From the IMG/VR virus record IMGVR_UViG_3300042995_000016, positions 1 to 56,456 of that record: a stretch of DNA of 56,456 bases; one strand, given 5' to 3'. Under the pieces are notes generated by a model that was not told the DNA's origin, ran no database searches, and was given only the letters and a program-made list of their open reading frames with translations. The position numbers and the translations under genes were made by a program. The stretch's first letter is position 1. Each line of letters opens with the position of its first letter. This document shows positions 1 to 56,456 of the stretch, piece by piece. The DNA comes from a virus.

Positions 1-255
1 ATGACGCACCCGCAGTACCGGCCACCCTCCGACTCGGACGACGACCCCATCTCCCGCCTCGCGGCGGATCCCGAGGCGTCGATGTCCACGGTGATGGCCA
101 CGATCAACGGCCTCGGCCTTCCCAGGGCGATCGACGGGCTGTTCGACCTGGCGGCCGCCGCGTCGGCTCACGGCGACCCGGACACGGTGCTGGCCTGCGC
201 CCGGCTGGTCGAGCGGATCCAGGACCACACGACGCCGAGGCGGCCCGGGTGCTGA
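1..255 (+). CDS. Hypothetical small acidic protein
   Basis: An 84-residue ORF that begins at the first base of the window, so its upstream signals cannot be judged. The N-terminal third is acidic and Pro/Asp-rich (DSDDD); the rest looks like two amphipathic helices and it ends in a basic RRPGC tail. It runs rightward, opposite to the lysis genes, with the small operon that follows. No family recognised. It may be complete or may start further upstream. Confidence 0.5.
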   Translation: MTHPQYRPPSDSDDDPISRLAADPEASMSTVMATINGLGLPRAIDGLFDLAAAASAHGDPDTVLACARLVERIQDHTTPRRPGC

Positions 256-276
256 GCCCGTCCGCCCGAACCTGAC

Positions 277-305
277 TTGACACGTCATTCGTAATCATAT
301 ACAAA
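277..305 (+). promoter_or_regulatory. Sigma70-like promoter of the left-edge operon
   Basis: A perfect -35 box TTGACA at 277-282 is followed, after 17 bases, by TACAAA at 300-305. The stretch is AT-rich compared with everything around it. It lies about 60 bases before the gene starting at 367. TACAAA is also the -10 I assign to the cro promoter. Confidence 0.6.
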
Positions 306-366
306 ACACCCATCGGGCAGTCGCTCGATGCCGCGCCTCGGGCTCACAGCGGGCAGGATCAGGGAC

Positions 367-771
367 ATGAGCGCACGTCGCTTCGGACGCATCGCCTTCG
401 GCAAGATCTTCGTCGCGGACCCGGAGGTCGGCAGGCTGGCCTCGTGGAGCTACGCCCGGTCGATCGTCGACCGCGGCAGGGCGATGGTCGAGTCCTCGCA
501 TGTCGCCATCGCGACGCGACCCGGCCACCCCGGGCTGTGGGTGTGCAAGCCGTACTTCGCCTATGCCGGGAAGCGGCGCTTCCGTCGCCTGCCCGTCCGG
601 CTCGCCTTCGTCGTCCGCATCTTGGCGGCGACGGGTCTCGCCCGGAACGCCGTCGACCGCGCCTCGCGCGGGATCGCCTGGGCATGGCGCCTGCATGGTC
701 CCTCGGCGCAGATCCGCTGGCTTCGTCAGCGCCGCGCCGAGGCGCGCTTCCGCAGGGAGTGGGGCCTTTGA
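367..771 (+). CDS. Hypothetical basic protein, first gene of left-edge operon
   Basis: A 134-residue, strongly Arg-rich protein. I start it at ATG 367 rather than at the in-frame codon at 328 because a purine-rich AGGATCAGGGAC precedes 367. The middle (about residues 75-100) has a hydrophobic stretch (LAFVVRILAATGLA) that could be a membrane-associated helix; the C-terminal 30 residues are very basic. Its stop overlaps the start of the next gene (TTGA), so translation is coupled. It follows the promoter at 277-305. No family recognised; position at the edge of the late region suggests an accessory (lysogenic conversion) gene. Confidence 0.6.
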   Translation: MSARRFGRIAFGKIFVADPEVGRLASWSYARSIVDRGRAMVESSHVAIATRPGHPGLWVCKPYFAYAGKRRFRRLPVRLAFVVRILAATGLARNAVDRASRGIAWAWRLHGPSAQIRWLRQRRAEARFRREWGL

Positions 772-1247
772 GAGCGTCGACCTACATCACCCACGTCACG
801 CTCGGCACCGGCCACAGCCGCCGCAGCCTACGCGACGAGGTCCGGGGCGACGTCATGGACGTCGTCGCCCCCTGGCTCAGCGATGCGTTGGTCGGGGAGG
901 CCGCGGTGCCGCTGCCGGTCGAGGTACTGAGCGAGTTCACGGCGCAGCCACTCACCACGTCGGGCGGCTTGGTGGTGACGGTATCCGGCCCCGACATCCT
1001 CTCCCTCGTCCCGGACCCGGGCGGCATCCCCCTGGTGACCTTCGGGGTGGCGCGACGGTCCCGGGGGGCCGGGCAGCTCTGGGACCAGCTCGCCAAGGCG
1101 TCGGGAGCGACGACGGCCCCGCCGCCCGTCCCCTGGTGCGCGGTCATCATCTACCCGACGCTGAAGGCGTTCCCGGACGCGGCCAACTGGCTCGGCGACT
1201 TCGAGCGCTGCGTCGCCTGGGCGTGGATCGAGCGGGCTGCGGACTGA
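768..1247 (+). CDS. Hypothetical protein, coupled to previous gene
   Basis: A 159-residue ORF with a TTG start that overlaps the preceding stop codon as TTGA; there is no closer ATG at the junction. The protein looks globular, with alternating hydrophobic strands (GGLVVTVSG, PWCAVIIYPTL) and a Trp-rich C-terminus (ANWLGDF, VAWAWIE). No catalytic motif or membrane span is evident. It overlaps the next gene by TGATG, forming a three-gene coupled operon with 367-771 and 1247-1474. Family unknown. Confidence 0.6.
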   Translation: MRASTYITHVTLGTGHSRRSLRDEVRGDVMDVVAPWLSDALVGEAAVPLPVEVLSEFTAQPLTTSGGLVVTVSGPDILSLVPDPGGIPLVTFGVARRSRGAGQLWDQLAKASGATTAPPPVPWCAVIIYPTLKAFPDAANWLGDFERCVAWAWIERAAD

Positions 1248-1474
1248 TGGCGAGGCCTCGGACACACCCGGACGGCACGACGGCCAGCGACCGCGCCCGC
1301 GCCGCCCTGGCCCGACTGGAGCAGAGCGGCGGGGCGCGCAAGACGTTCGCGCTGAGCGCCGGCGCCATAGAGGCGCTGGGCGCCATCCGGCGCAGCGTGG
1401 GCGACAGGTCGGAGACGGCCGTGATCGAGCGCCTGCTGGCCGCCGAATGGGCCCGGATCACGGCTGGCGGTTGA
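1247..1474 (+). CDS. Small helical, ribbon-helix-helix-like protein
   Basis: A 75-residue protein whose ATG overlaps the previous stop (TGATG). After a basic N-terminus, residues from about 30 on read RKTFALSAGAIEALGAIRRS followed by a second helix (ETAVIERLLAAEWARI). This resembles the strand-helix-helix plan of ribbon-helix-helix DNA-binding proteins ('..l..sv.al..l'). It is the last gene before the convergent holin gene. DNA binding is inferred from pattern only. Confidence 0.55.
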   Translation: MARPRTHPDGTTASDRARAALARLEQSGGARKTFALSAGAIEALGAIRRSVGDRSETAVIERLLAAEWARITAGG

Positions 1475-1539
1475 CGGCAGGTCAGCGTGGGCGGCTCCTG
1501 CATCCCCTGCAGGATGGCGCTCCACCTGCAGGCGCCCCC
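1475..1539. other. Convergent intergenic spacer with repeated CCTGCAG
   Basis: The 65 bases between the rightward operon and the leftward holin gene contain CCTGCA and TGCAGG motifs several times, plus a GGCGC/GCGCC pair that could fold. This is where a bidirectional terminator is expected. There is no T-tract, so it is only a candidate. Confidence 0.3.
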
Positions 1540-2133
1540 CTACCGCGTCTCCGCGTGCCCCCCAAGCCGGGCCTCGATCGTGCGGCTCTTGGCGGCCGAG
1601 CCGGCCGAGCTGCCGAGCCAATAGTTGCAGACCTGACCAAAGCCGAGGACGAGCGCGCCGAACAGCATGTTCAGGAGATTGAACGTGCGCTCCGGCATCT
1701 CCGCCTGCGGCGTCGCGAAGAGCAGCGCCATGACGACGAAGAAGCCGAGCACCACGACGAGGGAGATCACCGGCGCTCCCCAGGCCACGGCGCTGCCGGC
1801 GCGCGCAAGGTCCACCGTCTGACCGCGCGCCCCGGCGCGATCGGCCGCGTCGATCCTCAGTCTCTCGGTCAGCGCCTCGACCTCGGCGCGATCGAGGTCG
1901 ACCAGCGCCAGGCGCACGGCCTCGGACGCCTGCGGGTCGCTCATGACGGCGTCGTGCGCCTCCTGGGGCGTGGCCTTGCCCGTCGCGGCCATCGCCGCGT
2001 CGACGACGGTCGCCGCGAGCGCGCCGGCCTTGGCGCTCCCGGTGACGCTCTCGGTCAGCGAGGGGATCAGGGCGGGCGCGACCTCGCGGGCGATGCCGAG
2101 CGCGAGGGGGACCAGCAGGGCGGCGGGGAGCAT
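1540..2133 (-). CDS. Phage holin, 3TM-holin-like
   Basis: A 197-residue protein, directly downstream of the endolysin gene in the leftward lysis cassette. The N-terminus is a hydrophobic segment (LPAALLVPLALGIA), followed by a long helical region (about residues 25-115). Two C-terminal membrane segments follow (PVISLVVVLGFFVVMALLFA and LLNMLFGALVLGFGQVCNYWLG). This matches the '3TM-type holin' pattern, which permeabilises the inner membrane at lysis. The two transmembrane segments and the neighbour make the call good; the exact family name is inferred. Confidence 0.75.
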   Translation of the reverse strand: MLPAALLVPLALGIAREVAPALIPSLTESVTGSAKAGALAATVVDAAMAATGKATPQEAHDAVMSDPQASEAVRLALVDLDRAEVEALTERLRIDAADRAGARGQTVDLARAGSAVAWGAPVISLVVVLGFFVVMALLFATPQAEMPERTFNLLNMLFGALVLGFGQVCNYWLGSSAGSAAKSRTIEARLGGHAETR

Positions 2134-2160
2134 GGCGTTGTCCTTTCGGTGGATCAGGCT

Positions 2161-2988
2161 TCAGGCGGCGGGGGCGAGCGCGCGATCGAGCGCTGCGAGC
2201 GTGACGGCGTCGGCACGGCCGGTGGGCGCGAGGCCGGCCGATGTCTGGAAGCGGCGCACGGCGGATGCGGTCGCGGGCCCGAACACCCCATCCGCCCCGG
2301 CCGGGCCGAGGTAGAGCCCCGCGAGCGTGAGCTGGACCTGCAGACGGCGAACCTCGTCGCCCCGGGCGCCGCGCTCGAGGACGGGCGCCGGCCCGCGCGG
2401 GGCCGGCGGCGCGTCGAGGTCCCGGAGCGGGACGAGCGGGGCCGTCTGGCTGTCGGGCGTGAGGAACAGCGCCCGCTCCTCCCGCCTGCGATTGACCAGG
2501 CCGGGGAGCACCTTGCCCCCCGCCATGCGCCATAGCGGGAACTGATCGGCCGCGCCCTGGACGTCGCCGGCCAGGAGCTTGCGCCTGAGCGTCGAGTCGG
2601 CGAAGTCGGGCTCGCCCCCTTCGGCGCCGAGCCCGATGTTGTAGGTGAGCGAGACGAGCGCCGAGTATTGGTTGTCGCTCATGGGCACGGGGCAGAGCCG
2701 CGCCACGCCCGCCTCGAAGCGCGCGAGGTCCGCGTCCAGCAGCGCCTCGGCCTCGGCCCGCGTCAGGCCCGAGGGCCAGCGGCGGCGCCACTCGGCGTGA
2801 GCGAGGTGGCGGTCGCCCTCGCCCCTGAGCTGGCGCCCGCCCACCGTGAGCGCGTGGCCCCAGCCCACGGTCCAGACGCGGGCGGGGCACAGCAGAGGTT
2901 CGAGGGCGGGCGTGGTCGGGTCGCCGTCGTGCAGGCCTTCCCAGCGCCTCACGATGGTGACGCCCGCAACGTTGATGCGTCGGGTCAT
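2161..2988 (-). CDS. Endolysin: GH24 lysozyme with peptidoglycan-binding domain
   Basis: A 275-residue muralytic enzyme. The N-terminal GH24 (T4-lysozyme type) domain has the catalytic Glu in RRWEGL (E17) and the TVGWGH motif at 40-45, then a helical lobe (DNQYSALVSLTYNIG). After a Pro-rich linker (about 195-210), residues 210-270 form a peptidoglycan_binding_1 domain (RGDEVRRLQ...DGVFGPAT...AVRRFQ). It would cut cell-wall glycan once the holin opens the membrane. No signal peptide is seen, so export through the holin is expected. A terminator separates it from the tail genes upstream. Confidence 0.93.
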   Translation of the reverse strand: MTRRINVAGVTIVRRWEGLHDGDPTTPALEPLLCPARVWTVGWGHALTVGGRQLRGEGDRHLAHAEWRRRWPSGLTRAEAEALLDADLARFEAGVARLCPVPMSDNQYSALVSLTYNIGLGAEGGEPDFADSTLRRKLLAGDVQGAADQFPLWRMAGGKVLPGLVNRRREERALFLTPDSQTAPLVPLRDLDAPPAPRGPAPVLERGARGDEVRRLQVQLTLAGLYLGPAGADGVFGPATASAVRRFQTSAGLAPTGRADAVTLAALDRALAPAA

Positions 2989-3006
2989 CGGGGATCTCCG
3001 GGCATG

Positions 3007-3028
3007 AAAAAGGCCGCTCGAGGCGGCC
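3007..3028 (-). terminator. Intrinsic terminator between tail genes and lysis cassette
   Basis: On the minus strand a 6-bp GC stem (GGCCGC/GCGGCC, 3012-3017 with 3023-3028) with a 5-base loop is followed directly by TTTTT (3011-3007). It would end leftward transcription from the tail module before the endolysin gene. Confidence 0.7.
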
Positions 3029-3054
3029 CGGGGGAGACGAGATGCGGGAAGGGG

Positions 3055-3525
3055 TCAGAGGGTCGCGGCGAACCGGAAGAAGTCGTCCACCTCGGCCGAG
3101 CCCATGCCCTGCGCGGCACCGATCGTCTCGGTCAGGGGGTGGCCCCGCTCGAAGGAGGTGGCGCCGGACAGGAGCATCTCGGCCGCGAAGCGCTCGTCCG
3201 GGTCCTCGATCAGCCCGAGCATCGCGAGCAGTGCCGGCGGGAGGTCCCCGGCCTTGACCGCGGCCAGGGCCTCGGCCTTGGAGATGCGAGGCTCGCCCCC
3301 AGGGCCCGGCACGACCGCGAGCGCCTGGAAGAACTGGCGGTCCGAGACGGCGCCGGGCACGGGCGCGACGGGCGCGGCCTTGACCACCTCGCCGTCGACG
3401 TACCTGTCCTCGGCCGCGGTGCCGTCGGGCGCCTCGACCCAGCGCAGGGGCGCGGCCACCTCGAAGGGCTCGTCCGCCACCTGGGCGATGCGCTCGCCCT
3501 CGATCAGTGCGTATCTCATCGTCAT
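3055..3525 (-). CDS. Hypothetical tail-module protein
   Basis: A 156-residue protein between the putative tail fibre and the endolysin. The N-terminal part is beta-rich (MRYALIEGERIAQVADEPFEVAAPL, read in parts) and resembles short phage proteins that follow fibre genes. The C-terminal half is helical (EALAAVKAGDLPPALLAMLG). Position suggests a fibre accessory or assembly factor, but no recognisable domain supports this. Start ATG 3525 follows the fibre gene's stop by about 10 bases. Confidence 0.7.
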   Translation of the reverse strand: MTMRYALIEGERIAQVADEPFEVAAPLRWVEAPDGTAAEDRYVDGEVVKAAPVAPVPGAVSDRQFFQALAVVPGPGGEPRISKAEALAAVKAGDLPPALLAMLGLIEDPDERFAAEMLLSGATSFERGHPLTETIGAAQGMGSAEVDDFFRFAATL

Positions 3526-3535
3526 TCCTCTCCGA

Positions 3536-4462
3536 TCACCAGCGCACGACGACGACGCCCGCGGCGCCCGCGCCCGTGTTGGTCCCGTCCAGCGAGCCCG
3601 ACCCGCCGCCGCCGTAGCCGGCGCCGCCGCCGCCGTAGCTCGATCCGCCGCCGAGCAGGCTCGACCCGCCCGAGGCGCGCCAGCCGGTCGTCGTGCCGCC
3701 GGCGACGCCGGGGCCGCCGCGCGCGCCGAAGTCGCCGCCCGAGCCCGCGCCGCCCGCGCCGCCCGCGCCGCCGAAGCTGCCGCGCGTGCCGCCCGCGCCG
3801 CCCGTGGCCGAGCAATGCGCGCCGAAGCTGCTCGTGCCGCCCGTGCCGCCCTCGGCGTCCGCGAGGCCCACGGAGCCGCCGGCCCCGACCGTCACGGCCA
3901 CCGTCGCCCCCGGCGTGAGGCCGGTCACCACCTTGCGGGCGTAGCCGCCGCCGCCGCCGCCGCCGCCGCAGTTGGTGGCGGCCGAGCCGCCGCCGCCGCC
4001 GCCGCCGCCGACCAGCTCGACCAGGACCTCGGTCACGCCGGCCGGCACGGTGAAGGTCCCGGACGACGCGAAGACCTGGCCGTTGCGCGGGAAGAGGCCC
4101 GTGGCGTCGGCGCCGACGACTCCGGCGCCGGCGAGGCTGACCCGGAGATTGGCATCCAGGAACAGCCGCCGCTCGATGGGAATCTCGCAGTAGACCCGGA
4201 CCGTGCCGGTGAAGTTGACCAGCGCCGTCGTGCCGAGGTGGTTGCCCAGGACGGCGGTTCGGGCGAGCGTGTTCGGCGAGCCCAGGGCCAGCGTCCCCAG
4301 GCCCTTCTCGAACTGGACCCCGTCATCGATGTAGTAGTAGACGAGCCCGGCCCCGAGGGCGGCGGCGAAGGAGCGCCGGCCGGTGGCCGCGCCCCCCAGG
4401 CTGACCGTCCCCGTCCCGGGGTTGCTGGCGGTCTCCAGCACGTAGTCCTGCGCGCGGCTCAT
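3536..4462 (-). CDS. Putative tail fibre with glycine-rich domain
   Basis: A 308-residue protein. Residues 1-130 form a beta-rich N-terminal domain that would attach to the tail. From about 135 (GTFTVPAGVTEVLVELVGGG) comes a Gly/Ser/Ala-rich region with runs of up to eight glycines, continuing to the C-terminus (VVVVRW). Such 'FTVP.GVT.v.v...GgGGgG' domains occur in many phage fibre and receptor-binding proteins and probably fold as polyglycine-rich sandwiches. It lies after the tail hub gene, where receptor-binding proteins are usually coded. Confidence 0.75.
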   Translation of the reverse strand: MSRAQDYVLETASNPGTGTVSLGGAATGRRSFAAALGAGLVYYYIDDGVQFEKGLGTLALGSPNTLARTAVLGNHLGTTALVNFTGTVRVYCEIPIERRLFLDANLRVSLAGAGVVGADATGLFPRNGQVFASSGTFTVPAGVTEVLVELVGGGGGGGGSAATNCGGGGGGGGYARKVVTGLTPGATVAVTVGAGGSVGLADAEGGTGGTSSFGAHCSATGGAGGTRGSFGGAGGAGGAGSGGDFGARGGPGVAGGTTTGWRASGGSSLLGGGSSYGGGGAGYGGGGSGSLDGTNTGAGAAGVVVVRW

Positions 4463-4465
4463 GGT

Positions 4466-5257
4466 TCAAAGCCTCTCGGTCACGGTGAAGCGGAAGGAGT
4501 TGAGCCCGTAGGCCTGGAGCCCGATGCGCGAGGCCGGGCGGAAGCGCCCCAGCACGGCCTCTCGGGCCAGGAACGGGCCGGCCGGGCGGGGGACGAACAG
4601 CAGGTTGCCGCCGAGCCGGGCGACGCGGTCGATCTCCAGCGCCTCGGGATAGCCTTCCTCGTCGTCCAGGAAGTCGAAGGCCACGTCCCAGGCACGGCGG
4701 GTCCAGTCGTTCGTGGGGAACTCTTGGCCGCCCTTGGTCACGACCTCGGTCGTGCCCTCGTCGCGCCCGATCCCCGCGCCGTAGGAGAAGTTCCGCGTCG
4801 GCTGCCAGACGGGCCCGGCCCAGGCGTTTCCGACCCGGAGGGAGCCGTCGGGGTTGACCGCGTCGTCCAGGTCGATCCGCAGGTACCGTCCCGTGATCTC
4901 CGATGGCAGGACGAGCACCGCCTGGCCGTAGCCCGGCACCACACCGGCCGAGACGGTGCCGCTGTCGTAGGCCGGGATCGCCATGGTCGACGCCGCCGCG
5001 ATCCGGACCCGCCACGTCGCCGCGGAGGTGAGGTTGGTGCGGCTCAGCAGGACGGCGCGCCAGGTCTGCGACGGCGAGCCGGCGTCGATCAGCACCCACG
5101 CCCCCGCGGCCGAGGTCACGACCCCGCCCCCGGTCTGCCAGGCGTCGGCGCCGTGGTCGCTCTGCAGGTTCGTCCCGGGCTGGGCGCTCGTCTCCGAGCC
5201 CACGGAGAGGGAGCCGGAGCGGATCGCGTCCCGGTAGCCGATCATCGCGTTCGTCAT
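4466..5257 (-). CDS. Distal tail structural protein
   Basis: A 263-residue, beta-rich protein without cysteine or membrane segments. It reads like a carbohydrate- or partner-binding beta-sandwich (SQTWRAVLLSRTNL, GRYLRIDLDD), then a domain with SYGAGIGRDEG and a C-terminal strand repeat (LQAYGLNSFRFTVTERL). The ATGA-like spacing on both sides (3-4 bases) shows it belongs to the hub/fibre operon. A distal tail or hub-associated role is inferred from position. Confidence 0.7.
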   Translation of the reverse strand: MTNAMIGYRDAIRSGSLSVGSETSAQPGTNLQSDHGADAWQTGGGVVTSAAGAWVLIDAGSPSQTWRAVLLSRTNLTSAATWRVRIAAASTMAIPAYDSGTVSAGVVPGYGQAVLVLPSEITGRYLRIDLDDAVNPDGSLRVGNAWAGPVWQPTRNFSYGAGIGRDEGTTEVVTKGGQEFPTNDWTRRAWDVAFDFLDDEEGYPEALEIDRVARLGGNLLFVPRPAGPFLAREAVLGRFRPASRIGLQAYGLNSFRFTVTERL

Positions 5258-5260
5258 CGA

Positions 5261-7000
5261 TCACACCAAGACTGAGAGGGTCACGGTCGCGTCGCGGGTC
5301 CGCAGGCTCTCGCCCACGGCGATGCCGGCGGGGCCGTTGCGGAGCGCGTCGGCGGGGTAGGAGATCGCCAGCACGTCGCCGATCTCCCGCTCGAGCGGGC
5401 GGAGGGCGCACTCGACGTCGAAGAGCCTCCGAGGCACGCCCCACAGCGCCCCCAGCGCGTCGGCCACGGCCTGGGCGTCGGCCGCCGAGAGGAGGCACGT
5501 AGCGAGCGGCGGCGGGTCGTTGGGCCGCCGGTAGCTGGTCAGGATCCCGGAGGAGTCCAGCCAGGTCGAGTAGCGGTACTCGCTCGCCAGGAACTGCCGG
5601 CGCGCGTCGCTCACGCCGGGAGCGAGGTCGCTGATCTGCGGCGTGTGGTTGCGTTGGTAGCCGACCCGCCACCGATAGGCGGGGGTCGCCATGGCCTCGG
5701 GCAGGGCCCGCCGCGCGGCGCGGACGATCCGCCCCGTGCCGTAGGTCGCGGCCGGCCGGGCGCCCGGCCCGATCGCGCGCAGGGCGAGCGGGCGCAGGCG
5801 ACCCGACCGCGTCGGCAGGAGCCGGGCGTAGATCGAGCCGAGCACGTAGCCGACCACGTCCACCCCCTGCGCGGGCTCAGGCCCCAGGTGGATCCCGGCG
5901 ACGTAAGGGAACGCCGCGTCGAGCCCCAGGAACGCGCCCTCGTCGATCAGGTCGGCCGGGAGCGCCATGTCGTCGACCAGCAGGTACCGCGCGATCGAGG
6001 CGACCGTCGTCCGCACGCCCGCCGAGGGGAACCGGCCGGTCACGTCGGCCGTGATCTGGCCGGCCGCGGTCGTGCCGAGCCGGAACAGGCCCTGCGCGTT
6101 GCACGTCGCGTAGGAACCCGGGGCGACCGAGGCCGCGACCAGCGCCGCGTAGCTGGCATGGTCGGCGCCGACCGTGAAGCCCGCGGCCGCGCGCTCGTAG
6201 AGCGTCACCACCGTCCCGGGCGCATCCGAGTACTGGTAGACCCGGTTCGCGGGGTCGATCAGCAGGGGGGTGACGTTCCTCACCGGGTTGGCGGTCGTGC
6301 CCCCCCGGGTCTTGGGCTTCGGCCTGCCCGTCAGCTCCGCCGTGCCCTCGGCCCCACCCGCCCCGCTGTAGACCTGGGACTGGATCGGCCGCTCGATCTG
6401 GTACGAGGCGTCCCGCAGCGGGATCTCCAGCGTCGCGTCACCGAGGGACCAGGGCCGCTGGACCCCGCGGAACAGCTCCACGAGGTCGGCATAGGCCGGG
6501 TCGACGTGGACCCCCCTGTCCCGGTCGTAGCGCTTGAGGCCGAACAGGACGCGGACCGCCCTCCCGTCGTTGACGTGGCCGGCCACGGGCCCGTCCCAGC
6601 GGCCGTCCGGGTTGGCGATCCGCATCGCGCCCCAGGAGTAGCCCGCCCCCGCCTGCGTCGGGTCGAGGGCGAACCCGCGGTCCAGCTCGAACGCCGTCTC
6701 CAGCAGCGGCGGATAGGCCTGCTGCCCGATCCGGTCCGAGGCGCGGGAGACGTAGCCGCGGTCCGAGGCCCGGAACACGGCATTGTCCTCGACCGGCTGG
6801 GCGAGCAGCGACAGCGTGCCCGCCGGCCGGGTGCCGAGGCCGGGGGTGAAGGTGAGCGCCCCCGAGCCCGGCCGGTAGGCCTCGACCTCGACCGCGTAGA
6901 ACGGGAGGTCGGCCGAGTCCGTCCCGATCCGCTGGAGCGGGGTCGGGCCGGTCGGGAGCGCGTCGGGGACGCCCGCGGGCGCGGTGCCGGCCGCGCGCAT
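5261..7000 (-). CDS. Tail hub / central tail protein
   Basis: A 579-residue protein immediately downstream of the tape measure; its start codon overlaps the tape-measure stop, so the two are coupled. In siphoviruses and gene-transfer agents this slot holds the large baseplate-hub proteins. The sequence is beta-rich throughout (YAVEVEAYRPGSGALTFTPG, ECALRPLEREIGDVLAISYP) with no enzyme motif. A hub role fits position and length, but I recognise no diagnostic domain. Confidence 0.72.
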   Translation of the reverse strand: MRAAGTAPAGVPDALPTGPTPLQRIGTDSADLPFYAVEVEAYRPGSGALTFTPGLGTRPAGTLSLLAQPVEDNAVFRASDRGYVSRASDRIGQQAYPPLLETAFELDRGFALDPTQAGAGYSWGAMRIANPDGRWDGPVAGHVNDGRAVRVLFGLKRYDRDRGVHVDPAYADLVELFRGVQRPWSLGDATLEIPLRDASYQIERPIQSQVYSGAGGAEGTAELTGRPKPKTRGGTTANPVRNVTPLLIDPANRVYQYSDAPGTVVTLYERAAAGFTVGADHASYAALVAASVAPGSYATCNAQGLFRLGTTAAGQITADVTGRFPSAGVRTTVASIARYLLVDDMALPADLIDEGAFLGLDAAFPYVAGIHLGPEPAQGVDVVGYVLGSIYARLLPTRSGRLRPLALRAIGPGARPAATYGTGRIVRAARRALPEAMATPAYRWRVGYQRNHTPQISDLAPGVSDARRQFLASEYRYSTWLDSSGILTSYRRPNDPPPLATCLLSAADAQAVADALGALWGVPRRLFDVECALRPLEREIGDVLAISYPADALRNGPAGIAVGESLRTRDATVTLSVLV

Positions 7001-10000
7001 CAGGCGGCCCTCGGCGGGGCGTTCCGCATCTGCTGGAACTCCCGCCGCAGCGCCACCAGCTCGTCACGCAGCATCGCGAAGCCGTCCACGTTGACCGCCG
7101 TCTGAGTCTTGATGGCGCTCTCCACCAGCCGGCCCGGGTCGAACTGCCCGACCCGGTCGAGGACGTCGGCCACCCGGTTGAACGCCTCCGCGAAGCCCCG
7201 CCCGCTCCCGTACTGCGCCCGGGCCCCGCGCAGGTAGAGCTCGGAGTAGGCCTGGAGCTGGGCGAGGCTGTTGAAGTCGCCCGCCAGCGCCGCCCCCGAC
7301 ACCGCGTTGAACCGGCTCTCCGCCAGGCCGAACGCCGTCTCGGGGGCGAGCGCCGACAGATCCGAGAACGGCAGCGCCGCCGCGAACTGCCTCAAGCCCC
7401 CGACCACGCCGAGCGCCGCCTGCTGGCCGAGGGCGTCCTTCTGCGCCTGCTCGGCGTTCCGGACGGCCGCGATCTCCTTGTCGCGCGCCGCCACCAGCTT
7501 CTCGGTCGCCAGCCCCAGCTCCTGCGCCTTCTTGACCTGCGCGTCCCAGGTCTTCGTGATGTCGCGGACCGCCTTCTCCGCATCCGTCATGCCGGAGGTG
7601 AACTCCTCCCACCACTGCGCGAACTCAAGGTCGGAGGAGAGCGAGGCCACGTCCTTGGCCTTGGACGAGGCCAGCACGCGGCCGACCGTACCCGTGCCCG
7701 AGATGGCGCCCGAGGCCAGGATCGATCCCAGCAGCGCCGCCGGGTCGTCCGTGCCCCGGCTCCCCCAGGGGTTGCCGTTGCCCGAGTAGAGCCCGCCGAA
7801 GGGCATGCGCGAGGCATTGATCGACAGCCCGTAGGCGTCGACGAGCGCGTTGAGCTGCGCCGCCATCGCCTGCGTCTGCTCGACCAAGGGCCCCGCGTTG
7901 CCATCGTTGTCGGTGGATACGCCGAGCCCGCCGGCGAAGCGGCCGCCCTCGATCCCCACCGCGGAGGTGGCGATCGGGCCGACCGACGCCTTCTGCGTGC
8001 CGAACATCCCGCCGGCGCCGCCCGCGAGGCCGCCGATCACCGCGCCCACCGGGCCGCCGACGAGGAAGCCCACGCCCGCCCCGACCGCGGCGCCCGACAC
8101 GCCGCCGACCGCCTTGCTGTTGGTGCGGGTCCCCAGGTAGCCGCCGACCAGCGAGCCGGCCGCGAACCCGCCTGCCGCCGGCCCCAGGTACGCGGTGAAG
8201 GGCGTGCCGGCGTAGCCCACCGACTGGCCCGCCACCGCCGCGTTGCCCACGCCGCCCGGCACCGAGGCCACCCCGAGGGAGGAGGCGAGCCCGCCCGAGG
8301 CGGAGGTCATCTGCGTGATCGGGGCCGCGAACGTGCCCGGGAAGGCCGAGGCCGCCCAGCCGTTCACGGTGGTGCCGACCCCGCCGAAGAGCCGCCCGAA
8401 GTCCATCGGGGAGCCGATGCCGCCCCCACCCATCCCGAAGAGGCCCCCGCCCGAGGAGGCCGCAGCCGAGCCGCCGCCGGGCGCGCCAAAGCTCCACAGC
8501 GTCGGCAGGTTCGAGCCGAGCGCCGCGTTCTTCAGCGGGTTCAGCAGCGTCCAACGCGCGGCCGTGGTCAGCAACTCGGCCCCGAAGCCGCGCAGGACCG
8601 CCGTGAGGTCCAGGATGCCGTTCTTGCCCTGGACGGCGCCCTCTATCAGGGCATCGAACGCCCGGTCGCCGAGCTGCGCCGCCTCCTGGAGCGCGCTGTT
8701 GTAGCGCTCGACCGCGCGCTCGTTGTCGACCATCTCCTCGGCCGCGCGGGCGATGTTCTTGCGCTCGTCGTCGGACAGCGAGCCCAGCTTCTCCCGGCGC
8801 CGCTCCTCGAGCTCCATCTGCTTGAGGCGCACCGCCCGCGACCGCTCGTCCAGGCCCGAGATCGCAACCAGCTCGCCAGAGCGCTTCACCTCGTCTTCGA
8901 GGCTCCGGTTCAGCGCGTCCCGGTCCCGGATGAAGTCCTGGGCGCGCTTGGACGCGGCGGCGCGGGCCTGTTCCTCGTCCTTGGCCGCGTCCGTGGCCGC
9001 CGCGTTGATCGCGCGGTTGCGCTGCCGAAGCTCCTCGGCCTCGCGCTTCGCCGCCGCCGCCGCCCTGTCGCTGGCCTTGGCGTTCGCCTCGATCTTGTCG
9101 ATGGCCCGCTGGCGCGCGACCGCCTCCTCGATCAGGGCGCGCGTGGCCGCGTCGACCTGCTGGTACTCGGCGACGCCTGCGACCTTCATGGCCTCGGAAC
9201 GGAGCTTGGCCTCCAGCTTGGCGGCGTTGCTTCGGTCCTGCGCGTCCACCTGGAAGCCGAGGTCGGCGATCTGCTGGCGCAGGTTCTCGCGCAGCCCCTT
9301 GAGCGCATCCGTGTAGCCGCCGGCCGCCGCCCGCGCCCCGTCCGTGCTCGCCTGGACGGCACGCGCCCCGTCATTGTACTCGCCGAACTTGCCGCGAAGG
9401 ACGTCCAGCTCGAGTCGGAGCGCCCGGAACCGCTTCTCCGCCTCCTCGACCTGGGCCGCATAGCCGCTGTCGGCCAGCGAGCCGGCTTCGCCGAACACGC
9501 CCATGGGCTGGTTCATGCGCGCGGCCTGCGCCGCGACCAGGTCGGCCTCGGCCTTGTCGAGCGCCGCCTGCTTGGCGGCGATCACGTTGCTCCGTTGCGC
9601 CTCCAATGCGCGCGACTGCGCCCCCGTCGCGCGGGTGAGCTCGTCGCTCGCCTTGCCGGCGAGGTCCAGCGCCTTCGCGTAGTCGGTGTACGCGGTCTTG
9701 GAATTCTCGGCCTCGCCGCCCGCCTTGGACACCGCCAAGCCGAGGGCACCGACCACGGTGACCGCCGCGCCCAGGACGGCGCCCCAGGGGCCGAAGGCGC
9801 CGAGGAGCTGCCCGGCCTGCACCGTCAGGGCCTGCATCGCGCTCCCGCCGGACGCGATCTGCGTGGCGACGTCGCCGACCTGGAAGCCGACCTGCTGCAG
9901 CGCGCCGCGGAGGTTGTTGTTGGCCGCCTCGTGCTTGCCGGCCGCGACGACCGTCTGGCCATGCTGCTGCTGCAGGCGCTGCATCATGGCGGCGTGCTGC

Positions 10001-10650
10001 TGGGCGGTGATCTCGTTCCGCTCCAGCGCCCGGTTCAGGATCTCCGTCTGCTGGGCGAACTCCGCCTGCGCCATGGCGACCCGCTGGCTCGCCGCGTGCA
10101 TCGGGTCCAGGCGCTCGCGCAGCTCGGCCAGCGCCTGCGCCTCCCGCTCGGCCGCGCGGAACGCCTCCTCGAACGCGGACGCCGACTGCGCGGCGGCGCC
10201 CGGACGCCCCCCGCCCCCGACGCCGAGCTGCTGGTTGAACCGCATCTGCGCGTCCGCGGCCACCTGCGCGGCGCGGGCCTGCTCCACCATGGCCTCGGTC
10301 GCGCGCTGGGCCGCGGTCGCGGCGGCGCGCTCGGCCCGCTCCATCTCCTCCAGGACGGCGGCGGCGCGCGCCATCTGCTCGCCGCCCGAGGAGACGGCGG
10401 CGGCGAGGCGCCTCTTGTCCTCCTCCAGGCGCCGCGCCCCCGCGGACGCGGGCGCGTAGCGCCGCTCCAGCGCGTCGAGCTGGCGGGCCGACAGGCCCAT
10501 GGCCCTCTCGACCCGCTCCGTCGCCAGGACGAGGTTCTCGTTGACCGCCTTGAGCCGGGACGCGGCCCTCTCCGCCTCCTGCGCGCCCTTAACGGCGGCG
10601 CTGGCGTCGATCACGTAGGCGGTGACGACCTCTTCGCGCTGATCGGCCAT
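7000..10650 (-). CDS. Tail length tape measure protein
   Basis: A 1216-residue protein, by far the longest in the window. Residues 1-180 are charged coiled coil. Residues about 240-310 hold the conserved hydrophobic tape-measure segment (GFQVGDVATQIASGGSAM, then LGAFGPWGAVLGAAVTVVGA). Residues 330-700 are long Ala/Arg/Glu helices. Residues 700-900 are Gly/Ala-rich with membrane-like stretches, as seen in tape measures that may insert into the host membrane. At roughly 1.5 angstrom per residue it predicts a tail near 180 nm (inference). It follows the tail chaperone genes, as is typical. Confidence 0.92.
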   Translation of the reverse strand: MADQREEVVTAYVIDASAAVKGAQEAERAASRLKAVNENLVLATERVERAMGLSARQLDALERRYAPASAGARRLEEDKRRLAAAVSSGGEQMARAAAVLEEMERAERAAATAAQRATEAMVEQARAAQVAADAQMRFNQQLGVGGGGRPGAAAQSASAFEEAFRAAEREAQALAELRERLDPMHAASQRVAMAQAEFAQQTEILNRALERNEITAQQHAAMMQRLQQQHGQTVVAAGKHEAANNNLRGALQQVGFQVGDVATQIASGGSAMQALTVQAGQLLGAFGPWGAVLGAAVTVVGALGLAVSKAGGEAENSKTAYTDYAKALDLAGKASDELTRATGAQSRALEAQRSNVIAAKQAALDKAEADLVAAQAARMNQPMGVFGEAGSLADSGYAAQVEEAEKRFRALRLELDVLRGKFGEYNDGARAVQASTDGARAAAGGYTDALKGLRENLRQQIADLGFQVDAQDRSNAAKLEAKLRSEAMKVAGVAEYQQVDAATRALIEEAVARQRAIDKIEANAKASDRAAAAAKREAEELRQRNRAINAAATDAAKDEEQARAAASKRAQDFIRDRDALNRSLEDEVKRSGELVAISGLDERSRAVRLKQMELEERRREKLGSLSDDERKNIARAAEEMVDNERAVERYNSALQEAAQLGDRAFDALIEGAVQGKNGILDLTAVLRGFGAELLTTAARWTLLNPLKNAALGSNLPTLWSFGAPGGGSAAASSGGGLFGMGGGGIGSPMDFGRLFGGVGTTVNGWAASAFPGTFAAPITQMTSASGGLASSLGVASVPGGVGNAAVAGQSVGYAGTPFTAYLGPAAGGFAAGSLVGGYLGTRTNSKAVGGVSGAAVGAGVGFLVGGPVGAVIGGLAGGAGGMFGTQKASVGPIATSAVGIEGGRFAGGLGVSTDNDGNAGPLVEQTQAMAAQLNALVDAYGLSINASRMPFGGLYSGNGNPWGSRGTDDPAALLGSILASGAISGTGTVGRVLASSKAKDVASLSSDLEFAQWWEEFTSGMTDAEKAVRDITKTWDAQVKKAQELGLATEKLVAARDKEIAAVRNAEQAQKDALGQQAALGVVGGLRQFAAALPFSDLSALAPETAFGLAESRFNAVSGAALAGDFNSLAQLQAYSELYLRGARAQYGSGRGFAEAFNRVADVLDRVGQFDPGRLVESAIKTQTAVNVDGFAMLRDELVALRREFQQMRNAPPRAA

Positions 10651-10684
10651 GGCATGCCTCGGCAGGGGGTGGAGCGGGCGGGGC

Positions 10685-11277
10685 TCAGCCCCGCGCCGCC
10701 TTGGACCGCAGGAAGTTGGCGAGCCGCTTCGTCGCCTGACCGGGATCGGGCTTCGTCTCGGGCTCGTCGCTGCCGGATCCGAACGGGTTGGTCTTCCGCA
10801 GGAAGTCGATCCGCCCCTTGAGGGCCAGCTCGATCTGCGGGACGGGGGTGCTCAGCGCGACCTCGGGCGTCCAACCCAGCCACCCGGTCGCGTGCTGGAA
10901 GAGTTCGTCGAAGTACTCGTCCAGCGTCAGCCGGCGCCGTTTCCCGCGTCGCCCTCGGGCTCGGCCTTGTCCTCGACGGGCTTGCCGCCGTTGGCGAGGA
11001 TGATCAGGAACTCGACCAGCGGCAGCGCCATGTCGCGCACGCCCGCCGCGAAGACCTTCTCGGCGAGCCCCTTGGCCTCGGCGTCCGTGCGCAGGCCGAG
11101 GCCGAACCGCACGATGGCCACGTAGGCGTCGAGGTCCTGGGCGAGCACGCGCTGCTGGGCGGCCTGGAGGCCGCCGAACTGCCGGCTGATGCCGGTCGCG
11201 GCGTTGAGGGTGGGCGTTAGGTGGCGCGGCTCGCCGTCCAGGGTGATGGCGACCTGGCCCGCGGTGATCTTGCTCAT
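10685..11277 (-). CDS. Tail assembly chaperone, long form made by -1 frameshift
   Basis: The predicted frameshift product is 197 residues: 113 from the first frame, then 84 from the -1 frame ending at TGA 10687-10685. The extension begins RRRLTLDEYFDELF and includes GWLGWTPEVALSTPVPQIEL, a pattern seen in siphovirus tail chaperone extensions. The extension frame has no ATG or GTG at its beginning. The slip site G-GGA-AAC lies 10 bases before the first-frame stop. This parallels lambda gpG/gpGT, where the T part recruits tube subunits to the tape measure. The alternative is separate initiation at CTG. Confidence 0.8.
10927..11277 (-). CDS. Tail assembly chaperone, short form
   Basis: A 116-residue protein, similar in plan to GTA gp10 / lambda gpG. 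A beta-hairpin start (GQVAITLDGEPRHLTPTLNA) is followed by a helical body (QRVLAQDLDAYVAIVRFGLG) and an acidic Gly-rich tail (EDKAEPEGDAGNGAG). It would coat the tape measure before tube assembly. It sits between the tail tube gene and the tape measure, and its end overlaps the -1 extension frame. A strong hairpin separates it from the tube gene. Confidence 0.85.
   Translation of the reverse strand: MSKITAGQVAITLDGEPRHLTPTLNAATGISRQFGGLQAAQQRVLAQDLDAYVAIVRFGLGLRTDAEAKGLAEKVFAAGVRDMALPLVEFLIILANGGKPVEDKAEPEGDAGNGAG
10939..10945 (-). promoter_or_regulatory. -1 ribosomal frameshift slippery heptamer G GGA AAC
   Basis: Read in the chaperone frame the codons are GCG GGA AAC, so the heptamer has the X XXY YYZ phase. 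After slipping, both tRNAs re-pair as GGG and AAA. The stop TGA is at 10929-10927. The next bases (CGGCGCCGG) are self-complementary and GC-rich and could act as a stimulatory structure. Confidence 0.85.
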
Positions 11278-11304
11278 CTCGGTGTTTCCTCTGTCGGGAG
11301 GGGT

Positions 11305-11330
11305 GGGGCGGACGCCGACACGTCCGCCCC
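11305..11330 (-). terminator. Hairpin after tail tube gene
   Basis: A perfect 10-bp inverted repeat (GGGGCGGACG / CGTCCGCCCC, 11305-11314 with 11321-11330) with a 6-base loop lies between the tail tube gene and the chaperone gene. There is no T-tract, so it is more likely an attenuator or mRNA stabiliser than a full terminator. Confidence 0.5.
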
Positions 11331-11376
11331 GTCGCTGCGCAGCGATGCGCTACCCGGTGCCGGCCGGGGTCTCAGG

Positions 11377-11868
11377 TCAGGAGCCGGCGACCGCGGCGCC
11401 TTCGATGACCTCGGTGTTGATCGCGAGCATGACCGTGCGGCGCAGCGCGTCGGGTGCGCCCTTGCCATGGCGGTTGGAGCCCACCAGGGCGCGGAAGTAG
11501 AACCTCGTCGGCTTGCTGCCGGTCCCGCCGGGATCGTCGGGCATGATGATCCTGAACGGGTAGTCGCTGGCCTTGTCGGCCCGCGCCTCCAGGAGCGCGA
11601 CCTGCCCGTCGTCGGCCGGGTCGTTCAGCATCCGGACCATCATGTTGCCGGCGTCGTCGAAGGTCTTGACCTTCTTCACGCGGCCGGTGCCGACCATGGG
11701 GATGTTCGAGATCTGCGTCTCGTCGCCGAAGTCGTCGAAGTCCTCGAGCTGGCCCAGCTCGGTCCAGCCGGCCTCGAGCTGGCTGTCGTACTCTGTGAGG
11801 GTGTCGTAGGCCCACGACTTGTCGCCGATGTAGATCTTCGCGCCGACGACAGGGATACCGCCGCTCAT
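11377..11868 (-). CDS. Major tail tube protein
   Basis: A 163-residue protein in the canonical position between tail terminator and tail chaperone. The N-terminus (VVGAKIYIGDKSWAY) and the following beta-strands (LGQLEDFDDFGDETQ, GRVKKVKTFDDAG) match the beta-sandwich tube proteins of HK97/GTA-type tails. The C-terminus carries LVGSNRHGKGAPDALRR and TVMLAINTEVIEGA. It would polymerise as hexamer rings around the tape measure. Followed by a strong hairpin, consistent with a high-abundance structural transcript. Confidence 0.82.
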   Translation of the reverse strand: MSGGIPVVGAKIYIGDKSWAYDTLTEYDSQLEAGWTELGQLEDFDDFGDETQISNIPMVGTGRVKKVKTFDDAGNMMVRMLNDPADDGQVALLEARADKASDYPFRIIMPDDPGGTGSKPTRFYFRALVGSNRHGKGAPDALRRTVMLAINTEVIEGAAVAGS

Positions 11869-11893
11869 GCCTCTCTCCTCTTTTGAAAGCCGC

Positions 11894-12322
11894 TCATGCG
11901 GCGTAGTGGACGGTGAACGGGACGCTCACCGAGACCCGGAACCAGTTCCCGGAGTCGTCGCCCGATTCGCCGCCTCCGATGCTCGCGGCCTCGGTCTGGA
12001 TGCCCGAGAAGGCCGCCATGCGGAGCGCGGCGCCGACTTCCCCGGCGAGTTGATAGGCGGCTTGGTCGCCCGTGCCCACGGGGACGAAGCAGTGCGCGAA
12101 GATCGTGCCCCGCTCCGTCACCACCCGCTTGCCGGGCGAGTTGAAGGCGGTCATGTCCGACGGCCCGCCGAGCACCTCCAGGTAGATCCAGGGCAGCGGG
12201 CTGGGCGGGCTGCCGCCGTCGTCGGGCGGGTCGAAGCTCTCGTTCGGATAGGCCAGGGGGACCGAGCCGAACGGATTTCCCAGCCGCGAGCGGATCGCGG
12301 CGACGGCGTCGGCGAACGTCAT
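11894..12322 (-). CDS. Tail terminator protein
   Basis: A 142-residue protein one gene upstream of the tail tube. The start (MTFADAVAAIRSRL) is the amphipathic helix typical of tail terminator/DUF4128-like proteins. It is followed by PWIYLEVLGG and a beta-rich C-terminus ending VSVPFTVHYAA. The protein would cap the tail and bind the connector. Family assignment rests on position, size and this helix-plus-strand pattern. Confidence 0.7.
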   Translation of the reverse strand: MTFADAVAAIRSRLGNPFGSVPLAYPNESFDPPDDGGSPPSPLPWIYLEVLGGPSDMTAFNSPGKRVVTERGTIFAHCFVPVGTGDQAAYQLAGEVGAALRMAAFSGIQTEAASIGGGESGDDSGNWFRVSVSVPFTVHYAA

Positions 12323-12325
12323 GAC

Positions 12326-12356
12326 TTGACTCCGGGAAAGTCGTTGCGCGTAAGCT
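12326..12356 (+). promoter_or_regulatory. Candidate moron promoter
   Basis: TTGACT at 12326-12331 and TAAGCT at 12351-12356, 19 bases apart, lie just beyond the divergent tail terminator start and in front of two rightward genes. The -35 is good and the -10 weak. The leftward structural operon cannot transcribe these genes, so a local promoter is needed. Confidence 0.4.
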
Positions 12357-12383
12357 GACTACCCCTTTCGCAAGGAGTGTCCC

Positions 12384-12542
12384 GTGGAAGCCCTGTTCAT
12401 CTGGATCGCGTTCGGCGTGCTCTGCGCCGTGCTCGCGCCGAGCCGCGGGCGCAGCGCCATCGCATGGTTCTTCCTGGGCGCGATCTTCAGCGCCTTCGCG
12501 CTGATCGCCCTCCTCGCGCTACCCGGTCGGAAGGCGGCATGA
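12384..12542 (+). CDS. Small two-helix membrane protein (moron)
   Basis: A 52-residue ORF with GTG start at 12384 and a good AAGGAG ribosome site at 12372-12377. It has two hydrophobic segments: ALFIWIAFGVLCAVLA, then AIAWFFLGAIFSAFALIALL, separated by a basic loop, and ends LPGRKAA. It is oriented against the surrounding structural genes and couples to the next gene by ATGA. A role in superinfection exclusion or envelope alteration of the lysogen is plausible but unproven. Confidence 0.7.
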   Translation: MEALFIWIAFGVLCAVLAPSRGRSAIAWFFLGAIFSAFALIALLALPGRKAA

Positions 12543-12892
12543 GACGTGCCGCGCGCGCGACCGCAGCCCTGGCGCTGGCTTTCCTGATCGCGTCGGAGGC
12601 CCAGGCGAAGCCACTGGCTCCGCAGCAGTGCGACGCGATCCTGGAGAGCATGAGGAAGCTGGTCAGAACGCTCAACGAATTGAAGTTTCAGCAGGGACTG
12701 TCCATCGACAGCCTCCGAGGGACCGCGGATCAGGTGGCCGACAGGAGCCTAAGGGAAAGCCTGAAAAGAACGGCAGGCCTCGCGGACCGAGGCCTGAACG
12801 AGAAGACGAAGTCGGCGGCATCCGAGCTGTCCATCATTCTGGAACACGTCGCCTACGCGTGCGACACACCCCCATCGGGCCACGACCGATGA
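12539..12892 (+). CDS. Secreted small helical protein (moron)
   Basis: A 117-residue protein whose ATG overlaps the previous stop (ATGA), which fixes the start. Residues 1-23 form a clear Sec signal peptide: basic MRRAARA, hydrophobic core ALALAFLIA, cleavage after SEAQA. The mature part is helical and charged (AILESMRKLVRTLNELKFQQ) with two Cys (near the mature N-terminus and near the C-terminus) that could form a disulfide in the periplasm. Base composition is lower in GC than its neighbours, suggesting separate origin. With the upstream membrane protein it forms a lysogenic-conversion candidate. Confidence 0.72.
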   Translation: MRRAARATAALALAFLIASEAQAKPLAPQQCDAILESMRKLVRTLNELKFQQGLSIDSLRGTADQVADRSLRESLKRTAGLADRGLNEKTKSAASELSIILEHVAYACDTPPSGHDR

Positions 12893-12907
12893 CAACGCGC
12901 CATCCGA

Positions 12908-13609
12908 TCAAAGGGGCCCGAGGATCAAGGCGGGATAGGTCATCTGCTGCCCGGCGGCGGTGTCCTTCCTGCCCGCGAGGTGCCGGCGCCCCGCCCGGAA
13001 GGCCGAGCTGCGCCCGTCCTGCTTGGCCTTCACCAGCCTTTGCCGGCCCTTGAGCACGTAGCCGCCCTGGAGCTGGATGAACTTGATTTCGGCCACGAAG
13101 GTGCGGCCGAACTCGCGGAACAGCTCCTGCCTCACTCGCTCGACGATGCCGGGGGGCAGCCGGGCCGAGGTGCGATTCCCGCCCGGCTGGTTGACGGTCA
13201 TCTCGAGCTTGCGGTGGTAGGGCTGGTCGTTGGTCAGCACCAACTCGACGCCGTTCGGAATGGCCTCAGCGGATACCACCGCCCCACCGGCCATGACGAA
13301 CCAAGCCTCCTTGTAGGCGCCGCTCTCGACGGGCGAGAGTTCCCGCGCCCGCGCCAGCGCCCACTGCGCGATCCGGGCGAGGGACTGAAGCTCGTACCGG
13401 ATCACGCCGCCATAGCGGACGCTTTCCTCTGGGGCGCCTTTCTGGCCATCCACGAAGCGGACGACCTCCGGTGTGTCGGTTCGCTTCGCCAGCCCATTGG
13501 CCAGGACCTGCTTGGCGATGCGGGCGTGTTCCTTCTGGAACTTCGGGGGCTGGAGCTTCTGGAGTTGGAGGTTGATGATCCGCTCGAAGGCGGCCGTTCC
13601 GCGCGCCAT
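12908..13609 (-). CDS. HK97 gp10-like head-tail component
   Basis: A 233-residue protein. I choose ATG 13609 over the longer in-frame start at 13654 because GGAGG lies 5-9 bases before it. It is a basic, mixed alpha/beta protein. The central helices (LQSLARIAQWALARAREL) and the motif SPVESGAYKEAWFV resemble the 'pvdtGalr.s' signature of HK97 gp10/minor-capsid proteins that bridge connector and tail. The C-terminus is Lys/Arg-rich. It lies between the tail terminator and head-closure genes, the expected slot. Confidence 0.65.
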   Translation of the reverse strand: MARGTAAFERIINLQLQKLQPPKFQKEHARIAKQVLANGLAKRTDTPEVVRFVDGQKGAPEESVRYGGVIRYELQSLARIAQWALARARELSPVESGAYKEAWFVMAGGAVVSAEAIPNGVELVLTNDQPYHRKLEMTVNQPGGNRTSARLPPGIVERVRQELFREFGRTFVAEIKFIQLQGGYVLKGRQRLVKAKQDGRSSAFRAGRRHLAGRKDTAAGQQMTYPALILGPL

Positions 13610-13653
13610 ATAAGCCTCCGCCCTCAAGACCACTTCGCCCGGAGGCGATCGCA

Positions 13654-13860
13654 ATGCACATTGACCCGTTAGAATATGCCTGCATGCACCAAACGGCCGC
13701 TGAGATCACATTCAGAGACGAGGCCGAATTCCTGGAAGCCGAAGAACGCGCCAAACGCCTTGCCAGGGAACATGGCAGAGAACTCGAAGTGCACCGATCG
13801 ATCCGAGACATGAAGGCCGTCTTCGGCTTCGTCGTTCTGCGAATGCCGCCAGCCCAGTAA
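13654..13860 (+). CDS. Small charged protein in head-tail junction (moron)
   Basis: A 68-residue rightward ORF exactly filling the 250-base gap between two leftward genes. It has GGAGG 9 bases before ATG 13654. Most of it is one charged helix (EAEFLEAEERAKRLAREHGR) followed by a strand (AVFGFVVLRM). It is clearly lower in GC than its neighbours. No family recognised. An ATG at 13684 is an alternative start. Confidence 0.58.
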   Translation: MHIDPLEYACMHQTAAEITFRDEAEFLEAEERAKRLAREHGRELEVHRSIRDMKAVFGFVVLRMPPAQ

Positions 13861-13861
13861 T

Positions 13862-14185
13862 CTACCCCCTCACCCAGCAGGTGAACCCGACCAGCTCGGC
13901 CCCGTCGTACAGCGGCTCGGCCCCCTGCACGGCCCCGCCGTCGAGGACGTCGTTCTTCCGCGGCGGACCCGGCCAGCCGGCCGCCGCGATGTCCAGCTGG
14001 GAGATCTTGACGCGGCGGTCGCCCTGCACGACGCCGCCGACCAGCTCCTCCGGGCGGTAGCCGATGCTCTTGCCATGCACCGGGGCGTCGGTGAAAGCGG
14101 TCGTGCTCGTGCCGACCCTGCGGCGCAGGAGCATGGGCCGGCCGGCGCGGCGCAGCGACGCCTGGAACCGATTCGCCGCGCTCAC
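13862..14185 (-). CDS. Head closure / head-tail joining protein
   Basis: A 107-residue protein with GTG start at 14185, overlapping the preceding stop as GTGA. The mostly-beta sequence starts SAANRFQASLRRAGRPMLL and ends ELVGFTCWVRG, a plan typical of phage head-closure (stopper) proteins that follow the connector gene. The position (connector, closure, gp10-like, terminator, tube) is that of HK97/GTA head completion modules. Confidence 0.68.
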   Translation of the reverse strand: MSAANRFQASLRRAGRPMLLRRRVGTSTTAFTDAPVHGKSIGYRPEELVGGVVQGDRRVKISQLDIAAAGWPGPPRKNDVLDGGAVQGAEPLYDGAELVGFTCWVRG

Positions 14186-14832
14186 GCGACACCCGCCGCG
14201 CAGGCGACGCCGGCGGCGCGCAGCGCTTCCATGACGGACCGCGGCAGGCCGCCCTCCGCCTCGACCCTGTCGGCGTCCATGTAGGTCATGGCCTCGACGT
14301 CGGGGCTGGCGTAGGAGCGCAGCAGGGGGTCGCGGTCCTTCGCGTGCCAGCGGCGCCGGACCAGCTCCCTCACGGCGTCGGCGACCGGCACGGGGACCTT
14401 CCCCGGGGCGTAGCCGCTGGCGACCGTCACGACGATCTCCGCGCGCGCCCAGGCGCCGGCCGCCCGGTGCAGCAGCCCCGCCCTGGGCTCGGCCCGCCAG
14501 CCGGCCGCGTCCAGCGACGTCCCGCCCACGCTCACGCCCGTCACGCGCGCCGGCACGCGCCAGGGCAGAATGAGCGGGCCCGAGCACGGGACCTCCGAGG
14601 CCGCGAAGGTCACCGTCGCCGTCTCCGCCGCCAGCGTCGGCGGCGCGTCGCCGAGGTCGTCCCCGACGATCCCGCAGGCGGCGACGAGGCGGTCGGACTC
14701 GGTCAGGATCCAGCCATGGAGGATCGCGTCGGAGGCGGTGTCCGCGTCGGGGATGCCGAGCTCGGCCTTGACGCTCGCCAGCGTCGCGAGCGAGCGGTCG
14801 ACGGCCGGGGTCGCGACGGCGACGGTCGGCAC
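14182..14832 (-). CDS. Head-tail connector (adaptor), phiE125 gp8/HK97 gp6-like
   Basis: A 216-residue protein. The N-terminus LATLASVKAELGIPD and the following helix (DAILHGWILTESDRLVAACG) match the adaptor family ('..aK..LriddtddDall...i..A'). A beta-strand middle (VPARVTGVSVGG) and a conserved VPVPVADAVRELVRRRWHA helix follow. It would bind below the portal. Its stop overlaps the GTG of the closure gene. Confidence 0.8.
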   Translation of the reverse strand: MPTVAVATPAVDRSLATLASVKAELGIPDADTASDAILHGWILTESDRLVAACGIVGDDLGDAPPTLAAETATVTFAASEVPCSGPLILPWRVPARVTGVSVGGTSLDAAGWRAEPRAGLLHRAAGAWARAEIVVTVASGYAPGKVPVPVADAVRELVRRRWHAKDRDPLLRSYASPDVEAMTYMDADRVEAEGGLPRSVMEALRAAGVACAAGVA

Positions 14833-14835
14833 GGC

Positions 14836-15219
14836 TCAGCCCTCCGCCGGCACGAGCGCCGTCAGCTTCTTCGCGACCAGGTTGACCGCCCGGAAGCCCT
14901 GCTCGGACTTCGGGATGTTGGCGTTCTCGCCGACGTAGCTCGCCGACGCGCCCTGGGCCGTCACCTCGGCGTCGGGCGCGGCGCCGGCCAGCACGGGCAG
15001 CCCTCCGCCCGCGCGGGCCTCGATCTCCGCCCGGGTCAGCACGGAGAGGTCGACGTCGCGGCCGAGCACGAGCACGGGCACGCCCTCGCCCAGGACGGCC
15101 CCGAGGCGGGCGCGGACCAGGTCGGCCTGCGCGGGCGTGGGGATCATGTCCAGCTTCACCACCAGCGCGTCGCCGGGGGCGAGCGCCAGCTTGGCGACCT
15201 GGTACTCGATGCCTTCCAT
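14836..15219 (-). CDS. Small head-module protein with capsid-derived C-terminus
   Basis: A 127-residue protein with AGGAGG before ATG 15219. Residues 1-90 are a compact alpha/beta unit (PGDALVVKLDMIPTPAQADL, VLVLGRDVDLSVL). From about residue 88 to 124 it is identical to an internal stretch of the major capsid protein (AQGASASYVGENANIPKSEQ and on to LTALVP), because the DNA is a perfect 112-bp copy in the same frame. The last residues (AEG) are unique. N-terminal function unknown; the chimeric end is unusual. Confidence 0.72.
   Translation of the reverse strand: MEGIEYQVAKLALAPGDALVVKLDMIPTPAQADLVRARLGAVLGEGVPVLVLGRDVDLSVLTRAEIEARAGGGLPVLAGAAPDAEVTAQGASASYVGENANIPKSEQGFRAVNLVAKKLTALVPAEG
14848..14959. 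repeat. 112-bp perfect direct repeat, copy A (in 14836-15219)
   Basis: Identical base for base to 16945-17056 in the major capsid gene. The copies are 2097 bases apart (a multiple of three) and in the same orientation, so both are read in the same frame. The match begins at cggcacgagcg and ends at ccctgggcc; flanking bases differ at once. Confidence 0.95.
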
Positions 15220-15324
15220 GTGGCTTGTCCTCCTCTGGGGTCGGCGCGGGGCCGGACGGTCCCGTCGATCCGGGGCCGTCGGGTCCTGCGCCGGATGCGG
15301 CGCCCGCGCGGGGCGCCGCTCCGC

Positions 15325-15471
15325 TCACTTCTTCACGTAGCCGGGGACCTCGCCGCGCGCCTGCGTCACCGCGCGGTTCGCGTAGGCGGGGGCGCCCTTC
15401 GTGGCCTCCGCCCCTCGGGCGGGCCGGTCATCCGGCTCCGGCCGCCCGGCCTTCCTCTCGTCCCCGCTCAC
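15325..15471 (-). CDS. Small basic hydrophilic protein
   Basis: A 48-residue ORF with GTG start at 15471, overlapping the preceding stop as GTGA. Composition is Arg/Glu/Asp/Pro-rich with a C-terminal GEVPGYVKK. It is probably unstructured. It belongs to the chain of coupled small genes between capsid and connector. No function recognised. Confidence 0.5.
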   Translation of the reverse strand: MSGDERKAGRPEPDDRPARGAEATKGAPAYANRAVTQARGEVPGYVKK

Positions 15472-15794
15472 GCGCCCGGCCCCGGCTCGCCCGGCTGGGC
15501 GTCCTTCGGGGGCTCGGCGGCGCCCTCGCCGGCGGGGCCGGCCTGCCCCTCAGGCTGGGCTGGCGCCGCCGCGGGCCTCTGCCGGCCGCCCCGGCGCCCC
15601 TTCTCGGCCGCCTCCCCGTCGGCGCCGCCCGTCCCGGCCCCCTCCCCCGGCCCCGGCTCGCCCGGCTGGGCGTCCCGGTACCTCGCGAGGCCGCGCGCCA
15701 CCAGGTCCCGGGCGACGGGCTCGTCGTAGGCGGCCCGCTCGCCCGCGTTCAGCGGGGCGACGGCCGCCAGCAGGATCACCCCGACCTTGGCCAC
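15468..15794 (-). CDS. Hypothetical head-module protein with Gly/Pro/Ala-rich tail
   Basis: A 108-residue protein with GTG start at 15794, 3 bases after the previous stop. Residues 1-40 look folded (AKVGVILLAAVAPLNAGERA, VARDLVARGLARYRD). This resembles the short helix-turn domain found after capsid/decoration genes, with a 'NaGE.a.f' motif. The rest is low complexity and repeats DAQPGEPGPG twice through a 30-bp DNA repeat. Function unknown. Confidence 0.62.
   Translation of the reverse strand: MAKVGVILLAAVAPLNAGERAAYDEPVARDLVARGLARYRDAQPGEPGPGEGAGTGGADGEAAEKGRRGGRQRPAAAPAQPEGQAGPAGEGAAEPPKDAQPGEPGPGA
15475..15504. repeat. 30-bp direct repeat, copy 1 (copy 2 at 15646-15675)
   Basis: The sequence starting cccggccccggctcg and ending gctgggcgtcc occurs at both positions in the same frame of the 15468-15794 gene, giving the DAQPGEPGPG repeat. 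Simple intragenic duplication. Confidence 0.9.
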
Positions 15795-15796
15795 GG

Positions 15797-16213
15797 TCAG
15801 GCCGCCGGCAGGGCGGAGGCGCCGCCGAGGACGATCGTCCCGGCGACGGGAATCGCCGGGGACGTGCCGCCCGTGAAGGCGACCGTCTCGACGACGCGGA
15901 CGTAGCGCCTGGCGCCCGAGAGGTCGACGTCGACCTCGGCCGCGGCGTTGTTGGCGGTCAGGGCGGCCGGGGCCGCGCCCGCGACGTCGGCCCAGCCGGT
16001 GGAGCCGTCCGCCGAGTCCTGGAGCTTGCAGGACACGGTCTGGGTGGTCGGCCCGCCGGTCGCGTCGCCGCACTGGTGGTGCAGGACGCAGGAGCCGTAG
16101 CCGGTCCGGTCGATCGCCGGGCCGGTGATGGTCGCCGCGGCGGAGGCCGCGGCCTTGAAGGCGGCGAGGGCCTTGATGAAGCCGCCGACGTTGCGGAACT
16201 GCGCGATGGACAT
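15797..16213 (-). CDS. Possible capsid decoration/auxiliary head protein
   Basis: A 138-residue, Ala/Thr/Gly-rich, beta-strand protein directly downstream of the major capsid gene. After a helical start (QFRNVGGFIKALAAFKAAA) it has jelly-roll-like strands (GSCVLHHQCGDATGG, QTVSCKLQDSADGSTGW, ARRYVRVVETVAFTGG). The order of strands around 'SC.LQdSaDG...W.dv' resembles small phage surface proteins. Decoration is inferred from location and fold pattern. Confidence 0.62.
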   Translation of the reverse strand: MSIAQFRNVGGFIKALAAFKAAASAAATITGPAIDRTGYGSCVLHHQCGDATGGPTTQTVSCKLQDSADGSTGWADVAGAAPAALTANNAAAEVDVDLSGARRYVRVVETVAFTGGTSPAIPVAGTIVLGGASALPAA

Positions 16214-16238
16214 CGCTCGTCTCTCCTCGGGGTGGGAA

Positions 16239-16260
16239 GGGAGGGGCCGCGGGCGACCCC
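16239..16260 (-). terminator. Hairpin after major capsid gene
   Basis: GAGGGG (16239-16244) pairs with CCCCTC (16255-16260) across a 10-base GC-rich loop, in the 68-base gap downstream of the capsid gene. No T-tract; probably limits read-through or protects the capsid message. Confidence 0.35.
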
Positions 16261-16281
16261 TCGGGGCAGGCGCCGGCGGGC

Positions 16282-17559
16282 TCAGGAGATCCAGCGGACG
16301 CGCTTCATGACCGCGACGGCCGAGGCCTGCCGCATGTCCATGTCGTGCTGGGTGATGGCCCGAATGACCTGCTGGTCCTGGCTGACGCCCGAGACCAGCT
16401 GCGAGCCGTCGAAGTAGGTGGCGCCGTCGAACACCGACAGCTCGAGGCCCATGGCCTCGCCCACGAACACCTCGGCGAAGTCGGCGAGGTAGATCTCGCT
16501 CTCGTCGCCGCCGCCGAGCTCGTCCAGGTTCACCGGCACCTGGGTCGTCATCCGGAAGGGCTTGCCGCGGAGCATGCCCATCGACATCTCGCCGGAGTAG
16601 ACGAGGTTGCCGTTGCCGTCGCGCAGGTTCATCAGGAAGACCGCCGTCCGCGGCGCCATGATCCAGCCGGGCCGGCGCATCTTGACGTTGGCCTGGAGCA
16701 GCGCGAGCTCCATGCGGCCGAGGTCGTTGGTGATGTTCTGCAGGTTCACGGTCGGGTTGGCGTCGAGCAGGCCGGCCCCGCCCGGGGTCGCCGCGGCGAA
16801 GGACAGCAGGCCGCGCGGACTGTGCTCGCCCCCGTTGCCCCGGATCATGGCGAGGTCGCCGCGCTGCGCGATCGCGTCCACCATGTCGTCGCGCACGATC
16901 TGGAGCGTGTTGACGTTCGGGAACCGGATCATGTCGTTGCTGATCGGCACGAGCGCCGTCAGCTTCTTCGCGACCAGGTTGACCGCCCGGAAGCCCTGCT
17001 CGGACTTCGGGATGTTGGCGTTCTCGCCGACGTAGCTCGCCGACGCGCCCTGGGCCATGCCGGGGATCTTGAACGTGCCGAGCGGCATGCTGACGATGCG
17101 CGGCTGGAGCGAGGACACCGCCGCGGCGGGGCGCAGCAGCTCGATCACCTCGGACGCCATGTCCTCCTGGAGCAGGAGGCCGCCGGCCGACCCGACCGAG
17201 ACGCCGAGCGCCTTGGCGACCGGCGCGCCCTCGGGCCCGAAGGTCTTCTCGACGTAGTCCGCGGCGTCGCGGAACGAGCCCTTGGTCGACGCGAGCGCCA
17301 GCACGGCCATCGCGGCCTTGGCGCCCTTCATCTCGGGGGCCTTGGCCTGCGCGGGGACGACGTGCTTGTGCTCCTGCCCAGGGGCCGGCTGCGCCGTCTC
17401 GGCCGCGAGGGCCTGCGCCTCCTCCGTCCGGCGGATCTGGTCGGCCAGCTTGACGACCTCCGCCTTCTTCGTCTCGAACGCCTCGCCGCCGTCGGCGGCC
17501 AGGGTGATCAGCTCGCCCGCCGCCTTCGCGTGGGCCGAGCGCAGCTCGTGCAGCTTCAT
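16282..17559 (-). CDS. Major capsid protein, HK97 fold
   Basis: A 425-residue protein. Residues 1-75 are a charged coiled-coil delta/scaffold region (ELRSAHAKAAGELITLAADG, KLADQIRRTEEAQAL), followed by a Pro/Gln linker where the prohead protease would cleave. The HK97-like body starts near residue 100 (FRDAADYVEKTFG) and contains the spine helix and P-domain motifs. Examples are SEQGFRAVNLVAKKLTALVP, PNVNTLQIVRDDM and RRPGWIMAPRTAVFLMNLRD. The segment around residues 168-205 is the source of the 112-bp repeat found in the gene at 14836-15219. Confidence 0.95.
   Translation of the reverse strand: MKLHELRSAHAKAAGELITLAADGGEAFETKKAEVVKLADQIRRTEEAQALAAETAQPAPGQEHKHVVPAQAKAPEMKGAKAAMAVLALASTKGSFRDAADYVEKTFGPEGAPVAKALGVSVGSAGGLLLQEDMASEVIELLRPAAAVSSLQPRIVSMPLGTFKIPGMAQGASASYVGENANIPKSEQGFRAVNLVAKKLTALVPISNDMIRFPNVNTLQIVRDDMVDAIAQRGDLAMIRGNGGEHSPRGLLSFAAATPGGAGLLDANPTVNLQNITNDLGRMELALLQANVKMRRPGWIMAPRTAVFLMNLRDGNGNLVYSGEMSMGMLRGKPFRMTTQVPVNLDELGGGDESEIYLADFAEVFVGEAMGLELSVFDGATYFDGSQLVSGVSQDQQVIRAITQHDMDMRQASAVAVMKRVRWIS
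16945..17056. repeat. 112-bp perfect direct repeat, copy B (in capsid gene)
   Basis: The copy inside the capsid gene, identical to 14848-14959. It encodes a conserved internal capsid stretch, so this is taken as the parental copy. Confidence 0.95.
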
Positions 17560-17576
17560 GACGCTCTCCAGGTGTG

Positions 17577-17600
17577 AAAGGGGCCGCCCCTCGGCGGCCC
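17577..17600 (-). terminator. Hairpin between protease and capsid genes
   Basis: A perfect 8-bp stem GGGCCGCC/GGCGGCCC (17581-17588 with 17593-17600), 4-base loop, followed on the minus strand by CTTTC. It looks like a weak intrinsic terminator or processing site that would separate protease from capsid expression. Confidence 0.5.
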
Positions 17601-17626
17601 GGTATCCCGATCAGCGGCGGGAACGG

Positions 17627-18703
17627 TCAGGCGACGACGGCCAGCCCCATGGCCTCGGCCACGCGCTTCCTGCGGGCGGCGGCCTTCTCCTCGGCGGCAT
17701 CGCCGGTCTCGGTGTTCGCGGTGTCCAGCACGCCCTGGATCAGGTCGCGCGCCTGGGTCAGGTCCGTCTCGTTCCGGCCCGACAGCACCTTGCCGGCCTT
17801 GAGGGACAAGGCCTCGATCCGCTTGCCCCGGAGGGCGCCGACCACGTCCTTGACGGTGATCGCGGGGGCGGCCTTGTCGGCCTCGTCCGCGGCGGCGTCC
17901 CCGACCCCCTCGTCGGCGAGCCGCCCCAGCAGCGCGGCCACGCTCTCGTCGGTCATCTCGACCAGCGCGGCCCCGATCTGGCGGAGCGCGTCGGCCAGCA
18001 GGCCAGGCACCTCCGACTCGGACCCGGTCCACTCGGCCTCGTCGGCCGCGTAGCCCTGGATCCAGCCCAGATCGCCCATGGCCGACGCGAGATAGCCGAC
18101 GAGCCACAGGCTCTTCGCCGTGAGCGCCGGCGCGTTCTTCGGCACCACCTTGGTCACGGCCCGGGCGCCCTTCGTCGTCACCAAGCCGTGCTCGCGGAGC
18201 AGGTCGAGGACGGGGGCGATCTCCTCGACCGAGAACGAGCGCTCGACCACCAACGCGCCACGGGCCGCCGGCACGCTGACGAAGCTGAACTCCATCAGCT
18301 CCACGGCCTTGTACCGGGTGCCCTTCTTCGGGTTCTTGGCGTCGATGGGCTCGGCGTCCACGGGCATGAAGCCGACCGAGGTGGCGTTGACCACCCCGGC
18401 CTTGACCAGCCCGTAGACCTCGTCCGCCTTGGCGCTCACGCCCTCCTCCGGGAACTCCACGAGCGCGGAGAGCCTGCCGCCGACGAGGCCGATCTCGACG
18501 CAGCGCGCCACCGGCACCTCGGGGTCGTGCTGCCAGAGCACGACCGGGTTCGCCCTGTAGGCGGAGAGGTCGATCCCCTCCTGCACCACGACGTCGCCCG
18601 AGCGGTCGACGTCGGCCGTCGAGCAGACGACGCGCACCTGGCGCCTCTCCGCCAGGGTCTCGGTGCTGGCCCCGAGGGCCTTGCGCTGGATGGTCATGCT
18701 CAC
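17627..18703 (-). CDS. HK97-type prohead protease with long C-terminal extension
   Basis: A 358-residue protein. Residues 20-155 form the S78/U35 protease domain, with likely catalytic residues H59 (LWQHDPEVP), S109 (VNATSVGF) and E138 (LMEFSFVSVP). The domain usually ends near residue 200; here about 190 further residues follow. They are acidic and helical (YLASAMGDLGWIQGYAADEA, LADALRQIGAALVEMTDESV). This tail could act as an internal scaffold that is degraded on maturation. Lies between portal and capsid as in HK97. Confidence 0.92.
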   Translation of the reverse strand: MSMTIQRKALGASTETLAERRQVRVVCSTADVDRSGDVVVQEGIDLSAYRANPVVLWQHDPEVPVARCVEIGLVGGRLSALVEFPEEGVSAKADEVYGLVKAGVVNATSVGFMPVDAEPIDAKNPKKGTRYKAVELMEFSFVSVPAARGALVVERSFSVEEIAPVLDLLREHGLVTTKGARAVTKVVPKNAPALTAKSLWLVGYLASAMGDLGWIQGYAADEAEWTGSESEVPGLLADALRQIGAALVEMTDESVAALLGRLADEGVGDAAADEADKAAPAITVKDVVGALRGKRIEALSLKAGKVLSGRNETDLTQARDLIQGVLDTANTETGDAAEEKAAARRKRVAEAMGLAVVA

Positions 18704-18704
18704 C

Positions 18705-20030
18705 TCAGGGGCTGGGGGATTCGCCGGCCGCGGGCCGCCCGGCGCCGTCGGGGGCGTTGCCAGAGACGTCGGAGCCGAGCGCGGCCATGTTGGTCGGCTG
18801 CATCAGGGCGTCGCCGCCCTCCACGGGGTTGCGCCCCTCTATCGCGCGCAGCTCGTTCGTGCTGGCGAGCCCGGTCAGCTTGTCGATGCGGGCGATGTTG
18901 CGCCGGGTCATGGGGTCGGCGCGCAGGAGCGTGCTCTCGTCGAGCTCGACCTCGAGCCCCTGGGCGTCGAGGTCGAAGGCGAACTCCAGCTCCTGCTCCC
19001 AGTTCTCGGCCTCGGGCGCGATCGTGTTGTTGAGGTAGTCCTGGTCCTGCGCGGCGATGTTGTTGTTGGTCGCCCGGTCCATCTTGCCGACCTTGTGCGG
19101 CGGCACCCGGAAGAACCGGCAGATGTCCTCGACCTGGAACTGCCGCTGCGCCAGGAACTCGAGGTCGACCGAGGACAGCGAGAGCTGCTGCCACTCCATC
19201 CCCTCCTCGAGCACCGCCGTGCGCCCGGTGTTGCCGAGCCCGGAGTTGAAGGCCTCCCACTGCGCCTTGAGCCGCTGGGCGGCCTCGGTCGACAGCGACT
19301 TCGGGGACTTGAGCACGCCCGAGGGGCGGGCGCCGTTGCCGGCCCAGCGGGCGGCCTGCTCCTGCTGCGCCATGGCGAGGCCGATCGCGTCGCGCGCGAG
19401 CCCGATCCTGGACGGCGCGTGGAGCGGCGTGTCGACGCAGACGCCGCGGACGTGCAGGACGTTCTCGGCCGGGATCGCCATGGGCATGCCGGCGAGGACC
19501 GACTGCTCGAACATCCCGGCGCGGCTGACCTGGTAGAACACCCAGCCGTTCGCGGCCTCGAGCACGGTCACCCGGTCGGCGTTGATCGGGAACATCTCCG
19601 TCGGCTCGCCGGCCGGGTCCCTCAGGATCACGGCGATGGCGTTGGCCTTCAGCTCGACGCCCATCTGCATCATCGAGGCGAAGCGGAGCCACGTCTGCGC
19701 GCGGTTCGGGCGGCGCAAGAGCCGCGCGAGCGCGCCGTCCCTCACCTCGTCCCGCCCGCCCTCGACGCGGTCCCCGTTCGGCAGCACGCGGTCCGGGCGG
19801 ACCCGGTACAGGCGGGGGCGCATGCGCGCGAGGTCGACCGCCTTGATGGTGGCGCAGGCGTAGACCGTCGAGACCTGCAGCGCGGTCGCCTGGCTGACCC
19901 GGCGCCCCGTCGAGCTCGCGACGCCCATGAGCGTCGGGAGCCGGGACACGGAGAGGTCGGCCGCGGACCTGACGACCGCGGGCGCGGACGCCCGCGGCTC
20001 CGCCCCCACGATGGCCGTCAGGATGCCCAT
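18705..20030 (-). CDS. Portal protein, HK97 family
   Basis: A 441-residue protein. I take ATG 20030 (MGILTAIVG) as start; an in-frame codon at 20141 lies inside the preceding small gene. Typical portal features are ALQVSTVYACATIKAVDLA near the N-terminus, then YLNNTIAPEAENWEQELEFA with the long stem helix. IDKLTGLASTNELRAIEGRNP and the acidic/Pro-rich end follow. It forms the dodecameric vertex ring for DNA entry. The stop abuts the protease start. Confidence 0.93.
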   Translation of the reverse strand: MGILTAIVGAEPRASAPAVVRSAADLSVSRLPTLMGVASSTGRRVSQATALQVSTVYACATIKAVDLARMRPRLYRVRPDRVLPNGDRVEGGRDEVRDGALARLLRRPNRAQTWLRFASMMQMGVELKANAIAVILRDPAGEPTEMFPINADRVTVLEAANGWVFYQVSRAGMFEQSVLAGMPMAIPAENVLHVRGVCVDTPLHAPSRIGLARDAIGLAMAQQEQAARWAGNGARPSGVLKSPKSLSTEAAQRLKAQWEAFNSGLGNTGRTAVLEEGMEWQQLSLSSVDLEFLAQRQFQVEDICRFFRVPPHKVGKMDRATNNNIAAQDQDYLNNTIAPEAENWEQELEFAFDLDAQGLEVELDESTLLRADPMTRRNIARIDKLTGLASTNELRAIEGRNPVEGGDALMQPTNMAALGSDVSGNAPDGAGRPAAGESPSP

Positions 20031-20032
20031 GG

Positions 20033-20212
20033 TCAGCGCGCCTTGATCAGGGCGTAGGCCGTCGCGGCCGTGCCGAGCAGCAGCAGTGCCAAGCCCCAGT
20101 GGAACGCCGCGGCGCCCACCAGCATCGCCAGCACGCCGCACCCGCCGATGACGTCGCGCAGGTCCAGGCTCACGCGCCAGCGCTCGGCCGGCCCGGTCGG
20201 TTCGTCGCTCAT
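20033..20212 (-). CDS. Small membrane protein between terminase and portal
   Basis: A 59-residue protein. A polar N-terminus (SDEPTGPAERWRVSLDLRD) is followed by two closely spaced hydrophobic stretches (VIGGCGVLAMLVGAAAF, WGLALLLLGTAATAYALI) and ends KAR. Its stop lies 3 bases before the portal start. Small two-helix proteins at this position are common in siphoviruses of alphaproteobacteria but their role is unknown. Confidence 0.68.
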   Translation of the reverse strand: MSDEPTGPAERWRVSLDLRDVIGGCGVLAMLVGAAAFHWGLALLLLGTAATAYALIKAR

Positions 20213-20225
20213 GTCGGTCGCCTTC

Positions 20226-21905
20226 TCAGAGGAGGATCAGCTCGCGGTCCTCGTACACGGACCGCGCGCCGCCCAGCGGCTTCGGGTCCGTGGCCATCAG
20301 CGCCATCGCGTTGAAGAGCGCGATCAGCGGGTCGATCTTCGCGGTCCCGGCCGTCTGCTTGGTGATCAGGATCGCGTTGCCGCGCGCCTCGACGCGCGCG
20401 TTGCCCACGCACCAGGCCATCAGTTCCTGGCCCGCGTGCACCAGGTTCCCCGAGGCGAGCTCGCGCTCCGTCGTCTTGATCGCGCCGGCGATCTTCCAGC
20501 CCTGCGGGATCCCGACGATGGCGTCCCTCGGGATCCCCGCGTCCACCATCGCGTCGACGATCGCCCCGATCCCGACCGGGTCGAGCCCGATCCCGCCCAG
20601 CAGCCCGGCCTCCCAGACCGCCACGACCACGTCGCGGAACTCCTCCACGTCCTGGCCGATCCGCTCCACCAGGACGAGGTCCCCCGCCTCCGCCAGGTCG
20701 CGGAGCCTCGGCGCGATCTCCTGCCGGCGCTCGAGCGCGACCGGGTGCGCCCAGGCCCTGTTCCACAGGAGCAGCTCGCGCGTGTCCCGGTCGCGCCCCA
20801 GCACCGCCAGCCCCAGCAGGTCGTCCAGCCCGCCGCCGTCGCCGCCGACCACGACCACGTCGCAGCGCGCCACGATCTCGTCCGGGGTTAACGACCGGCA
20901 TCCCTGGGCCTCCCAGTAGGCCGCGCCCGCCCAGCCGTCCGAGCGCAGCCGGAGGCCGATCTCGACGTTGAAGTGCTGGGACGCGAGCAGCGCGAGCTGC
21001 GACGGGCCCTCGCGCTCGGCCTTGGTCAGCTCCCGCCGCAGGAACGCCTCGTCGACCGAGCGCCCCATGTTGGGGTTGACCATCGGCCAGCGCCGCGGGT
21101 CCTTCCAGCCGTCCCCCTTGCAGACGCGGTCCGGCAGCTCGTAGATCACCGGCAGCAGCGGCAGGTCGAGCTTCCCGTCCCGGACGTCGCGGGCGACGCC
21201 GAGCTCGGCCTTGAACACCCCGGCCGGCGGCTCCTTGGACTGGGTCGTGATCTGGACCATGAAGCCGTCGGGCCGGGCCGCCAGCGCGCCCCGGATCTCC
21301 ACGAAGACGTCCGCCGCGTTCGCCTTCTTCGCGAAGACGTGCGTCTCGTCCACCAGGATCCCGGTGGACTTCGAGCCGGTGATGACGTCCGTGTCCGCGG
21401 CCTTGATCAGGATCGAGGCCCCGGTCCGCCGGTGCGTGATCGTCCGGATGTGCCGCTGCGGGTGGAAGAGCTTCGCGAGCTCGGGGTCGAGCTTGATGAT
21501 GCCCGAGGCCTGCTTGAAGGCGATGTCGGCGATCTGCTTGGTCGGCGCGATCAGCAGGAACTCGGCCTCGGGGCGGCGGTTCACGATCACCGCCACGACC
21601 ATGAGCGCCGCGGCGTAGCTGGACTTCCCGTTCTTCTTCGGCACCAGGAGGAACACCTCCTGGACCAGCCGCCGGTTGGCCTCCGCGTCGTAGCTCCCGA
21701 ACAGGACCTCGACGATGCGCCGGAACCAGTCGCCCGCCGCCTCGGCCATCCGCGGCGTGCCGATGACGTCGGGCAGCCGCAGGCGGTCGAAGATCCGGAG
21801 CGCCCGGTCCGCCTCGGCCCGGAAGAGCGGCAGGTCCGGCACCAGCGGGCGCCCCGCCTCGAGGCGGTCCTCCCAGTCCGGGCAGGCGGTCGACCACGCG
21901 CCCAT
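20226..21905 (-). CDS. Terminase large subunit, HK97-like (Terminase_1)
   Basis: A 559-residue DNA-packaging motor. The start ATG 21905 overlaps the small-subunit stop (TGATG). The ATPase domain has the hallmark Walker A PKKNGKS (residues 89-95) and Walker B GILVDETH (D186/E187). The nuclease domain begins near residue 340 (CDVVVVGGDGGGLDDLLGLA) with acidic residues placed for two-metal cleavage, and continues VERIGQDVEEFRDVVVAVWE. PKKNGKS-type subunits belong to cos-packaging HK97-like phages, which fits the HNH gene two genes upstream. Confidence 0.95.
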   Translation of the reverse strand: MGAWSTACPDWEDRLEAGRPLVPDLPLFRAEADRALRIFDRLRLPDVIGTPRMAEAAGDWFRRIVEVLFGSYDAEANRRLVQEVFLLVPKKNGKSSYAAALMVVAVIVNRRPEAEFLLIAPTKQIADIAFKQASGIIKLDPELAKLFHPQRHIRTITHRRTGASILIKAADTDVITGSKSTGILVDETHVFAKKANAADVFVEIRGALAARPDGFMVQITTQSKEPPAGVFKAELGVARDVRDGKLDLPLLPVIYELPDRVCKGDGWKDPRRWPMVNPNMGRSVDEAFLRRELTKAEREGPSQLALLASQHFNVEIGLRLRSDGWAGAAYWEAQGCRSLTPDEIVARCDVVVVGGDGGGLDDLLGLAVLGRDRDTRELLLWNRAWAHPVALERRQEIAPRLRDLAEAGDLVLVERIGQDVEEFRDVVVAVWEAGLLGGIGLDPVGIGAIVDAMVDAGIPRDAIVGIPQGWKIAGAIKTTERELASGNLVHAGQELMAWCVGNARVEARGNAILITKQTAGTAKIDPLIALFNAMALMATDPKPLGGARSVYEDRELILL

Positions 21906-22504
21906 CAGTTCGGCAGCCCCACGCCGAGGTCGTCGCCCCACTCGGTGCCGGCGCCGGCGGTCTGCGCCTCCTCCTGGGCCAGGGCCTTCTTGCCCTGGCG
22001 CGCCGGGGCCGCGGTCGGCCGCATCATGCCGAGCACGTGGGCCATCTTCGTGAGCGCGCCGAGCTTGTCGTGCATCTTGACCTTGAGGGTGCCGTCCTTG
22101 CTCTGCGACACCTCGGCGATGGCCGCCGCGACGCCGTCGGTCAGCTTGTCGCTGTCGACGATCACGACCTCGGTCGCCACCGCGAGCCGGGGCTCGCCGG
22201 TCTCCTCGTCCTCGACCATCTCGGTCACGGCGGCGCGCCAGCGCACGAGGTCGCGGATGTCCGAGAAGCCGAGCTTGGCGAGTTCGGCCATCACCCGCTC
22301 GGGCGTCACCCCGGAGTGCGCGGCGACCAAATTCCTACGGCGTTCCAGCTCCGCGGCCACCTTGGGGTGCCTTAGCAGGCGGCTGGCCTCGACCTCGGCC
22401 GAGCGCTCGCTGTAGCCGGCCTTGATCGCGGCCCGCTTCCCGTTGGGATCCGCGAGGTACGCCTCGACGAACCGCCGCTGCTTCTCGGTCATGGACATTA
22501 GCAA
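21905..22504 (-). CDS. Terminase small subunit (Terminase_2)
   Basis: A 199-residue DNA-recognition subunit. The N-terminus has the typical TEKQRRFVEAYLADPNGKRA and IKAGYSERSAEVEASRLLRH helix-turn-helix, followed by the KVAAELERRRNLVA helix. A beta-strand middle and a Pro/Gln-rich C-terminal tail would contact the large subunit. It would bind the cos region, probably in the gap just upstream. Start may be ATG 22504, 22498 or 22492. Confidence 0.92.
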   Translation of the reverse strand: MLMSMTEKQRRFVEAYLADPNGKRAAIKAGYSERSAEVEASRLLRHPKVAAELERRRNLVAAHSGVTPERVMAELAKLGFSDIRDLVRWRAAVTEMVEDEETGEPRLAVATEVVIVDSDKLTDGVAAAIAEVSQSKDGTLKVKMHDKLGALTKMAHVLGMMRPTAAPARQGKKALAQEEAQTAGAGTEWGDDLGVGLPN

Positions 22505-22607
22505 CGACCTCCCACCGACGCGCGGGCCGAAAAAATTCTGCGCGTGAGCCCCGTGCGGTTCGGGCCCCGGCCCCGCCCCAGGGATCGATACCCCCTATCC
22601 CCGCGCC
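22505..22607. other. Candidate cos/packaging region
   Basis: A 103-base gap between the HNH nuclease and small terminase genes, where HK97-like phages carry cos. It holds an A6 tract, a G/C-palindromic block (cggttcgggccccggccccg) and GGGATCGATACCCCC with the self-complementary ATCGAT. No cut site can be fixed by eye. Confidence 0.4.
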
Positions 22608-22967
22608 TCAGCGGCGGTGGACCTTCGCCATCCTGGCGGCCCGGGCCCGGGCAGTCTTCGCCGAGTGGCACGCCCCGCAGAGCAGGCGGACGTTGGCGGG
22701 GTCCAGCGGCGCGCCCCCGTCCTTGAGCTCGACGACGTGGTCGCCGAAGACGCGGATGGGCGCGCCCTCGGCGTCGTGCGTGCGCCCGCATCCGGGCCCC
22801 TCGCAGCGGCGCCCGCGCTCCCGGACCAGCCGCGCGACCAGCGACCGCCACTCGGGTGAGAGGTAGAACGGGTCCGCCCGCTTGGGCGCGGGACGCGCGG
22901 TGGCGGTGTCGAGCGACCGGACCGCGGGCCCGAGCGAGCGGAGCCGGGCGTGCCGGCGGTGGCTCAC
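22608..22967 (-). CDS. HNH endonuclease, terminase-associated
   Basis: A 119-residue protein with GTG start at 22967, overlapping the previous stop (GTGA). After a basic N-terminus the HNH core runs CEGPGCGRTH, then GDHVVELKDGGAPLDPANVR and LLCGACHSAKT. This gives the zinc-binding CxxxxC/CxxC pairs and the catalytic His in DHVV. In HK97-like phages this nuclease (gp74-like) stimulates terminase cutting at cos. Order HNH-TerS-TerL-portal-protease-capsid is the standard module. Confidence 0.9.
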   Translation of the reverse strand: MSHRRHARLRSLGPAVRSLDTATARPAPKRADPFYLSPEWRSLVARLVRERGRRCEGPGCGRTHDAEGAPIRVFGDHVVELKDGGAPLDPANVRLLCGACHSAKTARARAARMAKVHRR

Positions 22968-23161
22968 CCGCGCGCCCTCCTGCCCTGCCGCCACTCGCGG
23001 ACCATGAGGGCCACGCGGCCGATGGCCAGCAGCAGGGCCAGCGCGGCCATGGTCGCCGAGTAGCCCTGCGACAGCAGGTCGATCCAGTCGAAGCCGACGC
23101 CGAGCGCGACGGCCGCGCCGCCGCCCGCGGTGGTGAGGTCGATGACGGCGCGCTCGGACAT
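22964..23161 (-). CDS. Small membrane protein upstream of HNH
   Basis: A 65-residue protein. A weakly hydrophobic N-terminal half (VIDLTTAGGGAAVALGVG) is followed by a clear transmembrane helix (TMAALALLLAIGRVALMV) and a basic tail (REWRQGRRARG). It is first after the terminator at 23177-23208. Could be an auxiliary holin; no homology claim is made. Confidence 0.6.
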   Translation of the reverse strand: MSERAVIDLTTAGGGAAVALGVGFDWIDLLSQGYSATMAALALLLAIGRVALMVREWRQGRRARG

Positions 23162-23176
23162 GGCGGGCTCCCAACG

Positions 23177-23208
23177 AAAAGCCCGCCGCGGCGCGAGGCC
23201 GGGCGGGC
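23177..23208 (-). terminator. Intrinsic terminator upstream of packaging genes
   Basis: On the minus strand GCCCGCC (23208-23202) pairs with GGCGGGC (23187-23181), and the 3' arm runs into TTTTCGTT (23180 down). It separates the early leftward genes from the late packaging/head operon. Confidence 0.65.
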
Positions 23209-23231
23209 AAGGACGACGGCGAGGTCGCTGA

Positions 23232-23729
23232 TTAGGCGTTCGCCGCGAGATGGGCCTTGAACACGGTGGTGTACAGCGCCTCGATCTCGCTGGCGCTGAA
23301 CGAGCAGAACCCGTCGGGGCTGACGAACAAGGGCCGGATGCCGGCCGCCACTTGGGGCGGCTTCAGTCTGGGCTTGGTCACTCGCCCCTCGCCGAGCTTC
23401 GCATCGCTGATCAGCATCTCGGGCGACACGAGCTTGACGTCTATGTACTCCGTCACCTGCCCCTTGATCGCCACGATGTCTATCGGCCCATGGGGGCTGA
23501 CGTTCCGGAAGACCTCGTAGCCACGCTCAACAAGCCAGCTGGCCGCGATCATCTCGGCCCAAGCGCCGCGATGCTTGAGCTCGACCACGTTGGTGCGCTT
23601 GACCGACTTTGCGACGCGCTTCACGGCCCCGGCCTCGTAGCACTCCAGACCGCAGTAGACCTGGCCCTCGGCGCTCGGCCGGAACATCCGTCGGCAGTGC
23701 TCACAACGAGAGGGTTCGTGCTTCGTCAT
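23232..23729 (-). CDS. PD-(D/E)xK nuclease-like protein with N-terminal zinc finger
   Basis: A 165-residue protein. Four Cys at 9, 12, 26 and 30 (CEHC...CGLEC) form a zinc ribbon. Residues 52-100 then show the nuclease core: helix with E59 (GAWAEMIAASWLVERGY), strand GPIDIVAIKG with D84, and YIDVKLV with D97 and K99. This is a PD-(D/E)xK arrangement with D-x-K as in PF11645-like endonucleases and Holliday-junction resolvase relatives. Its GC content is clearly lower than its neighbours', which hints at recent acquisition. Cleavage substrate unknown. Confidence 0.72.
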   Translation of the reverse strand: MTKHEPSRCEHCRRMFRPSAEGQVYCGLECYEAGAVKRVAKSVKRTNVVELKHRGAWAEMIAASWLVERGYEVFRNVSPHGPIDIVAIKGQVTEYIDVKLVSPEMLISDAKLGEGRVTKPRLKPPQVAAGIRPLFVSPDGFCSFSASEIEALYTTVFKAHLAANA

Positions 23730-23819
23730 CGGCTACCGCCCTCGGCCCACAGTGCGCGCGACCATGCCTCAACTCCTACCGATTACCCCGATCGATTGTC
23801 ACGCTCGGAAACTGACTAG

Positions 23820-24572
23820 TCAGTTTTTGCACTGGTTCAGCTCCCGGGCGATCAGACCGAGCGCGTCCACCTCGGCGCGCCGGACCCACTCGTGGCTGAC
23901 GCCCCTCTCGCCGCGGGCCTCCCTCGCCGCGGAGATCCCCTCGGCGACCTTGCGCAGGCTGACCCCCATGAGCCTGAGCACCAGCGCCCTGCGCCGCTCG
24001 GGGTCGACCACCGCGTACAGCCAGGGCAGGCGGTCGTCCAGCAGCCGCAGCTCCTCGGGCGAGGGCAGGACGCGGGTGATCCTGGTGTTGGCCTTGCCGT
24101 GGAGCATCAGCTCCCACAGCTCGGCCCGGGTCTTGACCACCTCGGGGTGGCCCGAGCGCAGGCCGGAGGGGAACGCGCCCCTGCCCACCGGCATGCGCCG
24201 CAGGACGGCTACGGCCTCGGCCAGACGGTCGCGGACGAGTTCGGCGTCGTACCGGATCCGGCCCGGGTTCGCGACGGACGAGGCCGTGCGCCTGGGCGCG
24301 ACGACGGTGCCGGCGTCGAGCCGGAGGACGAGGCCCGAGCGGGCGGGACCGAGGTCCTCGTGCTCGGGGTGCTGGCGCCGGTAGTCGACCTGGGCCACGG
24401 CCTCGGCGAGGCGGATCTGGTCGGCGCTGGAGATCGCGTAGCGGCGGGCCGGGGCCGTGGCGACGTCGCCCTTGCGGTCCCGGAAGACGCGGGGCTCGGC
24501 GAGCTCGGGGCCCGCTGCCTGGAGCCGGGCGAGCGGCGGGAGGGCGCTGAGGCGCCTGCGGTTCTTCCGGGG
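23820..24572 (-). CDS. DUF6362-like putative DNA-binding protein
   Basis: A 250-residue protein. ATG 24572 overlaps the preceding stop (TGATG), so I prefer it to the longer ORF from 24611. The C-terminal half has the pattern of DUF6362 proteins: helices RLAEAVAVLRRMPVG, LRLLDDRLPWLYAVVDPERR, then a helix-turn-helix (VLRLMGVSLRKVAEGISAAR) and a recognition-like helix near the end (SHEWVRRAEVDALGLIAREL). It lies next to the iteron cluster, so it is a candidate binder of those repeats. That link is inference. Confidence 0.68.
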   Translation of the reverse strand, partial: PRKNRRRLSALPPLARLQAAGPELAEPRVFRDRKGDVATAPARRYAISSADQIRLAEAVAQVDYRRQHPEHEDLGPARSGLVLRLDAGTVVAPRRTASSVANPGRIRYDAELVRDRLAEAVAVLRRMPVGRGAFPSGLRSGHPEVVKTRAELWELMLHGKANTRITRVLPSPEELRLLDDRLPWLYAVVDPERRRALVLRLMGVSLRKVAEGISAAREARGERGVSHEWVRRAEVDALGLIARELNQCKN

Positions 24573-24574
24573 CA

Positions 24575-24955
24575 TCAGGATGCAACTCCGAGGAGAAGGT
24601 AACGCCCACAACTCGCCGTTACCCGACCGTTACCCCGTTTGTTACCTCTAACCTCTTGTCCTGAAAGGGAAGTAACGAACAGGGGAGAAGGTAACGGCAT
24701 ATCGAGGTCCCCGTGAGGCGCGGGGGCGCGCTCGCGTGTGCGCATACGCGCGGGGGCGCAGGGGCGTGCATGCGGGCAGGCGGACATGTGGGGATGGGGC
24801 GGAATCGCGTTACCTCGGCCCGTTTCCGTTACCTCGTTGATCCGAAAGGCGAATTCGGTAACGCCCGAGGTAACGGGGCCTCGGCGGACCGTTACCCGCG
24901 TTACCTCGGGGTAACGGCGCCCGTTACCCCCAAGCCCTTGATTCGATTGGCTCAT
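24575..24955 (-). CDS. Iteron-bearing coupled ORF, protein of unknown function
   Basis: A 126-codon ORF whose ATG overlaps the helicase stop (ATGA) and whose TGA overlaps the next ATG (TGATG), so it is tightly coupled. The DNA carries 14 GTTAC-type repeats. In this frame several read as V-T (RVTV, GVTEF, EVTETG) and others as G-N. The protein is basic, low in predicted structure, with His/Pro/Cys in the middle. It may be a real linker protein or an ORF kept open only to allow translation through a replication origin. Confidence 0.45.
   Translation of the reverse strand: MSQSNQGLGGNGRRYPEVTRVTVRRGPVTSGVTEFAFRINEVTETGRGNAIPPHPHMSACPHARPCAPARMRTRERAPAPHGDLDMPLPSPLFVTSLSGQEVRGNKRGNGRVTASCGRYLLLGVAS
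24598..24928. repeat. Iteron cluster CGTTACC/GGTAACG (candidate replication origin)
   Basis: Fourteen GTTAC/GTAAC sites lie in two groups, 24598-24697 and 24807-24928, in both orientations. Twelve match CGTTACC or its complement exactly; the two variants are at about 24641 and 24672. By chance fewer than one would be expected. Between the groups, 24733-24752 is 20 bases of strictly alternating pyrimidine-purine. Position beside helicase and sliding-clamp genes suggests a phage origin or operator array. Confidence 0.75.
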
Positions 24956-27006
24956 CCGAGCACCGCCTTGATGGGCAACATCATTGCGCGGGACTTCGCG
25001 CCGGGGGAGAAGTGGGTGGCGCTGGGGGTCGGCTCGGCGCCCTCGACGCCCTTGAGGAGGCGCCCCCATCCGTTCGGCCAGCTCGTCGGGGCCATGATCC
25101 GCTCGAGCGCCGAGTGCTGGTTGGCGACGAACAGGCGGTCGCCCTCGACCTTGAGGCCGTAGCGCCGCAGCATGCGGTCGGCCGAGGCGAACTCGTCCTC
25201 GCCCGGCGCGTGCACGCAGGCGGCCACCAGCTCGCCGATCGTGACCTCGGCCGCGGGCTTGGAGGGGTCGCGCGCGCGGGCCTGCAGGATGGCCTGGAGC
25301 GCCGCCAGCGCGTCGCTGGTCTCGGTCGTGTCCTGGATCTCCCCCCACTCGCGGTCGGGGTGCGCGACCCAGGCGACGGCCTCCTCCTCGGTGAGCACGC
25401 GGCCGCTCCGGAGCGCGTAGGCCCCGGCGAGGAGCGTGCCGAGCTGGTCGCCGGCGCGGGCCGTGCCGAGGTGGCGCGCGACCGCGACCTTGAACACCTC
25501 GGCGTTGGCCCGGATCGTCGGCAGCAGGCCGATGGTGCGCGCCAGGAGCCGCCCGGAGAACTCGGGCGTGAACTCGGCGAGCGCCTTGAGGAGCCGCGCG
25601 TAGTGCTGCTCGTTGGCCCTGCGCTGCTCGATCGTGTCCTTGGGGGGCGAGCGCAGACCGAGCACGGTCACGCGCTGCTCGTCCGCGGCCTCCTGGAGCG
25701 CGACCCGGATCGAGGCCAGCATGAAGCACGATCGGATCGAGTAGATGTCCGCGTCGTCGCCCGCGCCCGCCATGGCCGTGACGGCGCCGTCCTCGCTCGA
25801 CGTGGCCCGCATGAGCCCGAGGATCTCCGCGATCCTGGCCGCGGCCTTCTCGCCGTTGGCCTCGCTCTCGTCGAACAGGATGGAGAGCGCGTCGGCGCGC
25901 AGCAGGCGCCGGATGCCGGCCTCGCTCGACTTGCCCTTGAGGTGGTAGGCCACGCCCGCCAGCAGCGCCTTGACGAAGTCGCGCAGCAGCGTCGTCTTGC
26001 CCGAGCCCGCGCCCCCCGTGATCCAGAGGTGCGGGCGCCAGTTGAGCGCGCCGCACACCGGGGCGACGACGATCCAGCCCGCGCAGAGGTAGGCGTAGAT
26101 CGGGCGCTCCCAGCGGAACATGCGCGCGACGTCGAGGACCTGCCCGGCCTCGGCCGGGCCGAGCGGCTCGCCCTGGGGGCCGCGCAGGCGCCGGCTCGCC
26201 TGGTAGATGAACTCGCCGTCCGCCACGAACTGCCCGAAGAGGTCCCGCTCCTGCCCGTCGACCACGAGCCGGTCGCCGAGGTGGATCACCGCGCGCCCGT
26301 CGTCCCACCAGGCGCCGCGCCCGCGCACCCGCCCGGGGTCGTAGACGCCCTCGGCGTAGCAGCCCTGGATCAGGGCGTTGGCCGCCATGCGCCAGTCGGC
26401 CCCGCCGCGGCTCGGCGGGCCGGGGTAGTTGAGCGCCCAGTACTCCATCGGCGCGAGGGTCATGAGGTTGAGGTCGGAGTGCTTGGCCGCCTGGATCGAC
26501 CTGACCTGCATGCTGCGCCGCGTGAAGTAGAACATGCGGTCGCCGTCGTAGCCCAAGCAACGGAACGGCGCGCCCGCGTCGGGGCGCGGCGCGGGCTCGG
26601 CGCGGGACGCGGGCTCGGGGACGGGCGCCGGGGTCGGCGCGGGCCCGGCCGGCACCTCCGCGAGGTGCGCGCGGATCCAGCTCGCGTCCGCGATGCCCCG
26701 CTGCAGCGCGTCGTCCAGGTCCCCGTCCAGCAGCCGCACCGTGGCGCCGGCCGCCGCGGCCGCGCGGGCGAGCTCGGGCGTCAGCGCCACGACCTTGCGG
26801 CCGCGCAGGGGCTCGAGGTCGAAGTCCGGCCCGGCCGCGACGTGGACGACGGAGGGGAGCGCGATGCGGGCGCGGTCGCGCAGGGCCTTGGACGGCCCGA
26901 GGATCACGCTGGCGCCCGGTGCGGCCGCCAGGTCGGCGAGGCCGAAGAGCGGCCTCCGGGGCGTCGCCACGGCGCCGGCCGGGTATCCCGATGCGTCAGG
27001 CGGCAC
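24952..27006 (-). CDS. Replicative helicase/ATPase with degenerate TOPRIM-like N-terminus
   Basis: A 684-residue protein. Residues 15-115 resemble the TOPRIM segment of phage primases. Where active enzymes have an EG-x-K/A motif and a D-x-D motif, this one has VILGPSKA and VVALTPELARAAA, so catalysis is unlikely. A Pro-rich linker (118-145) follows. The ATPase core has Walker A TGGAGSGKTT near residue 330, Walker B SILFDESEANGEKAA, then sensor-like ASIRVALQEAADEQRV. This matches DUF927/AAA-type helicases of phage replication modules. Its stop overlaps the iteron ORF. Confidence 0.82.
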   Translation of the reverse strand: MPPDASGYPAGAVATPRRPLFGLADLAAAPGASVILGPSKALRDRARIALPSVVHVAAGPDFDLEPLRGRKVVALTPELARAAAAAGATVRLLDGDLDDALQRGIADASWIRAHLAEVPAGPAPTPAPVPEPASRAEPAPRPDAGAPFRCLGYDGDRMFYFTRRSMQVRSIQAAKHSDLNLMTLAPMEYWALNYPGPPSRGGADWRMAANALIQGCYAEGVYDPGRVRGRGAWWDDGRAVIHLGDRLVVDGQERDLFGQFVADGEFIYQASRRLRGPQGEPLGPAEAGQVLDVARMFRWERPIYAYLCAGWIVVAPVCGALNWRPHLWITGGAGSGKTTLLRDFVKALLAGVAYHLKGKSSEAGIRRLLRADALSILFDESEANGEKAAARIAEILGLMRATSSEDGAVTAMAGAGDDADIYSIRSCFMLASIRVALQEAADEQRVTVLGLRSPPKDTIEQRRANEQHYARLLKALAEFTPEFSGRLLARTIGLLPTIRANAEVFKVAVARHLGTARAGDQLGTLLAGAYALRSGRVLTEEEAVAWVAHPDREWGEIQDTTETSDALAALQAILQARARDPSKPAAEVTIGELVAACVHAPGEDEFASADRMLRRYGLKVEGDRLFVANQHSALERIMAPTSWPNGWGRLLKGVEGAEPTPSATHFSPGAKSRAMMLPIKAVLG

Positions 27007-27673
27007 GGGCGGCCTCCTTGGGAGAGACGATGTCGATGGGGGAGCGGTCGAGCTCGCGGATCAGCTTGCGGAGCCGGTCGGCGAGCGCGCGGTCGGCGCA
27101 GGCCACCCGCAGCCCGCGCAGGTCGTGGCGGGGGTCGGCGCGCCAGTCGACCAGGCACGCGGCGTCGCCGCCGGCGCGCAGCCAGTCGAGCGGGGTGGCC
27201 ACGAGCCGCACCGGCTCGCCCTCGGCCCGGGCGCGCTCGATGTGGGCCTCGCCGAGCCAGGTGGCCGCGCCGGTCACGCGCCACCACTCGCCCGGCGCGC
27301 CGAGGTAGAAGGCGACGAGGTCGTCCAGCTCGCGCCACACGGGCAGGCCGCAGCCGACGTCGCCGTCCGGCCAGGACACGACGCCCGCGGCCGGGACGAC
27401 GATCGCGTTGCGGCCGGCCGGGTCGGGCCCGGGCACGAGCGAGCACCAGCGGTCGCCGGGGATGCGGACGCCGTCCTCGTCCCAGCGGTCGGAGGCCTCG
27501 ACCTCGACGGGCCAGATGCCGACGAGCGGCGGCGCGTTGCCGCGGACGACGGCGACGGGCACGCCGGCCGCGACGAGGCGGTCCTCGGCGCCCGGCAGGC
27601 GGCGGAGCCGCCCCCAGGCGAAGTAGAGGTTGCACGACCGGATCAGGCCGTCCGCGCGGCGGCGGGAGAGCAC
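26996..27673 (-). CDS. Replication-module protein of unknown function
   Basis: A 225-residue protein overlapping the helicase start by 11 bases. It begins with a basic patch (LSRRRADGLIRSCNLYFAWG), then a strand-rich centre with several Trp. The C-terminus (VRLVATPLDWLRAGGDAACL, LRVACADRALADRLRKLIRE) has a weak TOPRIM-like rhythm but no acidic triad. Together with the helicase N-terminus it may be the split remains of a primase. That is speculation; no family is recognised. Confidence 0.6.
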   Translation of the reverse strand: MLSRRRADGLIRSCNLYFAWGRLRRLPGAEDRLVAAGVPVAVVRGNAPPLVGIWPVEVEASDRWDEDGVRIPGDRWCSLVPGPDPAGRNAIVVPAAGVVSWPDGDVGCGLPVWRELDDLVAFYLGAPGEWWRVTGAATWLGEAHIERARAEGEPVRLVATPLDWLRAGGDAACLVDWRADPRHDLRGLRVACADRALADRLRKLIRELDRSPIDIVSPKEAARAA

Positions 27674-27691
27674 GATGTCGGGCCCGCCCGC

Positions 27692-28963
27692 TCAGATCCG
27701 CATCGGCATGACGACCTGGCGCAGCGCGACGCCGCCCTCGGCCGAGGGGGCCGACGTCACCAGCATCGGGTTGGCGGGATCCACCAAGCCGAACTCCACG
27801 GCGTCGCCGCCGGCGCGCTCGAGCGCCTCGAGCAGGTAGGTCGCCGAGAAGCCGAGGCGGAGGACGCCGCCGACGTCCGGCGCGCCCGCCTCCCGGCGCA
27901 TGGCCAGCGGCAGCGCCGCCATGGCCGTGCCGCTCGTCTGCGACCGCGCCTCGACGGTGAGCCGCGTGCCGTCGAAGGTCAGCCGCACCGGCTGCTGGCG
28001 ACGGTCGTAGGGCTCGCCGCTGGCCGCGAGGATGGCGGAGACGAGGCGCAGCTTGCGCCGGAGCGCCGCGCGCTCGACCGTGGCGCGGACCACCGGGCTG
28101 GGCATGAGCCGCTCGTAGTCCGGGAAGGTGCCGTCGATCAGCTTCGATTCGAGCGCCCAGCCCGGGCCGTGGAAGCGCATGGCGCGCTCGGTGCAGGCGA
28201 CCGTGACCGGAGCCGCGGGGTCGGAGAGGACGAGCAGGCGCAGCAGCCGGGCGACGGCGCCGCGCGGCAGGATCAGCGGCACGGCCGTGGCGAGCGCGCC
28301 GAAGTGGAAGACGTGCGGCAGCCGGAGCCGGGCCTCGGCCAGCCGGTGCCCGTCGGTGGCGGCCGCGACCAGCTCCGAGACGCCGGCCGACGCGGCGATG
28401 CGCAAAGCGACGCCGTTGAGGTAGTAGCGGGTCTCCTCGTCGGAGATGCAGTGCTCGACCGCCTGCAGCAGCGCGGCGAGGTCGCCGGCGCCGAGCGACC
28501 AGGTCGGGGCGCGGCCGAAGTCGTATGTCGCGCCCTCGTCCGGGAAGTCCTCGACCGACAGGCCCTTGATCGTGGTGCTCAGCTCGGCGTGCGAGACGTC
28601 GAGGTCCGCGTCCGCCGCGTGGTCCGCGAGCTCGACGGGGCCCGCGCCGAGCTCGCGCGCGACCGCGGTCAGCGCCGCGGCCGGGACGCAGGCCGAGACG
28701 TCGCGACCCGCGTAGGGGATCTCCGCCGCCATGCGCATGTCCATGTCGGTCGTGGCGAGGCGGAGCGCGCCGCCGCCGCCAGAGAGCCGGACGCAGGCGA
28801 GGATCGGGAGGACGGAGCCGCGGCGCGGCACGACGCCGGAGACGAGCCGCAGCGCGCGCAGCAGGTCGCGGGCGTCGAGGGGCCCGTGCGCGTCGGCCGG
28901 CGCCGGGTCGATCGGCGTGGCGTTGGTGACGGCCGTGGCAGGGCGGAAGAGGGTCATGTCCAT
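27692..28963 (-). CDS. dnaN: DNA polymerase III beta subunit homologue (sliding clamp)
   Basis: A 423-residue protein with all three clamp domains. Domain 1 begins near residue 28 (LDARDLLRALRLVSGVVPRR, then SVLPILACVRL) and carries LRLATTDMDMRMAAEI. Domain 2 has VEHCISDEETRYYLNGVALR and AAATDGHRLAEARL. Domain 3 has LIDGTFPDYERLMP and ends RQVVMPMRI, the usual C-terminal 'MPMR'. Compared with bacterial clamps it has about 25 extra N-terminal residues. It would tether a polymerase to phage DNA. Phage-encoded beta clamps are uncommon. Confidence 0.92.
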   Translation of the reverse strand: MDMTLFRPATAVTNATPIDPAPADAHGPLDARDLLRALRLVSGVVPRRGSVLPILACVRLSGGGGALRLATTDMDMRMAAEIPYAGRDVSACVPAAALTAVARELGAGPVELADHAADADLDVSHAELSTTIKGLSVEDFPDEGATYDFGRAPTWSLGAGDLAALLQAVEHCISDEETRYYLNGVALRIAASAGVSELVAAATDGHRLAEARLRLPHVFHFGALATAVPLILPRGAVARLLRLLVLSDPAAPVTVACTERAMRFHGPGWALESKLIDGTFPDYERLMPSPVVRATVERAALRRKLRLVSAILAASGEPYDRRQQPVRLTFDGTRLTVEARSQTSGTAMAALPLAMRREAGAPDVGGVLRLGFSATYLLEALERAGGDAVEFGLVDPANPMLVTSAPSAEGGVALRQVVMPMRI

Positions 28964-28992
28964 GGGGCGGGTCCTCGAGGAGGATGGGGTGG

Positions 28993-31527
28993 TCACTCGG
29001 CCGCGACGGTCGCGGCCGGGGCGTAGAGGGTGTGGTGGGCGTTGAGCTTCGCGAGCAGCGTGACCGGGCGCTTGGGGACCGAGTTGCCGACCAGCTTCAT
29101 GCTCTCGGTCTTGGTAAGCGGCCGGCGGACGCCGTCGATCTCGATCTCGTCGGGCATCCGGAGCTCGTGCGCTGCGGCGGCCTCGCGCGGGGTCAGCATC
29201 CTCATTCCGATGTCGATGACTACCCAGGGCCCGACGGTCACGACATCGCCGCCGTCCCAGGCGCCGTGCTCGCGCAAGAACTCCGCGACCTGGCGGGCCC
29301 GGGTGATCTGGGCCGTCGAGAGAGAGGGCGCGAGGTCGGCGGCCGACACCGCGAACCTGTCCCGGGTGGAGGCCGTGTTCAGCGGCGCCTCGCAGCCCTG
29401 GTGCTGACCGCCCGTGCCGTAGTACTCGCAGAGGAAGGCGGCGGCCGGTGCCGTGTGGAAGCCCCCGGCGGTCTGAGCCGGCACCGGGTTCGCGGGATCG
29501 AGCGCGGTGGCGGTGCCGCGGAGCTCGGCGAGGTAGGCCGCGCCGACCGCCTGCGGGCCGACGGTGGTGACCGTCGTGCTCGTGGGGTCGGTCATGTCGT
29601 GGCCGACGACGCCCGTGTTGTTCTGGACCATCCAGGCGCCCATGACGGCGTGCCCGCCGCTGGTCGTGATCGTGTTGACGGGGTCCGAGGCGTCGTAGGC
29701 GCAGGAGGCGTTGGACTTGTGCATGTCGGTGCGGACCATTGCGGCTCCGACCACCGCGTGCTTCGCCCCGCCCGCCATCTGCGTCCCGATGGCGTTCTCG
29801 ATGTCGATAGCGCGGGGCTTCTGGCCTTTCCGCTCCCCGTAGCCGGTCTGGACCAGCGACGCGGCGACCACCGAGAACTCGGGCGATCCCGTGGCGGTCT
29901 GGAGCGGGTCCGCCGCGTCCTGACCCCGGTGGGCGGTGTAGCCCGGGCCCGTATGCCCGGGGCGGACGATGGTGGGAGCGAGCGTCGCGCCGACCACGCC
30001 TAGCGGCGCGGCACCGCCCGGGCGCTTGTGGAAGCTGTTCGCGGTCACGGTCGGGAGCGGCGCCGTCGCGGGCACCCCGGCGCTGTCGCCGCGGAACACC
30101 GCGACGTGCGGCGCCAGGGAGGCGCCGACCACGCCGAAGCGCGGTGCCCCGGCCATGACGGTGTCGAGCGGTGCGCCCGGCTGCTGCCCCACGCTGTTCT
30201 CCTGGAACTTCGTGAGGTGCGCCGCCACCACGCAGCGATCTTCCTTGGTCGTGCTGGTGTTGAGCGGATCGGCCGCGCCCATCGGGGGGCTCTGCGCGGC
30301 CCGGCCGCCGGCGCCGACCACGGTCGCTGCCATCGCGGCGAACTCGCCGCCCTTCACGCCGGCGGTCAGCGTCGGGACCGGCCCCTCGCCGTCGTGGACG
30401 CGCTCGCGCCCCTTCTTCTTGCTGCGGTGGGTCGTCGGCACGACCGCGGCGCCGACCAGTGCCATCTCGCCGCGATGCGCGCCGGTCACCGTCGAGATGG
30501 GCTCGGTCGGGTCGATCTCGGGCCGCGCCCCATGGTGCGTCAGGTGGATTAGGAACGGCCGCGCGGCCTCGATCACGAACCGCTTCATCCCGACCGCGAC
30601 GCGCCGCTGCGTCGCCGCCGCGAGGGGCTTCTTCCGGTCGAAGATCGAGGGCAGCGGCAGGGACCAGTCGATGATCTCCGCCGCCGCGCGGAAGGGCTTC
30701 AGCTTGCCCGCCTTCACCGCCTCCGAATCCCGCGGCCCATGCGTGGTCGGCGGCCATTCGATATCGCCGGGGCCGAAGACGCCGACGCCGAAGAGGCGCT
30801 TGCGCGAGGTCGGGACGCCGTGCTCCGCGCAGTTCAGGTCGCGATCTTCATACCGCGCACCCAACTTCTCCAGGTGCCTGACCCAGGCCCGGTAGGTGCG
30901 GCCGACGCGCTTCGGGTCGCGGACGAGCTGCTGCTCCTGCCGCGGCACGCGCTCGCCCTTGGCCGCGACGGTGCCGTCCAGCTTGATCACGCGGCCGGTC
31001 GCCTTGCAGCGCTTGGCGATGAGCGGTCCCCATCCGCGGATCTCCCTGACGTTCTCAAGGTAGACCACGCGCGGGCCGAGGCCGTGCTTGCGGAGCTTGC
31101 CGATCCACCGGCAGACTTGCCAGGGCATGGAGCGCACCCGGGGCGATCGAGGGGCGCCTCCCTTGGCCACCGAGTGGTCCAGGCAGTCCGGGCTGGCCCA
31201 GAGGATGTTGACCTGCCGCCGCCCGGTCGCCTCCAGCGGGCACACCTCGTAGATGTCGGCGTGCAGATGGCGTGTGAACGGGTTCAGGGCCTTGTGCGTG
31301 GCGATGGCGACGGCGTCGTGGTTGACCGCGACGTGGACCGGGAAGCCCGCGTCCTCCAGCCCCTGGCACGCCCCGCCCATGCCGGCGAACAACACGACGT
31401 TGATGCCGGCCTCGAGCGGCCACTCGTCGCGGCGCCGATCGTCCCGCCGGGCGTTGCGGCGCCGCGCGCGGGTCCTGGCCGCCGGGCGGGTTTCGATGAG
31501 CCCGGTGAACAATGAGCCGTCAGGCAT
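28993..31527 (-). CDS. DNA cytosine-C5 methyltransferase with internal repeat insertion
   Basis: An 844-residue enzyme, about twice the usual length. Motif I is NVVLFAGMGGACQG (43-56). The catalytic Cys is C115 in ASPDCLDHS, the SPDC variant seen in proteobacterial prophage enzymes. ENV is at 158-160 and motif VIII is GVPTSRKRLF (237-246). The C-terminal motifs include LTPREAAAAHELRMP and GNSVPKRP. Between VIII and IX, residues about 338-735 are ten or eleven degenerate repeats of about 37 residues (P-l-x-T-x-T ... V-V-g-A). It would protect phage DNA from host restriction. Confidence 0.9.
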   Translation of the reverse strand: MPDGSLFTGLIETRPAARTRARRRNARRDDRRRDEWPLEAGINVVLFAGMGGACQGLEDAGFPVHVAVNHDAVAIATHKALNPFTRHLHADIYEVCPLEATGRRQVNILWASPDCLDHSVAKGGAPRSPRVRSMPWQVCRWIGKLRKHGLGPRVVYLENVREIRGWGPLIAKRCKATGRVIKLDGTVAAKGERVPRQEQQLVRDPKRVGRTYRAWVRHLEKLGARYEDRDLNCAEHGVPTSRKRLFGVGVFGPGDIEWPPTTHGPRDSEAVKAGKLKPFRAAAEIIDWSLPLPSIFDRKKPLAAATQRRVAVGMKRFVIEAARPFLIHLTHHGARPEIDPTEPISTVTGAHRGEMALVGAAVVPTTHRSKKKGRERVHDGEGPVPTLTAGVKGGEFAAMAATVVGAGGRAAQSPPMGAADPLNTSTTKEDRCVVAAHLTKFQENSVGQQPGAPLDTVMAGAPRFGVVGASLAPHVAVFRGDSAGVPATAPLPTVTANSFHKRPGGAAPLGVVGATLAPTIVRPGHTGPGYTAHRGQDAADPLQTATGSPEFSVVAASLVQTGYGERKGQKPRAIDIENAIGTQMAGGAKHAVVGAAMVRTDMHKSNASCAYDASDPVNTITTSGGHAVMGAWMVQNNTGVVGHDMTDPTSTTVTTVGPQAVGAAYLAELRGTATALDPANPVPAQTAGGFHTAPAAAFLCEYYGTGGQHQGCEAPLNTASTRDRFAVSAADLAPSLSTAQITRARQVAEFLREHGAWDGGDVVTVGPWVVIDIGMRMLTPREAAAAHELRMPDEIEIDGVRRPLTKTESMKLVGNSVPKRPVTLLAKLNAHHTLYAPAATVAAE

Positions 31528-31536
31528 GGGTGTCTC

Positions 31537-31944
31537 TTACTCGGTGGCGCCGGGGCCGGCGGCAATGAGCGCCAGGGCCTCCTCGGGCGAGCGGGCGACG
31601 CCGGCGATGCCGCCCGCTCGCCGCACGGCGTCGATGAAGTTGAGTTGCTCGGCGGTGGGGGTGCCGCGGGCCGTCTTGACCTCGACGGCCGTCATGACGG
31701 CGACCGTGCGCCCGACCATCTCCGGCGTGATCGTGACGGCGGTGAACCCGATCAGGTCGGAGCTGCCCGGGCACAGGCCGTAGGCGACCCGGCGCGGGTA
31801 GCCGAGGACCAGGCGGCCGTCGGCGTGGTCGAGGACGTTGCCCGCCCAGGCCTCGCCGACGGGGTTGTTGAAGAGCCGCGTCGCGCCGTTGCAGGCGAGG
31901 CGGATCGAGTTGCGGACCTCGGTCTCGGGATTGCGGCGGGTCAC
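31537..31944 (-). CDS. VRR-NUC domain nuclease
   Basis: A 135-residue stand-alone VRR-NUC protein with GTG start at 31944 (GTGA overlap). The active-site pattern is complete: D63 in CPGSSDLIG, E88 and K90 in TAVEVKT, Q100 in TAEQLNFIDAVRRAGG, ending VARSPEEA. VRR-NUC proteins are structure-specific nucleases of the PD-(D/E)xK superfamily and in phages often sit beside SNF2 helicases, as here. A role in processing branched DNA during replication is likely. Confidence 0.9.
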   Translation of the reverse strand: MTRRNPETEVRNSIRLACNGATRLFNNPVGEAWAGNVLDHADGRLVLGYPRRVAYGLCPGSSDLIGFTAVTITPEMVGRTVAVMTAVEVKTARGTPTAEQLNFIDAVRRAGGIAGVARSPEEALALIAAGPGATE

Positions 31945-32192
31945 GGCGACGCCTCCCCGAACGGGTCCGCCTCGGCGGCCGCGCGGCGGGAGCGCTCATC
32001 CTGCTCGGCGAGCTCGCGCCGGCGCCGGTCGGCGGCGAACCGCTCGAAGTCGGCCATGAGCCGGCGGCGCAGGCGCTCCGGCGGCTCCCCGGCGACCGGC
32101 CGGCGGCGCGCGGGCTCGGCTTCTGCGGCCCGGGCGAGCCGCTCGGCCGCGTCGGCCATCTCGCGGCGGGTAGGCTTCTTGTGGCGGGTCAT
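31941..32192 (-). CDS. Small charged helical protein
   Basis: An 83-residue protein; ATG 32192 overlaps the previous stop (ATGA) and is preferred to upstream in-frame codons. It is mostly Arg/Glu/Ala helix (RREMADAAERLARAAEAEPA, LMADFERFAADRRRRELAEQ). No enzymatic motif. It links the PAPS-reductase-like and VRR-NUC genes in one coupled chain; function unknown. Confidence 0.6.
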   Translation of the reverse strand: MTRHKKPTRREMADAAERLARAAEAEPARRRPVAGEPPERLRRRLMADFERFAADRRRRELAEQDERSRRAAAEADPFGEASP

Positions 32193-32359
32193 GCGGCGAC
32201 CTCTGAGACCCGCGGAGATCCGTCCAACCCTCGGCCCATCAGGGCGCACACGGCGTCCTCGAGCTCGGCCAGGGCGTCGGAGCAGTCTTGGGCGTAGACC
32301 CATTCGACCGCGGCGCGGACCACCCGCTCCCGCGCGTCAGTCGGTGCAGGCGCAGTCAA
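32189..32359 (-). CDS. Small acidic protein, TTG start
   Basis: A 56-residue ORF filling the gap before the previous gene. The proposed TTG at 32359 lies inside the 3' end of the PAPS-reductase-like gene, 4 bases after GGAGAG; an internal GTG at about 32323 is an alternative. Sequence ARERVVRAAVEWVYAQDCSD and ALAELEDAVCALMGRGLDG predict two helices. Its TGA overlaps the next ATG (ATGA), which supports it being translated. Confidence 0.45.
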   Translation of the reverse strand: MTAPAPTDARERVVRAAVEWVYAQDCSDALAELEDAVCALMGRGLDGSPRVSEVAA

Positions 32360-33248
32360 TGGACTCTCCGTGCTCGAAGAGGCTGCCCGTGGCCCGACCG
32401 ACGCGCTCCGCTTCCTTGAAGCGCGCGACCTCGGCCCTGGCCGCTTCCGGGTAGTTGAGGACGTAGGCCTTGAGCTCGGCGTAGGTCGGTCCGTCCTTGC
32501 GGAAGCGCGCGCCGCTGGCCTTCCGCGTCACGTCGGTCGCCCAGGCCTCCATCTCGATCCACCAGTCGAGGGCGTCGATGTCCCGCAGCAGGACGATGAG
32601 GAGCTTCACCCGAGGCTTGAGGTGACAGCCGTCGCAGTTGCCGAACGCATCCTCGTCGTCGGGCAGGCGCAGGTCGAACGGCTTACCCGACCAGAACCTG
32701 CGGACGTCGTCCTTGCCGACGTTCGCCTCGTGGAGAGGCATGACGTTGATGTAGGGCTCGGTTCCGGCGGCGTTCTGCCGCAGCTTCTTCTTGACCCGCT
32801 TCGGCTCGTCCCTGCGCAGGCCGATGACGTTCAGCCACTTCCTGTAGCCGAGAGACCGCATGTACTCCCGGGTCGGGACGATCTTGCCCTCGACGGTGCA
32901 GAACCTCGTCACGCCGTTCGGCAGGAACCGCCGATTCTCGATCGCACGGCGGAGTGGGGTGCCTGCCCTGTCGGCCGAGTTGTGGCCGACCTCGACGAAG
33001 CCGCCGGGGGCGTCCCAGTCGCGCTCCAGCCAGACGATCCGGACCCCGAGTCGCTCGCCGAGGTCGCGCACGAAGTCCAGTGTCGCCTCGTCCTCCCGCC
33101 CGGTGTTGCAGAAGACGGCGTGGACGTCGTCGGGGAGGCGACCGCCGTGCGCGTCGACGATCCGCCAGAGCATCTTGCCGCTGGTCCGGCCGCCGCTGAC
33201 GCCCAGCACGGCGGGCCCGCGGATCAGGTACGGGTTCCGGTCGAGCAT
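32337..33248 (-). CDS. PAPS-reductase-like PP-loop ATPase
   Basis: A 303-residue protein. The PP-loop is GVSGGRTSGKM (residues 16-26), used to adenylate or bind a nucleotide. Cysteines at 47 (VFCNTG), 117 (RFCTVEGK) and 205/208 (NCDGCHLK) suggest a metal or iron-sulfur site, as in DndC-type members of the family. It sits between two DNA methyltransferase/helicase groups. Phage PAPS-reductase-like proteins are widespread but mostly of unknown role; DNA sulfur or base modification is a possibility here, not shown. Confidence 0.78.
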   Translation of the reverse strand: MLDRNPYLIRGPAVLGVSGGRTSGKMLWRIVDAHGGRLPDDVHAVFCNTGREDEATLDFVRDLGERLGVRIVWLERDWDAPGGFVEVGHNSADRAGTPLRRAIENRRFLPNGVTRFCTVEGKIVPTREYMRSLGYRKWLNVIGLRRDEPKRVKKKLRQNAAGTEPYINVMPLHEANVGKDDVRRFWSGKPFDLRLPDDEDAFGNCDGCHLKPRVKLLIVLLRDIDALDWWIEMEAWATDVTRKASGARFRKDGPTYAELKAYVLNYPEAARAEVARFKEAERVGRATGSLFEHGESIDCACTD

Positions 33249-33253
33249 CGCCG

Positions 33254-34228
33254 TCACTCCGCCGCGACCTGGTCGAGCCGGTCGAGCAGCGTGCCCGCGG
33301 CTGCCGCGGCCTCGGCGTCGGCGAGGTGCCGGGCCGCGAGGCGGAAGTACTCGGGCTTCAGCTCGAACCCCACGAAGCGGCAGCCGTTCGCGAGCGCCAC
33401 GGTCCCCTCGGACCCGATGCCGCCGAAGGGGCTGAGCACCACGTCGCCCGGCCGCGACCAGACCCGCATGGCCCTCCGCGTGATGTTGAGCGGCATCGGG
33501 CACAGGTGCTTCTCGTCCCGGTCGGAGCGCGCGACCTTGACGTTGAGGACGTCGGTCTCCGGCAGGTCCTCCGAGGGGTAGTTCCACACCGGCGATATCG
33601 CGCCGTTCGTCGGCCACACGGGGGACGCCAGCCGCTGCCACTCCGCGACGGGGAAGCCCTCCGCGGTGTGGCCGATCCTGACCGCCTTCGCCCGCTCCTC
33701 CTCCGTCGTCGCCCACTTCCGGTACACCATCAGGTACTCGGGCAGGCCGGTGCGGCTGAACGAGCTGTCCTCCTTGATCGTCCGCCAGAGGAGCCCGTGC
33801 GCCTTGGTCTTCTGCATCTCGCGCACCGGGTCGCGCGCGATCGTGACGCGGCAGTGGAAGTCCCAGCCCTCCTCGACGTGGATCTTCGTGCAGAGGTCGG
33901 AGAAGGGCCGCAGGCCCGCCGTGCCGCGGGGCGAGCTGTTCTGGTAGTAGACGAGGTCCTTGACGTGGATCGCGGTCAGGCGCCCCGGCCGGGTCACCCT
34001 GAACTTCTCGCGCACGGCGTGGCGGTACTGCTCGGCGAACTCCTCGTCCGAGGCGACGTTGCCCATGTCGGCGACGCTCTCCGAGTAGATGTAGAGCGAG
34101 CTGAACGGCGGGCTGTAGACGCTGAAGTCGACGCTGTCCGCCGGCAGCGCGGCCATGCCCGGCACGCAGTCGGCGTGGTAGAGCGACCATCCGGCCCCGT
34201 GGGCCTGGTCGAGCACGAATCCGCTCAT
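33254..34228 (-). CDS. DNA methyltransferase (N4-cytosine or N6-adenine), SPPF type
   Basis: A 324-residue beta-class amino-methyltransferase. Motif IV SPPF is at 39-42 (VDFSVYSPPFSS) near the N-terminus, and the SAM-binding motif I is near the C-terminus (VLSPFGGIGSEGTVA, followed by GCRFVGFELKPEYFRLA). The order IV then I defines the beta class. SPPF favours N4-cytosine but does not exclude N6-adenine. The target domain lies between (PVWPTNGAISPVWNYPSEDL). Starts by ATGA overlap with the SNF2 helicase stop. Confidence 0.88.
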   Translation of the reverse strand: MSGFVLDQAHGAGWSLYHADCVPGMAALPADSVDFSVYSPPFSSLYIYSESVADMGNVASDEEFAEQYRHAVREKFRVTRPGRLTAIHVKDLVYYQNSSPRGTAGLRPFSDLCTKIHVEEGWDFHCRVTIARDPVREMQKTKAHGLLWRTIKEDSSFSRTGLPEYLMVYRKWATTEEERAKAVRIGHTAEGFPVAEWQRLASPVWPTNGAISPVWNYPSEDLPETDVLNVKVARSDRDEKHLCPMPLNITRRAMRVWSRPGDVVLSPFGGIGSEGTVALANGCRFVGFELKPEYFRLAARHLADAEAAAAAGTLLDRLDQVAAE

Positions 34229-35625
34229 GCGGCGCTCCTGATCCAGGACGGCAGCCGCATCGGCGCCGTCGGGTTGTAGTCGAGGCGGGTGGACCGGCGC
34301 TCCGCCGAGCGCCGCATGGCCGCGGCCATCTCCCGCCGCATGGCGTCGTGGCCGTCCTGCTTGCGCGACAGCGCCGCGCGGACGTGCTGCTCGGTGTCCG
34401 CGAGCACCGCGTGGGCCCGGACCGGCCGGAGCTGGCCGAAGCGCCAGAAGCGGCGCAGGGCCTGGTAGAAGGCCTCGTAGGAGAAGTTCACGCCCGCGAA
34501 GGCGGTGCGCGCGCAGTGCTGCCAGTTGAGGCCGAACCCGGCGATCGAGGGCTTGGTGACGATCACGCGGTGCGTGCCGTCGGCGAAGCCCAGGAGCCCC
34601 GCCTCCTTGCGCGCCTCCGGCATGGAGCCGCGCACCTCCGCGACCCCGCCGGGAGCGCCGGCGAGGAGCGCCATGACGGCGTCGGCCTCGTAGTCCGTGT
34701 CGACCCAGACGCACCACGGCTCGCCCGGCTCCGCGTGGACGAGCTCCGCGACGACGCGGGCCCGGTCCTCGGCCGTGATGCGCTTCTCCCGGTGGATGTC
34801 GGTGGCGCTCGCCCCCGGCAGGCGGAAGAGCGTGTCGCCGCGGTCCCGCAGGATGTCGGCGCGCACCGTGTGCCAGCGCAGGTCGAGCGGCGGCAGGTCG
34901 TAGCCGTCGTCGGGGAAGCCGAGGTCCGAGGGCCGCGACACGCAGCGCGCCCAGCTCGCGACCCAGCTCCAGAACGGCGCGACGGCGTGGCCCTTCAGGC
35001 GGTAGCGGCCCATCTCCGCCTGGTCGGTCACGAAGAACCGCGACAGCATCTCGGCCGAGGGCATGACGCCCAGGAAGGCGGAGTGCTGGCCGAGCTCGGT
35101 GTGGTCGTTGGGCGCCGGCGTCGCGGTGCAGGCGAGCCGGAACGGGATCCCGGCGCCGAAGGCGACCAGGCGGCGAGAGTAGACGCCCGTGAAGGTCTTG
35201 AGGATGGAGGACTCGTCGAGCACGACCCCGCCCAGGTCCTCGGGCCGGAAGTGCGGGAGCTTCTCGTAGTTCGCGAGGTTGACCCCGGGCGCGAGCTCGT
35301 CGGCGGAGCGGACGACCCTGGCCGGGATGCCCCAGCGCTCGGCCTCGCGGCGGTGCTGCGGGGCGACGGCGAGCGGCGAGAGCATCAGCACCGGCCGGCC
35401 GGTGCGCTCGGCGACCACCCTGCCCCACTCCAGCGCGCTGAACGACTTGCCGAGGCCGGTGTCCATGAACTCGGCCGAGCGTCCGGCGCGGAGCGCGAAC
35501 TCGGTGACGTGGCGCTGGTGGGGCTTGAGGTCGGGGTGGAGCTCGGGGACGTCCTCCATCCCCGCGGGCGGCGCCTCGAGGACCTTGCGGGCCAGCAGCG
35601 CCTCGTAGCCGGCGAGGTCGGTCAT
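34225..35625 (-). CDS. SNF2-like DEAD/DEAH helicase
   Basis: A 466-residue SF2 ATPase. ATG 35625 (MTDLAGYEALL) overlaps the upstream stop. Motifs: Q-like LKPHQRHVTEFAL (33-45), Walker A MDTGLGKS (54-61), Ia LSPLAVAPQH, Walker B VVLDESSILK with DESS in place of DEAH (137-140), III CTATPAPND. C-terminal helicase motifs include GFGLNWQHC and FYQALRRFWRFGQ. Compact phage SNF2 proteins of this form often accompany VRR-NUC nucleases. Likely acts in replication fork remodelling or recombination. Confidence 0.88.
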   Translation of the reverse strand: MTDLAGYEALLARKVLEAPPAGMEDVPELHPDLKPHQRHVTEFALRAGRSAEFMDTGLGKSFSALEWGRVVAERTGRPVLMLSPLAVAPQHRREAERWGIPARVVRSADELAPGVNLANYEKLPHFRPEDLGGVVLDESSILKTFTGVYSRRLVAFGAGIPFRLACTATPAPNDHTELGQHSAFLGVMPSAEMLSRFFVTDQAEMGRYRLKGHAVAPFWSWVASWARCVSRPSDLGFPDDGYDLPPLDLRWHTVRADILRDRGDTLFRLPGASATDIHREKRITAEDRARVVAELVHAEPGEPWCVWVDTDYEADAVMALLAGAPGGVAEVRGSMPEARKEAGLLGFADGTHRVIVTKPSIAGFGLNWQHCARTAFAGVNFSYEAFYQALRRFWRFGQLRPVRAHAVLADTEQHVRAALSRKQDGHDAMRREMAAAMRRSAERRSTRLDYNPTAPMRLPSWIRSAA

Positions 35626-37100
35626 GCGGACCTCCGCTCGGCCGCCGCGTTGAGCGATTCGTAGTAGCCCTGGTCGAACAGCGACGGCCCGGGCCCGCGG
35701 CGCGCGCCGAGGTGGCGCGCCGACATCATGTGGTCGACCCACCCCTTCTTGTAGCCGCGCTCGGCCGCGATGCGCTCCAGGTCCTCGCGGGTCTTCGCGG
35801 CGCCGACCTCGCGCCGGAGCGCCTGGGCGCGCTCGGCCTTCTCCCTCGCGGCCTCGACCTCCTGGAGCTCGCCCTCGCGCTCCTCGGGCTGGCGCGCCTC
35901 GGCCTGGTAGGCGTGGCCGCAAGCCGGGCACACGGGCGCCGGTCTATGGGCCGTGTAGCAGGTCGGGCACTGCCTGACCCGCACCTGGGGCTCGGCGAGG
36001 ACGTCGCCCTTCCTGCGCTTCGGCGCGCCCTGCAGCGACCACTCGCGCGGCTCGTCCGGCAGGCCGTGGCGCGCCGTGTTGCCGACGTGGTCGACGACGA
36101 TGGCGAAGTCCTTGCCCTCGGCCGGGCGGAGCGCGCGGCCGACCTGCTGGATGTGGAGCGCGAGCGACTGGGTCGGGCGGAGCAGGATCACCGCGTCGAC
36201 GCCGGGGACGTCGAAGCCCTCGGAGATCAGCGAGCAGTTGGTCAGAACGGACAGCTCGCCGCGCTCGAAGGACGCCAGGACGCGCTTGAGCTGCGCCCCG
36301 TCCATCTCGCCGTCGACGTGGGCGGCGGGCACGCCGTGGGCCCGGAACTCGGCCGCGACGTGCTCGGCGTGCTGGATGCTGACGCAGAACGCGATCGCCC
36401 TCTTGCCGCCGGCGAGCTTGCGGTAGTGCTCGACGACGCTGCCCGTGATCGCGGCCTTGTCGACGCGCTTCTCGACCTCGCCGACGGCGTAGTCTCCCAT
36501 GCGGGTCTTCACCCCGCTGAGGTCGATGTCGGTCGGCGGCGCGAACACCCTGGCCGGGACCAGGAACCCCATGTCCGTGAGCTCGGCGACGCTCGGCGCC
36601 TCGACCAGGCGCTCGAAGCACCCGCCGTGCCCCTTGCCCAGGCCCGCGCCGTCCAGGCGCAGCGGCGAGGCCGTGACGCCGAGGATGCGGGTGTCCGCCA
36701 GGGCCTGGGCGAGCGCGACGTAGCTGGCGCTGACGCCGTGGTGCGCCTCGTCCCAGATCATGAGCTTGGGCGGCGGCAGCTTGCCCAGCCGCTTGACCAG
36801 CGTCTGCACGGTCGCGACCTGGACCAGCGCGTTGGGGCGCGGCGCGAAGCCCGAGGCGACGACGCCGTGGTCGATCCCCCATTCGTGGAGCTTGCCCGAG
36901 ACCTGCGCGAGCAGGACGCGCGAGGGCTCGACGATCCAGACCGAGTTGCCGCGCGCCGAGGCGCCCGAGGCGATGCGCCCGAAGGTGGGCGTCTTGCCCG
37001 CGCCGGTCGGCGCGACGAAGAGCACGGCCCGGGCGCCGGCCGCGAACTCGCGACGGACGCCCTCGACGCCGGCCTCCTGGTAGGGTCTGAGCGTCAGCAC
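35622..37100 (-). CDS. DEAD/DEAH-box helicase with zinc finger
   Basis: A 492-residue SF2 helicase of the type III restriction/UvrB-like branch. Motifs: LRPYQEAGVEGVRREF (Q), APTGAGKTPTF (Walker A, K36), MIWDEAHHG (117-120 DEAH), GVTASPLRLDG (III), then LTNCSLISEGFDVPG (V) and HIQQVGRALRP (VI). Residues near 365-385 hold a four-Cys zinc finger (CPTC...CPAC). A coiled coil follows (LQEVEAAREKAERAQAL). With the SNF2 gene it makes two helicases in tandem, coupled by a 4-base overlap. Confidence 0.9.
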   Translation of the reverse strand: MLTLRPYQEAGVEGVRREFAAGARAVLFVAPTGAGKTPTFGRIASGASARGNSVWIVEPSRVLLAQVSGKLHEWGIDHGVVASGFAPRPNALVQVATVQTLVKRLGKLPPPKLMIWDEAHHGVSASYVALAQALADTRILGVTASPLRLDGAGLGKGHGGCFERLVEAPSVAELTDMGFLVPARVFAPPTDIDLSGVKTRMGDYAVGEVEKRVDKAAITGSVVEHYRKLAGGKRAIAFCVSIQHAEHVAAEFRAHGVPAAHVDGEMDGAQLKRVLASFERGELSVLTNCSLISEGFDVPGVDAVILLRPTQSLALHIQQVGRALRPAEGKDFAIVVDHVGNTARHGLPDEPREWSLQGAPKRRKGDVLAEPQVRVRQCPTCYTAHRPAPVCPACGHAYQAEARQPEEREGELQEVEAAREKAERAQALRREVGAAKTREDLERIAAERGYKKGWVDHMMSARHLGARRGPGPSLFDQGYYESLNAAAERRSA

Positions 37101-37363
37101 GGCGCGGCCTCCGTCGAGGCGAGGCGGCGCAGGTCGCGGGCGCCCATACCGAGCTTGAGCCGCACGGCCGCGAGGTGGGCGCTGACGGTGTGCGTCGAGA
37201 TGCCGAGGGCCCGCGCGACCCCCTTGTAGCTCTCGCCGCCGGCGATCAGCTCGGCGCAGCGCCGCTGCGCGGGGGTGAGGGTCGAGACGTCGAGCCCGCC
37301 GGGCCCGGCGTCGGCGGCGCGGCGCAGCTCGTCGAGCTCGCCGCGGGACAGGATCACGCCCAT
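37094..37363 (-). CDS. LuxR-type helix-turn-helix regulator, small
   Basis: An 89-residue protein. ATG 37363 overlaps the previous stop (TGATG). Residues 28-85 are a complete LuxR/GerE HTH: LTPAQRRCAELIAGGESYKG, VARALGISTHTVSAHLAAVR, LKLGMGARDL. There is no receiver or ligand domain, so it probably acts as a constitutive or partner-dependent DNA-binding protein. It overlaps the helicase start downstream and could control phage late genes. Confidence 0.85.
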   Translation of the reverse strand: MGVILSRGELDELRRAADAGPGGLDVSTLTPAQRRCAELIAGGESYKGVARALGISTHTVSAHLAAVRLKLGMGARDLRRLASTEAAPC

Positions 37364-37734
37364 CAGGGGGACTCCTTCGGTCGGAAGGCGCGGGCCAGGC
37401 GCTCGGTCTCGCGGGCCCGGCGGACCGCCGCCGCGCCGACGGGCGGCACCCACGCGACGCCGTGGTGGTGGCCGCAGTAGGACGAGCCGGGCCGCTGGGG
37501 TGCCTGGCAGTAGCCCCAGGCGCCGGACCGCACGTCGCCGTCGATCCAGCGGCAGCCGACCGGCTCGCGCGGGCCCGGGGCGGGCGGCGCGGCGACGGAA
37601 GCCGGGACCTGGACCGCGGCCAGCAGCCGGGCGACGCTCGTGCCGAACCACCCGGCCACGGTCGAGGGACGCGCGCCCCGGCCGAGGTGGTGGCGGGCGG
37701 TGTCGAGGTCCTCGGGCGAGAGCGCGGCGCCCAT
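37363..37734 (-). CDS. GcrA-like zinc-motif protein
   Basis: A 123-residue protein starting at ATG 37734 (TGATG overlap). Residues 1-42 may be a degenerate helix-turn-helix (RPSTVAGWFGTSVARLLAAV). Residues 60-95 (GCRWIDGDVRSGAWGYCQAP, then GSSYCGHHHGVAW) match the C-terminal pattern of GcrA, the alphaproteobacterial cell-cycle regulator that binds sigma70 at methylated GANTC promoters. That pattern is C61, C76, C87 and H89/H90. A phage GcrA mimic could redirect host transcription. The family call rests on the Cys/His pattern. Confidence 0.65.
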   Translation of the reverse strand: MGAALSPEDLDTARHHLGRGARPSTVAGWFGTSVARLLAAVQVPASVAAPPAPGPREPVGCRWIDGDVRSGAWGYCQAPQRPGSSYCGHHHGVAWVPPVGAAAVRRARETERLARAFRPKESP

Positions 37735-37922
37735 CAGGCCGCCTCCCCGCGCGCCCGGTAGAGCCGGCACGCCGCGTGGTAGTCGCCCCAGCCCTCGGCC
37801 CAGGCCCAGCCCGAGTCGGTGTCCGGGACGTAGGGATTGGCGGAGCGGTCCTCGCCGCGCGAGGCGGCCTCGACGCCCTCCCGGTAGGCGGGGATCCTGC
37901 GCGGGTTCGGGGCCGGCGTCAT
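37734..37922 (-). CDS. Ribosome-modulation-factor/CrpP-like small protein
   Basis: A 62-residue protein. AYREGVEAASRGEDRSANPY followed by SGWAWAEGWGDYHAA matches the RMF/CrpP plan 'G..a...G.....nPY......W..GW', a tiny two-helix domain. RMF dimerises ribosomes in stationary phase, but phage and plasmid members have unrelated or unknown roles. ATG 37922 overlaps the upstream stop. Resemblance is by pattern only. Confidence 0.6.
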   Translation of the reverse strand: MTPAPNPRRIPAYREGVEAASRGEDRSANPYVPDTDSGWAWAEGWGDYHAACRLYRARGEAA

Positions 37923-38425
37923 CCCGCGGTCCCCCGGGCGGAGGGGTGCGCCACGACCCCGGCGCCGCCGTGGGGCGGCTCCACCATGTCCCGGATGGCC
38001 CGGGCGTTGTCGATGACGTCCTGCGCCTCGCGGGCGATGCGCCGGCGGTCGCGGGCGTCGAGCGCGTCGTCGGCCATGGCCTTGTCGACCTCGCCGTTGA
38101 GTTCGCCGACCTCGCGGGCGAGCGAGCGCAGGCACCGGTCGATGTCCGCGGCGGGCGTGGGCGCGCCGCGCAGCCTCGCCAGCGTCGCCTGCGCGATCTC
38201 CTGCAGCGCCGGGGCGAAGACGGGGCTCAGCCCGCGGGCGACCAGCGCCGCGTCCAGCGCGGCGGCGTCGGGCAGGTCGAGCCCGTAGTCGTTCGACGGG
38301 TTGCAGATCTTGGCGAACGTCGCCGCGCGCTTGCCGGTCGCGGCGAGGATCTCGTCCGGGGAGAGCTGGTTGAGGACGTCGCGGAGCTTGTCCTCGATGG
38401 ACCCGGCGGGGCGATGAAGCGTCAT
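37919..38425 (-). CDS. Phage regulatory protein, CII-like
   Basis: A 168-residue helical protein, first gene of the leftward early operon after a palindrome. The N-terminal half (SIEDKLRDVLNQLSPDEILA, ATGKRAATFAKICNPSNDYG, LPDAAALDAALVARG) resembles the HTH region of phage CII/CP76-like regulators. The C-terminal half is a long charged helix (RSLAREVGELNGEVDKAMAD) suited to oligomerisation. It probably binds DNA near its own promoter. Medium confidence. Confidence 0.6.
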   Translation of the reverse strand: MTLHRPAGSIEDKLRDVLNQLSPDEILAATGKRAATFAKICNPSNDYGLDLPDAAALDAALVARGLSPVFAPALQEIAQATLARLRGAPTPAADIDRCLRSLAREVGELNGEVDKAMADDALDARDRRRIAREAQDVIDNARAIRDMVEPPHGGAGVVAHPSARGTAG

Positions 38426-38435
38426 CCAAAATACC

Positions 38436-38452
38436 CCTATCGATTGGATAGG
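38436..38452. promoter_or_regulatory. 17-bp palindrome before leftward regulator gene
   Basis: CCTATC (38436-38441) and GATAGG (38447-38452) are perfect inverted repeats with a 5-base spacer, 11 bases upstream of ATG 38425. Likely an operator. It differs from the TGTACC operators further right, so a different protein would bind. Confidence 0.6.
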
Positions 38453-38823
38453 ACGTGGGGGACGGCCTCGTCCACACTCGGGCCCAGCAGGACGGGCGAG
38501 GGGGCGAGGCGGTGATCGAGGCGGGCGAGGACGAGGTCGGGGCCAGGCTGGCGCTGCTGCGCTCGATCGCGGGGATCGGGGCCGAGCGACAGGACGGCGG
38601 AGACCGCCGCGCCGCCCAGGACCAAGCCGCCCAGGCCGGCCGAGGCGAGCAGGACGCCGACGCCGAAGGTGGTGCGCCGTACCGCGACGGAGAGCCGGAT
38701 GCACACCGATGCGCGCGGGACGCGGGCAGGCCCGGCGGCGTAGGCTTCCTTGACAGTCTGGTTATGGTGGGAGTCTTGCGTCTTGGTCAGGGCGGGCACG
38801 GAGAGGGGCGGCCGGCGGGGCAT
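38437..38823 (-). CDS. Putative single-pass membrane protein
   Basis: A 128-residue ORF from ATG 38823. A basic N-terminal half is followed by one strong transmembrane segment (FGVGVLLASAGLGGLVLGGA) and a Pro/Arg-rich tail. Its end overlaps the palindrome at 38436-38452. The hydrophobic segment is convincing, the tail less so; the ORF could be shorter or absent. Confidence 0.4.
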   Translation of the reverse strand: MPRRPPLSVPALTKTQDSHHNQTVKEAYAAGPARVPRASVCIRLSVAVRRTTFGVGVLLASAGLGGLVLGGAAVSAVLSLGPDPRDRAQQRQPGPDLVLARLDHRLAPSPVLLGPSVDEAVPHVLSNR

Positions 38824-38918
38824 GGCGGCGCGTCTCCCGTCAGGCGCGGGGGCAGGCTCGACGCCCGCCCCCGCCGTCGCTACCGTGGGTGTTGCGACAC
38901 ACCCCACGGAGCAACCCG

Positions 38919-39299
38919 ATGCCCTGGAACAAAGAGACGAAGCGGCGGAACCTCCTGCTGTTCTGCTGGCTCCGCGACCTGGACGACCGTGCGCCCGACA
39001 TCGAGAAGGCGCTCAAGAAGCACGAACCCTTCCGCATCGCGCCCGGCGTCTGGCACCTCAAGACGAGGGCAGGCATCGAGGCGGTCCGGATGGCCGTGGT
39101 CCGCGTGGTCAGCGACTTCGAGGACGACAGGGTCATGGTGGTGGACTCGACCTCGGACAACGTCAGCTTCTGGTGCGGCCATCGCTGGCCGGAGGCGAAG
39201 GAGCTCTGCGACCGGCACTTCATCCGATCGACGACGGACCACCTGGGGCGGCCGCATCGCTACGAGTGGCAAGAGGACACGCCGGGCACGGGCGATTGA
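38919..39299 (+). CDS. Hypothetical protein in the immunity region
   Basis: A 126-residue rightward protein. I choose ATG 38919 (MPWNKETKRRN) because GGAG lies about 9 bases before it. It is charged and mixed alpha/beta (LLLFCWLRDLDDRAPDIEKA, VRVVSDFEDDRVMVVDSTSD). It has a Cys/His/Trp-rich C-terminus (SFWCGHRWPEAKELCDRHF) that might bind metal. It converges on the Cys-rich gene 39220-39651 with an 80-base tail overlap. Its opposite orientation and lower GC suggest a lysogeny-expressed accessory gene. Confidence 0.62.
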   Translation: MPWNKETKRRNLLLFCWLRDLDDRAPDIEKALKKHEPFRIAPGVWHLKTRAGIEAVRMAVVRVVSDFEDDRVMVVDSTSDNVSFWCGHRWPEAKELCDRHFIRSTTDHLGRPHRYEWQEDTPGTGD

Positions 39300-39651
39300 C
39301 CGTCCCGTTGGTCGTCCCGACCCCGCGGAGGTTCCCGGCCTCGTCCCAGTGCTCGACGGTCCCTTCGCCCAGGGCGACGCGGAGGCCGGGCTTCGGCGGG
39401 GCCAACCGGCACCCGTCGGCGGCGCATGGGGCGTGAGCGTCCGGAACGTGCACCTGCGCAGCCGCCAGCCGCTCGGCGGCATCGGCCGCGCGCTCCAGCT
39501 CGTCGGCGAGACGGGACGCCTGGGCGATGGCGTCGGCCATGCCAAGGTCAAGCGAGGCCGCCCCGGCCCTGGGACACCGCACGCCGCGCGCGGCGGCGGC
39601 ATCGGGGCACGGCCCCTCGCAGTGCGGCGTGCAGCGAACGTCGGCGACCAT
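39220..39651 (-). CDS. Cys-rich hypothetical protein
   Basis: A 143-residue protein from ATG 39651. Eight Cys are arranged in clusters: CTPHCEGPC and CPRAG at the N-terminus, CAADGC in the middle and CPACPLA near the end. This suggests zinc binding. A central Ala-rich coiled coil (IAQASRLADELERAADAAER) separates them. It is the gene after cro in the leftward early operon. Function unknown. Confidence 0.6.
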   Translation of the reverse strand: MVADVRCTPHCEGPCPDAAAARGVRCPRAGAASLDLGMADAIAQASRLADELERAADAAERLAAAQVHVPDAHAPCAADGCRLAPPKPGLRVALGEGTVEHWDEAGNLRGVGTTNGTVNRPCPACPLATRSDAAAPGGPSSIG

Positions 39652-39713
39652 CGTCGTATCTCCTCCGCCGGGGGCGGCCTGGGGGTGGTGGGGGAAGGGC
39701 GGCATGGCGGCGT

Positions 39714-39941
39714 TCAGGCCGCGGACTTGGCGAAGTGCTCGACCAAATCGGGCCGAAGTTCGCTGGCACTGACCGCGCCGCCGAAGGCACGGATCACCTC
39801 AGGGATTTCCTCGGCCGGCAGGGTTATTTCCGCGCCCCATTTCTTGATGGTGTTTCGCGGGCGCTTCAGGCGCCGCGCCAACTCGGCGAGGGTGATCCCG
39901 TGCTTCCGGCAGAGCTGAGTGAGGGGGCGTGCGTTTCGCAT
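39714..39941 (-). CDS. cro: Cro-like helix-turn-helix repressor
   Basis: A 75-residue protein from ATG 39941. Residues 5-35 form an HTH (LTQLCRKHGITLAELARRLK, then RPRNTIKKWGAE), YdaS/Cro-type, followed by an acidic dimer arm (IPEVIRAFGGAVSASELRPD). It is divergent from the XRE-type repressor at 40049 and starts 10 bases downstream of an operator that overlaps its promoter. First gene of the leftward early transcript. Confidence 0.85.
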   Translation of the reverse strand: MRNARPLTQLCRKHGITLAELARRLKRPRNTIKKWGAEITLPAEEIPEVIRAFGGAVSASELRPDLVEHFAKSAA

Positions 39942-39948
39942 GCCCACG

Positions 39949-39977
39949 TTTGTACCACCACATGGTACAGGATGCAA
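39949..39977 (-). promoter_or_regulatory. cro promoter with embedded operator O1
   Basis: Minus-strand TTGCAT (39977-39972), 17 bases, TACAAA (39954-39949). The operator TGTACCA-N5-TGGTACA (39951-39969) fills the spacer and overlaps the -10 box, so a bound repressor would block RNA polymerase. Confidence 0.75.
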
Positions 39978-40021
39978 TGACGTTGATCGGAGAATCGGAC
40001 CATATGAAGGTCCTGCCGAAA

Positions 40022-40040
40022 TGTACCATCGTTAGGTACA
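40022..40040. promoter_or_regulatory. Operator O2 upstream of cI
   Basis: TGTACC-N7-GGTACA, the same 19-bp layout as O1, 8 bases before the cI start codon at 40049. Suited to autoregulation of the repressor. Confidence 0.75.
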
Positions 40041-40048
40041 TTCGGCCC

Positions 40049-40393
40049 ATGTCTAAGCAGGCTGGAACAACGAAGACCAAGAGCCGACTGGCCGGGCTGC
40101 GCGCGAGGCGCAAGCTCACCCAGGAGCAGCTTGGCGAGATGATTGGCGCGAACCGCGAGAAGATCGCGAAACTGGAGCGCGGCGATATCTGGTACTCGCT
40201 CGACAGCGCAACTCAGATATCACGAGCCCTGAACTGCGGCATGTGGGAGCTAATGCCGGATGCTCCGGATCTTACCCAAGACGACCTCCGCATTTTGGCC
40301 GCGCTGCACCGGATGAACGAAGACCAGAAGATGCAGTTCCTGACTTTGTTGGAGACTTTGCTAAACGGGGCGGCGCCCGACCGTCAGCAATAG
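40049..40393 (+). CDS. cI: CI-like XRE repressor
   Basis: A 114-residue protein from ATG 40049. Residues 13-70 are an XRE/Cro-CI HTH (RLAGLRARRKLTQEQLGEMI, GANREKIAKLERGDIWYSLD, then TQISRALNCGMWELMP). The C-terminal 35 residues are a short helix that could dimerise. There is no LexA-like self-cleaving peptidase domain, so induction would need a route other than RecA-stimulated autocleavage. Divergent from cro across two operators; lower GC than most of the prophage. Confidence 0.85.
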   Translation: MSKQAGTTKTKSRLAGLRARRKLTQEQLGEMIGANREKIAKLERGDIWYSLDSATQISRALNCGMWELMPDAPDLTQDDLRILAALHRMNEDQKMQFLTLLETLLNGAAPDRQQ

Positions 40394-40484
40394 CCTCTGC
40401 GGCATCGGCCAGTAGGCTGCGCATCGCGGGGGGGACTGCACGAACAAGCGTCAGCCAAGCTCTATCTTCATCGGACAGCCCCAT
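40272..40484 (-). CDS. Doubtful small ORF antisense to cI end
   Basis: A 70-codon ORF whose first part (LSDEDRAWLTLVRAVPPAMR, SLLADAAEAIADG) looks like genuine helices. The second half is antisense to the 3' end of cI and is low-complexity. It may be a remnant of a gene truncated by the arrival of the immunity region. Low confidence. Confidence 0.25.
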   Translation of the reverse strand: MGLSDEDRAWLTLVRAVPPAMRSLLADAAEAIADGRAPPRLAKSPTKSGTASSGLRSSGAARPKCGGRLG

Positions 40485-40496
40485 CGCGCCCCCCAT

Positions 40497-40621
40497 CGCG
40501 CCAGCCTAGCAACCAGAACATAATCGGAACATCTCGCCTCGTCACGCACATCGGTGCATGCGCTTGATGCATCAGCATTGAGGAGCACCCCGGCTCACCG
40601 GCGCGGGCCGGGGCGCCACTG
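40497..40621. terminator. Intergenic spacer with GC hairpin
   Basis: CCCCGGC (40588-40594) pairs with GCCGGGG (40607-40613), downstream of the leftward gene ending at 40622. It may end that transcript before it meets cI. No T-tract. The rest of the spacer shows nothing. Confidence 0.35.
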
Positions 40622-41059
40622 TCACGCGGCCCTCAGGCTGAGCGCGCACATCGCCGCCTGTCTAGCGGCCAACGCGCACATCGCCGCTCCCTTGCAAGCG
40701 CCCCGTGGCGCGTCCTTGTAGTTGGACACCAACTCGACGCCGTGCTCGGCGAAGGCGGCCCTTGTGACCTGCCATGCCTCGGCGAACGCCGCCGTGCCAT
40801 AGGCGTTCGCGTCGTGATAGAGCTCGACGCCGCCCATTGCCGCGGACACCTGGGCCAGCAGTTTGGGATCCTCGATCACTATATGCAGCGCCGCGTCGGC
40901 CGCCTCGGTCATCGCGAGCGTGGCGGACGGGTTCCGCGCAAGATGATCGAGCAGCGCGCTCATGTCGCCCACAGCAACCTCGGCCTGCTCGGGCGCGAGC
41001 CCGCCAGCGACCAAGCCGGCGACGACACCAGAAAAGTCGAGTCCCATCACTCCCTGCAT
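40622..41059 (-). CDS. Hypothetical helical protein
   Basis: A 145-residue protein (start 41059, or ATG 41047). It is Ala-rich and helical (VAGLVAGGLAPEQAEVAVGD, HLARNPSATLAMTEAADAAL). At its C-terminus CKGAAMCALAARQAAMCALS repeats an AAMCAL unit twice. Downstream of the PAS-LuxR gene and probably co-transcribed. Family unknown. Confidence 0.58.
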   Translation of the reverse strand: MQGVMGLDFSGVVAGLVAGGLAPEQAEVAVGDMSALLDHLARNPSATLAMTEAADAALHIVIEDPKLLAQVSAAMGGVELYHDANAYGTAAFAEAWQVTRAAFAEHGVELVSNYKDAPRGACKGAAMCALAARQAAMCALSLRAA

Positions 41060-41071
41060 GTCAGCCTCTCC

Positions 41072-42127
41072 TCATTGGCGCGTCAGCGACGCGCGTGTTA
41101 TCGCCGCGATCCTCATGACCAGGCTCGTGATGTCGCCCAGCCCGGCGGCGGCGAATCCCGACCGACGCAGCCGCGCCTTGATGCCCTTGACTTGGTTGTA
41201 GGCTGTTCCTGGATCTACGCTCCGCGCGTCCGCGATCTCCCGGACCGAGAGGCCGGCGCCCAAGAGCGCTGTGACGTGGGCCTCGGCGGGCGTGAGGTCG
41301 AAGGTCCGCCCGAGGGCACTGCGGATCTCCTCCTGGTCCTCTCCGAAGGCGGCGACGGCTAGGACGGCCGTACCGGCGGATGCACCGGGCGAGACCGCGA
41401 GCAGGTGGGGGTCCCCGGCGCCCGGACGGCGCAGGGGAACGATGGCCGGCTCCTTGCGCCCGGCGCAGGCCGCGAGGACCGCCTGGGCCAGAACGATGTG
41501 GTCATATCTGTCGGCGGCGCGGATGCCGTCCTCAGTCTCGAGGATCCCGTCGCCCCGCTCGGCCAGCAGCCGGAACGCGGCGTTGGCGTGGATCAAGCGC
41601 TTGGCTTGGTCGACTAATCCCACGGCGAGGCCGACGGCGTCCAGCGCCGACTGCAGCCCTCGAAACGCTTCGCTGATCTTGGATGCCCACACGACGCCGA
41701 GCCAGTTTTGCGCGCCGTCGAAGTACCGCTCCATTCCTGTCGCCTTGACCGCGACGCGCGCCTGCATCGACATGCCACCGTCGAGGCGCAGGTGGGAGAC
41801 CAGCATGCGTCCCGCGGGATAGACGTTGATAAAATCCATATCGGTATGCCGACGGGCACAGCTCGCCGTCTCGGCGTAGAGACGCGGGTTCTCGGCGGCA
41901 AGGGGGTTGCCGTTGAAGCCGTGGCGCACCAGAGCATAGATCAGGTCTTTGTAGGTGTCCTCCGGCCTGAACTGGAAGCAAGGCCACTGTTCACGTTGTT
42001 CTTGATTAGCCCAGAGGACACGATCCTCGGCATCGAAAATGACGATACCTCCGCCGAGGCTAGCAGCGGCCTCCGCAAGCTCGCGCCCCCGATGCGGCAG
42101 TCCTTGTAGTGCAAATGAACTACGCAT
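41072..42127 (-). CDS. PAS-LuxR transcriptional regulator
   Basis: A 351-residue regulator. Residues 15-130 are a PAS-like sensor (GGGIVIFDAEDRVLWANQEQ, later GRMLVSHLRLDGGMSMQARV). Residues 150-270 form a second PAS-like region (ALDAVGLAVGLVDQAKRLIH, ANAAFRLLAERGDGI). The C-terminal LuxR HTH (LTPAEAHVTALLGAGLSVRE, IADARSVDPGTAYNQVKGIK) completes it. Its GC is markedly lower than neighbouring phage genes. It could sense a host metabolite and affect the lysogeny decision, or be cargo. Starts next to a palindrome-bearing promoter. Confidence 0.8.
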   Translation of the reverse strand: MRSSFALQGLPHRGRELAEAAASLGGGIVIFDAEDRVLWANQEQREQWPCFQFRPEDTYKDLIYALVRHGFNGNPLAAENPRLYAETASCARRHTDMDFINVYPAGRMLVSHLRLDGGMSMQARVAVKATGMERYFDGAQNWLGVVWASKISEAFRGLQSALDAVGLAVGLVDQAKRLIHANAAFRLLAERGDGILETEDGIRAADRYDHIVLAQAVLAACAGRKEPAIVPLRRPGAGDPHLLAVSPGASAGTAVLAVAAFGEDQEEIRSALGRTFDLTPAEAHVTALLGAGLSVREIADARSVDPGTAYNQVKGIKARLRRSGFAAAGLGDITSLVMRIAAITRASLTRQ

Positions 42128-42163
42128 GCTTTTCAGCCGTGATCGTCAGCGATTAGCTGCCCA

Positions 42164-42192
42164 TATCCAACCTTGGACACCTTTCGGTGTCA
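42164..42192 (-). promoter_or_regulatory. PAS-LuxR gene promoter with internal palindrome
   Basis: Minus strand: perfect TTGACA at 42192-42187, 17 bases, TTGGAT at 42169-42164. Between them GACACC-tttc-GGTGTC (42175-42190) is a perfect inverted repeat overlapping the -35 box. GAATATATTC (42194-42203) is a second palindrome just upstream. Suggests autoregulation. Confidence 0.55.
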
Positions 42193-42423
42193 ATGAATAT
42201 ATTCTTGCGCTAGCAATGATGCACGAGAAGCAAAGTCGCATTGTTGCGCACGCGCCGCGCTTCCCCAGATGCAAAGACCTCGCCGGCCGGAGCGGGTGGG
42301 ACTGCCTGGGGTAGATCTGTTCATAGGCGAGCACGACGCCGACTCAGATCGCGGCGAGCACTGCGGCGCTCATGAAGCCGACGACTGTCCATATCTGAGT
42401 ATGACATGGATGGCAAACAGTCG

Positions 42424-42442
42424 TGTACCACTTCAAGGTACA
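42424..42442. promoter_or_regulatory. Operator O3 (TGTACC-N7-GGTACA)
   Basis: Same 19-bp layout as O1 and O2, 2.4 kb away from them. Lies upstream of the rightward early operon beginning at 42578. Confidence 0.75.
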
Positions 42443-42450
42443 TTATTCGC

Positions 42451-42479
42451 TTGCACTGACGTACCATCACGCGGTACAT
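42451..42479 (+). promoter_or_regulatory. Rightward early promoter with operator O4
   Basis: TTGCAC (42451-42456) is followed after 17-18 bases by GTACATT. The fourth palindrome CGTACC-N7-GGTACA (42460-42478) lies across the spacer and -10, exactly as O1 does in the cro promoter. Confidence 0.6.
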
Positions 42480-42577
42480 TTTTCCTGCACCGACCGATGG
42501 GGCTACCCCACGACGGCGCTTCCTCCCAACTAGACCGGGGTGCCTGGCGCCCCGGTCGCCTCCCGAGGGCCGGGTCC

Positions 42578-43327
42578 ATGTCGTCAGAGTCAGAGAACCC
42601 CATCGCCGATCCCGTCGTCACCGAGGCGAGCGCGGGCGCCTTCGTCTCGCTGCTCCAGGGGGATCGCGCGATCAACGCCTTCGCCGCCGGCGCGCTCGGG
42701 GCGGGCAGTCTCCTCACCGCCTCGGACGAGGCCGTCGCCGCGCTGCTGCGCGCCGTCGCCGACCGGCTGGCGCCGTCCGTCACCCCCGAGACCGTCGCGG
42801 CCGAGGTCGCCGAGGTCGCGACGGGCCGCTGGTTCCACAGGAAGGCCAACGGCACGCGCCCAGAGGGCTGGTTCGCCGTCGCGAACGTCGAGATCGAGTA
42901 CAGGCATGACCTCGGCTCGACGCCGTGGCGCTTCGAGTTCTGGTCCGAAGAATGCGCGGTGAGGAGCGTCCATGCCGCCACGCTCCCCGAGCTGCGCGCC
43001 GAGGCGCTGGAGGCCGCCGCCGCGATGCCGGCGGAGCGCCCCGAGCCCGAGGCCCCGGCCGAGCGGCCCGCCGCGCCCGGGCTCGACGGCGGCACCCTCG
43101 TCTGCGTGACGGTCGGCGAGGACGGCCACGCCCGCGACGACGGCTACGGCCGCGTCGTCCCGCTCCGGGACTTCCTCGCCGACAACTTCGACGGCCTCTC
43201 CGCCGCCGAGGTGACCGAGCTGCACTCCGCGCTGGGCCGCCGCGAGCCCTGGCGCCACGGCGGCGGCGCCGCGCCGCTCGTCACCGTCACCCTCGCCGCG
43301 GCGGTCGACGCCGCCGAGGTCGCCTGA
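42578..43327 (+). CDS. First gene of rightward early operon, unknown
   Basis: A 249-residue acidic protein from ATG 42578. An Ala-rich helical N-terminus (AGAFVSLLQGDRAINAFAAG, VAALLRAVADRLA) is followed by a strand domain with many aromatics (GRWFHRKANGTRPEGWFAVA, WRFEFWSEECAVRSVHAA). A Pro/Glu-rich linker (about 150-170) leads to a C-terminal acidic domain. It is directly under the O3/O4-controlled promoter. Family unknown. Confidence 0.68.
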   Translation: MSSESENPIADPVVTEASAGAFVSLLQGDRAINAFAAGALGAGSLLTASDEAVAALLRAVADRLAPSVTPETVAAEVAEVATGRWFHRKANGTRPEGWFAVANVEIEYRHDLGSTPWRFEFWSEECAVRSVHAATLPELRAEALEAAAAMPAERPEPEAPAERPAAPGLDGGTLVCVTVGEDGHARDDGYGRVVPLRDFLADNFDGLSAAEVTELHSALGRREPWRHGGGAAPLVTVTLAAAVDAAEVA

Positions 43328-43328
43328 G

Positions 43329-43841
43329 ATGGCGTTCCACCGCCTCCGCGTCGCGACGGCCCCGGCGGGCCCGCGGCGCCCCCTCAGGGCCGGCGTCACC
43401 ATGGGCATGTACGCCCACAACCGCGCCGGCCGGCGCCTGATGCTCCGCTTCCCCGAGGGCCTGCGCGCCGAGCTCGGCTGGAAGGCCGGCGACCTGATCG
43501 CGGTCGCGATCGGCGACGGCGCGGACCTCGGCCGGATCCGGCTGGAGCGCAGCGAGGTCCGCGACTACGGCTGCTACCGGCTGGTCGCGAGCTCGAAGCG
43601 CGCGGACGCGCCGCTGACGCTGTCGGTCTGCTCGTTCGAGGTCGGCCCGCAGGGCTGGCCCATGCCGGTCACCCGGGACACCTGGTGCGCGACGGAGGTC
43701 GGGCACCGCCTCGACGGCGCCGCGCTCGTCCTGGACCTGCCGCCCTGGCTCTACCGCCCGGACGAGCCGCGCCCCGTGCGCCGCGTCCGGGCCGGGTCGC
43801 GGCGGCTCAACGGCCACCACCACCACCACCCCACGGGATAG
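43329..43841 (+). CDS. Unknown early protein, possible AbrB-like fold, His-rich tail
   Basis: A 170-residue protein starting 2 bases after the previous stop. Residues 35-80 (RLMLRFPEGLRAELGWKAGD, LIAVAIGDGADLGRIRLERS) read like a swapped-hairpin AbrB/SpoVT barrel. A second strand-rich part follows. The C-terminus ends GHHHHHPTG, a natural five-His run. It is followed by a strong hairpin (43857-43882). DNA binding is a guess from fold pattern. Confidence 0.62.
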   Translation: MAFHRLRVATAPAGPRRPLRAGVTMGMYAHNRAGRRLMLRFPEGLRAELGWKAGDLIAVAIGDGADLGRIRLERSEVRDYGCYRLVASSKRADAPLTLSVCSFEVGPQGWPMPVTRDTWCATEVGHRLDGAALVLDLPPWLYRPDEPRPVRRVRAGSRRLNGHHHHHPTG

Positions 43842-44320
43842 GCGCGCCGCCCGCCCTTCCGGCCCCGCGGCTCGGGCCGGAACCAGCTCGATCCGTGAGG
43901 CCGGCGCGCCTACGGCCCCGCAAGGGGGCCGGTCAGACTGGACGGAAATCGAGCGGAGCCGCGACCCCGGGCGCTGAAACCGGGGACGGGACGCGCGGGG
44001 GCGACGGTCGCCCCCGGTTCGGACGAGGCGCACGGCCGGCACGGGAGCCGGACGCAGGCACGGAAGCGAGAGGTGCCGCGCGTCTCCGAAGGTCGAGGGC
44101 CCCCCGAGTGCCCCGCGCGTCCCGGCGCCACCAAACGAATAGGCGTGTCGGCCCGGGCGACCGGGGCGGCGAACCCCTCCCGGGGTGCGGGCGCCAGCCA
44201 ACTCAGAAACGAAGAAGCCGAAACCGAACCATGACGGGCAGCCGCCGACGGGCTGCGGAGTGACAGTCGGCGCCGGCCGGGGGCGCACCCCGGCGCTTCT
44301 ACCGCGAGGGAGACACGGCC
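43842..44320 (+). ncRNA. Structured untranslated region / candidate RNA element
   Basis: A 479-base gap within the rightward operon with no credible gene. Strong hairpins: 43857-43882 (9-bp TTCCGGCCC/GGGCCGGAA), 43914-43930 (GGCCCC/GGGGCC with a GCAAG loop), 43997-44015 (GGGGGCGA/TCGCCCCC-type), GCAGCC/GGCTGC near 44238-44256, and 44270-44296 (GCGCCGG/CCGGCGC). Long frames crossing it are Arg/Gly/Pro low complexity. It could be a leader, attenuator or small RNA. Confidence 0.45.
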
Positions 44321-44929
44321 GTGGGCCAGTCCAGCATCTACCGACACTTCCTGATCGAGGGGGATCCCCTGCTGTCGAGGGCCAAGGCCGTGCAGGAGAC
44401 GCACGACAAGGCCCGGCTCGCCGCCGTCGAGTTCGCCAGGAAGCACGGGGCGCCGGGCTACTACACGAGCGCCGAGGGCCTGTTCGGCAATCACCGCCCG
44501 GTGCGCGTCGTGGGCCTCATGCTCGCCGATCCCGTCCCGTCCGGCTGGAAGGTGAGCGGCCGGGGCAAGCACCGCATGATGGTCCCGCGCGCCGACGCCG
44601 CCGAGGTCTCGGCCGAGATGGCCGCGCTTCCGGAGTTCCCCAACCTCCGCGCCGTCGCGAACGAGATGCTCGGGTGGGATCCTAACCTGTCCTGGGACGA
44701 CGCCGAGAGCAAAGGGGGCATGGGCCTCCCGAGCGCCCAGCTCATCTGGACGAACTCCAGCTTCTGCCTGGCGCTGCCGCTCGGGCGCCTGTTCGGGCCC
44801 GGGGACGAGCGCAGCATCAGGAACGCGATGGCCCACCCCGTCCCCGAGGGCTGCCGCGAAATCACCGAGGCCGAATGGGCCCTGATCGACGCGCAGGCCC
44901 GCGTCGATCGCGAGCGGTCCGCCGCCTGA
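44321..44929 (+). CDS. Unknown early protein
   Basis: A 202-residue protein with GTG start at 44321, preceded by a GAGGGAGA ribosome site. Mixed alpha/beta with aromatic motifs (SIYRHFLIEGDPLLSRAKAV, EFARKHGAPGYYTSAEGLFG, WDPNLSWDDAESKGG). No recognised domain. The structured gap upstream could control it. Confidence 0.65.
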   Translation: MGQSSIYRHFLIEGDPLLSRAKAVQETHDKARLAAVEFARKHGAPGYYTSAEGLFGNHRPVRVVGLMLADPVPSGWKVSGRGKHRMMVPRADAAEVSAEMAALPEFPNLRAVANEMLGWDPNLSWDDAESKGGMGLPSAQLIWTNSSFCLALPLGRLFGPGDERSIRNAMAHPVPEGCREITEAEWALIDAQARVDRERSAA

Positions 44930-44955
44930 CCTCCCCTGCCGACCGAGGGCACCCC

Positions 44956-45342
44956 ATGCAGACCGACTGGATCACCCGCTACACCGAGCTCGAGCGCGAG
45001 CTGGCCGCGCTCGCCGACCGCGTCCGGTCCGCCCTGCGCGAACTCGGCGACCACAAGACGACGCCCGAGCGCGCGCTGCTCCTGCTGCGCCTGCCCTCCG
45101 GGCCGACCTCGGTCGCCGACGTCGCGAAGCGCTGCTACGTCGGCACGAACGTCAGCTACAACCTCGCCGCCCTTGCCGAGGCCGGGCTGATCGGGAAGAG
45201 CCACCCGGCCAACGACCGCCGCACGGTCCTGATCCAGAGGACCCCGGCGGGGGCCGAGCTGTGCCGCCGCATCGTCGAGGCCATGGCCACGGCCGAGGCG
45301 CGGGCGGCTGCCGACGCCCCCGCCGACCGGATCCCGGCCTGA
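44956..45342 (+). CDS. MarR-family winged-helix regulator, LdtR-like
   Basis: A 128-residue protein from ATG 44956. The winged helix spans about residues 30-95: ERALLLLRLPSGPTSVADVA, then KRCYVGTNVSYNLAALAEAG, LIGKSHPANDRRTVLIQRTP. The phrase 'Y.GtNvSYNL..L.eaGlI' with 'DRR.V' is typical of LdtR-like MarR proteins of Hyphomicrobiales, which bind benzoate-like ligands. It may control early or host envelope genes. Confidence 0.8.
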   Translation: MQTDWITRYTELERELAALADRVRSALRELGDHKTTPERALLLLRLPSGPTSVADVAKRCYVGTNVSYNLAALAEAGLIGKSHPANDRRTVLIQRTPAGAELCRRIVEAMATAEARAAADAPADRIPA

Positions 45343-45351
45343 GGCGCCGCC

Positions 45352-45579
45352 ATGCCCGACGGCTTCGCCCCCGGCTCCCTGCCGATCCCCACCGCCGCCG
45401 ATCCCCTCGCGACCGCGGCGGAGATCCTGGACCTCGCCGCGCGCGCCGCCCGGCTCGAGGCCGAGGCGGGCCACGACGGCAGGATCCCCCGGGCGCTGGC
45501 CGACCGCATCCGCGAGATCGAGCGCCTCGCCCGCGAGTGCCGCCGCCTCGCCGTCCCCACCCCCGGCACCGGAGCGTGA
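45352..45579 (+). CDS. Small helical early protein
   Basis: A 75-residue protein starting with the MPDG box shared by several genes here. Mostly helix (ATAAEILDLAARAARLEAEA, DRIREIERLARECRRLA). Ends in GTGA, offering a coupled start for the next gene. Function unknown. Confidence 0.55.
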   Translation: MPDGFAPGSLPIPTAADPLATAAEILDLAARAARLEAEAGHDGRIPRALADRIREIERLARECRRLAVPTPGTGA

Positions 45580-45581
45580 GC

Positions 45582-45965
45582 ATGGACGCCCTGCCCTTCG
45601 GCGCCCGCGTGATCGTGCGCCACCACGCCGGCATCCGCTTCGCCGGGGTCGTGGCCTCGGGCCCGATCCTGAGCGCCGGCATCACCGGCTACCGGGTGCG
45701 CCCGGCCGCCGGCGGCCCCGCCCTGTGGCACTCCGCGGCGCGCATCGAGGCCGTGCCCCCGGCCGACCTCCCCCGGCGCTACTTCGCCGCCCTGCACCGC
45801 CTGCACGGCGTGGACGCCGCCGCGATCCTGGAGGCTGCGGACGAACTCGAACTCCTGATGGACCTCGCCGAGGGCGTCAACCCCGTGATCCACGGCCGCT
45901 GCCGCGCGCGGCTGGCCGAGCTGGGCGTGATCGCCGGCGGGACCGAGCCGAGGGGGGCCGCGTGA
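45582..45965 (+). CDS. Unknown early protein with SH3-like start
   Basis: A 127-residue protein. ATG 45582 is used; GTG 45576, overlapping the previous stop (GTGA), is an equally good start two codons earlier. The N-terminal half (FGARVIVRHHAGIRFAGVVA, GITGYRVRPAAGG) suggests a small beta-barrel; the rest is helical. Its stop overlaps the next ATG (TGATG). No family recognised. Confidence 0.6.
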   Translation: MDALPFGARVIVRHHAGIRFAGVVASGPILSAGITGYRVRPAAGGPALWHSAARIEAVPPADLPRRYFAALHRLHGVDAAAILEAADELELLMDLAEGVNPVIHGRCRARLAELGVIAGGTEPRGAA

Positions 45966-46501
45966 TGTCGGCGGCGACCAGGTACTTCGTGCTGATCAAC
46001 CTGCTGGCCAAGCGCCGGAAGGAACTCGGCATCACCCAGCGGGAGCTGGGCAAGCGTCTCGGCGTCGCCGCGCGCACGCTGCTGCGCTGGGAGACGCACG
46101 AGACCGACGCGCCGACCATGGACCTCTTCCGCTGGGTCGAGGCGCTCGGGCTCAAGGTCGACGTGACGGATATGTCACCCGAGGCGGGCGCCATGGTCGC
46201 CCTGCCCCGCTCCCCGGCGTTGGACGCGGCGCTCGCCGCGTTCGCCGGCATGCCGGCGGGGTCCGAGCCCGCCCCTGTCCCCGGCGCCGTCGGGGCCGCG
46301 CCCCTGCGGTTCGCCTACACCAACTGGCGAGGCGAGCGCTCGGTCCGGCGGGTGATCCCGACGCGGATCTACTTCGGCGCCACCTCGTACCACCCCCGGC
46401 CTCAGTGGCTCATGGAGGCGCTCGACGTCGACAAGGGCGTGGCCCGGGCCTTCGCGGTGGCCGACATGCGACCCGAGCCGCTGGAGCCGATTGATGGCTG
46501 A
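45965..46501 (+). CDS. XRE helix-turn-helix fused to a WYL-like 'NWRGE' domain
   Basis: A 178-residue regulator. Residues 10-65 are an XRE HTH (KRRKELGITQRELGKRLGVA, ARTLLRWETHETDAPTMDLF). After a linker, residues 115-170 (LRFAYTNWRGERSVRRVIPT, YHPRPQWLMEALDVDKGVAR) match a small phage domain 'Y.NWRGE...R...P..i.fG.t.wHpepQWll.a.D.dkg' that resembles WYL domains. The fusion suggests a ligand- or nucleic-acid-sensing repressor of the early operon. Confidence 0.75.
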   Translation: MSAATRYFVLINLLAKRRKELGITQRELGKRLGVAARTLLRWETHETDAPTMDLFRWVEALGLKVDVTDMSPEAGAMVALPRSPALDAALAAFAGMPAGSEPAPVPGAVGAAPLRFAYTNWRGERSVRRVIPTRIYFGATSYHPRPQWLMEALDVDKGVARAFAVADMRPEPLEPIDG

Positions 46502-46916
46502 CGTTCCCGCCGTCCCCGCCCCCGACCAGGTCGACCCTGCCGCGCTCCGGCGCTCGGCCGAGCTGGCCATGGCCTACCTGCTGCAGATCCAGGTCCGGGA
46601 CTACCAGACCCGCTACCGGGACGCGCTGCTCGCCGCCGTCTACGCGATCCAGGGCCGGTTCGGCCCGACCGCGTCGGAGTACCTGGTGCTGGACGAGCTG
46701 CTGCGCGCGGTCGGCGCGGCGCCCCGCGACCCGGGCGAGTGGCTGCGGGCGATCGTGGCCGCGCAGGCGCCCGACCTCGTGCCGCGCGGCAAGGTGATCG
46801 GCGCGCTCCGGGCCCGGGCCTCGAAGTTCGCCGAGGGGGCGCCAGAGCGGGTCGCTTTCGAGGCGTTCGTCGAGGACCTGGAGCGCCCGGCCCCGCAGGC
46901 GCGGGAGGCGGCGTGA
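46494..46916 (+). CDS. Unknown helical early protein
   Basis: A 140-residue protein from ATG 46494, overlapping the previous gene by 8 bases. Helical throughout (LRRSAELAMAYLLQIQVRDY, RFGPTASEYLVLDELLRAVG). No catalytic motif. Coupled to the next gene by TGATG. Function unknown. Confidence 0.58.
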   Translation: MADVPAVPAPDQVDPAALRRSAELAMAYLLQIQVRDYQTRYRDALLAAVYAIQGRFGPTASEYLVLDELLRAVGAAPRDPGEWLRAIVAAQAPDLVPRGKVIGALRARASKFAEGAPERVAFEAFVEDLERPAPQAREAA

Positions 46917-47335
46917 TGAAGATACGGCTCGTGAAGCGCTTCACGATCACCGGCCCGGACGGTTCGCTGTACCTGACCCGCTGGACCCTTCGCCTAGGGC
47001 CGCTCGGCGCGGTCAGACTTCACCGCTTTTACCGTCCGGACCTGGACCAGGACCAGCACGACCACCCCTGGCCCTTCGTCTCTGTCGTGCTGCGAGGCTG
47101 GTACGTCGAGGAGCTGGGCGGGTGCCGTGAGCATAGGACCCGGGGGGCTGGCTCCTTCGCATACCGGCCGGCGGCCATCCCTCACCGCGTGATCGCCATG
47201 CCCGAGGCGGGCTGCTGGACGCTGCTCTGGACCGGCCGGGACCGGGGCCGGGATTGGGGCTTCTACACCTCGGGTGGGTGGCAGCCCTGGCGCCAGTATC
47301 TCGGCATCGTCTCCCAAGAGGTCCCCCATGGCTAA
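46916..47335 (+). CDS. Cupin-fold phage protein
   Basis: A 139-residue protein. The cupin metal motif appears as QDQHDHPWPFVSVVLRGWYV, followed by a second half with AIPHRVIAMPEAGCWTLLWT and ending WRQYL. This is the pattern of small phage cupins with clustered His residues that bind a metal. Substrate unknown; such proteins are sometimes linked to nucleotide or sugar chemistry. Start ATG 46916 overlaps the stop upstream. Confidence 0.75.
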   Translation: MKIRLVKRFTITGPDGSLYLTRWTLRLGPLGAVRLHRFYRPDLDQDQHDHPWPFVSVVLRGWYVEELGGCREHRTRGAGSFAYRPAAIPHRVIAMPEAGCWTLLWTGRDRGRDWGFYTSGGWQPWRQYLGIVSQEVPHG

Positions 47336-47603
47336 GCCGCGTCCCGCGAGCGACGCCAAGCGCGTCTCCTGGACCGCCGACATGAGTGCGGCAGCGGACC
47401 GGATGCTTGCCAAGGGCCACAGCTTCGAGCGCACCGCGGAGCGTGTCGGCGTGTCCGTCGCCTGCATCCTGCGCCACTACGCCAGGCTCTACGTCGTCGA
47501 GGTGCTGGGCAACAGGTCGACGTCGCGCGCCGTGACGGCGAACCCGTTCTCGGCGGACCAGGTGTCGCGCCCCCTGTCCGACGTGGAGGCCGCCCGTGGA
47601 TAG
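47328..47603 (+). CDS. Small helix-turn-helix-like protein
   Basis: A 91-residue protein overlapping the previous gene by 8 bases. Residues 12-50 (KRVSWTADMSAAADRMLAKG, HSFERTAERVGVSVACILRH) look like a GcrA/Sigma-type HTH. The C-terminus is polar. Likely a DNA-binding regulator; overlaps the next gene by 8 bases. Confidence 0.6.
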   Translation: MAKPRPASDAKRVSWTADMSAAADRMLAKGHSFERTAERVGVSVACILRHYARLYVVEVLGNRSTSRAVTANPFSADQVSRPLSDVEAARG

Positions 47604-48051
47604 CCCCATCCCCGACCGCGACCTGGGCACCTTCGAGGGCCGGCCGCTGCGCACCCTCGCCGACGTCGTCGCGACGATCCGCGAGGTCGTTGCCGCCGGG
47701 GACGACCTGCAGCTCACCAACGCCTGCGCGCGCCTCGTGCTCGACGCGCTCGACGGTCCCGGCGAGGTCCCGACCTACAGCGGCACCCCCTGCGGCCGCC
47801 GCGCGCGCACCGAGCACTCGATCCTCGTCCCGCGCAGGCTCCGCCACGCGGCGATCACGGCGGCCGGCGAGCTGGTCCCGCGCTCGCAGATCAAGGCCAG
47901 CGACATGGTGGCGGCCTGGGTGTCCTGCCGGACCTCCCGCGCGGCGGGCTGGCACTGGATCGACGTCCTCGGCCCGGTCGACGCGGCGGCGCTCCGGTAC
48001 CGGGGCGACGGCGTCGGGCGCGGCCACCGGCCCAAGGGGGCGCGCGGCTGA
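47596..48051 (+). CDS. Unknown early protein
   Basis: A 151-residue protein with GTG start at 47596 inside the previous gene's end. The N-terminal half is helical (LADVVATIREVVAAGDDLQL, ACARLVLDALDG). The middle has RRLRHAAITAAGELVPRSQI. The tail is Gly/Arg-rich. Stop overlaps next ATG (TGATG). Not recognised. Confidence 0.55.
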   Translation: MDSPIPDRDLGTFEGRPLRTLADVVATIREVVAAGDDLQLTNACARLVLDALDGPGEVPTYSGTPCGRRARTEHSILVPRRLRHAAITAAGELVPRSQIKASDMVAAWVSCRTSRAAGWHWIDVLGPVDAAALRYRGDGVGRGHRPKGARG

Positions 48052-48410
48052 TGGCGACGACGATCCCCGCCCTGCCCTACCGCGGCCCCAGCCACGACCT
48101 GGGCGCGCTGGAGCGCCTGGCGCTCCGCGAGACCTGCCGCCGAGGTCTCGCCTGGGCGGACCTGACGGAGCGCGAGCGGAACGAGTGGATAGACTGGGCC
48201 GGCAGCACCGTCACCTTCGCCTGCCGGGTGCTCGACGACGATCCGGGCTGGACGCGGTTCCTGCCCGCCAAGCTGGACCCTGACGCCGGCCTCTCCTCCT
48301 GGGAGGTCGACGACCTCAAGGAGAGGATCGCCAGCCGGCACCAGGAGCTGGTCACGCGCCTGCCGCTGATGCGCGATCTGCGTCGGGCCTTCGAGGGGCA
48401 GGACCGCTGA
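48051..48410 (+). CDS. Unknown early protein
   Basis: A 119-residue helical protein (ERLALRETCRRGLAWADLTE, REWIDWAG-like segments, DDLKERIASRHQELVTRLP). TGATG overlaps on both sides show tight coupling. No domain recognised. Confidence 0.55.
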   Translation: MATTIPALPYRGPSHDLGALERLALRETCRRGLAWADLTERERNEWIDWAGSTVTFACRVLDDDPGWTRFLPAKLDPDAGLSSWEVDDLKERIASRHQELVTRLPLMRDLRRAFEGQDR

Positions 48411-48820
48411 TGCCCGACGGCTCCATCGCCCTCGACCGCCTCTCGAACCGCCGCCCGGCCGAGCCGGACCGCCGCCCGCGCGCCGAGCTGCCGACGCGGC
48501 CGGGCGAGGTGGTCTACGGCAAGCTCAGGCTGGTCAAGCAAGGCCCCTGGGTCCCGGCGCGCTGCTGGGTCGTGGACGGGGATCGGTGCCCGGACACGGG
48601 CGATCTCCTCTCCGACCAGCGCCTCGCGTTCCAGGTCATGGACGACCCCGCCCGCTGGGCGCCGGAGTGGTGGCCGCGCGGCTGGCCCTGGCGCCCGATC
48701 GCGCCCGCCGAGTGGACCTACCTGACCGAGCTGCGCGCCTGGGCGCTCGCCCACGACCCGACCCACCCCCTCGCCAACCCCACCCGGCCGCTCGTCGTGG
48801 CCGAGGCCTCGACGTGGTGA
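48410..48820 (+). CDS. Unknown Trp/Pro-rich early protein
   Basis: A 136-residue protein with the MPDGS start box. Strand-rich core (EVVYGKLRLVKQGPWVPARC) and a striking Trp/Pro-rich stretch (RWAPEWWPRGWPWRPIAPAE). Family unknown. Confidence 0.55.
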   Translation: MPDGSIALDRLSNRRPAEPDRRPRAELPTRPGEVVYGKLRLVKQGPWVPARCWVVDGDRCPDTGDLLSDQRLAFQVMDDPARWAPEWWPRGWPWRPIAPAEWTYLTELRAWALAHDPTHPLANPTRPLVVAEASTW

Positions 48821-48846
48821 CCGCCACGAACCCCCTGGAGATGAGC

Positions 48847-49305
48847 ATGAAGCGCCGAATCTACGTCGCGTCGTCCTGGCGCAATCCCCACCAGCCCTCC
48901 GTCGTCGAGGCCCTCCGGGGCGACGGCCACGAGGTCTACGACTTCCGCAACCCGTTCAACGGCGTGGGCGGCTTCGCCTGGTCGGAGATCGACCCGGACT
49001 GGCAGCGCTGGAGCGCGGCCGACTACCGGCGGCTGCTGACCACGCACCCGATCGCCGCCCGCGGCTTCGTCTCGGACCTGCGCGCCATGCAGTGGGCGGA
49101 CACCTGCGTCCTCGTCCTCCCGTGCGGGCGCTCCGCCCACCTCGAGGCCGGCTGGTTCTGCGGCCAGGGCAAGCGGACCATCATCCTGACCCGCGACGGC
49201 GAGGAGCCCGAGCTGATGGCGCTCCTGGCGACGGACATCTGCATCGCCCTGGACGAGGTCCGCGCGCTGCTGGCGCCCGCCGCCGTCGCGGGCGAGGCCG
49301 CCTGA
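48847..49305 (+). CDS. Nucleoside 2-deoxyribosyltransferase-like protein
   Basis: A 152-residue enzyme-like protein. ATG 48847 is chosen because GGAG ends 7 bases before it; ATG 48841 is too close. Rossmann-like start RIYVASSWRNPHQPSVVEAL, then HEVYDFRNPF. MQWADTCVLVLPCGRSAHLE precedes AGWFCGQGK, where the Glu would be the catalytic nucleophile, and the C-terminus is LLATDICIALDE. The family transfers or removes deoxyribose from nucleosides; phages use it in nucleotide salvage or base modification. Confidence 0.75.
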   Translation: MKRRIYVASSWRNPHQPSVVEALRGDGHEVYDFRNPFNGVGGFAWSEIDPDWQRWSAADYRRLLTTHPIAARGFVSDLRAMQWADTCVLVLPCGRSAHLEAGWFCGQGKRTIILTRDGEEPELMALLATDICIALDEVRALLAPAAVAGEAA

Positions 49306-49334
49306 TCTCCACCTCACCGACCGGAGACCGGACC

Positions 49335-50033
49335 ATGTCCACCCGCACCATCGAGATGACCATGCGCGTCGCCGTGCGGCGCACCACGGCCGAGGAGATC
49401 GGCGACGCCGCGACCGCCGAGATGCTCGCCGGGGACGGCGGCGTGATCGAGGACGCCGAGATGGAGGGCTTCGCGACCCACTTCGCCGAAGCCGTGAGCG
49501 CCGTCGACCAGGGGGAGATCATGGCCGGGTCGGACGTGTTCCTGGTCGCGGAGCGCAGCTCCCTCGTCGCTTGGCGGCCGGCCCCCGCCGCCGCCGACCA
49601 GGATCCGACCTACGGCGACCTGATCCACGCCAAGCTCCAGGAGCTGAACCCCGGCGATGCGATCGCCTATGTCGAGACCATGCGCGAGATCGCGGCGCTG
49701 GCGACGCAGGCCGTCAGAGACGAGATCAGGCCCGCGACGCCCGTCCTGATGGGGCCGACGAACCCGACCGGCTGGAAGCTCGAGGACCTGCTCTGGCAGA
49801 TCCGGGAGGAGGTCGGCGCCAAGAGCAACAAGCTCCTCTGCGACGCCCGCCCGACCGCGCGCGCCGTGCTGCGGAACAACCAGCAGGTCATGGGGCTGCT
49901 GCAGCAGGCCGAGGCGCTGCAGCGGGACAGCTACGACCGGCTCGACGCCATGGCCCCGAACGAGGGCCCGCTCGGCAAGCCCCGCATCGGCGAAGGGTCC
50001 GACACGGCCGCCGCGCAAGCCGGGGCCGCCTGA
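49335..50033 (+). CDS. Unknown protein upstream of recombination genes
   Basis: A 232-residue acidic protein. The N-terminus (TIEMTMRVAVRRTTAEEIGD) and a helical C-terminal half (AIAYVETMREIAALATQAVR, VLRNNQQVMGLLQQAEALQR) are visible. Located in front of the RecT partner. Not recognised. Confidence 0.58.
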   Translation: MSTRTIEMTMRVAVRRTTAEEIGDAATAEMLAGDGGVIEDAEMEGFATHFAEAVSAVDQGEIMAGSDVFLVAERSSLVAWRPAPAAADQDPTYGDLIHAKLQELNPGDAIAYVETMREIAALATQAVRDEIRPATPVLMGPTNPTGWKLEDLLWQIREEVGAKSNKLLCDARPTARAVLRNNQQVMGLLQQAEALQRDSYDRLDAMAPNEGPLGKPRIGEGSDTAAAQAGAA

Positions 50034-50034
50034 G

Positions 50035-50910
50035 ATGCCCGACGGCTCCCTCTCCCCGGAACTCCTCCGGGACCGCCACGGCATCGGCGGCAACATGCCG
50101 CCCGAGCCGATCGAGCTCCTCCGCGCCACGCTCGCCGATCTGACCGGTGCCGATCGCGCCCGCGTCGTCTCGGCCGCTCACCAGATCCTGCTCGATGCCG
50201 CGACCCAGGACGATCCCGAGCGCGCCGCGACCCGCGCCCGCCTCGAGGCCGCCTGCGCGAAGTGGGACAAGGAGCGCCCGGAGATCCTCGACGACGACCA
50301 GCTGGCCAAGGCCGGAAACGTCGTCCGGCTCCTCACCGACGCCGTCAACGCGGAGGAGAAGGCCCGGACCGGGGCCAAGCGCCCGTACATCGACGGCGGG
50401 CGCGCGATCGACGGCGCCTTCAAGGTGCGCCTCGCCCCGATCGAGGGCGGCAAGGCGCGCATGACGGCCCGCATCTCCCGATACCAGGCCAAGGTCGCGG
50501 CCGAGCGGCGCGCCGCCGCGGCCGAGGCGCACCGGCAGGCGGAGGCCGCCGCCCAGGCCGCCCGCGACCTGGAGCGCCAGCAGCGGGAGGTCCAGGCCGC
50601 CGCCGCGCAGGGCGCGCCCGTGGACGCGGCGCAGCTCGCGGCCGACGCCGCCGCGGCCGAGGACCTGCGCCGGCGGCAGGCCGAGGCGCAGCAGCAGGCC
50701 GCGGCGCTCGCGACCAAGCCCGAGGTCCGCTCCGACCACGGCGTGCTGGTCACGTCCAAGGTCGTGAAGCGGCTCCAGGTCGACGACGAAAGCCTGATCC
50801 CGGACGAGTTCTGGGAGGTCAACTGGCACAAGGTCCGGCTCGCCCTCGACACCGGCCGGGAGATCCCCGGCGCCCGCCTCGTGGACGAACCGATCCCGCT
50901 CGTCCGCTGA
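50035..50910 (+). CDS. RecT-associated coiled-coil protein
   Basis: A 291-residue protein starting 2 bases after the previous stop. Long Ala/Arg/Gln/Glu coiled coil from about 150 to 220 (ERRAAAAEAHRQAEAAAQAA, LRRRQAEAQQQAAALA). It ends in a small conserved domain (SDHGVLVTSKVVKRLQVDDE, IPDEFWEVNWHKVRLALDTG). Proteins of this plan are regularly coded just before RecT-type annealases, so a recombination accessory role is likely. Confidence 0.68.
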   Translation: MPDGSLSPELLRDRHGIGGNMPPEPIELLRATLADLTGADRARVVSAAHQILLDAATQDDPERAATRARLEAACAKWDKERPEILDDDQLAKAGNVVRLLTDAVNAEEKARTGAKRPYIDGGRAIDGAFKVRLAPIEGGKARMTARISRYQAKVAAERRAAAAEAHRQAEAAAQAARDLERQQREVQAAAAQGAPVDAAQLAADAAAAEDLRRRQAEAQQQAAALATKPEVRSDHGVLVTSKVVKRLQVDDESLIPDEFWEVNWHKVRLALDTGREIPGARLVDEPIPLVR

Positions 50911-50948
50911 CCGCCCGCCCCAGCCACCACCACAGCCAGGAACCCACG

Positions 50949-52202
50949 ATGCCCGACACCTCCCTGCCCGCCCTCGCCGGCGTCGGCGCCGACCAGCTCC
51001 GGTCGGCCCTGCCGGCCGTGGCGATGCCCAGCATGCTCGCCGACGCGGCCCGCTTCGAGTTCGGCCAGCGCGTCGCCAACCTCTTCGCGAACAGCCAGCT
51101 CGTGCCGGCGCACCTCCGCGGCAAGACGGCCGACTGCTTCATCGCCCTGCACATGGCGGAGCGCCTCAACGAGGACCCGCTCGTGGTGATGCAGAACATC
51201 AACATCATCAACGGCCGGGCCGGCTGGTCCGCGCAGTACATGATCGGCCGGGCGAACCGCAGCGGCGTCTTCCGCGGCCGCATCTCCTGGCGCTCGACCG
51301 GCGCAGGGGACGCGCTCCAGGTGACCGCGCACGCGGTCCTGGCGGACGCGGGCGAGGAGGTCACGGCCACGGCCTCGATGGCGATGGCTAAGGCCGAGGG
51401 CTGGACGAAGAACCAGAAGTACCAGTCCATGCCCGAGCACATGCTCCGGTACCGCTCCGCGACGATGCTGATCAGGCTCTACGCGCCGGAGGTCATGCTC
51501 GGGATCCCGAGCAGCGACGAGCTGGAGGACGTCCAGTACACGGTCGTGCAGGACGCGCCCCCGCCGCCCTCGCGGGCCGCCCACGGCCTGTCCTCGGTGC
51601 CGGCCCCGACCTCGGCTCCGGCCGCGCCCCAGTCTGCGCCTCAGGCAGCGCCCTCGCCAGTGATCGACAACGGCCCCGCGTTCGACGGCGATGCGGACGG
51701 CGCGGACTACGAGATCGTGACCAGCGAGGGCCAGGTCCTCGACTTCCACGCCGGCACCGAGACGAACGTCCGCGAGGGGATGTTCGTCGAACTGCGCAAC
51801 GGCGCGCGCCGCGGCCGCGCCGACCTCGACGGCGTGTGGGAGACCAACGCGGCCGTGCTGGACGAGCTCGACCGACGCGGCCACGGGGTCGTCGCGGAGG
51901 AGATCCGGGCGGAGTACCGGCGGCTCGTGACCGTGCTCGAGCGCCAGGCCACGCAGACGCCCGAGGCGGCGCAGCAGGCCGCCCAGCAGCCCGCGGCCCA
52001 GGCGACCCAGGCGGCGCCCGCGGCCGGGCGCAAGCGACAGCCGCCCGCGGCCGCGGAGCCGCCCCCGCCGGCCTCGGCCGAGCCGCCCCCGCCTCCGCCC
52101 CCTCCGCCCGTCGCGCAGCAGCCCGCGGTCGCGATCCCGACGGAGCCCCCTCCCCCGCCGCCACCCCCGGCCGACGGTGGCGGCGCCGACGACCTGTTCT
52201 GA
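50949..52202 (+). CDS. recT: RecT-like single-strand annealing protein with SSB-like tail
   Basis: A 417-residue protein. Residues 30-200 form the RecT-like core (FIALHMAERLNEDPLVVMQN, INIINGRAGWSAQYMIGRAN, EGWTKNQKYQSMPEHMLRYR, SATMLIRLYAPEVMLGI). A middle strand domain (about 245-300) follows. The last 80 residues are Pro/Gln/Ala-rich with Pro runs and end GGGADDLF, similar to the acidic hydrophobic tip of SSB proteins. It would pair single strands during phage recombination; the tip may recruit SSB-binding host enzymes. Confidence 0.85.
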   Translation: MPDTSLPALAGVGADQLRSALPAVAMPSMLADAARFEFGQRVANLFANSQLVPAHLRGKTADCFIALHMAERLNEDPLVVMQNINIINGRAGWSAQYMIGRANRSGVFRGRISWRSTGAGDALQVTAHAVLADAGEEVTATASMAMAKAEGWTKNQKYQSMPEHMLRYRSATMLIRLYAPEVMLGIPSSDELEDVQYTVVQDAPPPPSRAAHGLSSVPAPTSAPAAPQSAPQAAPSPVIDNGPAFDGDADGADYEIVTSEGQVLDFHAGTETNVREGMFVELRNGARRGRADLDGVWETNAAVLDELDRRGHGVVAEEIRAEYRRLVTVLERQATQTPEAAQQAAQQPAAQATQAAPAAGRKRQPPAAAEPPPPASAEPPPPPPPPPVAQQPAVAIPTEPPPPPPPPADGGGADDLF

Positions 52203-52251
52203 CCCCGACCGGAGGGGCCGGCCCCGGTCGGTCCCTCCCATGGAGACGCAC

Positions 52252-52641
52252 ATGCGCAGCACCGAGTATTGGATGCGGGTCGCCAGATCCTCCCCCGGCG
52301 ACCGCCACCTGCTGCGGCGCGACGCGGCCGTGGCCCGGGGCGTCACCGGCCACCGGATCGGCCGCGTCCGCGCCGCCCTGCACGCCGACGGCCGGACGGC
52401 CTTCCCCGACGTCGTCCGGTACCGGCTCGGGGACGGCTCGCTCGTCGACCTGCCGCCGACGGCCGAGTCTCACCCGGACGCGGCCCTCGCCGGCCGGATC
52501 GTGCCCTCGGTCGCCTACGAGGTCGTGGTGCGCCGGCTCGCCGACTACGAGGCGCTGCTGGCGTCGGGCGCGCTCGGCGCCGGCCACGCCTACCTGGCGG
52601 CGGAGACGGTCGTGGACCACCGCCGGGCCCCGGGCGCGTGA
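52252..52641 (+). CDS. Unknown early protein
   Basis: A 129-residue protein. ATG 52252 fits GGAG at 52242; the upstream ATG 52240 would have no site. Arg/Asp-rich alpha/beta (DVVRYRLGDGSLVDLPPTAE, VAYEVVVRRLADYEALLASG). A hairpin (52205-52231) lies before it. Coupled to the next gene (TGATG). Not recognised. Confidence 0.58.
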   Translation: MRSTEYWMRVARSSPGDRHLLRRDAAVARGVTGHRIGRVRAALHADGRTAFPDVVRYRLGDGSLVDLPPTAESHPDAALAGRIVPSVAYEVVVRRLADYEALLASGALGAGHAYLAAETVVDHRRAPGA

Positions 52642-52904
52642 TGAAGCGCGCCGGGTCTCTGCACCGCGCCGGCGGGCGCGCCGCCGGCGGGCACCCGCTC
52701 GTCGAGAGGCTGCGGGCGCGCCGGGTCGCGCTCGGGGTGACGGGCGAGGACCTGTCCGGGCGCGCCGGGATCTACGTCGGCGCCGTCAGCAAGTGGGAGC
52801 GCGGGCACAGCCCGACGCTCTCGCTCTTCTGCGCGGCCGTCGAGGCGCTCGGCGGGCGCGTGGAGGTCGTGTTCCCCGACCGACCGGGCCGAGGAGGCGA
52901 CTGA
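52641..52904 (+). CDS. Small XRE-type helix-turn-helix protein
   Basis: An 87-residue protein. Residues 19-80 are an XRE HTH: LVERLRARRVALGVTGEDLS, GRAGIYVGAVSKWERGHSPT, LFCAAVEALGGRVEVVF. Basic N-terminus. Overlaps the excisionase start (TGATG). Could regulate xis/int. Confidence 0.75.
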   Translation: MKRAGSLHRAGGRAAGGHPLVERLRARRVALGVTGEDLSGRAGIYVGAVSKWERGHSPTLSLFCAAVEALGGRVEVVFPDRPGRGGD

Positions 52905-53377
52905 TGCCGGACGCCGGCCACCACCCCGCGCCGCTCCTGACGCTCGAGGAGGCCCGCCTGGTGATCCACCCGGGCGGCGCCGTCACCCTGCACGCCCTCA
53001 AGCAGGCGTTCCGCGACGGCCGCTTGCGCGGGGTCAGGATCGGCCACACCATCCTCGTCTCCCCGGAGGAGGTCGAGCGCTTCAAGTCCAACCCCGCCGG
53101 CGCGCGCCGCGCCGCCAGAGGCCAGCCCGCATGCCCCGCGCCAACCCAGGACCCCGCCTCCGCCTCTTCGGGCCCGACGACCGATTCGGGGCCAAGCGCC
53201 GAGGCGGCTTCGCCGACTACGTCTGGTACATCGTCTGGACCGAATCCGGGGTCCGCCGGGAGCGGAGCACTGGCGCGGGCAAGGATGACCGCCGAAAGGC
53301 TGAAGAGGAGCTCGCCCGCTTCCTCGACGCCCGGGCCCCGCGGGTCGTCGGGCCGCGTCATCCCCATGAGATCCTGA
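52904..53377 (+). CDS. xis: Excisionase-like protein overlapping integrase
   Basis: A 157-residue ORF. Residues 10-65 are a MerR-like excisionase HTH (LLTLEEARLVIHPGGAVTLH, ALKQAFRDGRLRGVRIGHTI, LVSPEEVERF). From residue about 76 the frame overlaps the integrase gene by 247 bases and encodes a Ser/Pro/Gly-rich tail that is probably disordered. The functional excisionase is therefore the first 70 residues; the tail length is unusual but the frame stays open. Confidence 0.75.
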   Translation: MPDAGHHPAPLLTLEEARLVIHPGGAVTLHALKQAFRDGRLRGVRIGHTILVSPEEVERFKSNPAGARRAARGQPACPAPTQDPASASSGPTTDSGPSAEAASPTTSGTSSGPNPGSAGSGALARARMTAERLKRSSPASSTPGPRGSSGRVIPMRS

Positions 53378-54438
53378 TCGCCGACGTCCTGGACCTCTAC
53401 GGGACAGAGCACGCGCCGAACGCCACGGACGCCGCCCGCATCGGCCACGCGATCGCGGCGCTGCTGCCCTGGTGGGGCGAGCGCACGGCCTCGACGATCA
53501 CGCTCGAGACGTGCCGGGCCTACTTCCGCCACCGGTCGGCGCAGCTCGCGAAGAAGGAGGCGGAGCAGGCCGAGCGCCGAGCGGCGCGCGCCACGGCGAA
53601 GGCGCGGCGGCTGCACCCCAAGGCCCCCGAGGCGAAGCGGGACAGGACGCGCTCGGAGCTCTCGGCGCCCTCGGACTTCGACAGGGCGGGCAGGGTCTGC
53701 CACCACAACACCGTTCGTCGCGAGCTCGGCGCGCTCCAGGCGGCGCTCGGCTACTGCCACGCCGCCGGCGTCCTGCTGAACCCGCCCGTCGTGTCGCTGC
53801 CGAGCAAGCCGGAGGCCCGTCAGGACTGGCTCGACCGCGACGAACTGGCGCGCCTGCTCCGCGCCGCCCGGCGCGAGCCGAAGGCGAGGGGGCACCTGCC
53901 CTACATCATCCTGATCAGCTACTACACGGCCCACCGCAGGGAAGCCGTCCTGGCCCTGCAGTGGCACCCGAACACCGAGGGCGGGCACGTCGACCTGAGG
54001 CGCGGCCTGATCGACTTCAACCCGATCGGCCGTCCCCGGACGCGCAAGCGGCGCCAGGCGGCCATGCCGATCCCGCCGCGGCTGCTGCCCCGGCTGCTCC
54101 ACCTGCGCCGCACGACCAGGCGGTTCGTGATCGAGGCCGAGCGCCCGGAGGTGGTCGACGGCGAGGTGCGGATGGTCCGCGGCCGCGTGCGCAGCTACAA
54201 GCGCTCGCTGGCCACCGCCGTGCGGGCGGCGGGGCTGACCGGCAAGCGGATCACGCCCCACGTCTTCAAGCACACCGGGATCACCCACCTGATGCAGGAC
54301 GGCGTCGACCCCTGGGCGGTCTCGGGGTTCACGGCGACGTCGATAGAGACCATACAGAAGGTCTACGGGCACCAGCACCCGGACTACCTGCGCGAGGCCG
54401 CGGCGGCGCCCCGCGGCAAGGGAAGGAGCCGCCGGTAG
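53131..54438 (+). CDS. int: Tyrosine recombinase (phage integrase)
   Basis: A 435-residue integrase. N-terminal arm- and core-binding regions (1-230) include a charged helix insertion at 136-175. The catalytic domain has R269 in the TAHRREAVLAL box, H377 and K380 in TPHVFKHT (Lys where most family members have Arg), H414 in YGHQHPDYL and nucleophile Y419. It integrates the prophage into tRNA-Pro(CGG), as shown by the tRNA 3' fragment 520 bases downstream. Start ATG 53131 lies inside the excisionase frame. Confidence 0.93.
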   Translation: MPRANPGPRLRLFGPDDRFGAKRRGGFADYVWYIVWTESGVRRERSTGAGKDDRRKAEEELARFLDARAPRVVGPRHPHEILIADVLDLYGTEHAPNATDAARIGHAIAALLPWWGERTASTITLETCRAYFRHRSAQLAKKEAEQAERRAARATAKARRLHPKAPEAKRDRTRSELSAPSDFDRAGRVCHHNTVRRELGALQAALGYCHAAGVLLNPPVVSLPSKPEARQDWLDRDELARLLRAARREPKARGHLPYIILISYYTAHRREAVLALQWHPNTEGGHVDLRRGLIDFNPIGRPRTRKRRQAAMPIPPRLLPRLLHLRRTTRRFVIEAERPEVVDGEVRMVRGRVRSYKRSLATAVRAAGLTGKRITPHVFKHTGITHLMQDGVDPWAVSGFTATSIETIQKVYGHQHPDYLREAAAAPRGKGRSRR

Positions 54439-54462
54439 GATCGAGCAGAGCAGGAGCGCCCA

Positions 54463-54846
54463 GTGAGGACGTTGGACGAGCACGTCGCGACCTTGATCAA
54501 GCAGCGGGACGTGCTGCTCATGCAGGTCGCCCACCTGAGGACGGGAAGGATAACCATCCGGGAGAACGGCCGGGACATCACGGCCGAGCGGATCGACTGG
54601 TACCAAGAAATCGTGGAGACCTTCACCCGGCTCATCGGCGACGACGGCCCCGCGCGCTTCTGCGCCTACGTCGGGGACGTGCCAGTGGGTCTCCACCCAT
54701 CGCTCGAGGAGGCGCAGCGGGACGCCCTCGCGCGCAGGGCGCGGGGCGAGCGACCGCGAGTTGAATCTCTCTCCGCCCCTGGGCCGTCGCGGACCTGGGT
54801 CCATGAGGACGACGCGCGGGGATGGGTCGAGGTCGGCCTCGCGTGA
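54463..54846 (+). CDS. Last prophage gene, unknown
   Basis: A 127-residue protein with GTG start at 54463 and CAGGAG about 8 bases before. N-terminal helix (LDEHVATLIKQRDVLLMQVA), then a strand-rich part (CAYVGDVPVGLHPSLEEAQR). It sits between int and attR. No family recognised. Confidence 0.62.
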   Translation: MRTLDEHVATLIKQRDVLLMQVAHLRTGRITIRENGRDITAERIDWYQEIVETFTRLIGDDGPARFCAYVGDVPVGLHPSLEEAQRDALARRARGERPRVESLSAPGPSRTWVHEDDARGWVEVGLA

Positions 54847-54856
54847 CCCGCCCCAT

Positions 54857-54889
54857 ATCCCCGTAACATCCCCGTAAGGCATCCCCGGA
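54857..54889. repeat. Triple ATCCCCGTA repeats, candidate integrase arm sites
   Basis: ATCCCCGTA at 54857-54865 and 54868-54876, and ATCCCCGGA at 54881-54889: three same-orientation 9-mers spaced 11 and 13 bases, about 70 bases from attR. Spacing near one helical turn suits arm-type integrase binding. Confidence 0.55.
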
Positions 54890-54937
54890 AACCTCCTGAA
54901 GCCTTCGGGAACCCCGCACAAACCGGGCACGTCAGCG

Positions 54938-54959
54938 GAACGCGGCGGGAACGCGGCGG
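54938..54959. repeat. Tandem 11-bp repeat at the attR boundary
   Basis: GAACGCGGCGG occurs twice head to tail (54938-54948, 54949-54959), ending at the base before the tRNA-derived sequence. Confidence 0.7.
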
Positions 54960-55015
54960 AGAGCACTGCTTTCGGGAGGCAGGGGCCGGAGGTTCGAATC
55001 CTCTCTCTCCGACCA
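54960..55015 (+). other. attR: 3' part of tRNA-Pro(CGG)
   Basis: Fits a tRNA from the end of the D-arm on. The anticodon arm is CTGCT-ttcggga-GGCAG with anticodon CGG, the T-arm is GGAGG-ttcgaat-CCTCT, the acceptor 3' strand is CTCTCCG, and it ends ACCA at 55012-55015. The 5' half of the tRNA is missing and replaced by phage DNA (although CGGAGAG at 54957-54963 happens to match the acceptor). This is the standard scar of integration into a tRNA 3' end. Confidence 0.88.
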
Positions 55016-55048
55016 ATCCCCGCAAGGGGTCAGGAAGACTGAAGACAG

Positions 55049-55087
55049 CGCCCGGTGGTTCAGACGAACCACCGGGCGTTCTCTTTT
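55049..55087 (+). terminator. Strong intrinsic terminator of host tRNA locus
   Basis: A perfect 13-bp stem (CGCCCGGTGGTTC 55049-55061 with its complement 55066-55078), loop AGAC, followed by TTCTCTTTT. It would end the tRNA transcript. Confidence 0.92.
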
Positions 55088-55251
55088 CGCACGACGCATC
55101 CTCGCAGCCTGCACCGGCGTCCACTGGTCCGGCCGAGCGCCCGTTCCGCGCGGATCGATCGCGTGGACACGGACGCACCAAAATGCCATCGTAACTTGCC
55201 GAAAGGACTAGGCGCGATGACGCATTAAGGCGTCACGACGGGAGGCTGAGA
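55088..55251. promoter_or_regulatory. Host intergenic region with TGACGC/GCGTCA palindrome
   Basis: TGACGC (55218-55223) and GCGTCA (55230-55235) form an inverted repeat 17 bases before the start codon of the host gene, overlapping its ribosome-site region. Possible operator. No gene seen in this stretch. Confidence 0.45.
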
Positions 55252-55950
55252 ATGGATGGCACGCCGGGGCTCCCCGAGACGCGCTCGAAGGACGCGCTGA
55301 GGACTCACTTCAAGACGCTCCTCCTCATCGCGCAGGCGTCTCGGCTGGAGATGGGGATGGTCGAGGACCGGTACCCGCCGACCGAGGACGAGACGGCCGA
55401 GAGCGAGCGGCGGCGGCGCTGGGTGGACGCGGCGGTCGACCGGGCTCGGGTCAGCCAGCGCCTGCTCGCCCGCATGCCGGCCACCAACCTCGACGAGGCG
55501 GCCGTCCAGCTCGCCGTCGCGGCGCCCCTGGCGCTCAGGCTCCACGAGAGCGCGAAGGCCGCCGGGCAGCCGGTCGACGTCGACGAGGTCGAGGATCTCG
55601 TCTCGCTGCTCTGGTCGGCCGCGGCGGCGGTCGCGAGCCGCGCCGGCATCGACCTCGCGGCCTACGGCATCGCGCCGCCGGCGGAGCTCGCCCCCTGGGC
55701 CGCCACCGCCGACGGCGCCCCGGTCTTCGACACCGCGTTCCAGGCGGCCGGCGGGGACGGCTTCGACGACGCGGTGAGCGCGCTGAGCGCCGAGCCGCTG
55801 CCGGAGGAGGCGACGCCGGAGATGCTGCTGGCCGGGCACCGGGCCGCGCCCGGCGAGGTCTCGAACCTGCTGCGCGCCGAGATGCTGCAGCGGATCTGGC
55901 AGGCCATGGTTCGGTGCGCGCGGCCGCAGGCGACGGGCGACCTGCCGTGA
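55252..55950 (+). CDS. Host hypothetical protein
   Basis: A 232-residue protein with GGGAGG before ATG 55252. Helical and Ala-rich (ALRTHFKTLLLIAQASRLEM, AVQLAVAAPLALRLHESAKA, LVSLLWSAAAAVASRAGIDL). Outside the prophage, first gene after attR. Coupled to the next gene by GTGA. Family unknown. Confidence 0.65.
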   Translation: MDGTPGLPETRSKDALRTHFKTLLLIAQASRLEMGMVEDRYPPTEDETAESERRRRWVDAAVDRARVSQRLLARMPATNLDEAAVQLAVAAPLALRLHESAKAAGQPVDVDEVEDLVSLLWSAAAAVASRAGIDLAAYGIAPPAELAPWAATADGAPVFDTAFQAAGGDGFDDAVSALSAEPLPEEATPEMLLAGHRAAPGEVSNLLRAEMLQRIWQAMVRCARPQATGDLP

Positions 55951-56456
55951 TCGGCCTGCCGTCCCTCCTGCGCCTCGGGAGGCCCCGCCCGCCCCCGGCG
56001 ATCGAGGCCCGGACGGAGATCCACCGGCAGCCGATGGCCTTCGCCTCGGACCGGCAGCAGGCGGTGCTGGAACTCTACCGGAGCGACCGGAACCTGAATC
56101 CCGACTTCGCCCAGCGCCTCAAGGCCATGGACCTGCTGCGCAGATGCGTGTTCCTCGCGTCCGAAGGCGCGGGGCCCTTGCTGTTCCGCTACATCGGCGA
56201 GCCCACCATCTCCTTCCTCGGCGCCGACTGGGCGCGCGCGCAGCTCGGCAGGCCCGACGACCAGGACCCGCACCAGTGCCTCGCGGACGGCGTCGGGCCG
56301 CAGTACCGGGAAGCGATCGAGGGCGGCGAGCCGATCCTGAACCGCGTCGAGATAACCGGCCTGTCCGCCGCACCGAAGGTCTACACGCACCTCCTGCTGG
56401 GGTGGCGCCGCCCCGACGGCCGGCGCGCCCTCCTCAGCTGCCTCGACGTGTTCTAG
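55947..56456 (+). CDS. Host PAS-like domain protein
   Basis: A 169-residue protein with GTG start at 55947 overlapping the previous stop (GTGA), ending with TAG at the last base of the window. The second half (GPLLFRYIGEPTISFLGADW, DGVGPQYREAIEGGEPILNR, VYTHLLLGWRRPDGRRALLS) follows the alphaproteobacterial PAS_5-like sensor pattern. It has no output domain, so it may act through a partner. Confidence 0.65.
   Translation: MIGLPSLLRLGRPRPPPAIEARTEIHRQPMAFASDRQQAVLELYRSDRNLNPDFAQRLKAMDLLRRCVFLASEGAGPLLFRYIGEPTISFLGADWARAQLGRPDDQDPHQCLADGVGPQYREAIEGGEPILNRVEITGLSAAPKVYTHLLLGWRRPDGRRALLSCLDVF

Follow-up and report, generated by a model that had tools for sequence, protein, structure and literature searches.

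In phage lambda, the proteins G and GT are produced by a -1 frameshift at an X XXY YYZ site near the end of the gene that precedes the tape measure gene (PMC5009743). The tape measure protein is covered by the short product; the long one, which is rarer, uses its extension to bind the major tail protein (PMC5009743). The heptamer G_GGA_AAC has been reported or predicted in other phage and archaeal-virus tail chaperones (PMC5009743, PMC3483164), among them gp18/gp19 of the Burkholderia phage KL1, for which GGGAAAC was predicted just before the TGA of the tail chaperone gene (PMC3483164).

We analysed a viral record of 56,456 bases (hereafter the window), for which an earlier note had proposed a programmed -1 frameshift in the tail chaperone gene. 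The minus strand carries, in this order, the terminase, portal, head, tail terminator, major tail and tape measure genes. The chaperone gene is flanked by those for the major tail protein and the tape measure protein, which is the position of G/GT in lambda (Table 1). Elsewhere in the window, a 1021-aa open frame (27692-30757, minus strand) matches phrog_947, a DNA polymerase processivity factor family, over its last ~395 residues, and its first part has no assignment and may be non-coding. A tRNA-Ala (CGC) called by ARAGORN at 55572-55672 (minus strand) is unusually long with 101 bases and may be spurious or carry an insertion.

Table 1 The putative frameshift locus and the adjoining tail genes of the window.
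Feature	Position	Strand	Evidence or remark
Tail terminator	11894..12322	-	PF13554 1.9e-7; phrog_179
Major tail (tube) protein	11377..11868	-	phrog_158 3.6e-13
Tail assembly chaperone, short form (G-like), 116 aa	10927..11277	-	phrog_6454 3.6e-24
Slippery heptamer G GGA AAC	10939..10945	-	In slip phase; GGGAAAN in 82/84 distinct junctions
Zero-frame stop TGA	10927..10929	-	
Candidate weak hairpin GCTGGACGAG...CTCTTCCAGC	10894..10925	-	Starts 13 nt after the heptamer; not significant against shuffles
-1 frame extension (T-like domain), 84 aa + stop	10685..10939	-	phrog_7493 2e-20
Predicted frameshift fusion product (GT-like), 197 aa	10685..11277	-	One-ORF counterpart in two relatives (L003, L007)
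Tape measure protein, 1216 aa	7000..10650	-	PF06791 2.6e-5 (below cut-off); phrog_1538; position, length

The heptamer G GGA AAC stands in phase within the chaperone frame, shortly before its stop, as the earlier note had claimed; the distance from the heptamer to the TGA is 9 nt. On the minus strand, the -1 frame stays open from 11371 to 10685 and contains no ATG, GTG or TTG over this entire length; only CTG and ATC are available. A slip at GGGAAAC would yield a product of 197 residues, 84 of which follow the site, so the earlier description of an 84-residue extension that ends at 10685 and lacks a start of its own is borne out. At 73% G+C, an open -1 frame by itself means little as evidence of coding, and we consider the extension to be coding because of its homology to phrog_7493 (2e-20). 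In nine head and tail genes of the minus strand (3947 codons), an XXXYYYZ heptamer occurs in phase eight times, and only the one at 10945-10939 is located less than 40 codons from a stop. GGGAAAS is found three times in the window against 6.9 expected, and only once on the minus strand, which carries the chaperone gene. The codon GGA is rare in the tail genes of the window, accounting for 4 of 252 glycine codons.

Both halves of the locus belong to phage protein families. The short form also hits PF11836 (Phage_TAC_11) at 2.1e-4 with 21.7 bits, which is under the Pfam gathering cut-off of 27.8 bits, and matches GTA gp10 (GTA, gene transfer agent) in a profile comparison with an E-value of 1.3e-9. 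The profile search of the 84-residue extension, which the earlier note had proposed as a check, returned phrog_7493; the match to GTA gp10.1/PF09550 is remote. There was no direct Pfam match of the window extension to PF09550 (Phage_TAC_6); two of ten aligned members of the extension family did match it (best 4.7e-5), and the family as a whole aligned to PF09550/GTA gp10.1 in a profile-profile comparison with an E-value of 3e-7 over 35 columns. In a set of predicted viral structures, the best matches of the short-form model (pLDDT 87) include several proteins named as tail assembly chaperones (best E-value 9.6e-4, TM about 0.5-0.6). The model predicted for the extension is confident and all helical (pLDDT 85). 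Neither half found a match among solved structures, and comparisons by sequence and by fold brought up no solved tail chaperone. We assign phrog_6454 to the short form and phrog_7493 to the -1 extension of the tail assembly chaperone, which gives a function to two families that are both listed with function unknown.

To characterize the arrangement in relatives, we searched GenBank by tblastn with each half and obtained the same 29 phages of Pseudomonas, Rhizobium and Synechococcus, in which the halves are adjacent. Scans of viral contigs added 84 loci, while a scan that used only the chaperone as query gave no hits. The extension lies in the -1 frame in 96 of the 98 loci that have both halves and forms one continuous ORF with the chaperone in the remaining two (L003:2974-3570, from Rhizobiales, and L007:2662-3261). 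These two one-ORF loci show no obvious route to a short form. We looked for the heptamer in the last 16 codons of the chaperone frame and found an in-phase GGGAAAG or GGGAAAC, 0 to 30 nt before the stop, in 82 of the 84 distinct -1 junctions, compared with 5.4 expected from synonymous codon shuffling. The conservation of the heptamer in relatives, named in the earlier note as a further check, is far above this null. When five prophage loci were added and the pairs were clustered at 70% identity, 23 of 26 clusters had GGGAAAN, two had CCCTTTN and one had no heptamer. Identity between the window pair and even its nearest relatives is only about 45%, so recent shared ancestry does not account for this conservation.

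The same arrangement is present in alphaproteobacterial prophages, one of which (L103) has GGGAAAC 9 nt before the stop, exactly as in the window. In one phage or prophage relative each (L004:2989-2995 and L108), CCCTTTC or CCCTTTG replaces GGGAAAN at the same position, with CCCTTTG located 3 nt before the stop in L108. Two Synechococcus phages (L008 and L009, junction at 1821) have a -1 extension with no canonical heptamer and, ahead of the conserved GWLGW motif, no start codon either, which shows that the heptamer is not universal. The earlier note had expected gene callers to miss the extension. Existing annotation mostly does miss the arrangement: of the 12 annotated phage regions that we inspected, not one shows the fusion, and the extension is either missing or given a start that lies downstream or overlaps the stop.

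The position in the tail module, the absence of a start for the extension, the homology of both halves, their -1 relation in nearly all relatives and the conserved heptamer, all shown here, argue for the interpretation given by the earlier note. We conclude, with a probability of about 0.93, that this gene encodes a tail assembly chaperone of the G/GT type and that its expression involves a programmed -1 ribosomal frameshift. The majority of ribosomes would stop at the TGA and release the 116-aa chaperone, and a minority would slip at the heptamer from GGA AAC to GGG AAA and produce the 197-aa protein with an additional helical domain. If lambda is a guide, the tape measure protein may be coated by the short form, and the major tail protein may be recruited by the extension that a few copies carry. 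That slippage takes place in the host of the window, and how often, is inferred, and the roles given to the short and the long product are likewise drawn from the comparison with lambda.

Alternatively, the extension could be a protein in its own right, made when ribosomes re-initiate close to the stop at a non-standard start, for example the CTG at 10930, which overlaps the zero-frame stop in the -1 frame. Overlapping starts do occur among homologues. In the Pseudomonas phages L014-L017 and L019, a GTG overlaps the TGA (GTGA) and the extension is annotated as a separate gene, and many GTA homologues have an ATGA or GTGA overlap start instead of the heptamer. However, the window and most relatives have no ATG, GTG or TTG at this place, and the heptamer is kept in slip phase against a strong synonymous null even in the GTG-bearing Pseudomonas phages, all of which retain an in-phase GGGAAAG 24 nt upstream. 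Moreover, the pair is a single polypeptide in two relatives. Re-initiation thus appears very unlikely for the window. The earlier note had named, as a refutation, relatives in which the extension has a start of its own and the slip site is lacking; this combination does not occur within the family of the window pair, where the loci with GTG keep GGGAAAG, and is seen only in many of the more distant GTA homologues.

The fusion could also be made by transcriptional rather than ribosomal slippage. For a slipping polymerase, however, GGG followed by AAA is a pair of short runs, and the conserved phase suits tandem slippage of tRNAs, so this mechanism is more improbable still. Faulty sequencing or assembly, or decay of a fused gene, could be suspected behind the change of frame because the window is a viral-contig record and fused one-frame homologues exist (L003, L007). 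This is already contradicted by isolate phages, prophages and many contigs, which share the -1 layout together with an in-phase slippery heptamer, and it can practically be dismissed.

We also looked for elements that could stimulate the frameshift. The self-complementary CGGCGCCG, suggested as a stimulator in the earlier note, is indeed present; as a stimulator hairpin it was rejected, since it begins within the heptamer and is too short for a useful hairpin. Folding downstream of the site in the window did not differ significantly from shuffled sequences (z -1.0, -1.5 and -0.3), and this includes the weak hairpin listed in Table 1. Taken as a group, the relatives folded better than their shuffled versions, with a mean z of -1.56 over 70 sequences, dominated by one related clade, compared with +0.15 in a control stretch. 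No downstream structure common to the relatives was seen. Upstream, pairing of the Shine-Dalgarno type was only slightly in excess (mean -4.8 versus -3.7 kcal/mol).

The profile comparisons (E-values of 1.3e-9 and 3e-7), together with the two extension-family members that match PF09550, support a remote homology of the window pair to GTA gp10/gp10.1. In alphaproteobacterial loci with PF09550, we found the second domain in the -1 frame in 54 cases, of which 19 have a heptamer without a start, 29 a start without a heptamer, three both (the start being TTG only) and three neither. Heptamer and start tend to exclude each other (Fisher p about 1e-8 for the 54 loci, p 0.016 for the class-wide sample alone, both uncorrected for relatedness). 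The commonest heptamer in the PF09550 loci is C CCT TTC. An in-phase C CCT TTC or C CCT TTT, 12-15 nt before the stop and combined with a g10.1 lacking a start, is present in the GTA or GTA-like loci L111, L112, L114, L115, L122, L125, L132, L148-L150 and L173-L177, whereas other GTA loci have an overlapping ATG or GTG start and no heptamer. In a further GTA cluster (L116, cluster L145), GGGAAAG abuts the g10 stop, again with a g10.1 lacking a start. The GTA megatron protein is encoded in the clusters of four heptamer loci (L138, L141, L142 and L145), and three others (L139, L140 and L143) adjoin Rcc01695-family or GTA baseplate hub proteins. As the phenylalanine codon TTT is common in heptamer-less GTA loci too, only the preceding CCC separates the two types.

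Our literature search, which covered open-licence papers, found no report of a frameshift in GTA g10/g10.1. We consider it somewhat probable that the window pair and GTA gp10/gp10.1 form one superfamily in which the second domain is supplied in interchangeable ways: via a -1 slip at GGGAAAN, a -1 slip at CCCTTTN, an overlapping start or a fusion. If so, the tail assembly of domesticated GTAs would rely on programmed frameshifting as well, and some lineages would have exchanged frameshifting for re-initiation. Homologous genes that switch between frameshift, overlapping start and fusion would provide a natural experiment on the importance of the short-to-long chaperone ratio.

In comparison with known systems, the locus resembles lambda G/GT in a -1 slip predicted close to the end of the gene that precedes the tape measure gene, in the X XXY YYZ site and in a short and an extended product. 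The lambda slip site is GGGAAAG, whereas the window has GGGAAAC, and no sequence relation of the window pair to lambda G or T was found. The GGGAAAC before the TGA of the tail chaperone gene recurs in KL1 as a predicted site; the KL1 products are larger (142 and 264 aa), and KL1 is absent from the tblastn relatives of the window pair. The closest family matches of the two halves are phrog_6454 and phrog_7493. GTA gp10/gp10.1 (PF11836, PF09550) of alphaproteobacteria are similar in their remote homology, the same order and an extension mostly in the -1 frame. They differ in that the window short form stays below the Pfam cut-off for the former and the window extension has no direct match to the latter, and in their heptamers, which are mostly CCCTTTC, or absent where a start overlaps. 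The probable frameshift in the window belongs to the known G/GT kind, and the junction pattern of the GTAs is the more novel of the two.

Follow-up and report, generated by a model that had tools for sequence, protein, structure and literature searches.

Palindromic operators common to two divergent early promoters point to a lambda-type immunity region with a short repressor in a temperate phage

Genes and features of the locus

The window, by which we mean the whole stretch of DNA analysed, is an IMG/VR virus record in its entirety, with 56,456 bases and 73% G+C. It belongs to a temperate phage whose host is probably an alphaproteobacterium, and the nearest relatives of its PAS-LuxR protein are in Azospirillum. 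The region examined here is built around divergent cro and cI genes, with a PAS-LuxR gene between cI and the distal rightward operon (Table 1).

Table 1. Features of the proposed immunity region and of the operons flanking it, by position in the window
Feature	Coordinates	Strand	Basis and remarks
Helicase genes, P_R-type operon	34225..37100	-	PHROG 16 and 62
CII-like regulator, cro (P_R-type) operon	37919..38704	-	PF06892, 29.7 bits, above cut-off; PHROG 101
Cro-like 75-aa HTH protein, YdaS/Cro family	39714..39941	-	PF15943; PDB 3bd1; 54% to L056 Cro
Putative O_R site, cro side	39951..39969	.	exact palindrome; fills cro promoter spacer; 19/19 identical to L056 8293
Putative weak middle O_R site, CGGACCATATGAAGGTCCT	39996..40014	.	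full PWM; counterparts in L056 and phage Cd (3642)
Putative O_R site, cI side	40022..40040	.	exact palindrome; overlaps cI -10 TACATT (40037-40042), promoter read by eye
CI-like 114-aa repressor without S24 domain	40049..40393	+	HTH_3; RstR-family profile below cut-off
Small ORF convergent with cI, overlapping its 3' end	40272..40496	-	L056 homologue in the same place; candidate SOS-induced antirepressor
LexA-type SOS box, GTTCCGATTATGTTC	40516..40530	-	exact GTTC-N7-GTTC; local-shuffle rate 0.0006
145-aa protein, second cargo gene between O_R and O_L	40622..41059	-	41-42% to phage Cd gp03; no family match
PAS-LuxR type regulator, cargo gene in the O_R-O_L interval	41072..42127	-	45% to phage Cd gp02 over its length
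Palindrome TGTCCAAGGTTGGATATG 5' of PAS-LuxR	42162..42179	-	16/18 identical in phage Cd; not a repressor operator
Putative O_L site, 5' of P_L -35	42424..42442	.	exact palindrome
Putative O_L site	42460..42478	.	one mismatch; fills rightward promoter spacer
First P_L-type operon gene	42497..43327	+	start 42497 or 42578; ORF list; no family match
Exonuclease / Gam-like / Gp157-like gene, P_L operon	50035..50910	+	PHROG 10477 and 253; weak Gp157
ORF with RecT-like segment (~51294-51533), start not fixed	50262..52202	+	PF03837, 23.8 bits, cut-off 24
Tyrosine integrase, end of P_L-type operon	53131..54438	+	PHROG 1, E=1.3e-34; PF00589

We found that the Cro-like protein passes the gathering cut-off of PF15943 (30.9 vs 30 bits; 38.0 bits for the Cro of contig L056), and that, among solved structures, it comes closest to the Cro of Xylella prophage Xfaso 1, both in sequence and in predicted fold. 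For the CI-like protein the best named family is RstR (NF041951), which is matched over nearly the full length at 45.3 bits against a cut-off of 80, and membership is therefore not assigned. Profile scans found no S24 peptidase/oligomerisation domain in this CI or in that of L056, and found one in each of six S24-type CIs scanned. A single-sequence AlphaFold model of the CI alone was poor (pLDDT 48), and its PADLOC matches were set aside as generic HTH. Searches of viral contigs with single proteins (CI, Cro, the first P_L gene and PAS-LuxR) returned no relevant kin, and a CI scan of genome contigs reached distant gut bacteria only. The preliminary description had placed the start of the rightward operon at 42578, to which we add an in-frame ATG at 42497 as an alternative. 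The cro operon also encodes a second protein with a LuxR-type (GerE) HTH (37094-37651, minus strand).

A 19-bp palindrome recurs at the two promoters

The palindrome TGTACC-N7-GGTACA occurs exactly at 39951, 40022 and 42424, and with one mismatch at 42460; our motif scan bore out all four sites as first described, in position and in mismatches. When up to one mismatch is allowed, these are the only copies in 56 kb, and 100 dinucleotide shuffles gave 0, the opposite of the random frequency elsewhere in the prophage that had been named in advance as refuting the idea. Within two mismatches the window still has just the four sites, and background sets in only at three (6 matches vs 4.9 expected). 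Using a PWM built from the sites, the four score 25-33 bits and the next best position in 56 kb 8.4 bits; upon leaving out each site in turn, no non-site scored above the omitted one. That next best position is CGGACCATATGAAGGTCCT at 39996, between the 39951 and 40022 sites, and we add it as a fifth, weak site, so that the original four stand and the total becomes five. With an arms-only model, in which the spacer is ignored, 39996 drops out of the window's best matches, and its assignment thus depends on spacer bases and on conserved position.

Reading the promoters by eye, we place that of cro on the minus strand at TTGCAT (39977-39972)-17-TACAAA (39954-39949) and the rightward one at TTGCAC (42451-42456)-18-TACATT (42475-42480). 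The spacer separating -35 from -10 is occupied at each of them by the palindrome, which also shares 4 nt with the -10; this geometry confirms the arrangement proposed earlier for these two promoters. The cI promoter is covered as well, the 40022 site overlapping a TACATT that lies 6 nt before the cI ATG; cI and cro are both probably leaderless. A generic sigma-70 scan did not flag these by-eye promoters of the window, which match the consensus weakly, and did flag the equivalent pair in Azospirillum phage Cd.

Related operators in other viral contigs

We scanned viral contigs for paired GTACC-N7-GGTAC and obtained 36 contigs, in eight of which (L026, L030, L038, L042, L047, L050, L053 and L056) the sites are grouped in two clusters, one on each side of cI. 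The closest is L056, with 54% identity in Cro, 34% in CI (over the HTH) and a CI that is likewise short (123 aa). Its first operator, at 8293, is identical to the window's 39951 site in all 19 bases, its O_R offsets are 0/46/72 vs 0/45/71 in the window, and the O_L spacing is 36 in both; a weak middle O_R site is also present (46/26 spacing vs 45/26). The seven other contigs have repressors of the S24 type; Pfam detects S24 in each of the six that were scanned, and L038 was assigned by reading its sequence. In these seven the O_R and O_L sites rank top under the arms-only model trained on the window, and in four a third O_R site lies 24 bp further on. Where aligned, the S24-type CIs keep R36, K41, L42 and E43 of the window CI's recognition-helix region invariant at 26-34% identity, whereas the Cros, where aligned, are only 15-26% identical to the window Cro. 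Since the motif is kept alongside such distant Cros, the operator appears to follow CI, with Cro probably binding as well; which of the two proteins binds is something we infer from the co-occurrence of protein and operator. The S24-type cI of L038 (7357-8165, minus strand) lies in two overlapping frames, by frameshift or sequencing error.

Two further contigs with the exact motif, L005 and L006, were rejected as carriers of immunity operators, their copies forming iteron-like arrays in or beside replication genes. Four copies lie just after a replication-type gene in L005 (3367-3454), and four lie inside an ORF of L006 (10012-10192), where they correspond to the repeated peptide NVPEKGT. No recurring palindromes turned up in the Cro candidates L059-L061.

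The same architecture in Azospirillum phage Cd

Through a search with PAS-LuxR we arrived at Azospirillum plasmid p5 and at phage Cd (NC_010355), and contig L023 proved to be phage Cd again. Its gene order is that of the window: P_L operators, PAS-LuxR (45%), small protein (42%), cI, O_R and cro, the two cargo genes thus lying between the distal promoter and cI/cro, and a LexA box accompanies an ORF convergent to cI. Phage Cd differs in its operator sequence, repressor and Cro, in an extra EamA gene and in an O_L-O_R distance of 3.7 kb. Its operator cores ACGYGAWAMRCGT, at 3617 and 3668 and at 62235 and 62259, belong to a motif unrelated to the window's and fill the same promoter spots (TTGACG-17-TATGGT for cro, TTGACG-18-TATGGT for P_L). 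The four sites score 20-27 bits with their own PWM, and the next position in 62 kb scores 10.1 bits and falls mid-O_R, at 3642, as in the window. By BLASTP, the phage Cd repressor and Cro are not alignable with the window's and show no recognisable homology; what phage Cd shows is a common architecture, not a common protein. Both operator groups have changed jointly between the two phages, as a shared repressor predicts. The phage Cd record annotates no such operator sites. Beside the P_L operators, a 37-bp unit, GGCAGGGTGTCGCTAAAGCCAATCTTTGCGACACCCT, occurs as a tandem duplicate in plasmid p5 (L017 3654-3727) and singly in the phage Cd contig.

Upon comparing the upstream regions of the two PAS-LuxR genes, we observe that their best local match is TGTCCAA-NN-TTGGATATG, found 5' of both (window 42162-42179, minus strand; L017 4843-4860, plus strand) and a candidate autoregulatory box of PAS-LuxR. 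On plasmid AZO_p1 of A. lipoferum 4B (L018 4556-7438), EamA and PAS-LuxR are accompanied by a ~147-aa homologue of the small protein, and no cI or cro was seen near them; the cargo cassette thus exists outside intact phage too.

A probable single repressor switch and the alternatives to it

The divergent cro and cI genes have operators common to both between them, the same operators are repeated at P_L, whose operon includes Gp157-like, RecT and integrase genes, and the cro operon carries CII and replication-type genes (PF06892, helicases). Because this gene content follows lambda's division between P_R and P_L, we assign the distal pair of sites as O_L. Judged from its sequence, this is an immunity region of lambda type that combines five operators with a short repressor and is of a kind already known. 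It very probably holds one repressor switch that controls a pair of divergent early promoters, separated by 2.4 kb, through lambda-type O_R and O_L, and the comparisons with L056, the seven S24-CI contigs and phage Cd lend strong support to the single switch put forward in the preliminary description. The short CI-family repressor, and probably Cro too, would bind five related 19-bp sites, with O_R made up of strong 39951, weak 39996 and strong 40022, and O_L of 42424 and 42460 at the distal rightward promoter. Seated between -35 and -10, the repressor would silence the cro (P_R-type) and rightward (P_L-type) operons together, and through the 40022 site it would restrain its own promoter. The PAS-LuxR and 145-aa genes would be cargo between O_R and O_L, like rex in lambda.

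The same operators and proteins could also work the way lambda does, through an O_L-O_R loop that CI secures and that encloses the PAS-LuxR cassette. The paired operators at each end and a spacing of 2.4 kb, close to lambda's ~2.3 kb, are what such a loop would use, but the window and L056 repressors are without the S24/C-terminal oligomerisation domain, the O_L-O_R distance varies from ~0.7 to 3.7 kb among relatives and the cargo between the operators varies by phage. Looping had been suggested at the outset; we found no support for it of its own and consider it distinctly unlikely. It is also conceivable that the sites are mainly Cro operators, with the 114-aa repressor working elsewhere or needing a partner, given that L056 and the window share an identical first operator and 54% of Cro and only 34% of CI over the HTH. 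This we judge quite improbable, for the S24-type phages keep GTACC-N7-GGTAC together with the invariant CI helix residues despite their dissimilar Cros, and one strong site sits on the cI promoter.

A role of the palindromes as RNA hairpins (attenuators) or replication iterons is highly improbable: the sites fall between the -35 and -10 elements, ahead of the transcripts, they stand at both ends of the immunity region without forming an evenly spaced array, and phage Cd has different motifs in the same places, even though 42461-42477 with the T's that follow was flagged as terminator-like and L005 and L006 do have palindrome arrays in or beside replication genes. Finally, the position of the PAS-LuxR gene between the two pairs of sites might suggest that its product binds them and regulates both promoters. 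That gene has a conserved palindrome of its own (TGTCCAA-NN-TTGGATATG), no homologue was noticed in the L056 and S24-type immunity regions with the same operators, and the phage Cd homologue coexists with a different operator, all of which make regulation by PAS-LuxR extremely improbable.

Relation to known systems

The proposed repressor switch resembles that of lambda in its divergent cro and cI, its three O_R sites, a second operator group ~2.3-2.4 kb away at P_L with cargo in between, and the division of recombination and integrase genes to P_L and of CII and replication-type genes to P_R. It differs in having two O_L sites where lambda has three, a 114-aa S24-less repressor, a YdaS-family Cro, cI and cro genes that are apparently leaderless, and PAS-LuxR with the 145-aa protein as cargo in place of lambda's rexAB. 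Another alphaproteobacterial phage, Rhizobium phage 16-3, has paired left and right operators, oL1, oL2, oR1 and oR2, for one repressor, according to the citation of that work in PMC12429752; the likeness is drawn from that citation. The RstR family of CTXphi (NF041951) has a short XRE repressor like the window CI, which scores below the family cut-off and belongs to a different phage type. Together with its relatives, the window brings about nine more phages into the group that has lambda-type operator pairs, and exact operator sequences are now given for testing, including the unannotated ones of Azospirillum phage Cd.

A LexA-type box and a possible route to induction

In lambda CI, the S24 domain serves both oligomerisation (octamers) and self-cleavage. 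Because the window repressor is without this domain, it should not be RecA-cleavable as lambda CI is, and induction is more likely to proceed via LexA release. The alphaproteobacterial LexA motif is GTTC-N7-GTTC (PMC3323433), and we presume that it also holds in the window's host. Three exact copies are found in the window against 0.8 expected, one of them, at 40516-40530, 20 bp upstream of the small ORF (40496-40272) that converges on cI. L056 has a homologous ORF in the same place (BLASTP E=1e-7), with an SOS box at one mismatch, which is chance level for that locus. At the phage Cd locus there is only one box (L017 6712-6726), 28 bp upstream of the ORF convergent with cI (shuffle rate 0.0052), and no exact LexA box comes closer than 700 bp to cI in any of the seven contigs with S24-type repressors.

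LexA leaving the 40516 box would turn on the small convergent ORF, for which we propose an antirepressor role; this induction step is a tentative one, and we lean slightly against it. Likeness between the small protein and the CI tail, in the window and L056, was significant in three of four comparisons (p 0.0007-0.015; the fourth 0.28), all of them post hoc, on segments picked after the likeness had been seen. A further likeness of the CI tail to the small ORF, in DGRAPPR, was discarded as an artefact of antisense overlap, and the small-ORF segments compared end before it. A fuller version, in which the small ORF, induced by SOS, would encode an antirepressor able to imitate the C-terminal helices of CI and disrupt its dimers, with the PAS-LuxR sensor as a second input from the same interval, we regard as unlikely.

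Comparable repressors are known from the prophages Gifsy-1, -2 and -3 (GfoR, GtgR and GfhR), which are non-cleavable and are countered by LexA-controlled antirepressors (PMC3121763). Like these, the window combines a lambda-like phage with a small repressor that has no cleavage domain (114 aa, HTH only), and by analogy the SOS-antirepressor route is proposed here. In Gifsy the antirepressor genes are located beyond the immunity region, whereas the candidate of the window converges on cI and overlaps with the 3' end of that gene. If the fuller version given above is true, alphaproteobacterial phages would have a variety of the Gifsy mechanism housed in the immunity region. The presence of a box by a convergent ORF in the window and phage Cd, both S24-less, against its absence near cI in the S24-type relatives, would predict how phages replace self-cleavage. 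In L017, the phage Cd ORF at 6754-7020 (plus strand) is unannotated, lies behind a GTTC-N4-GTTC-N7-GTTC run and overlaps the 3' end of cI.
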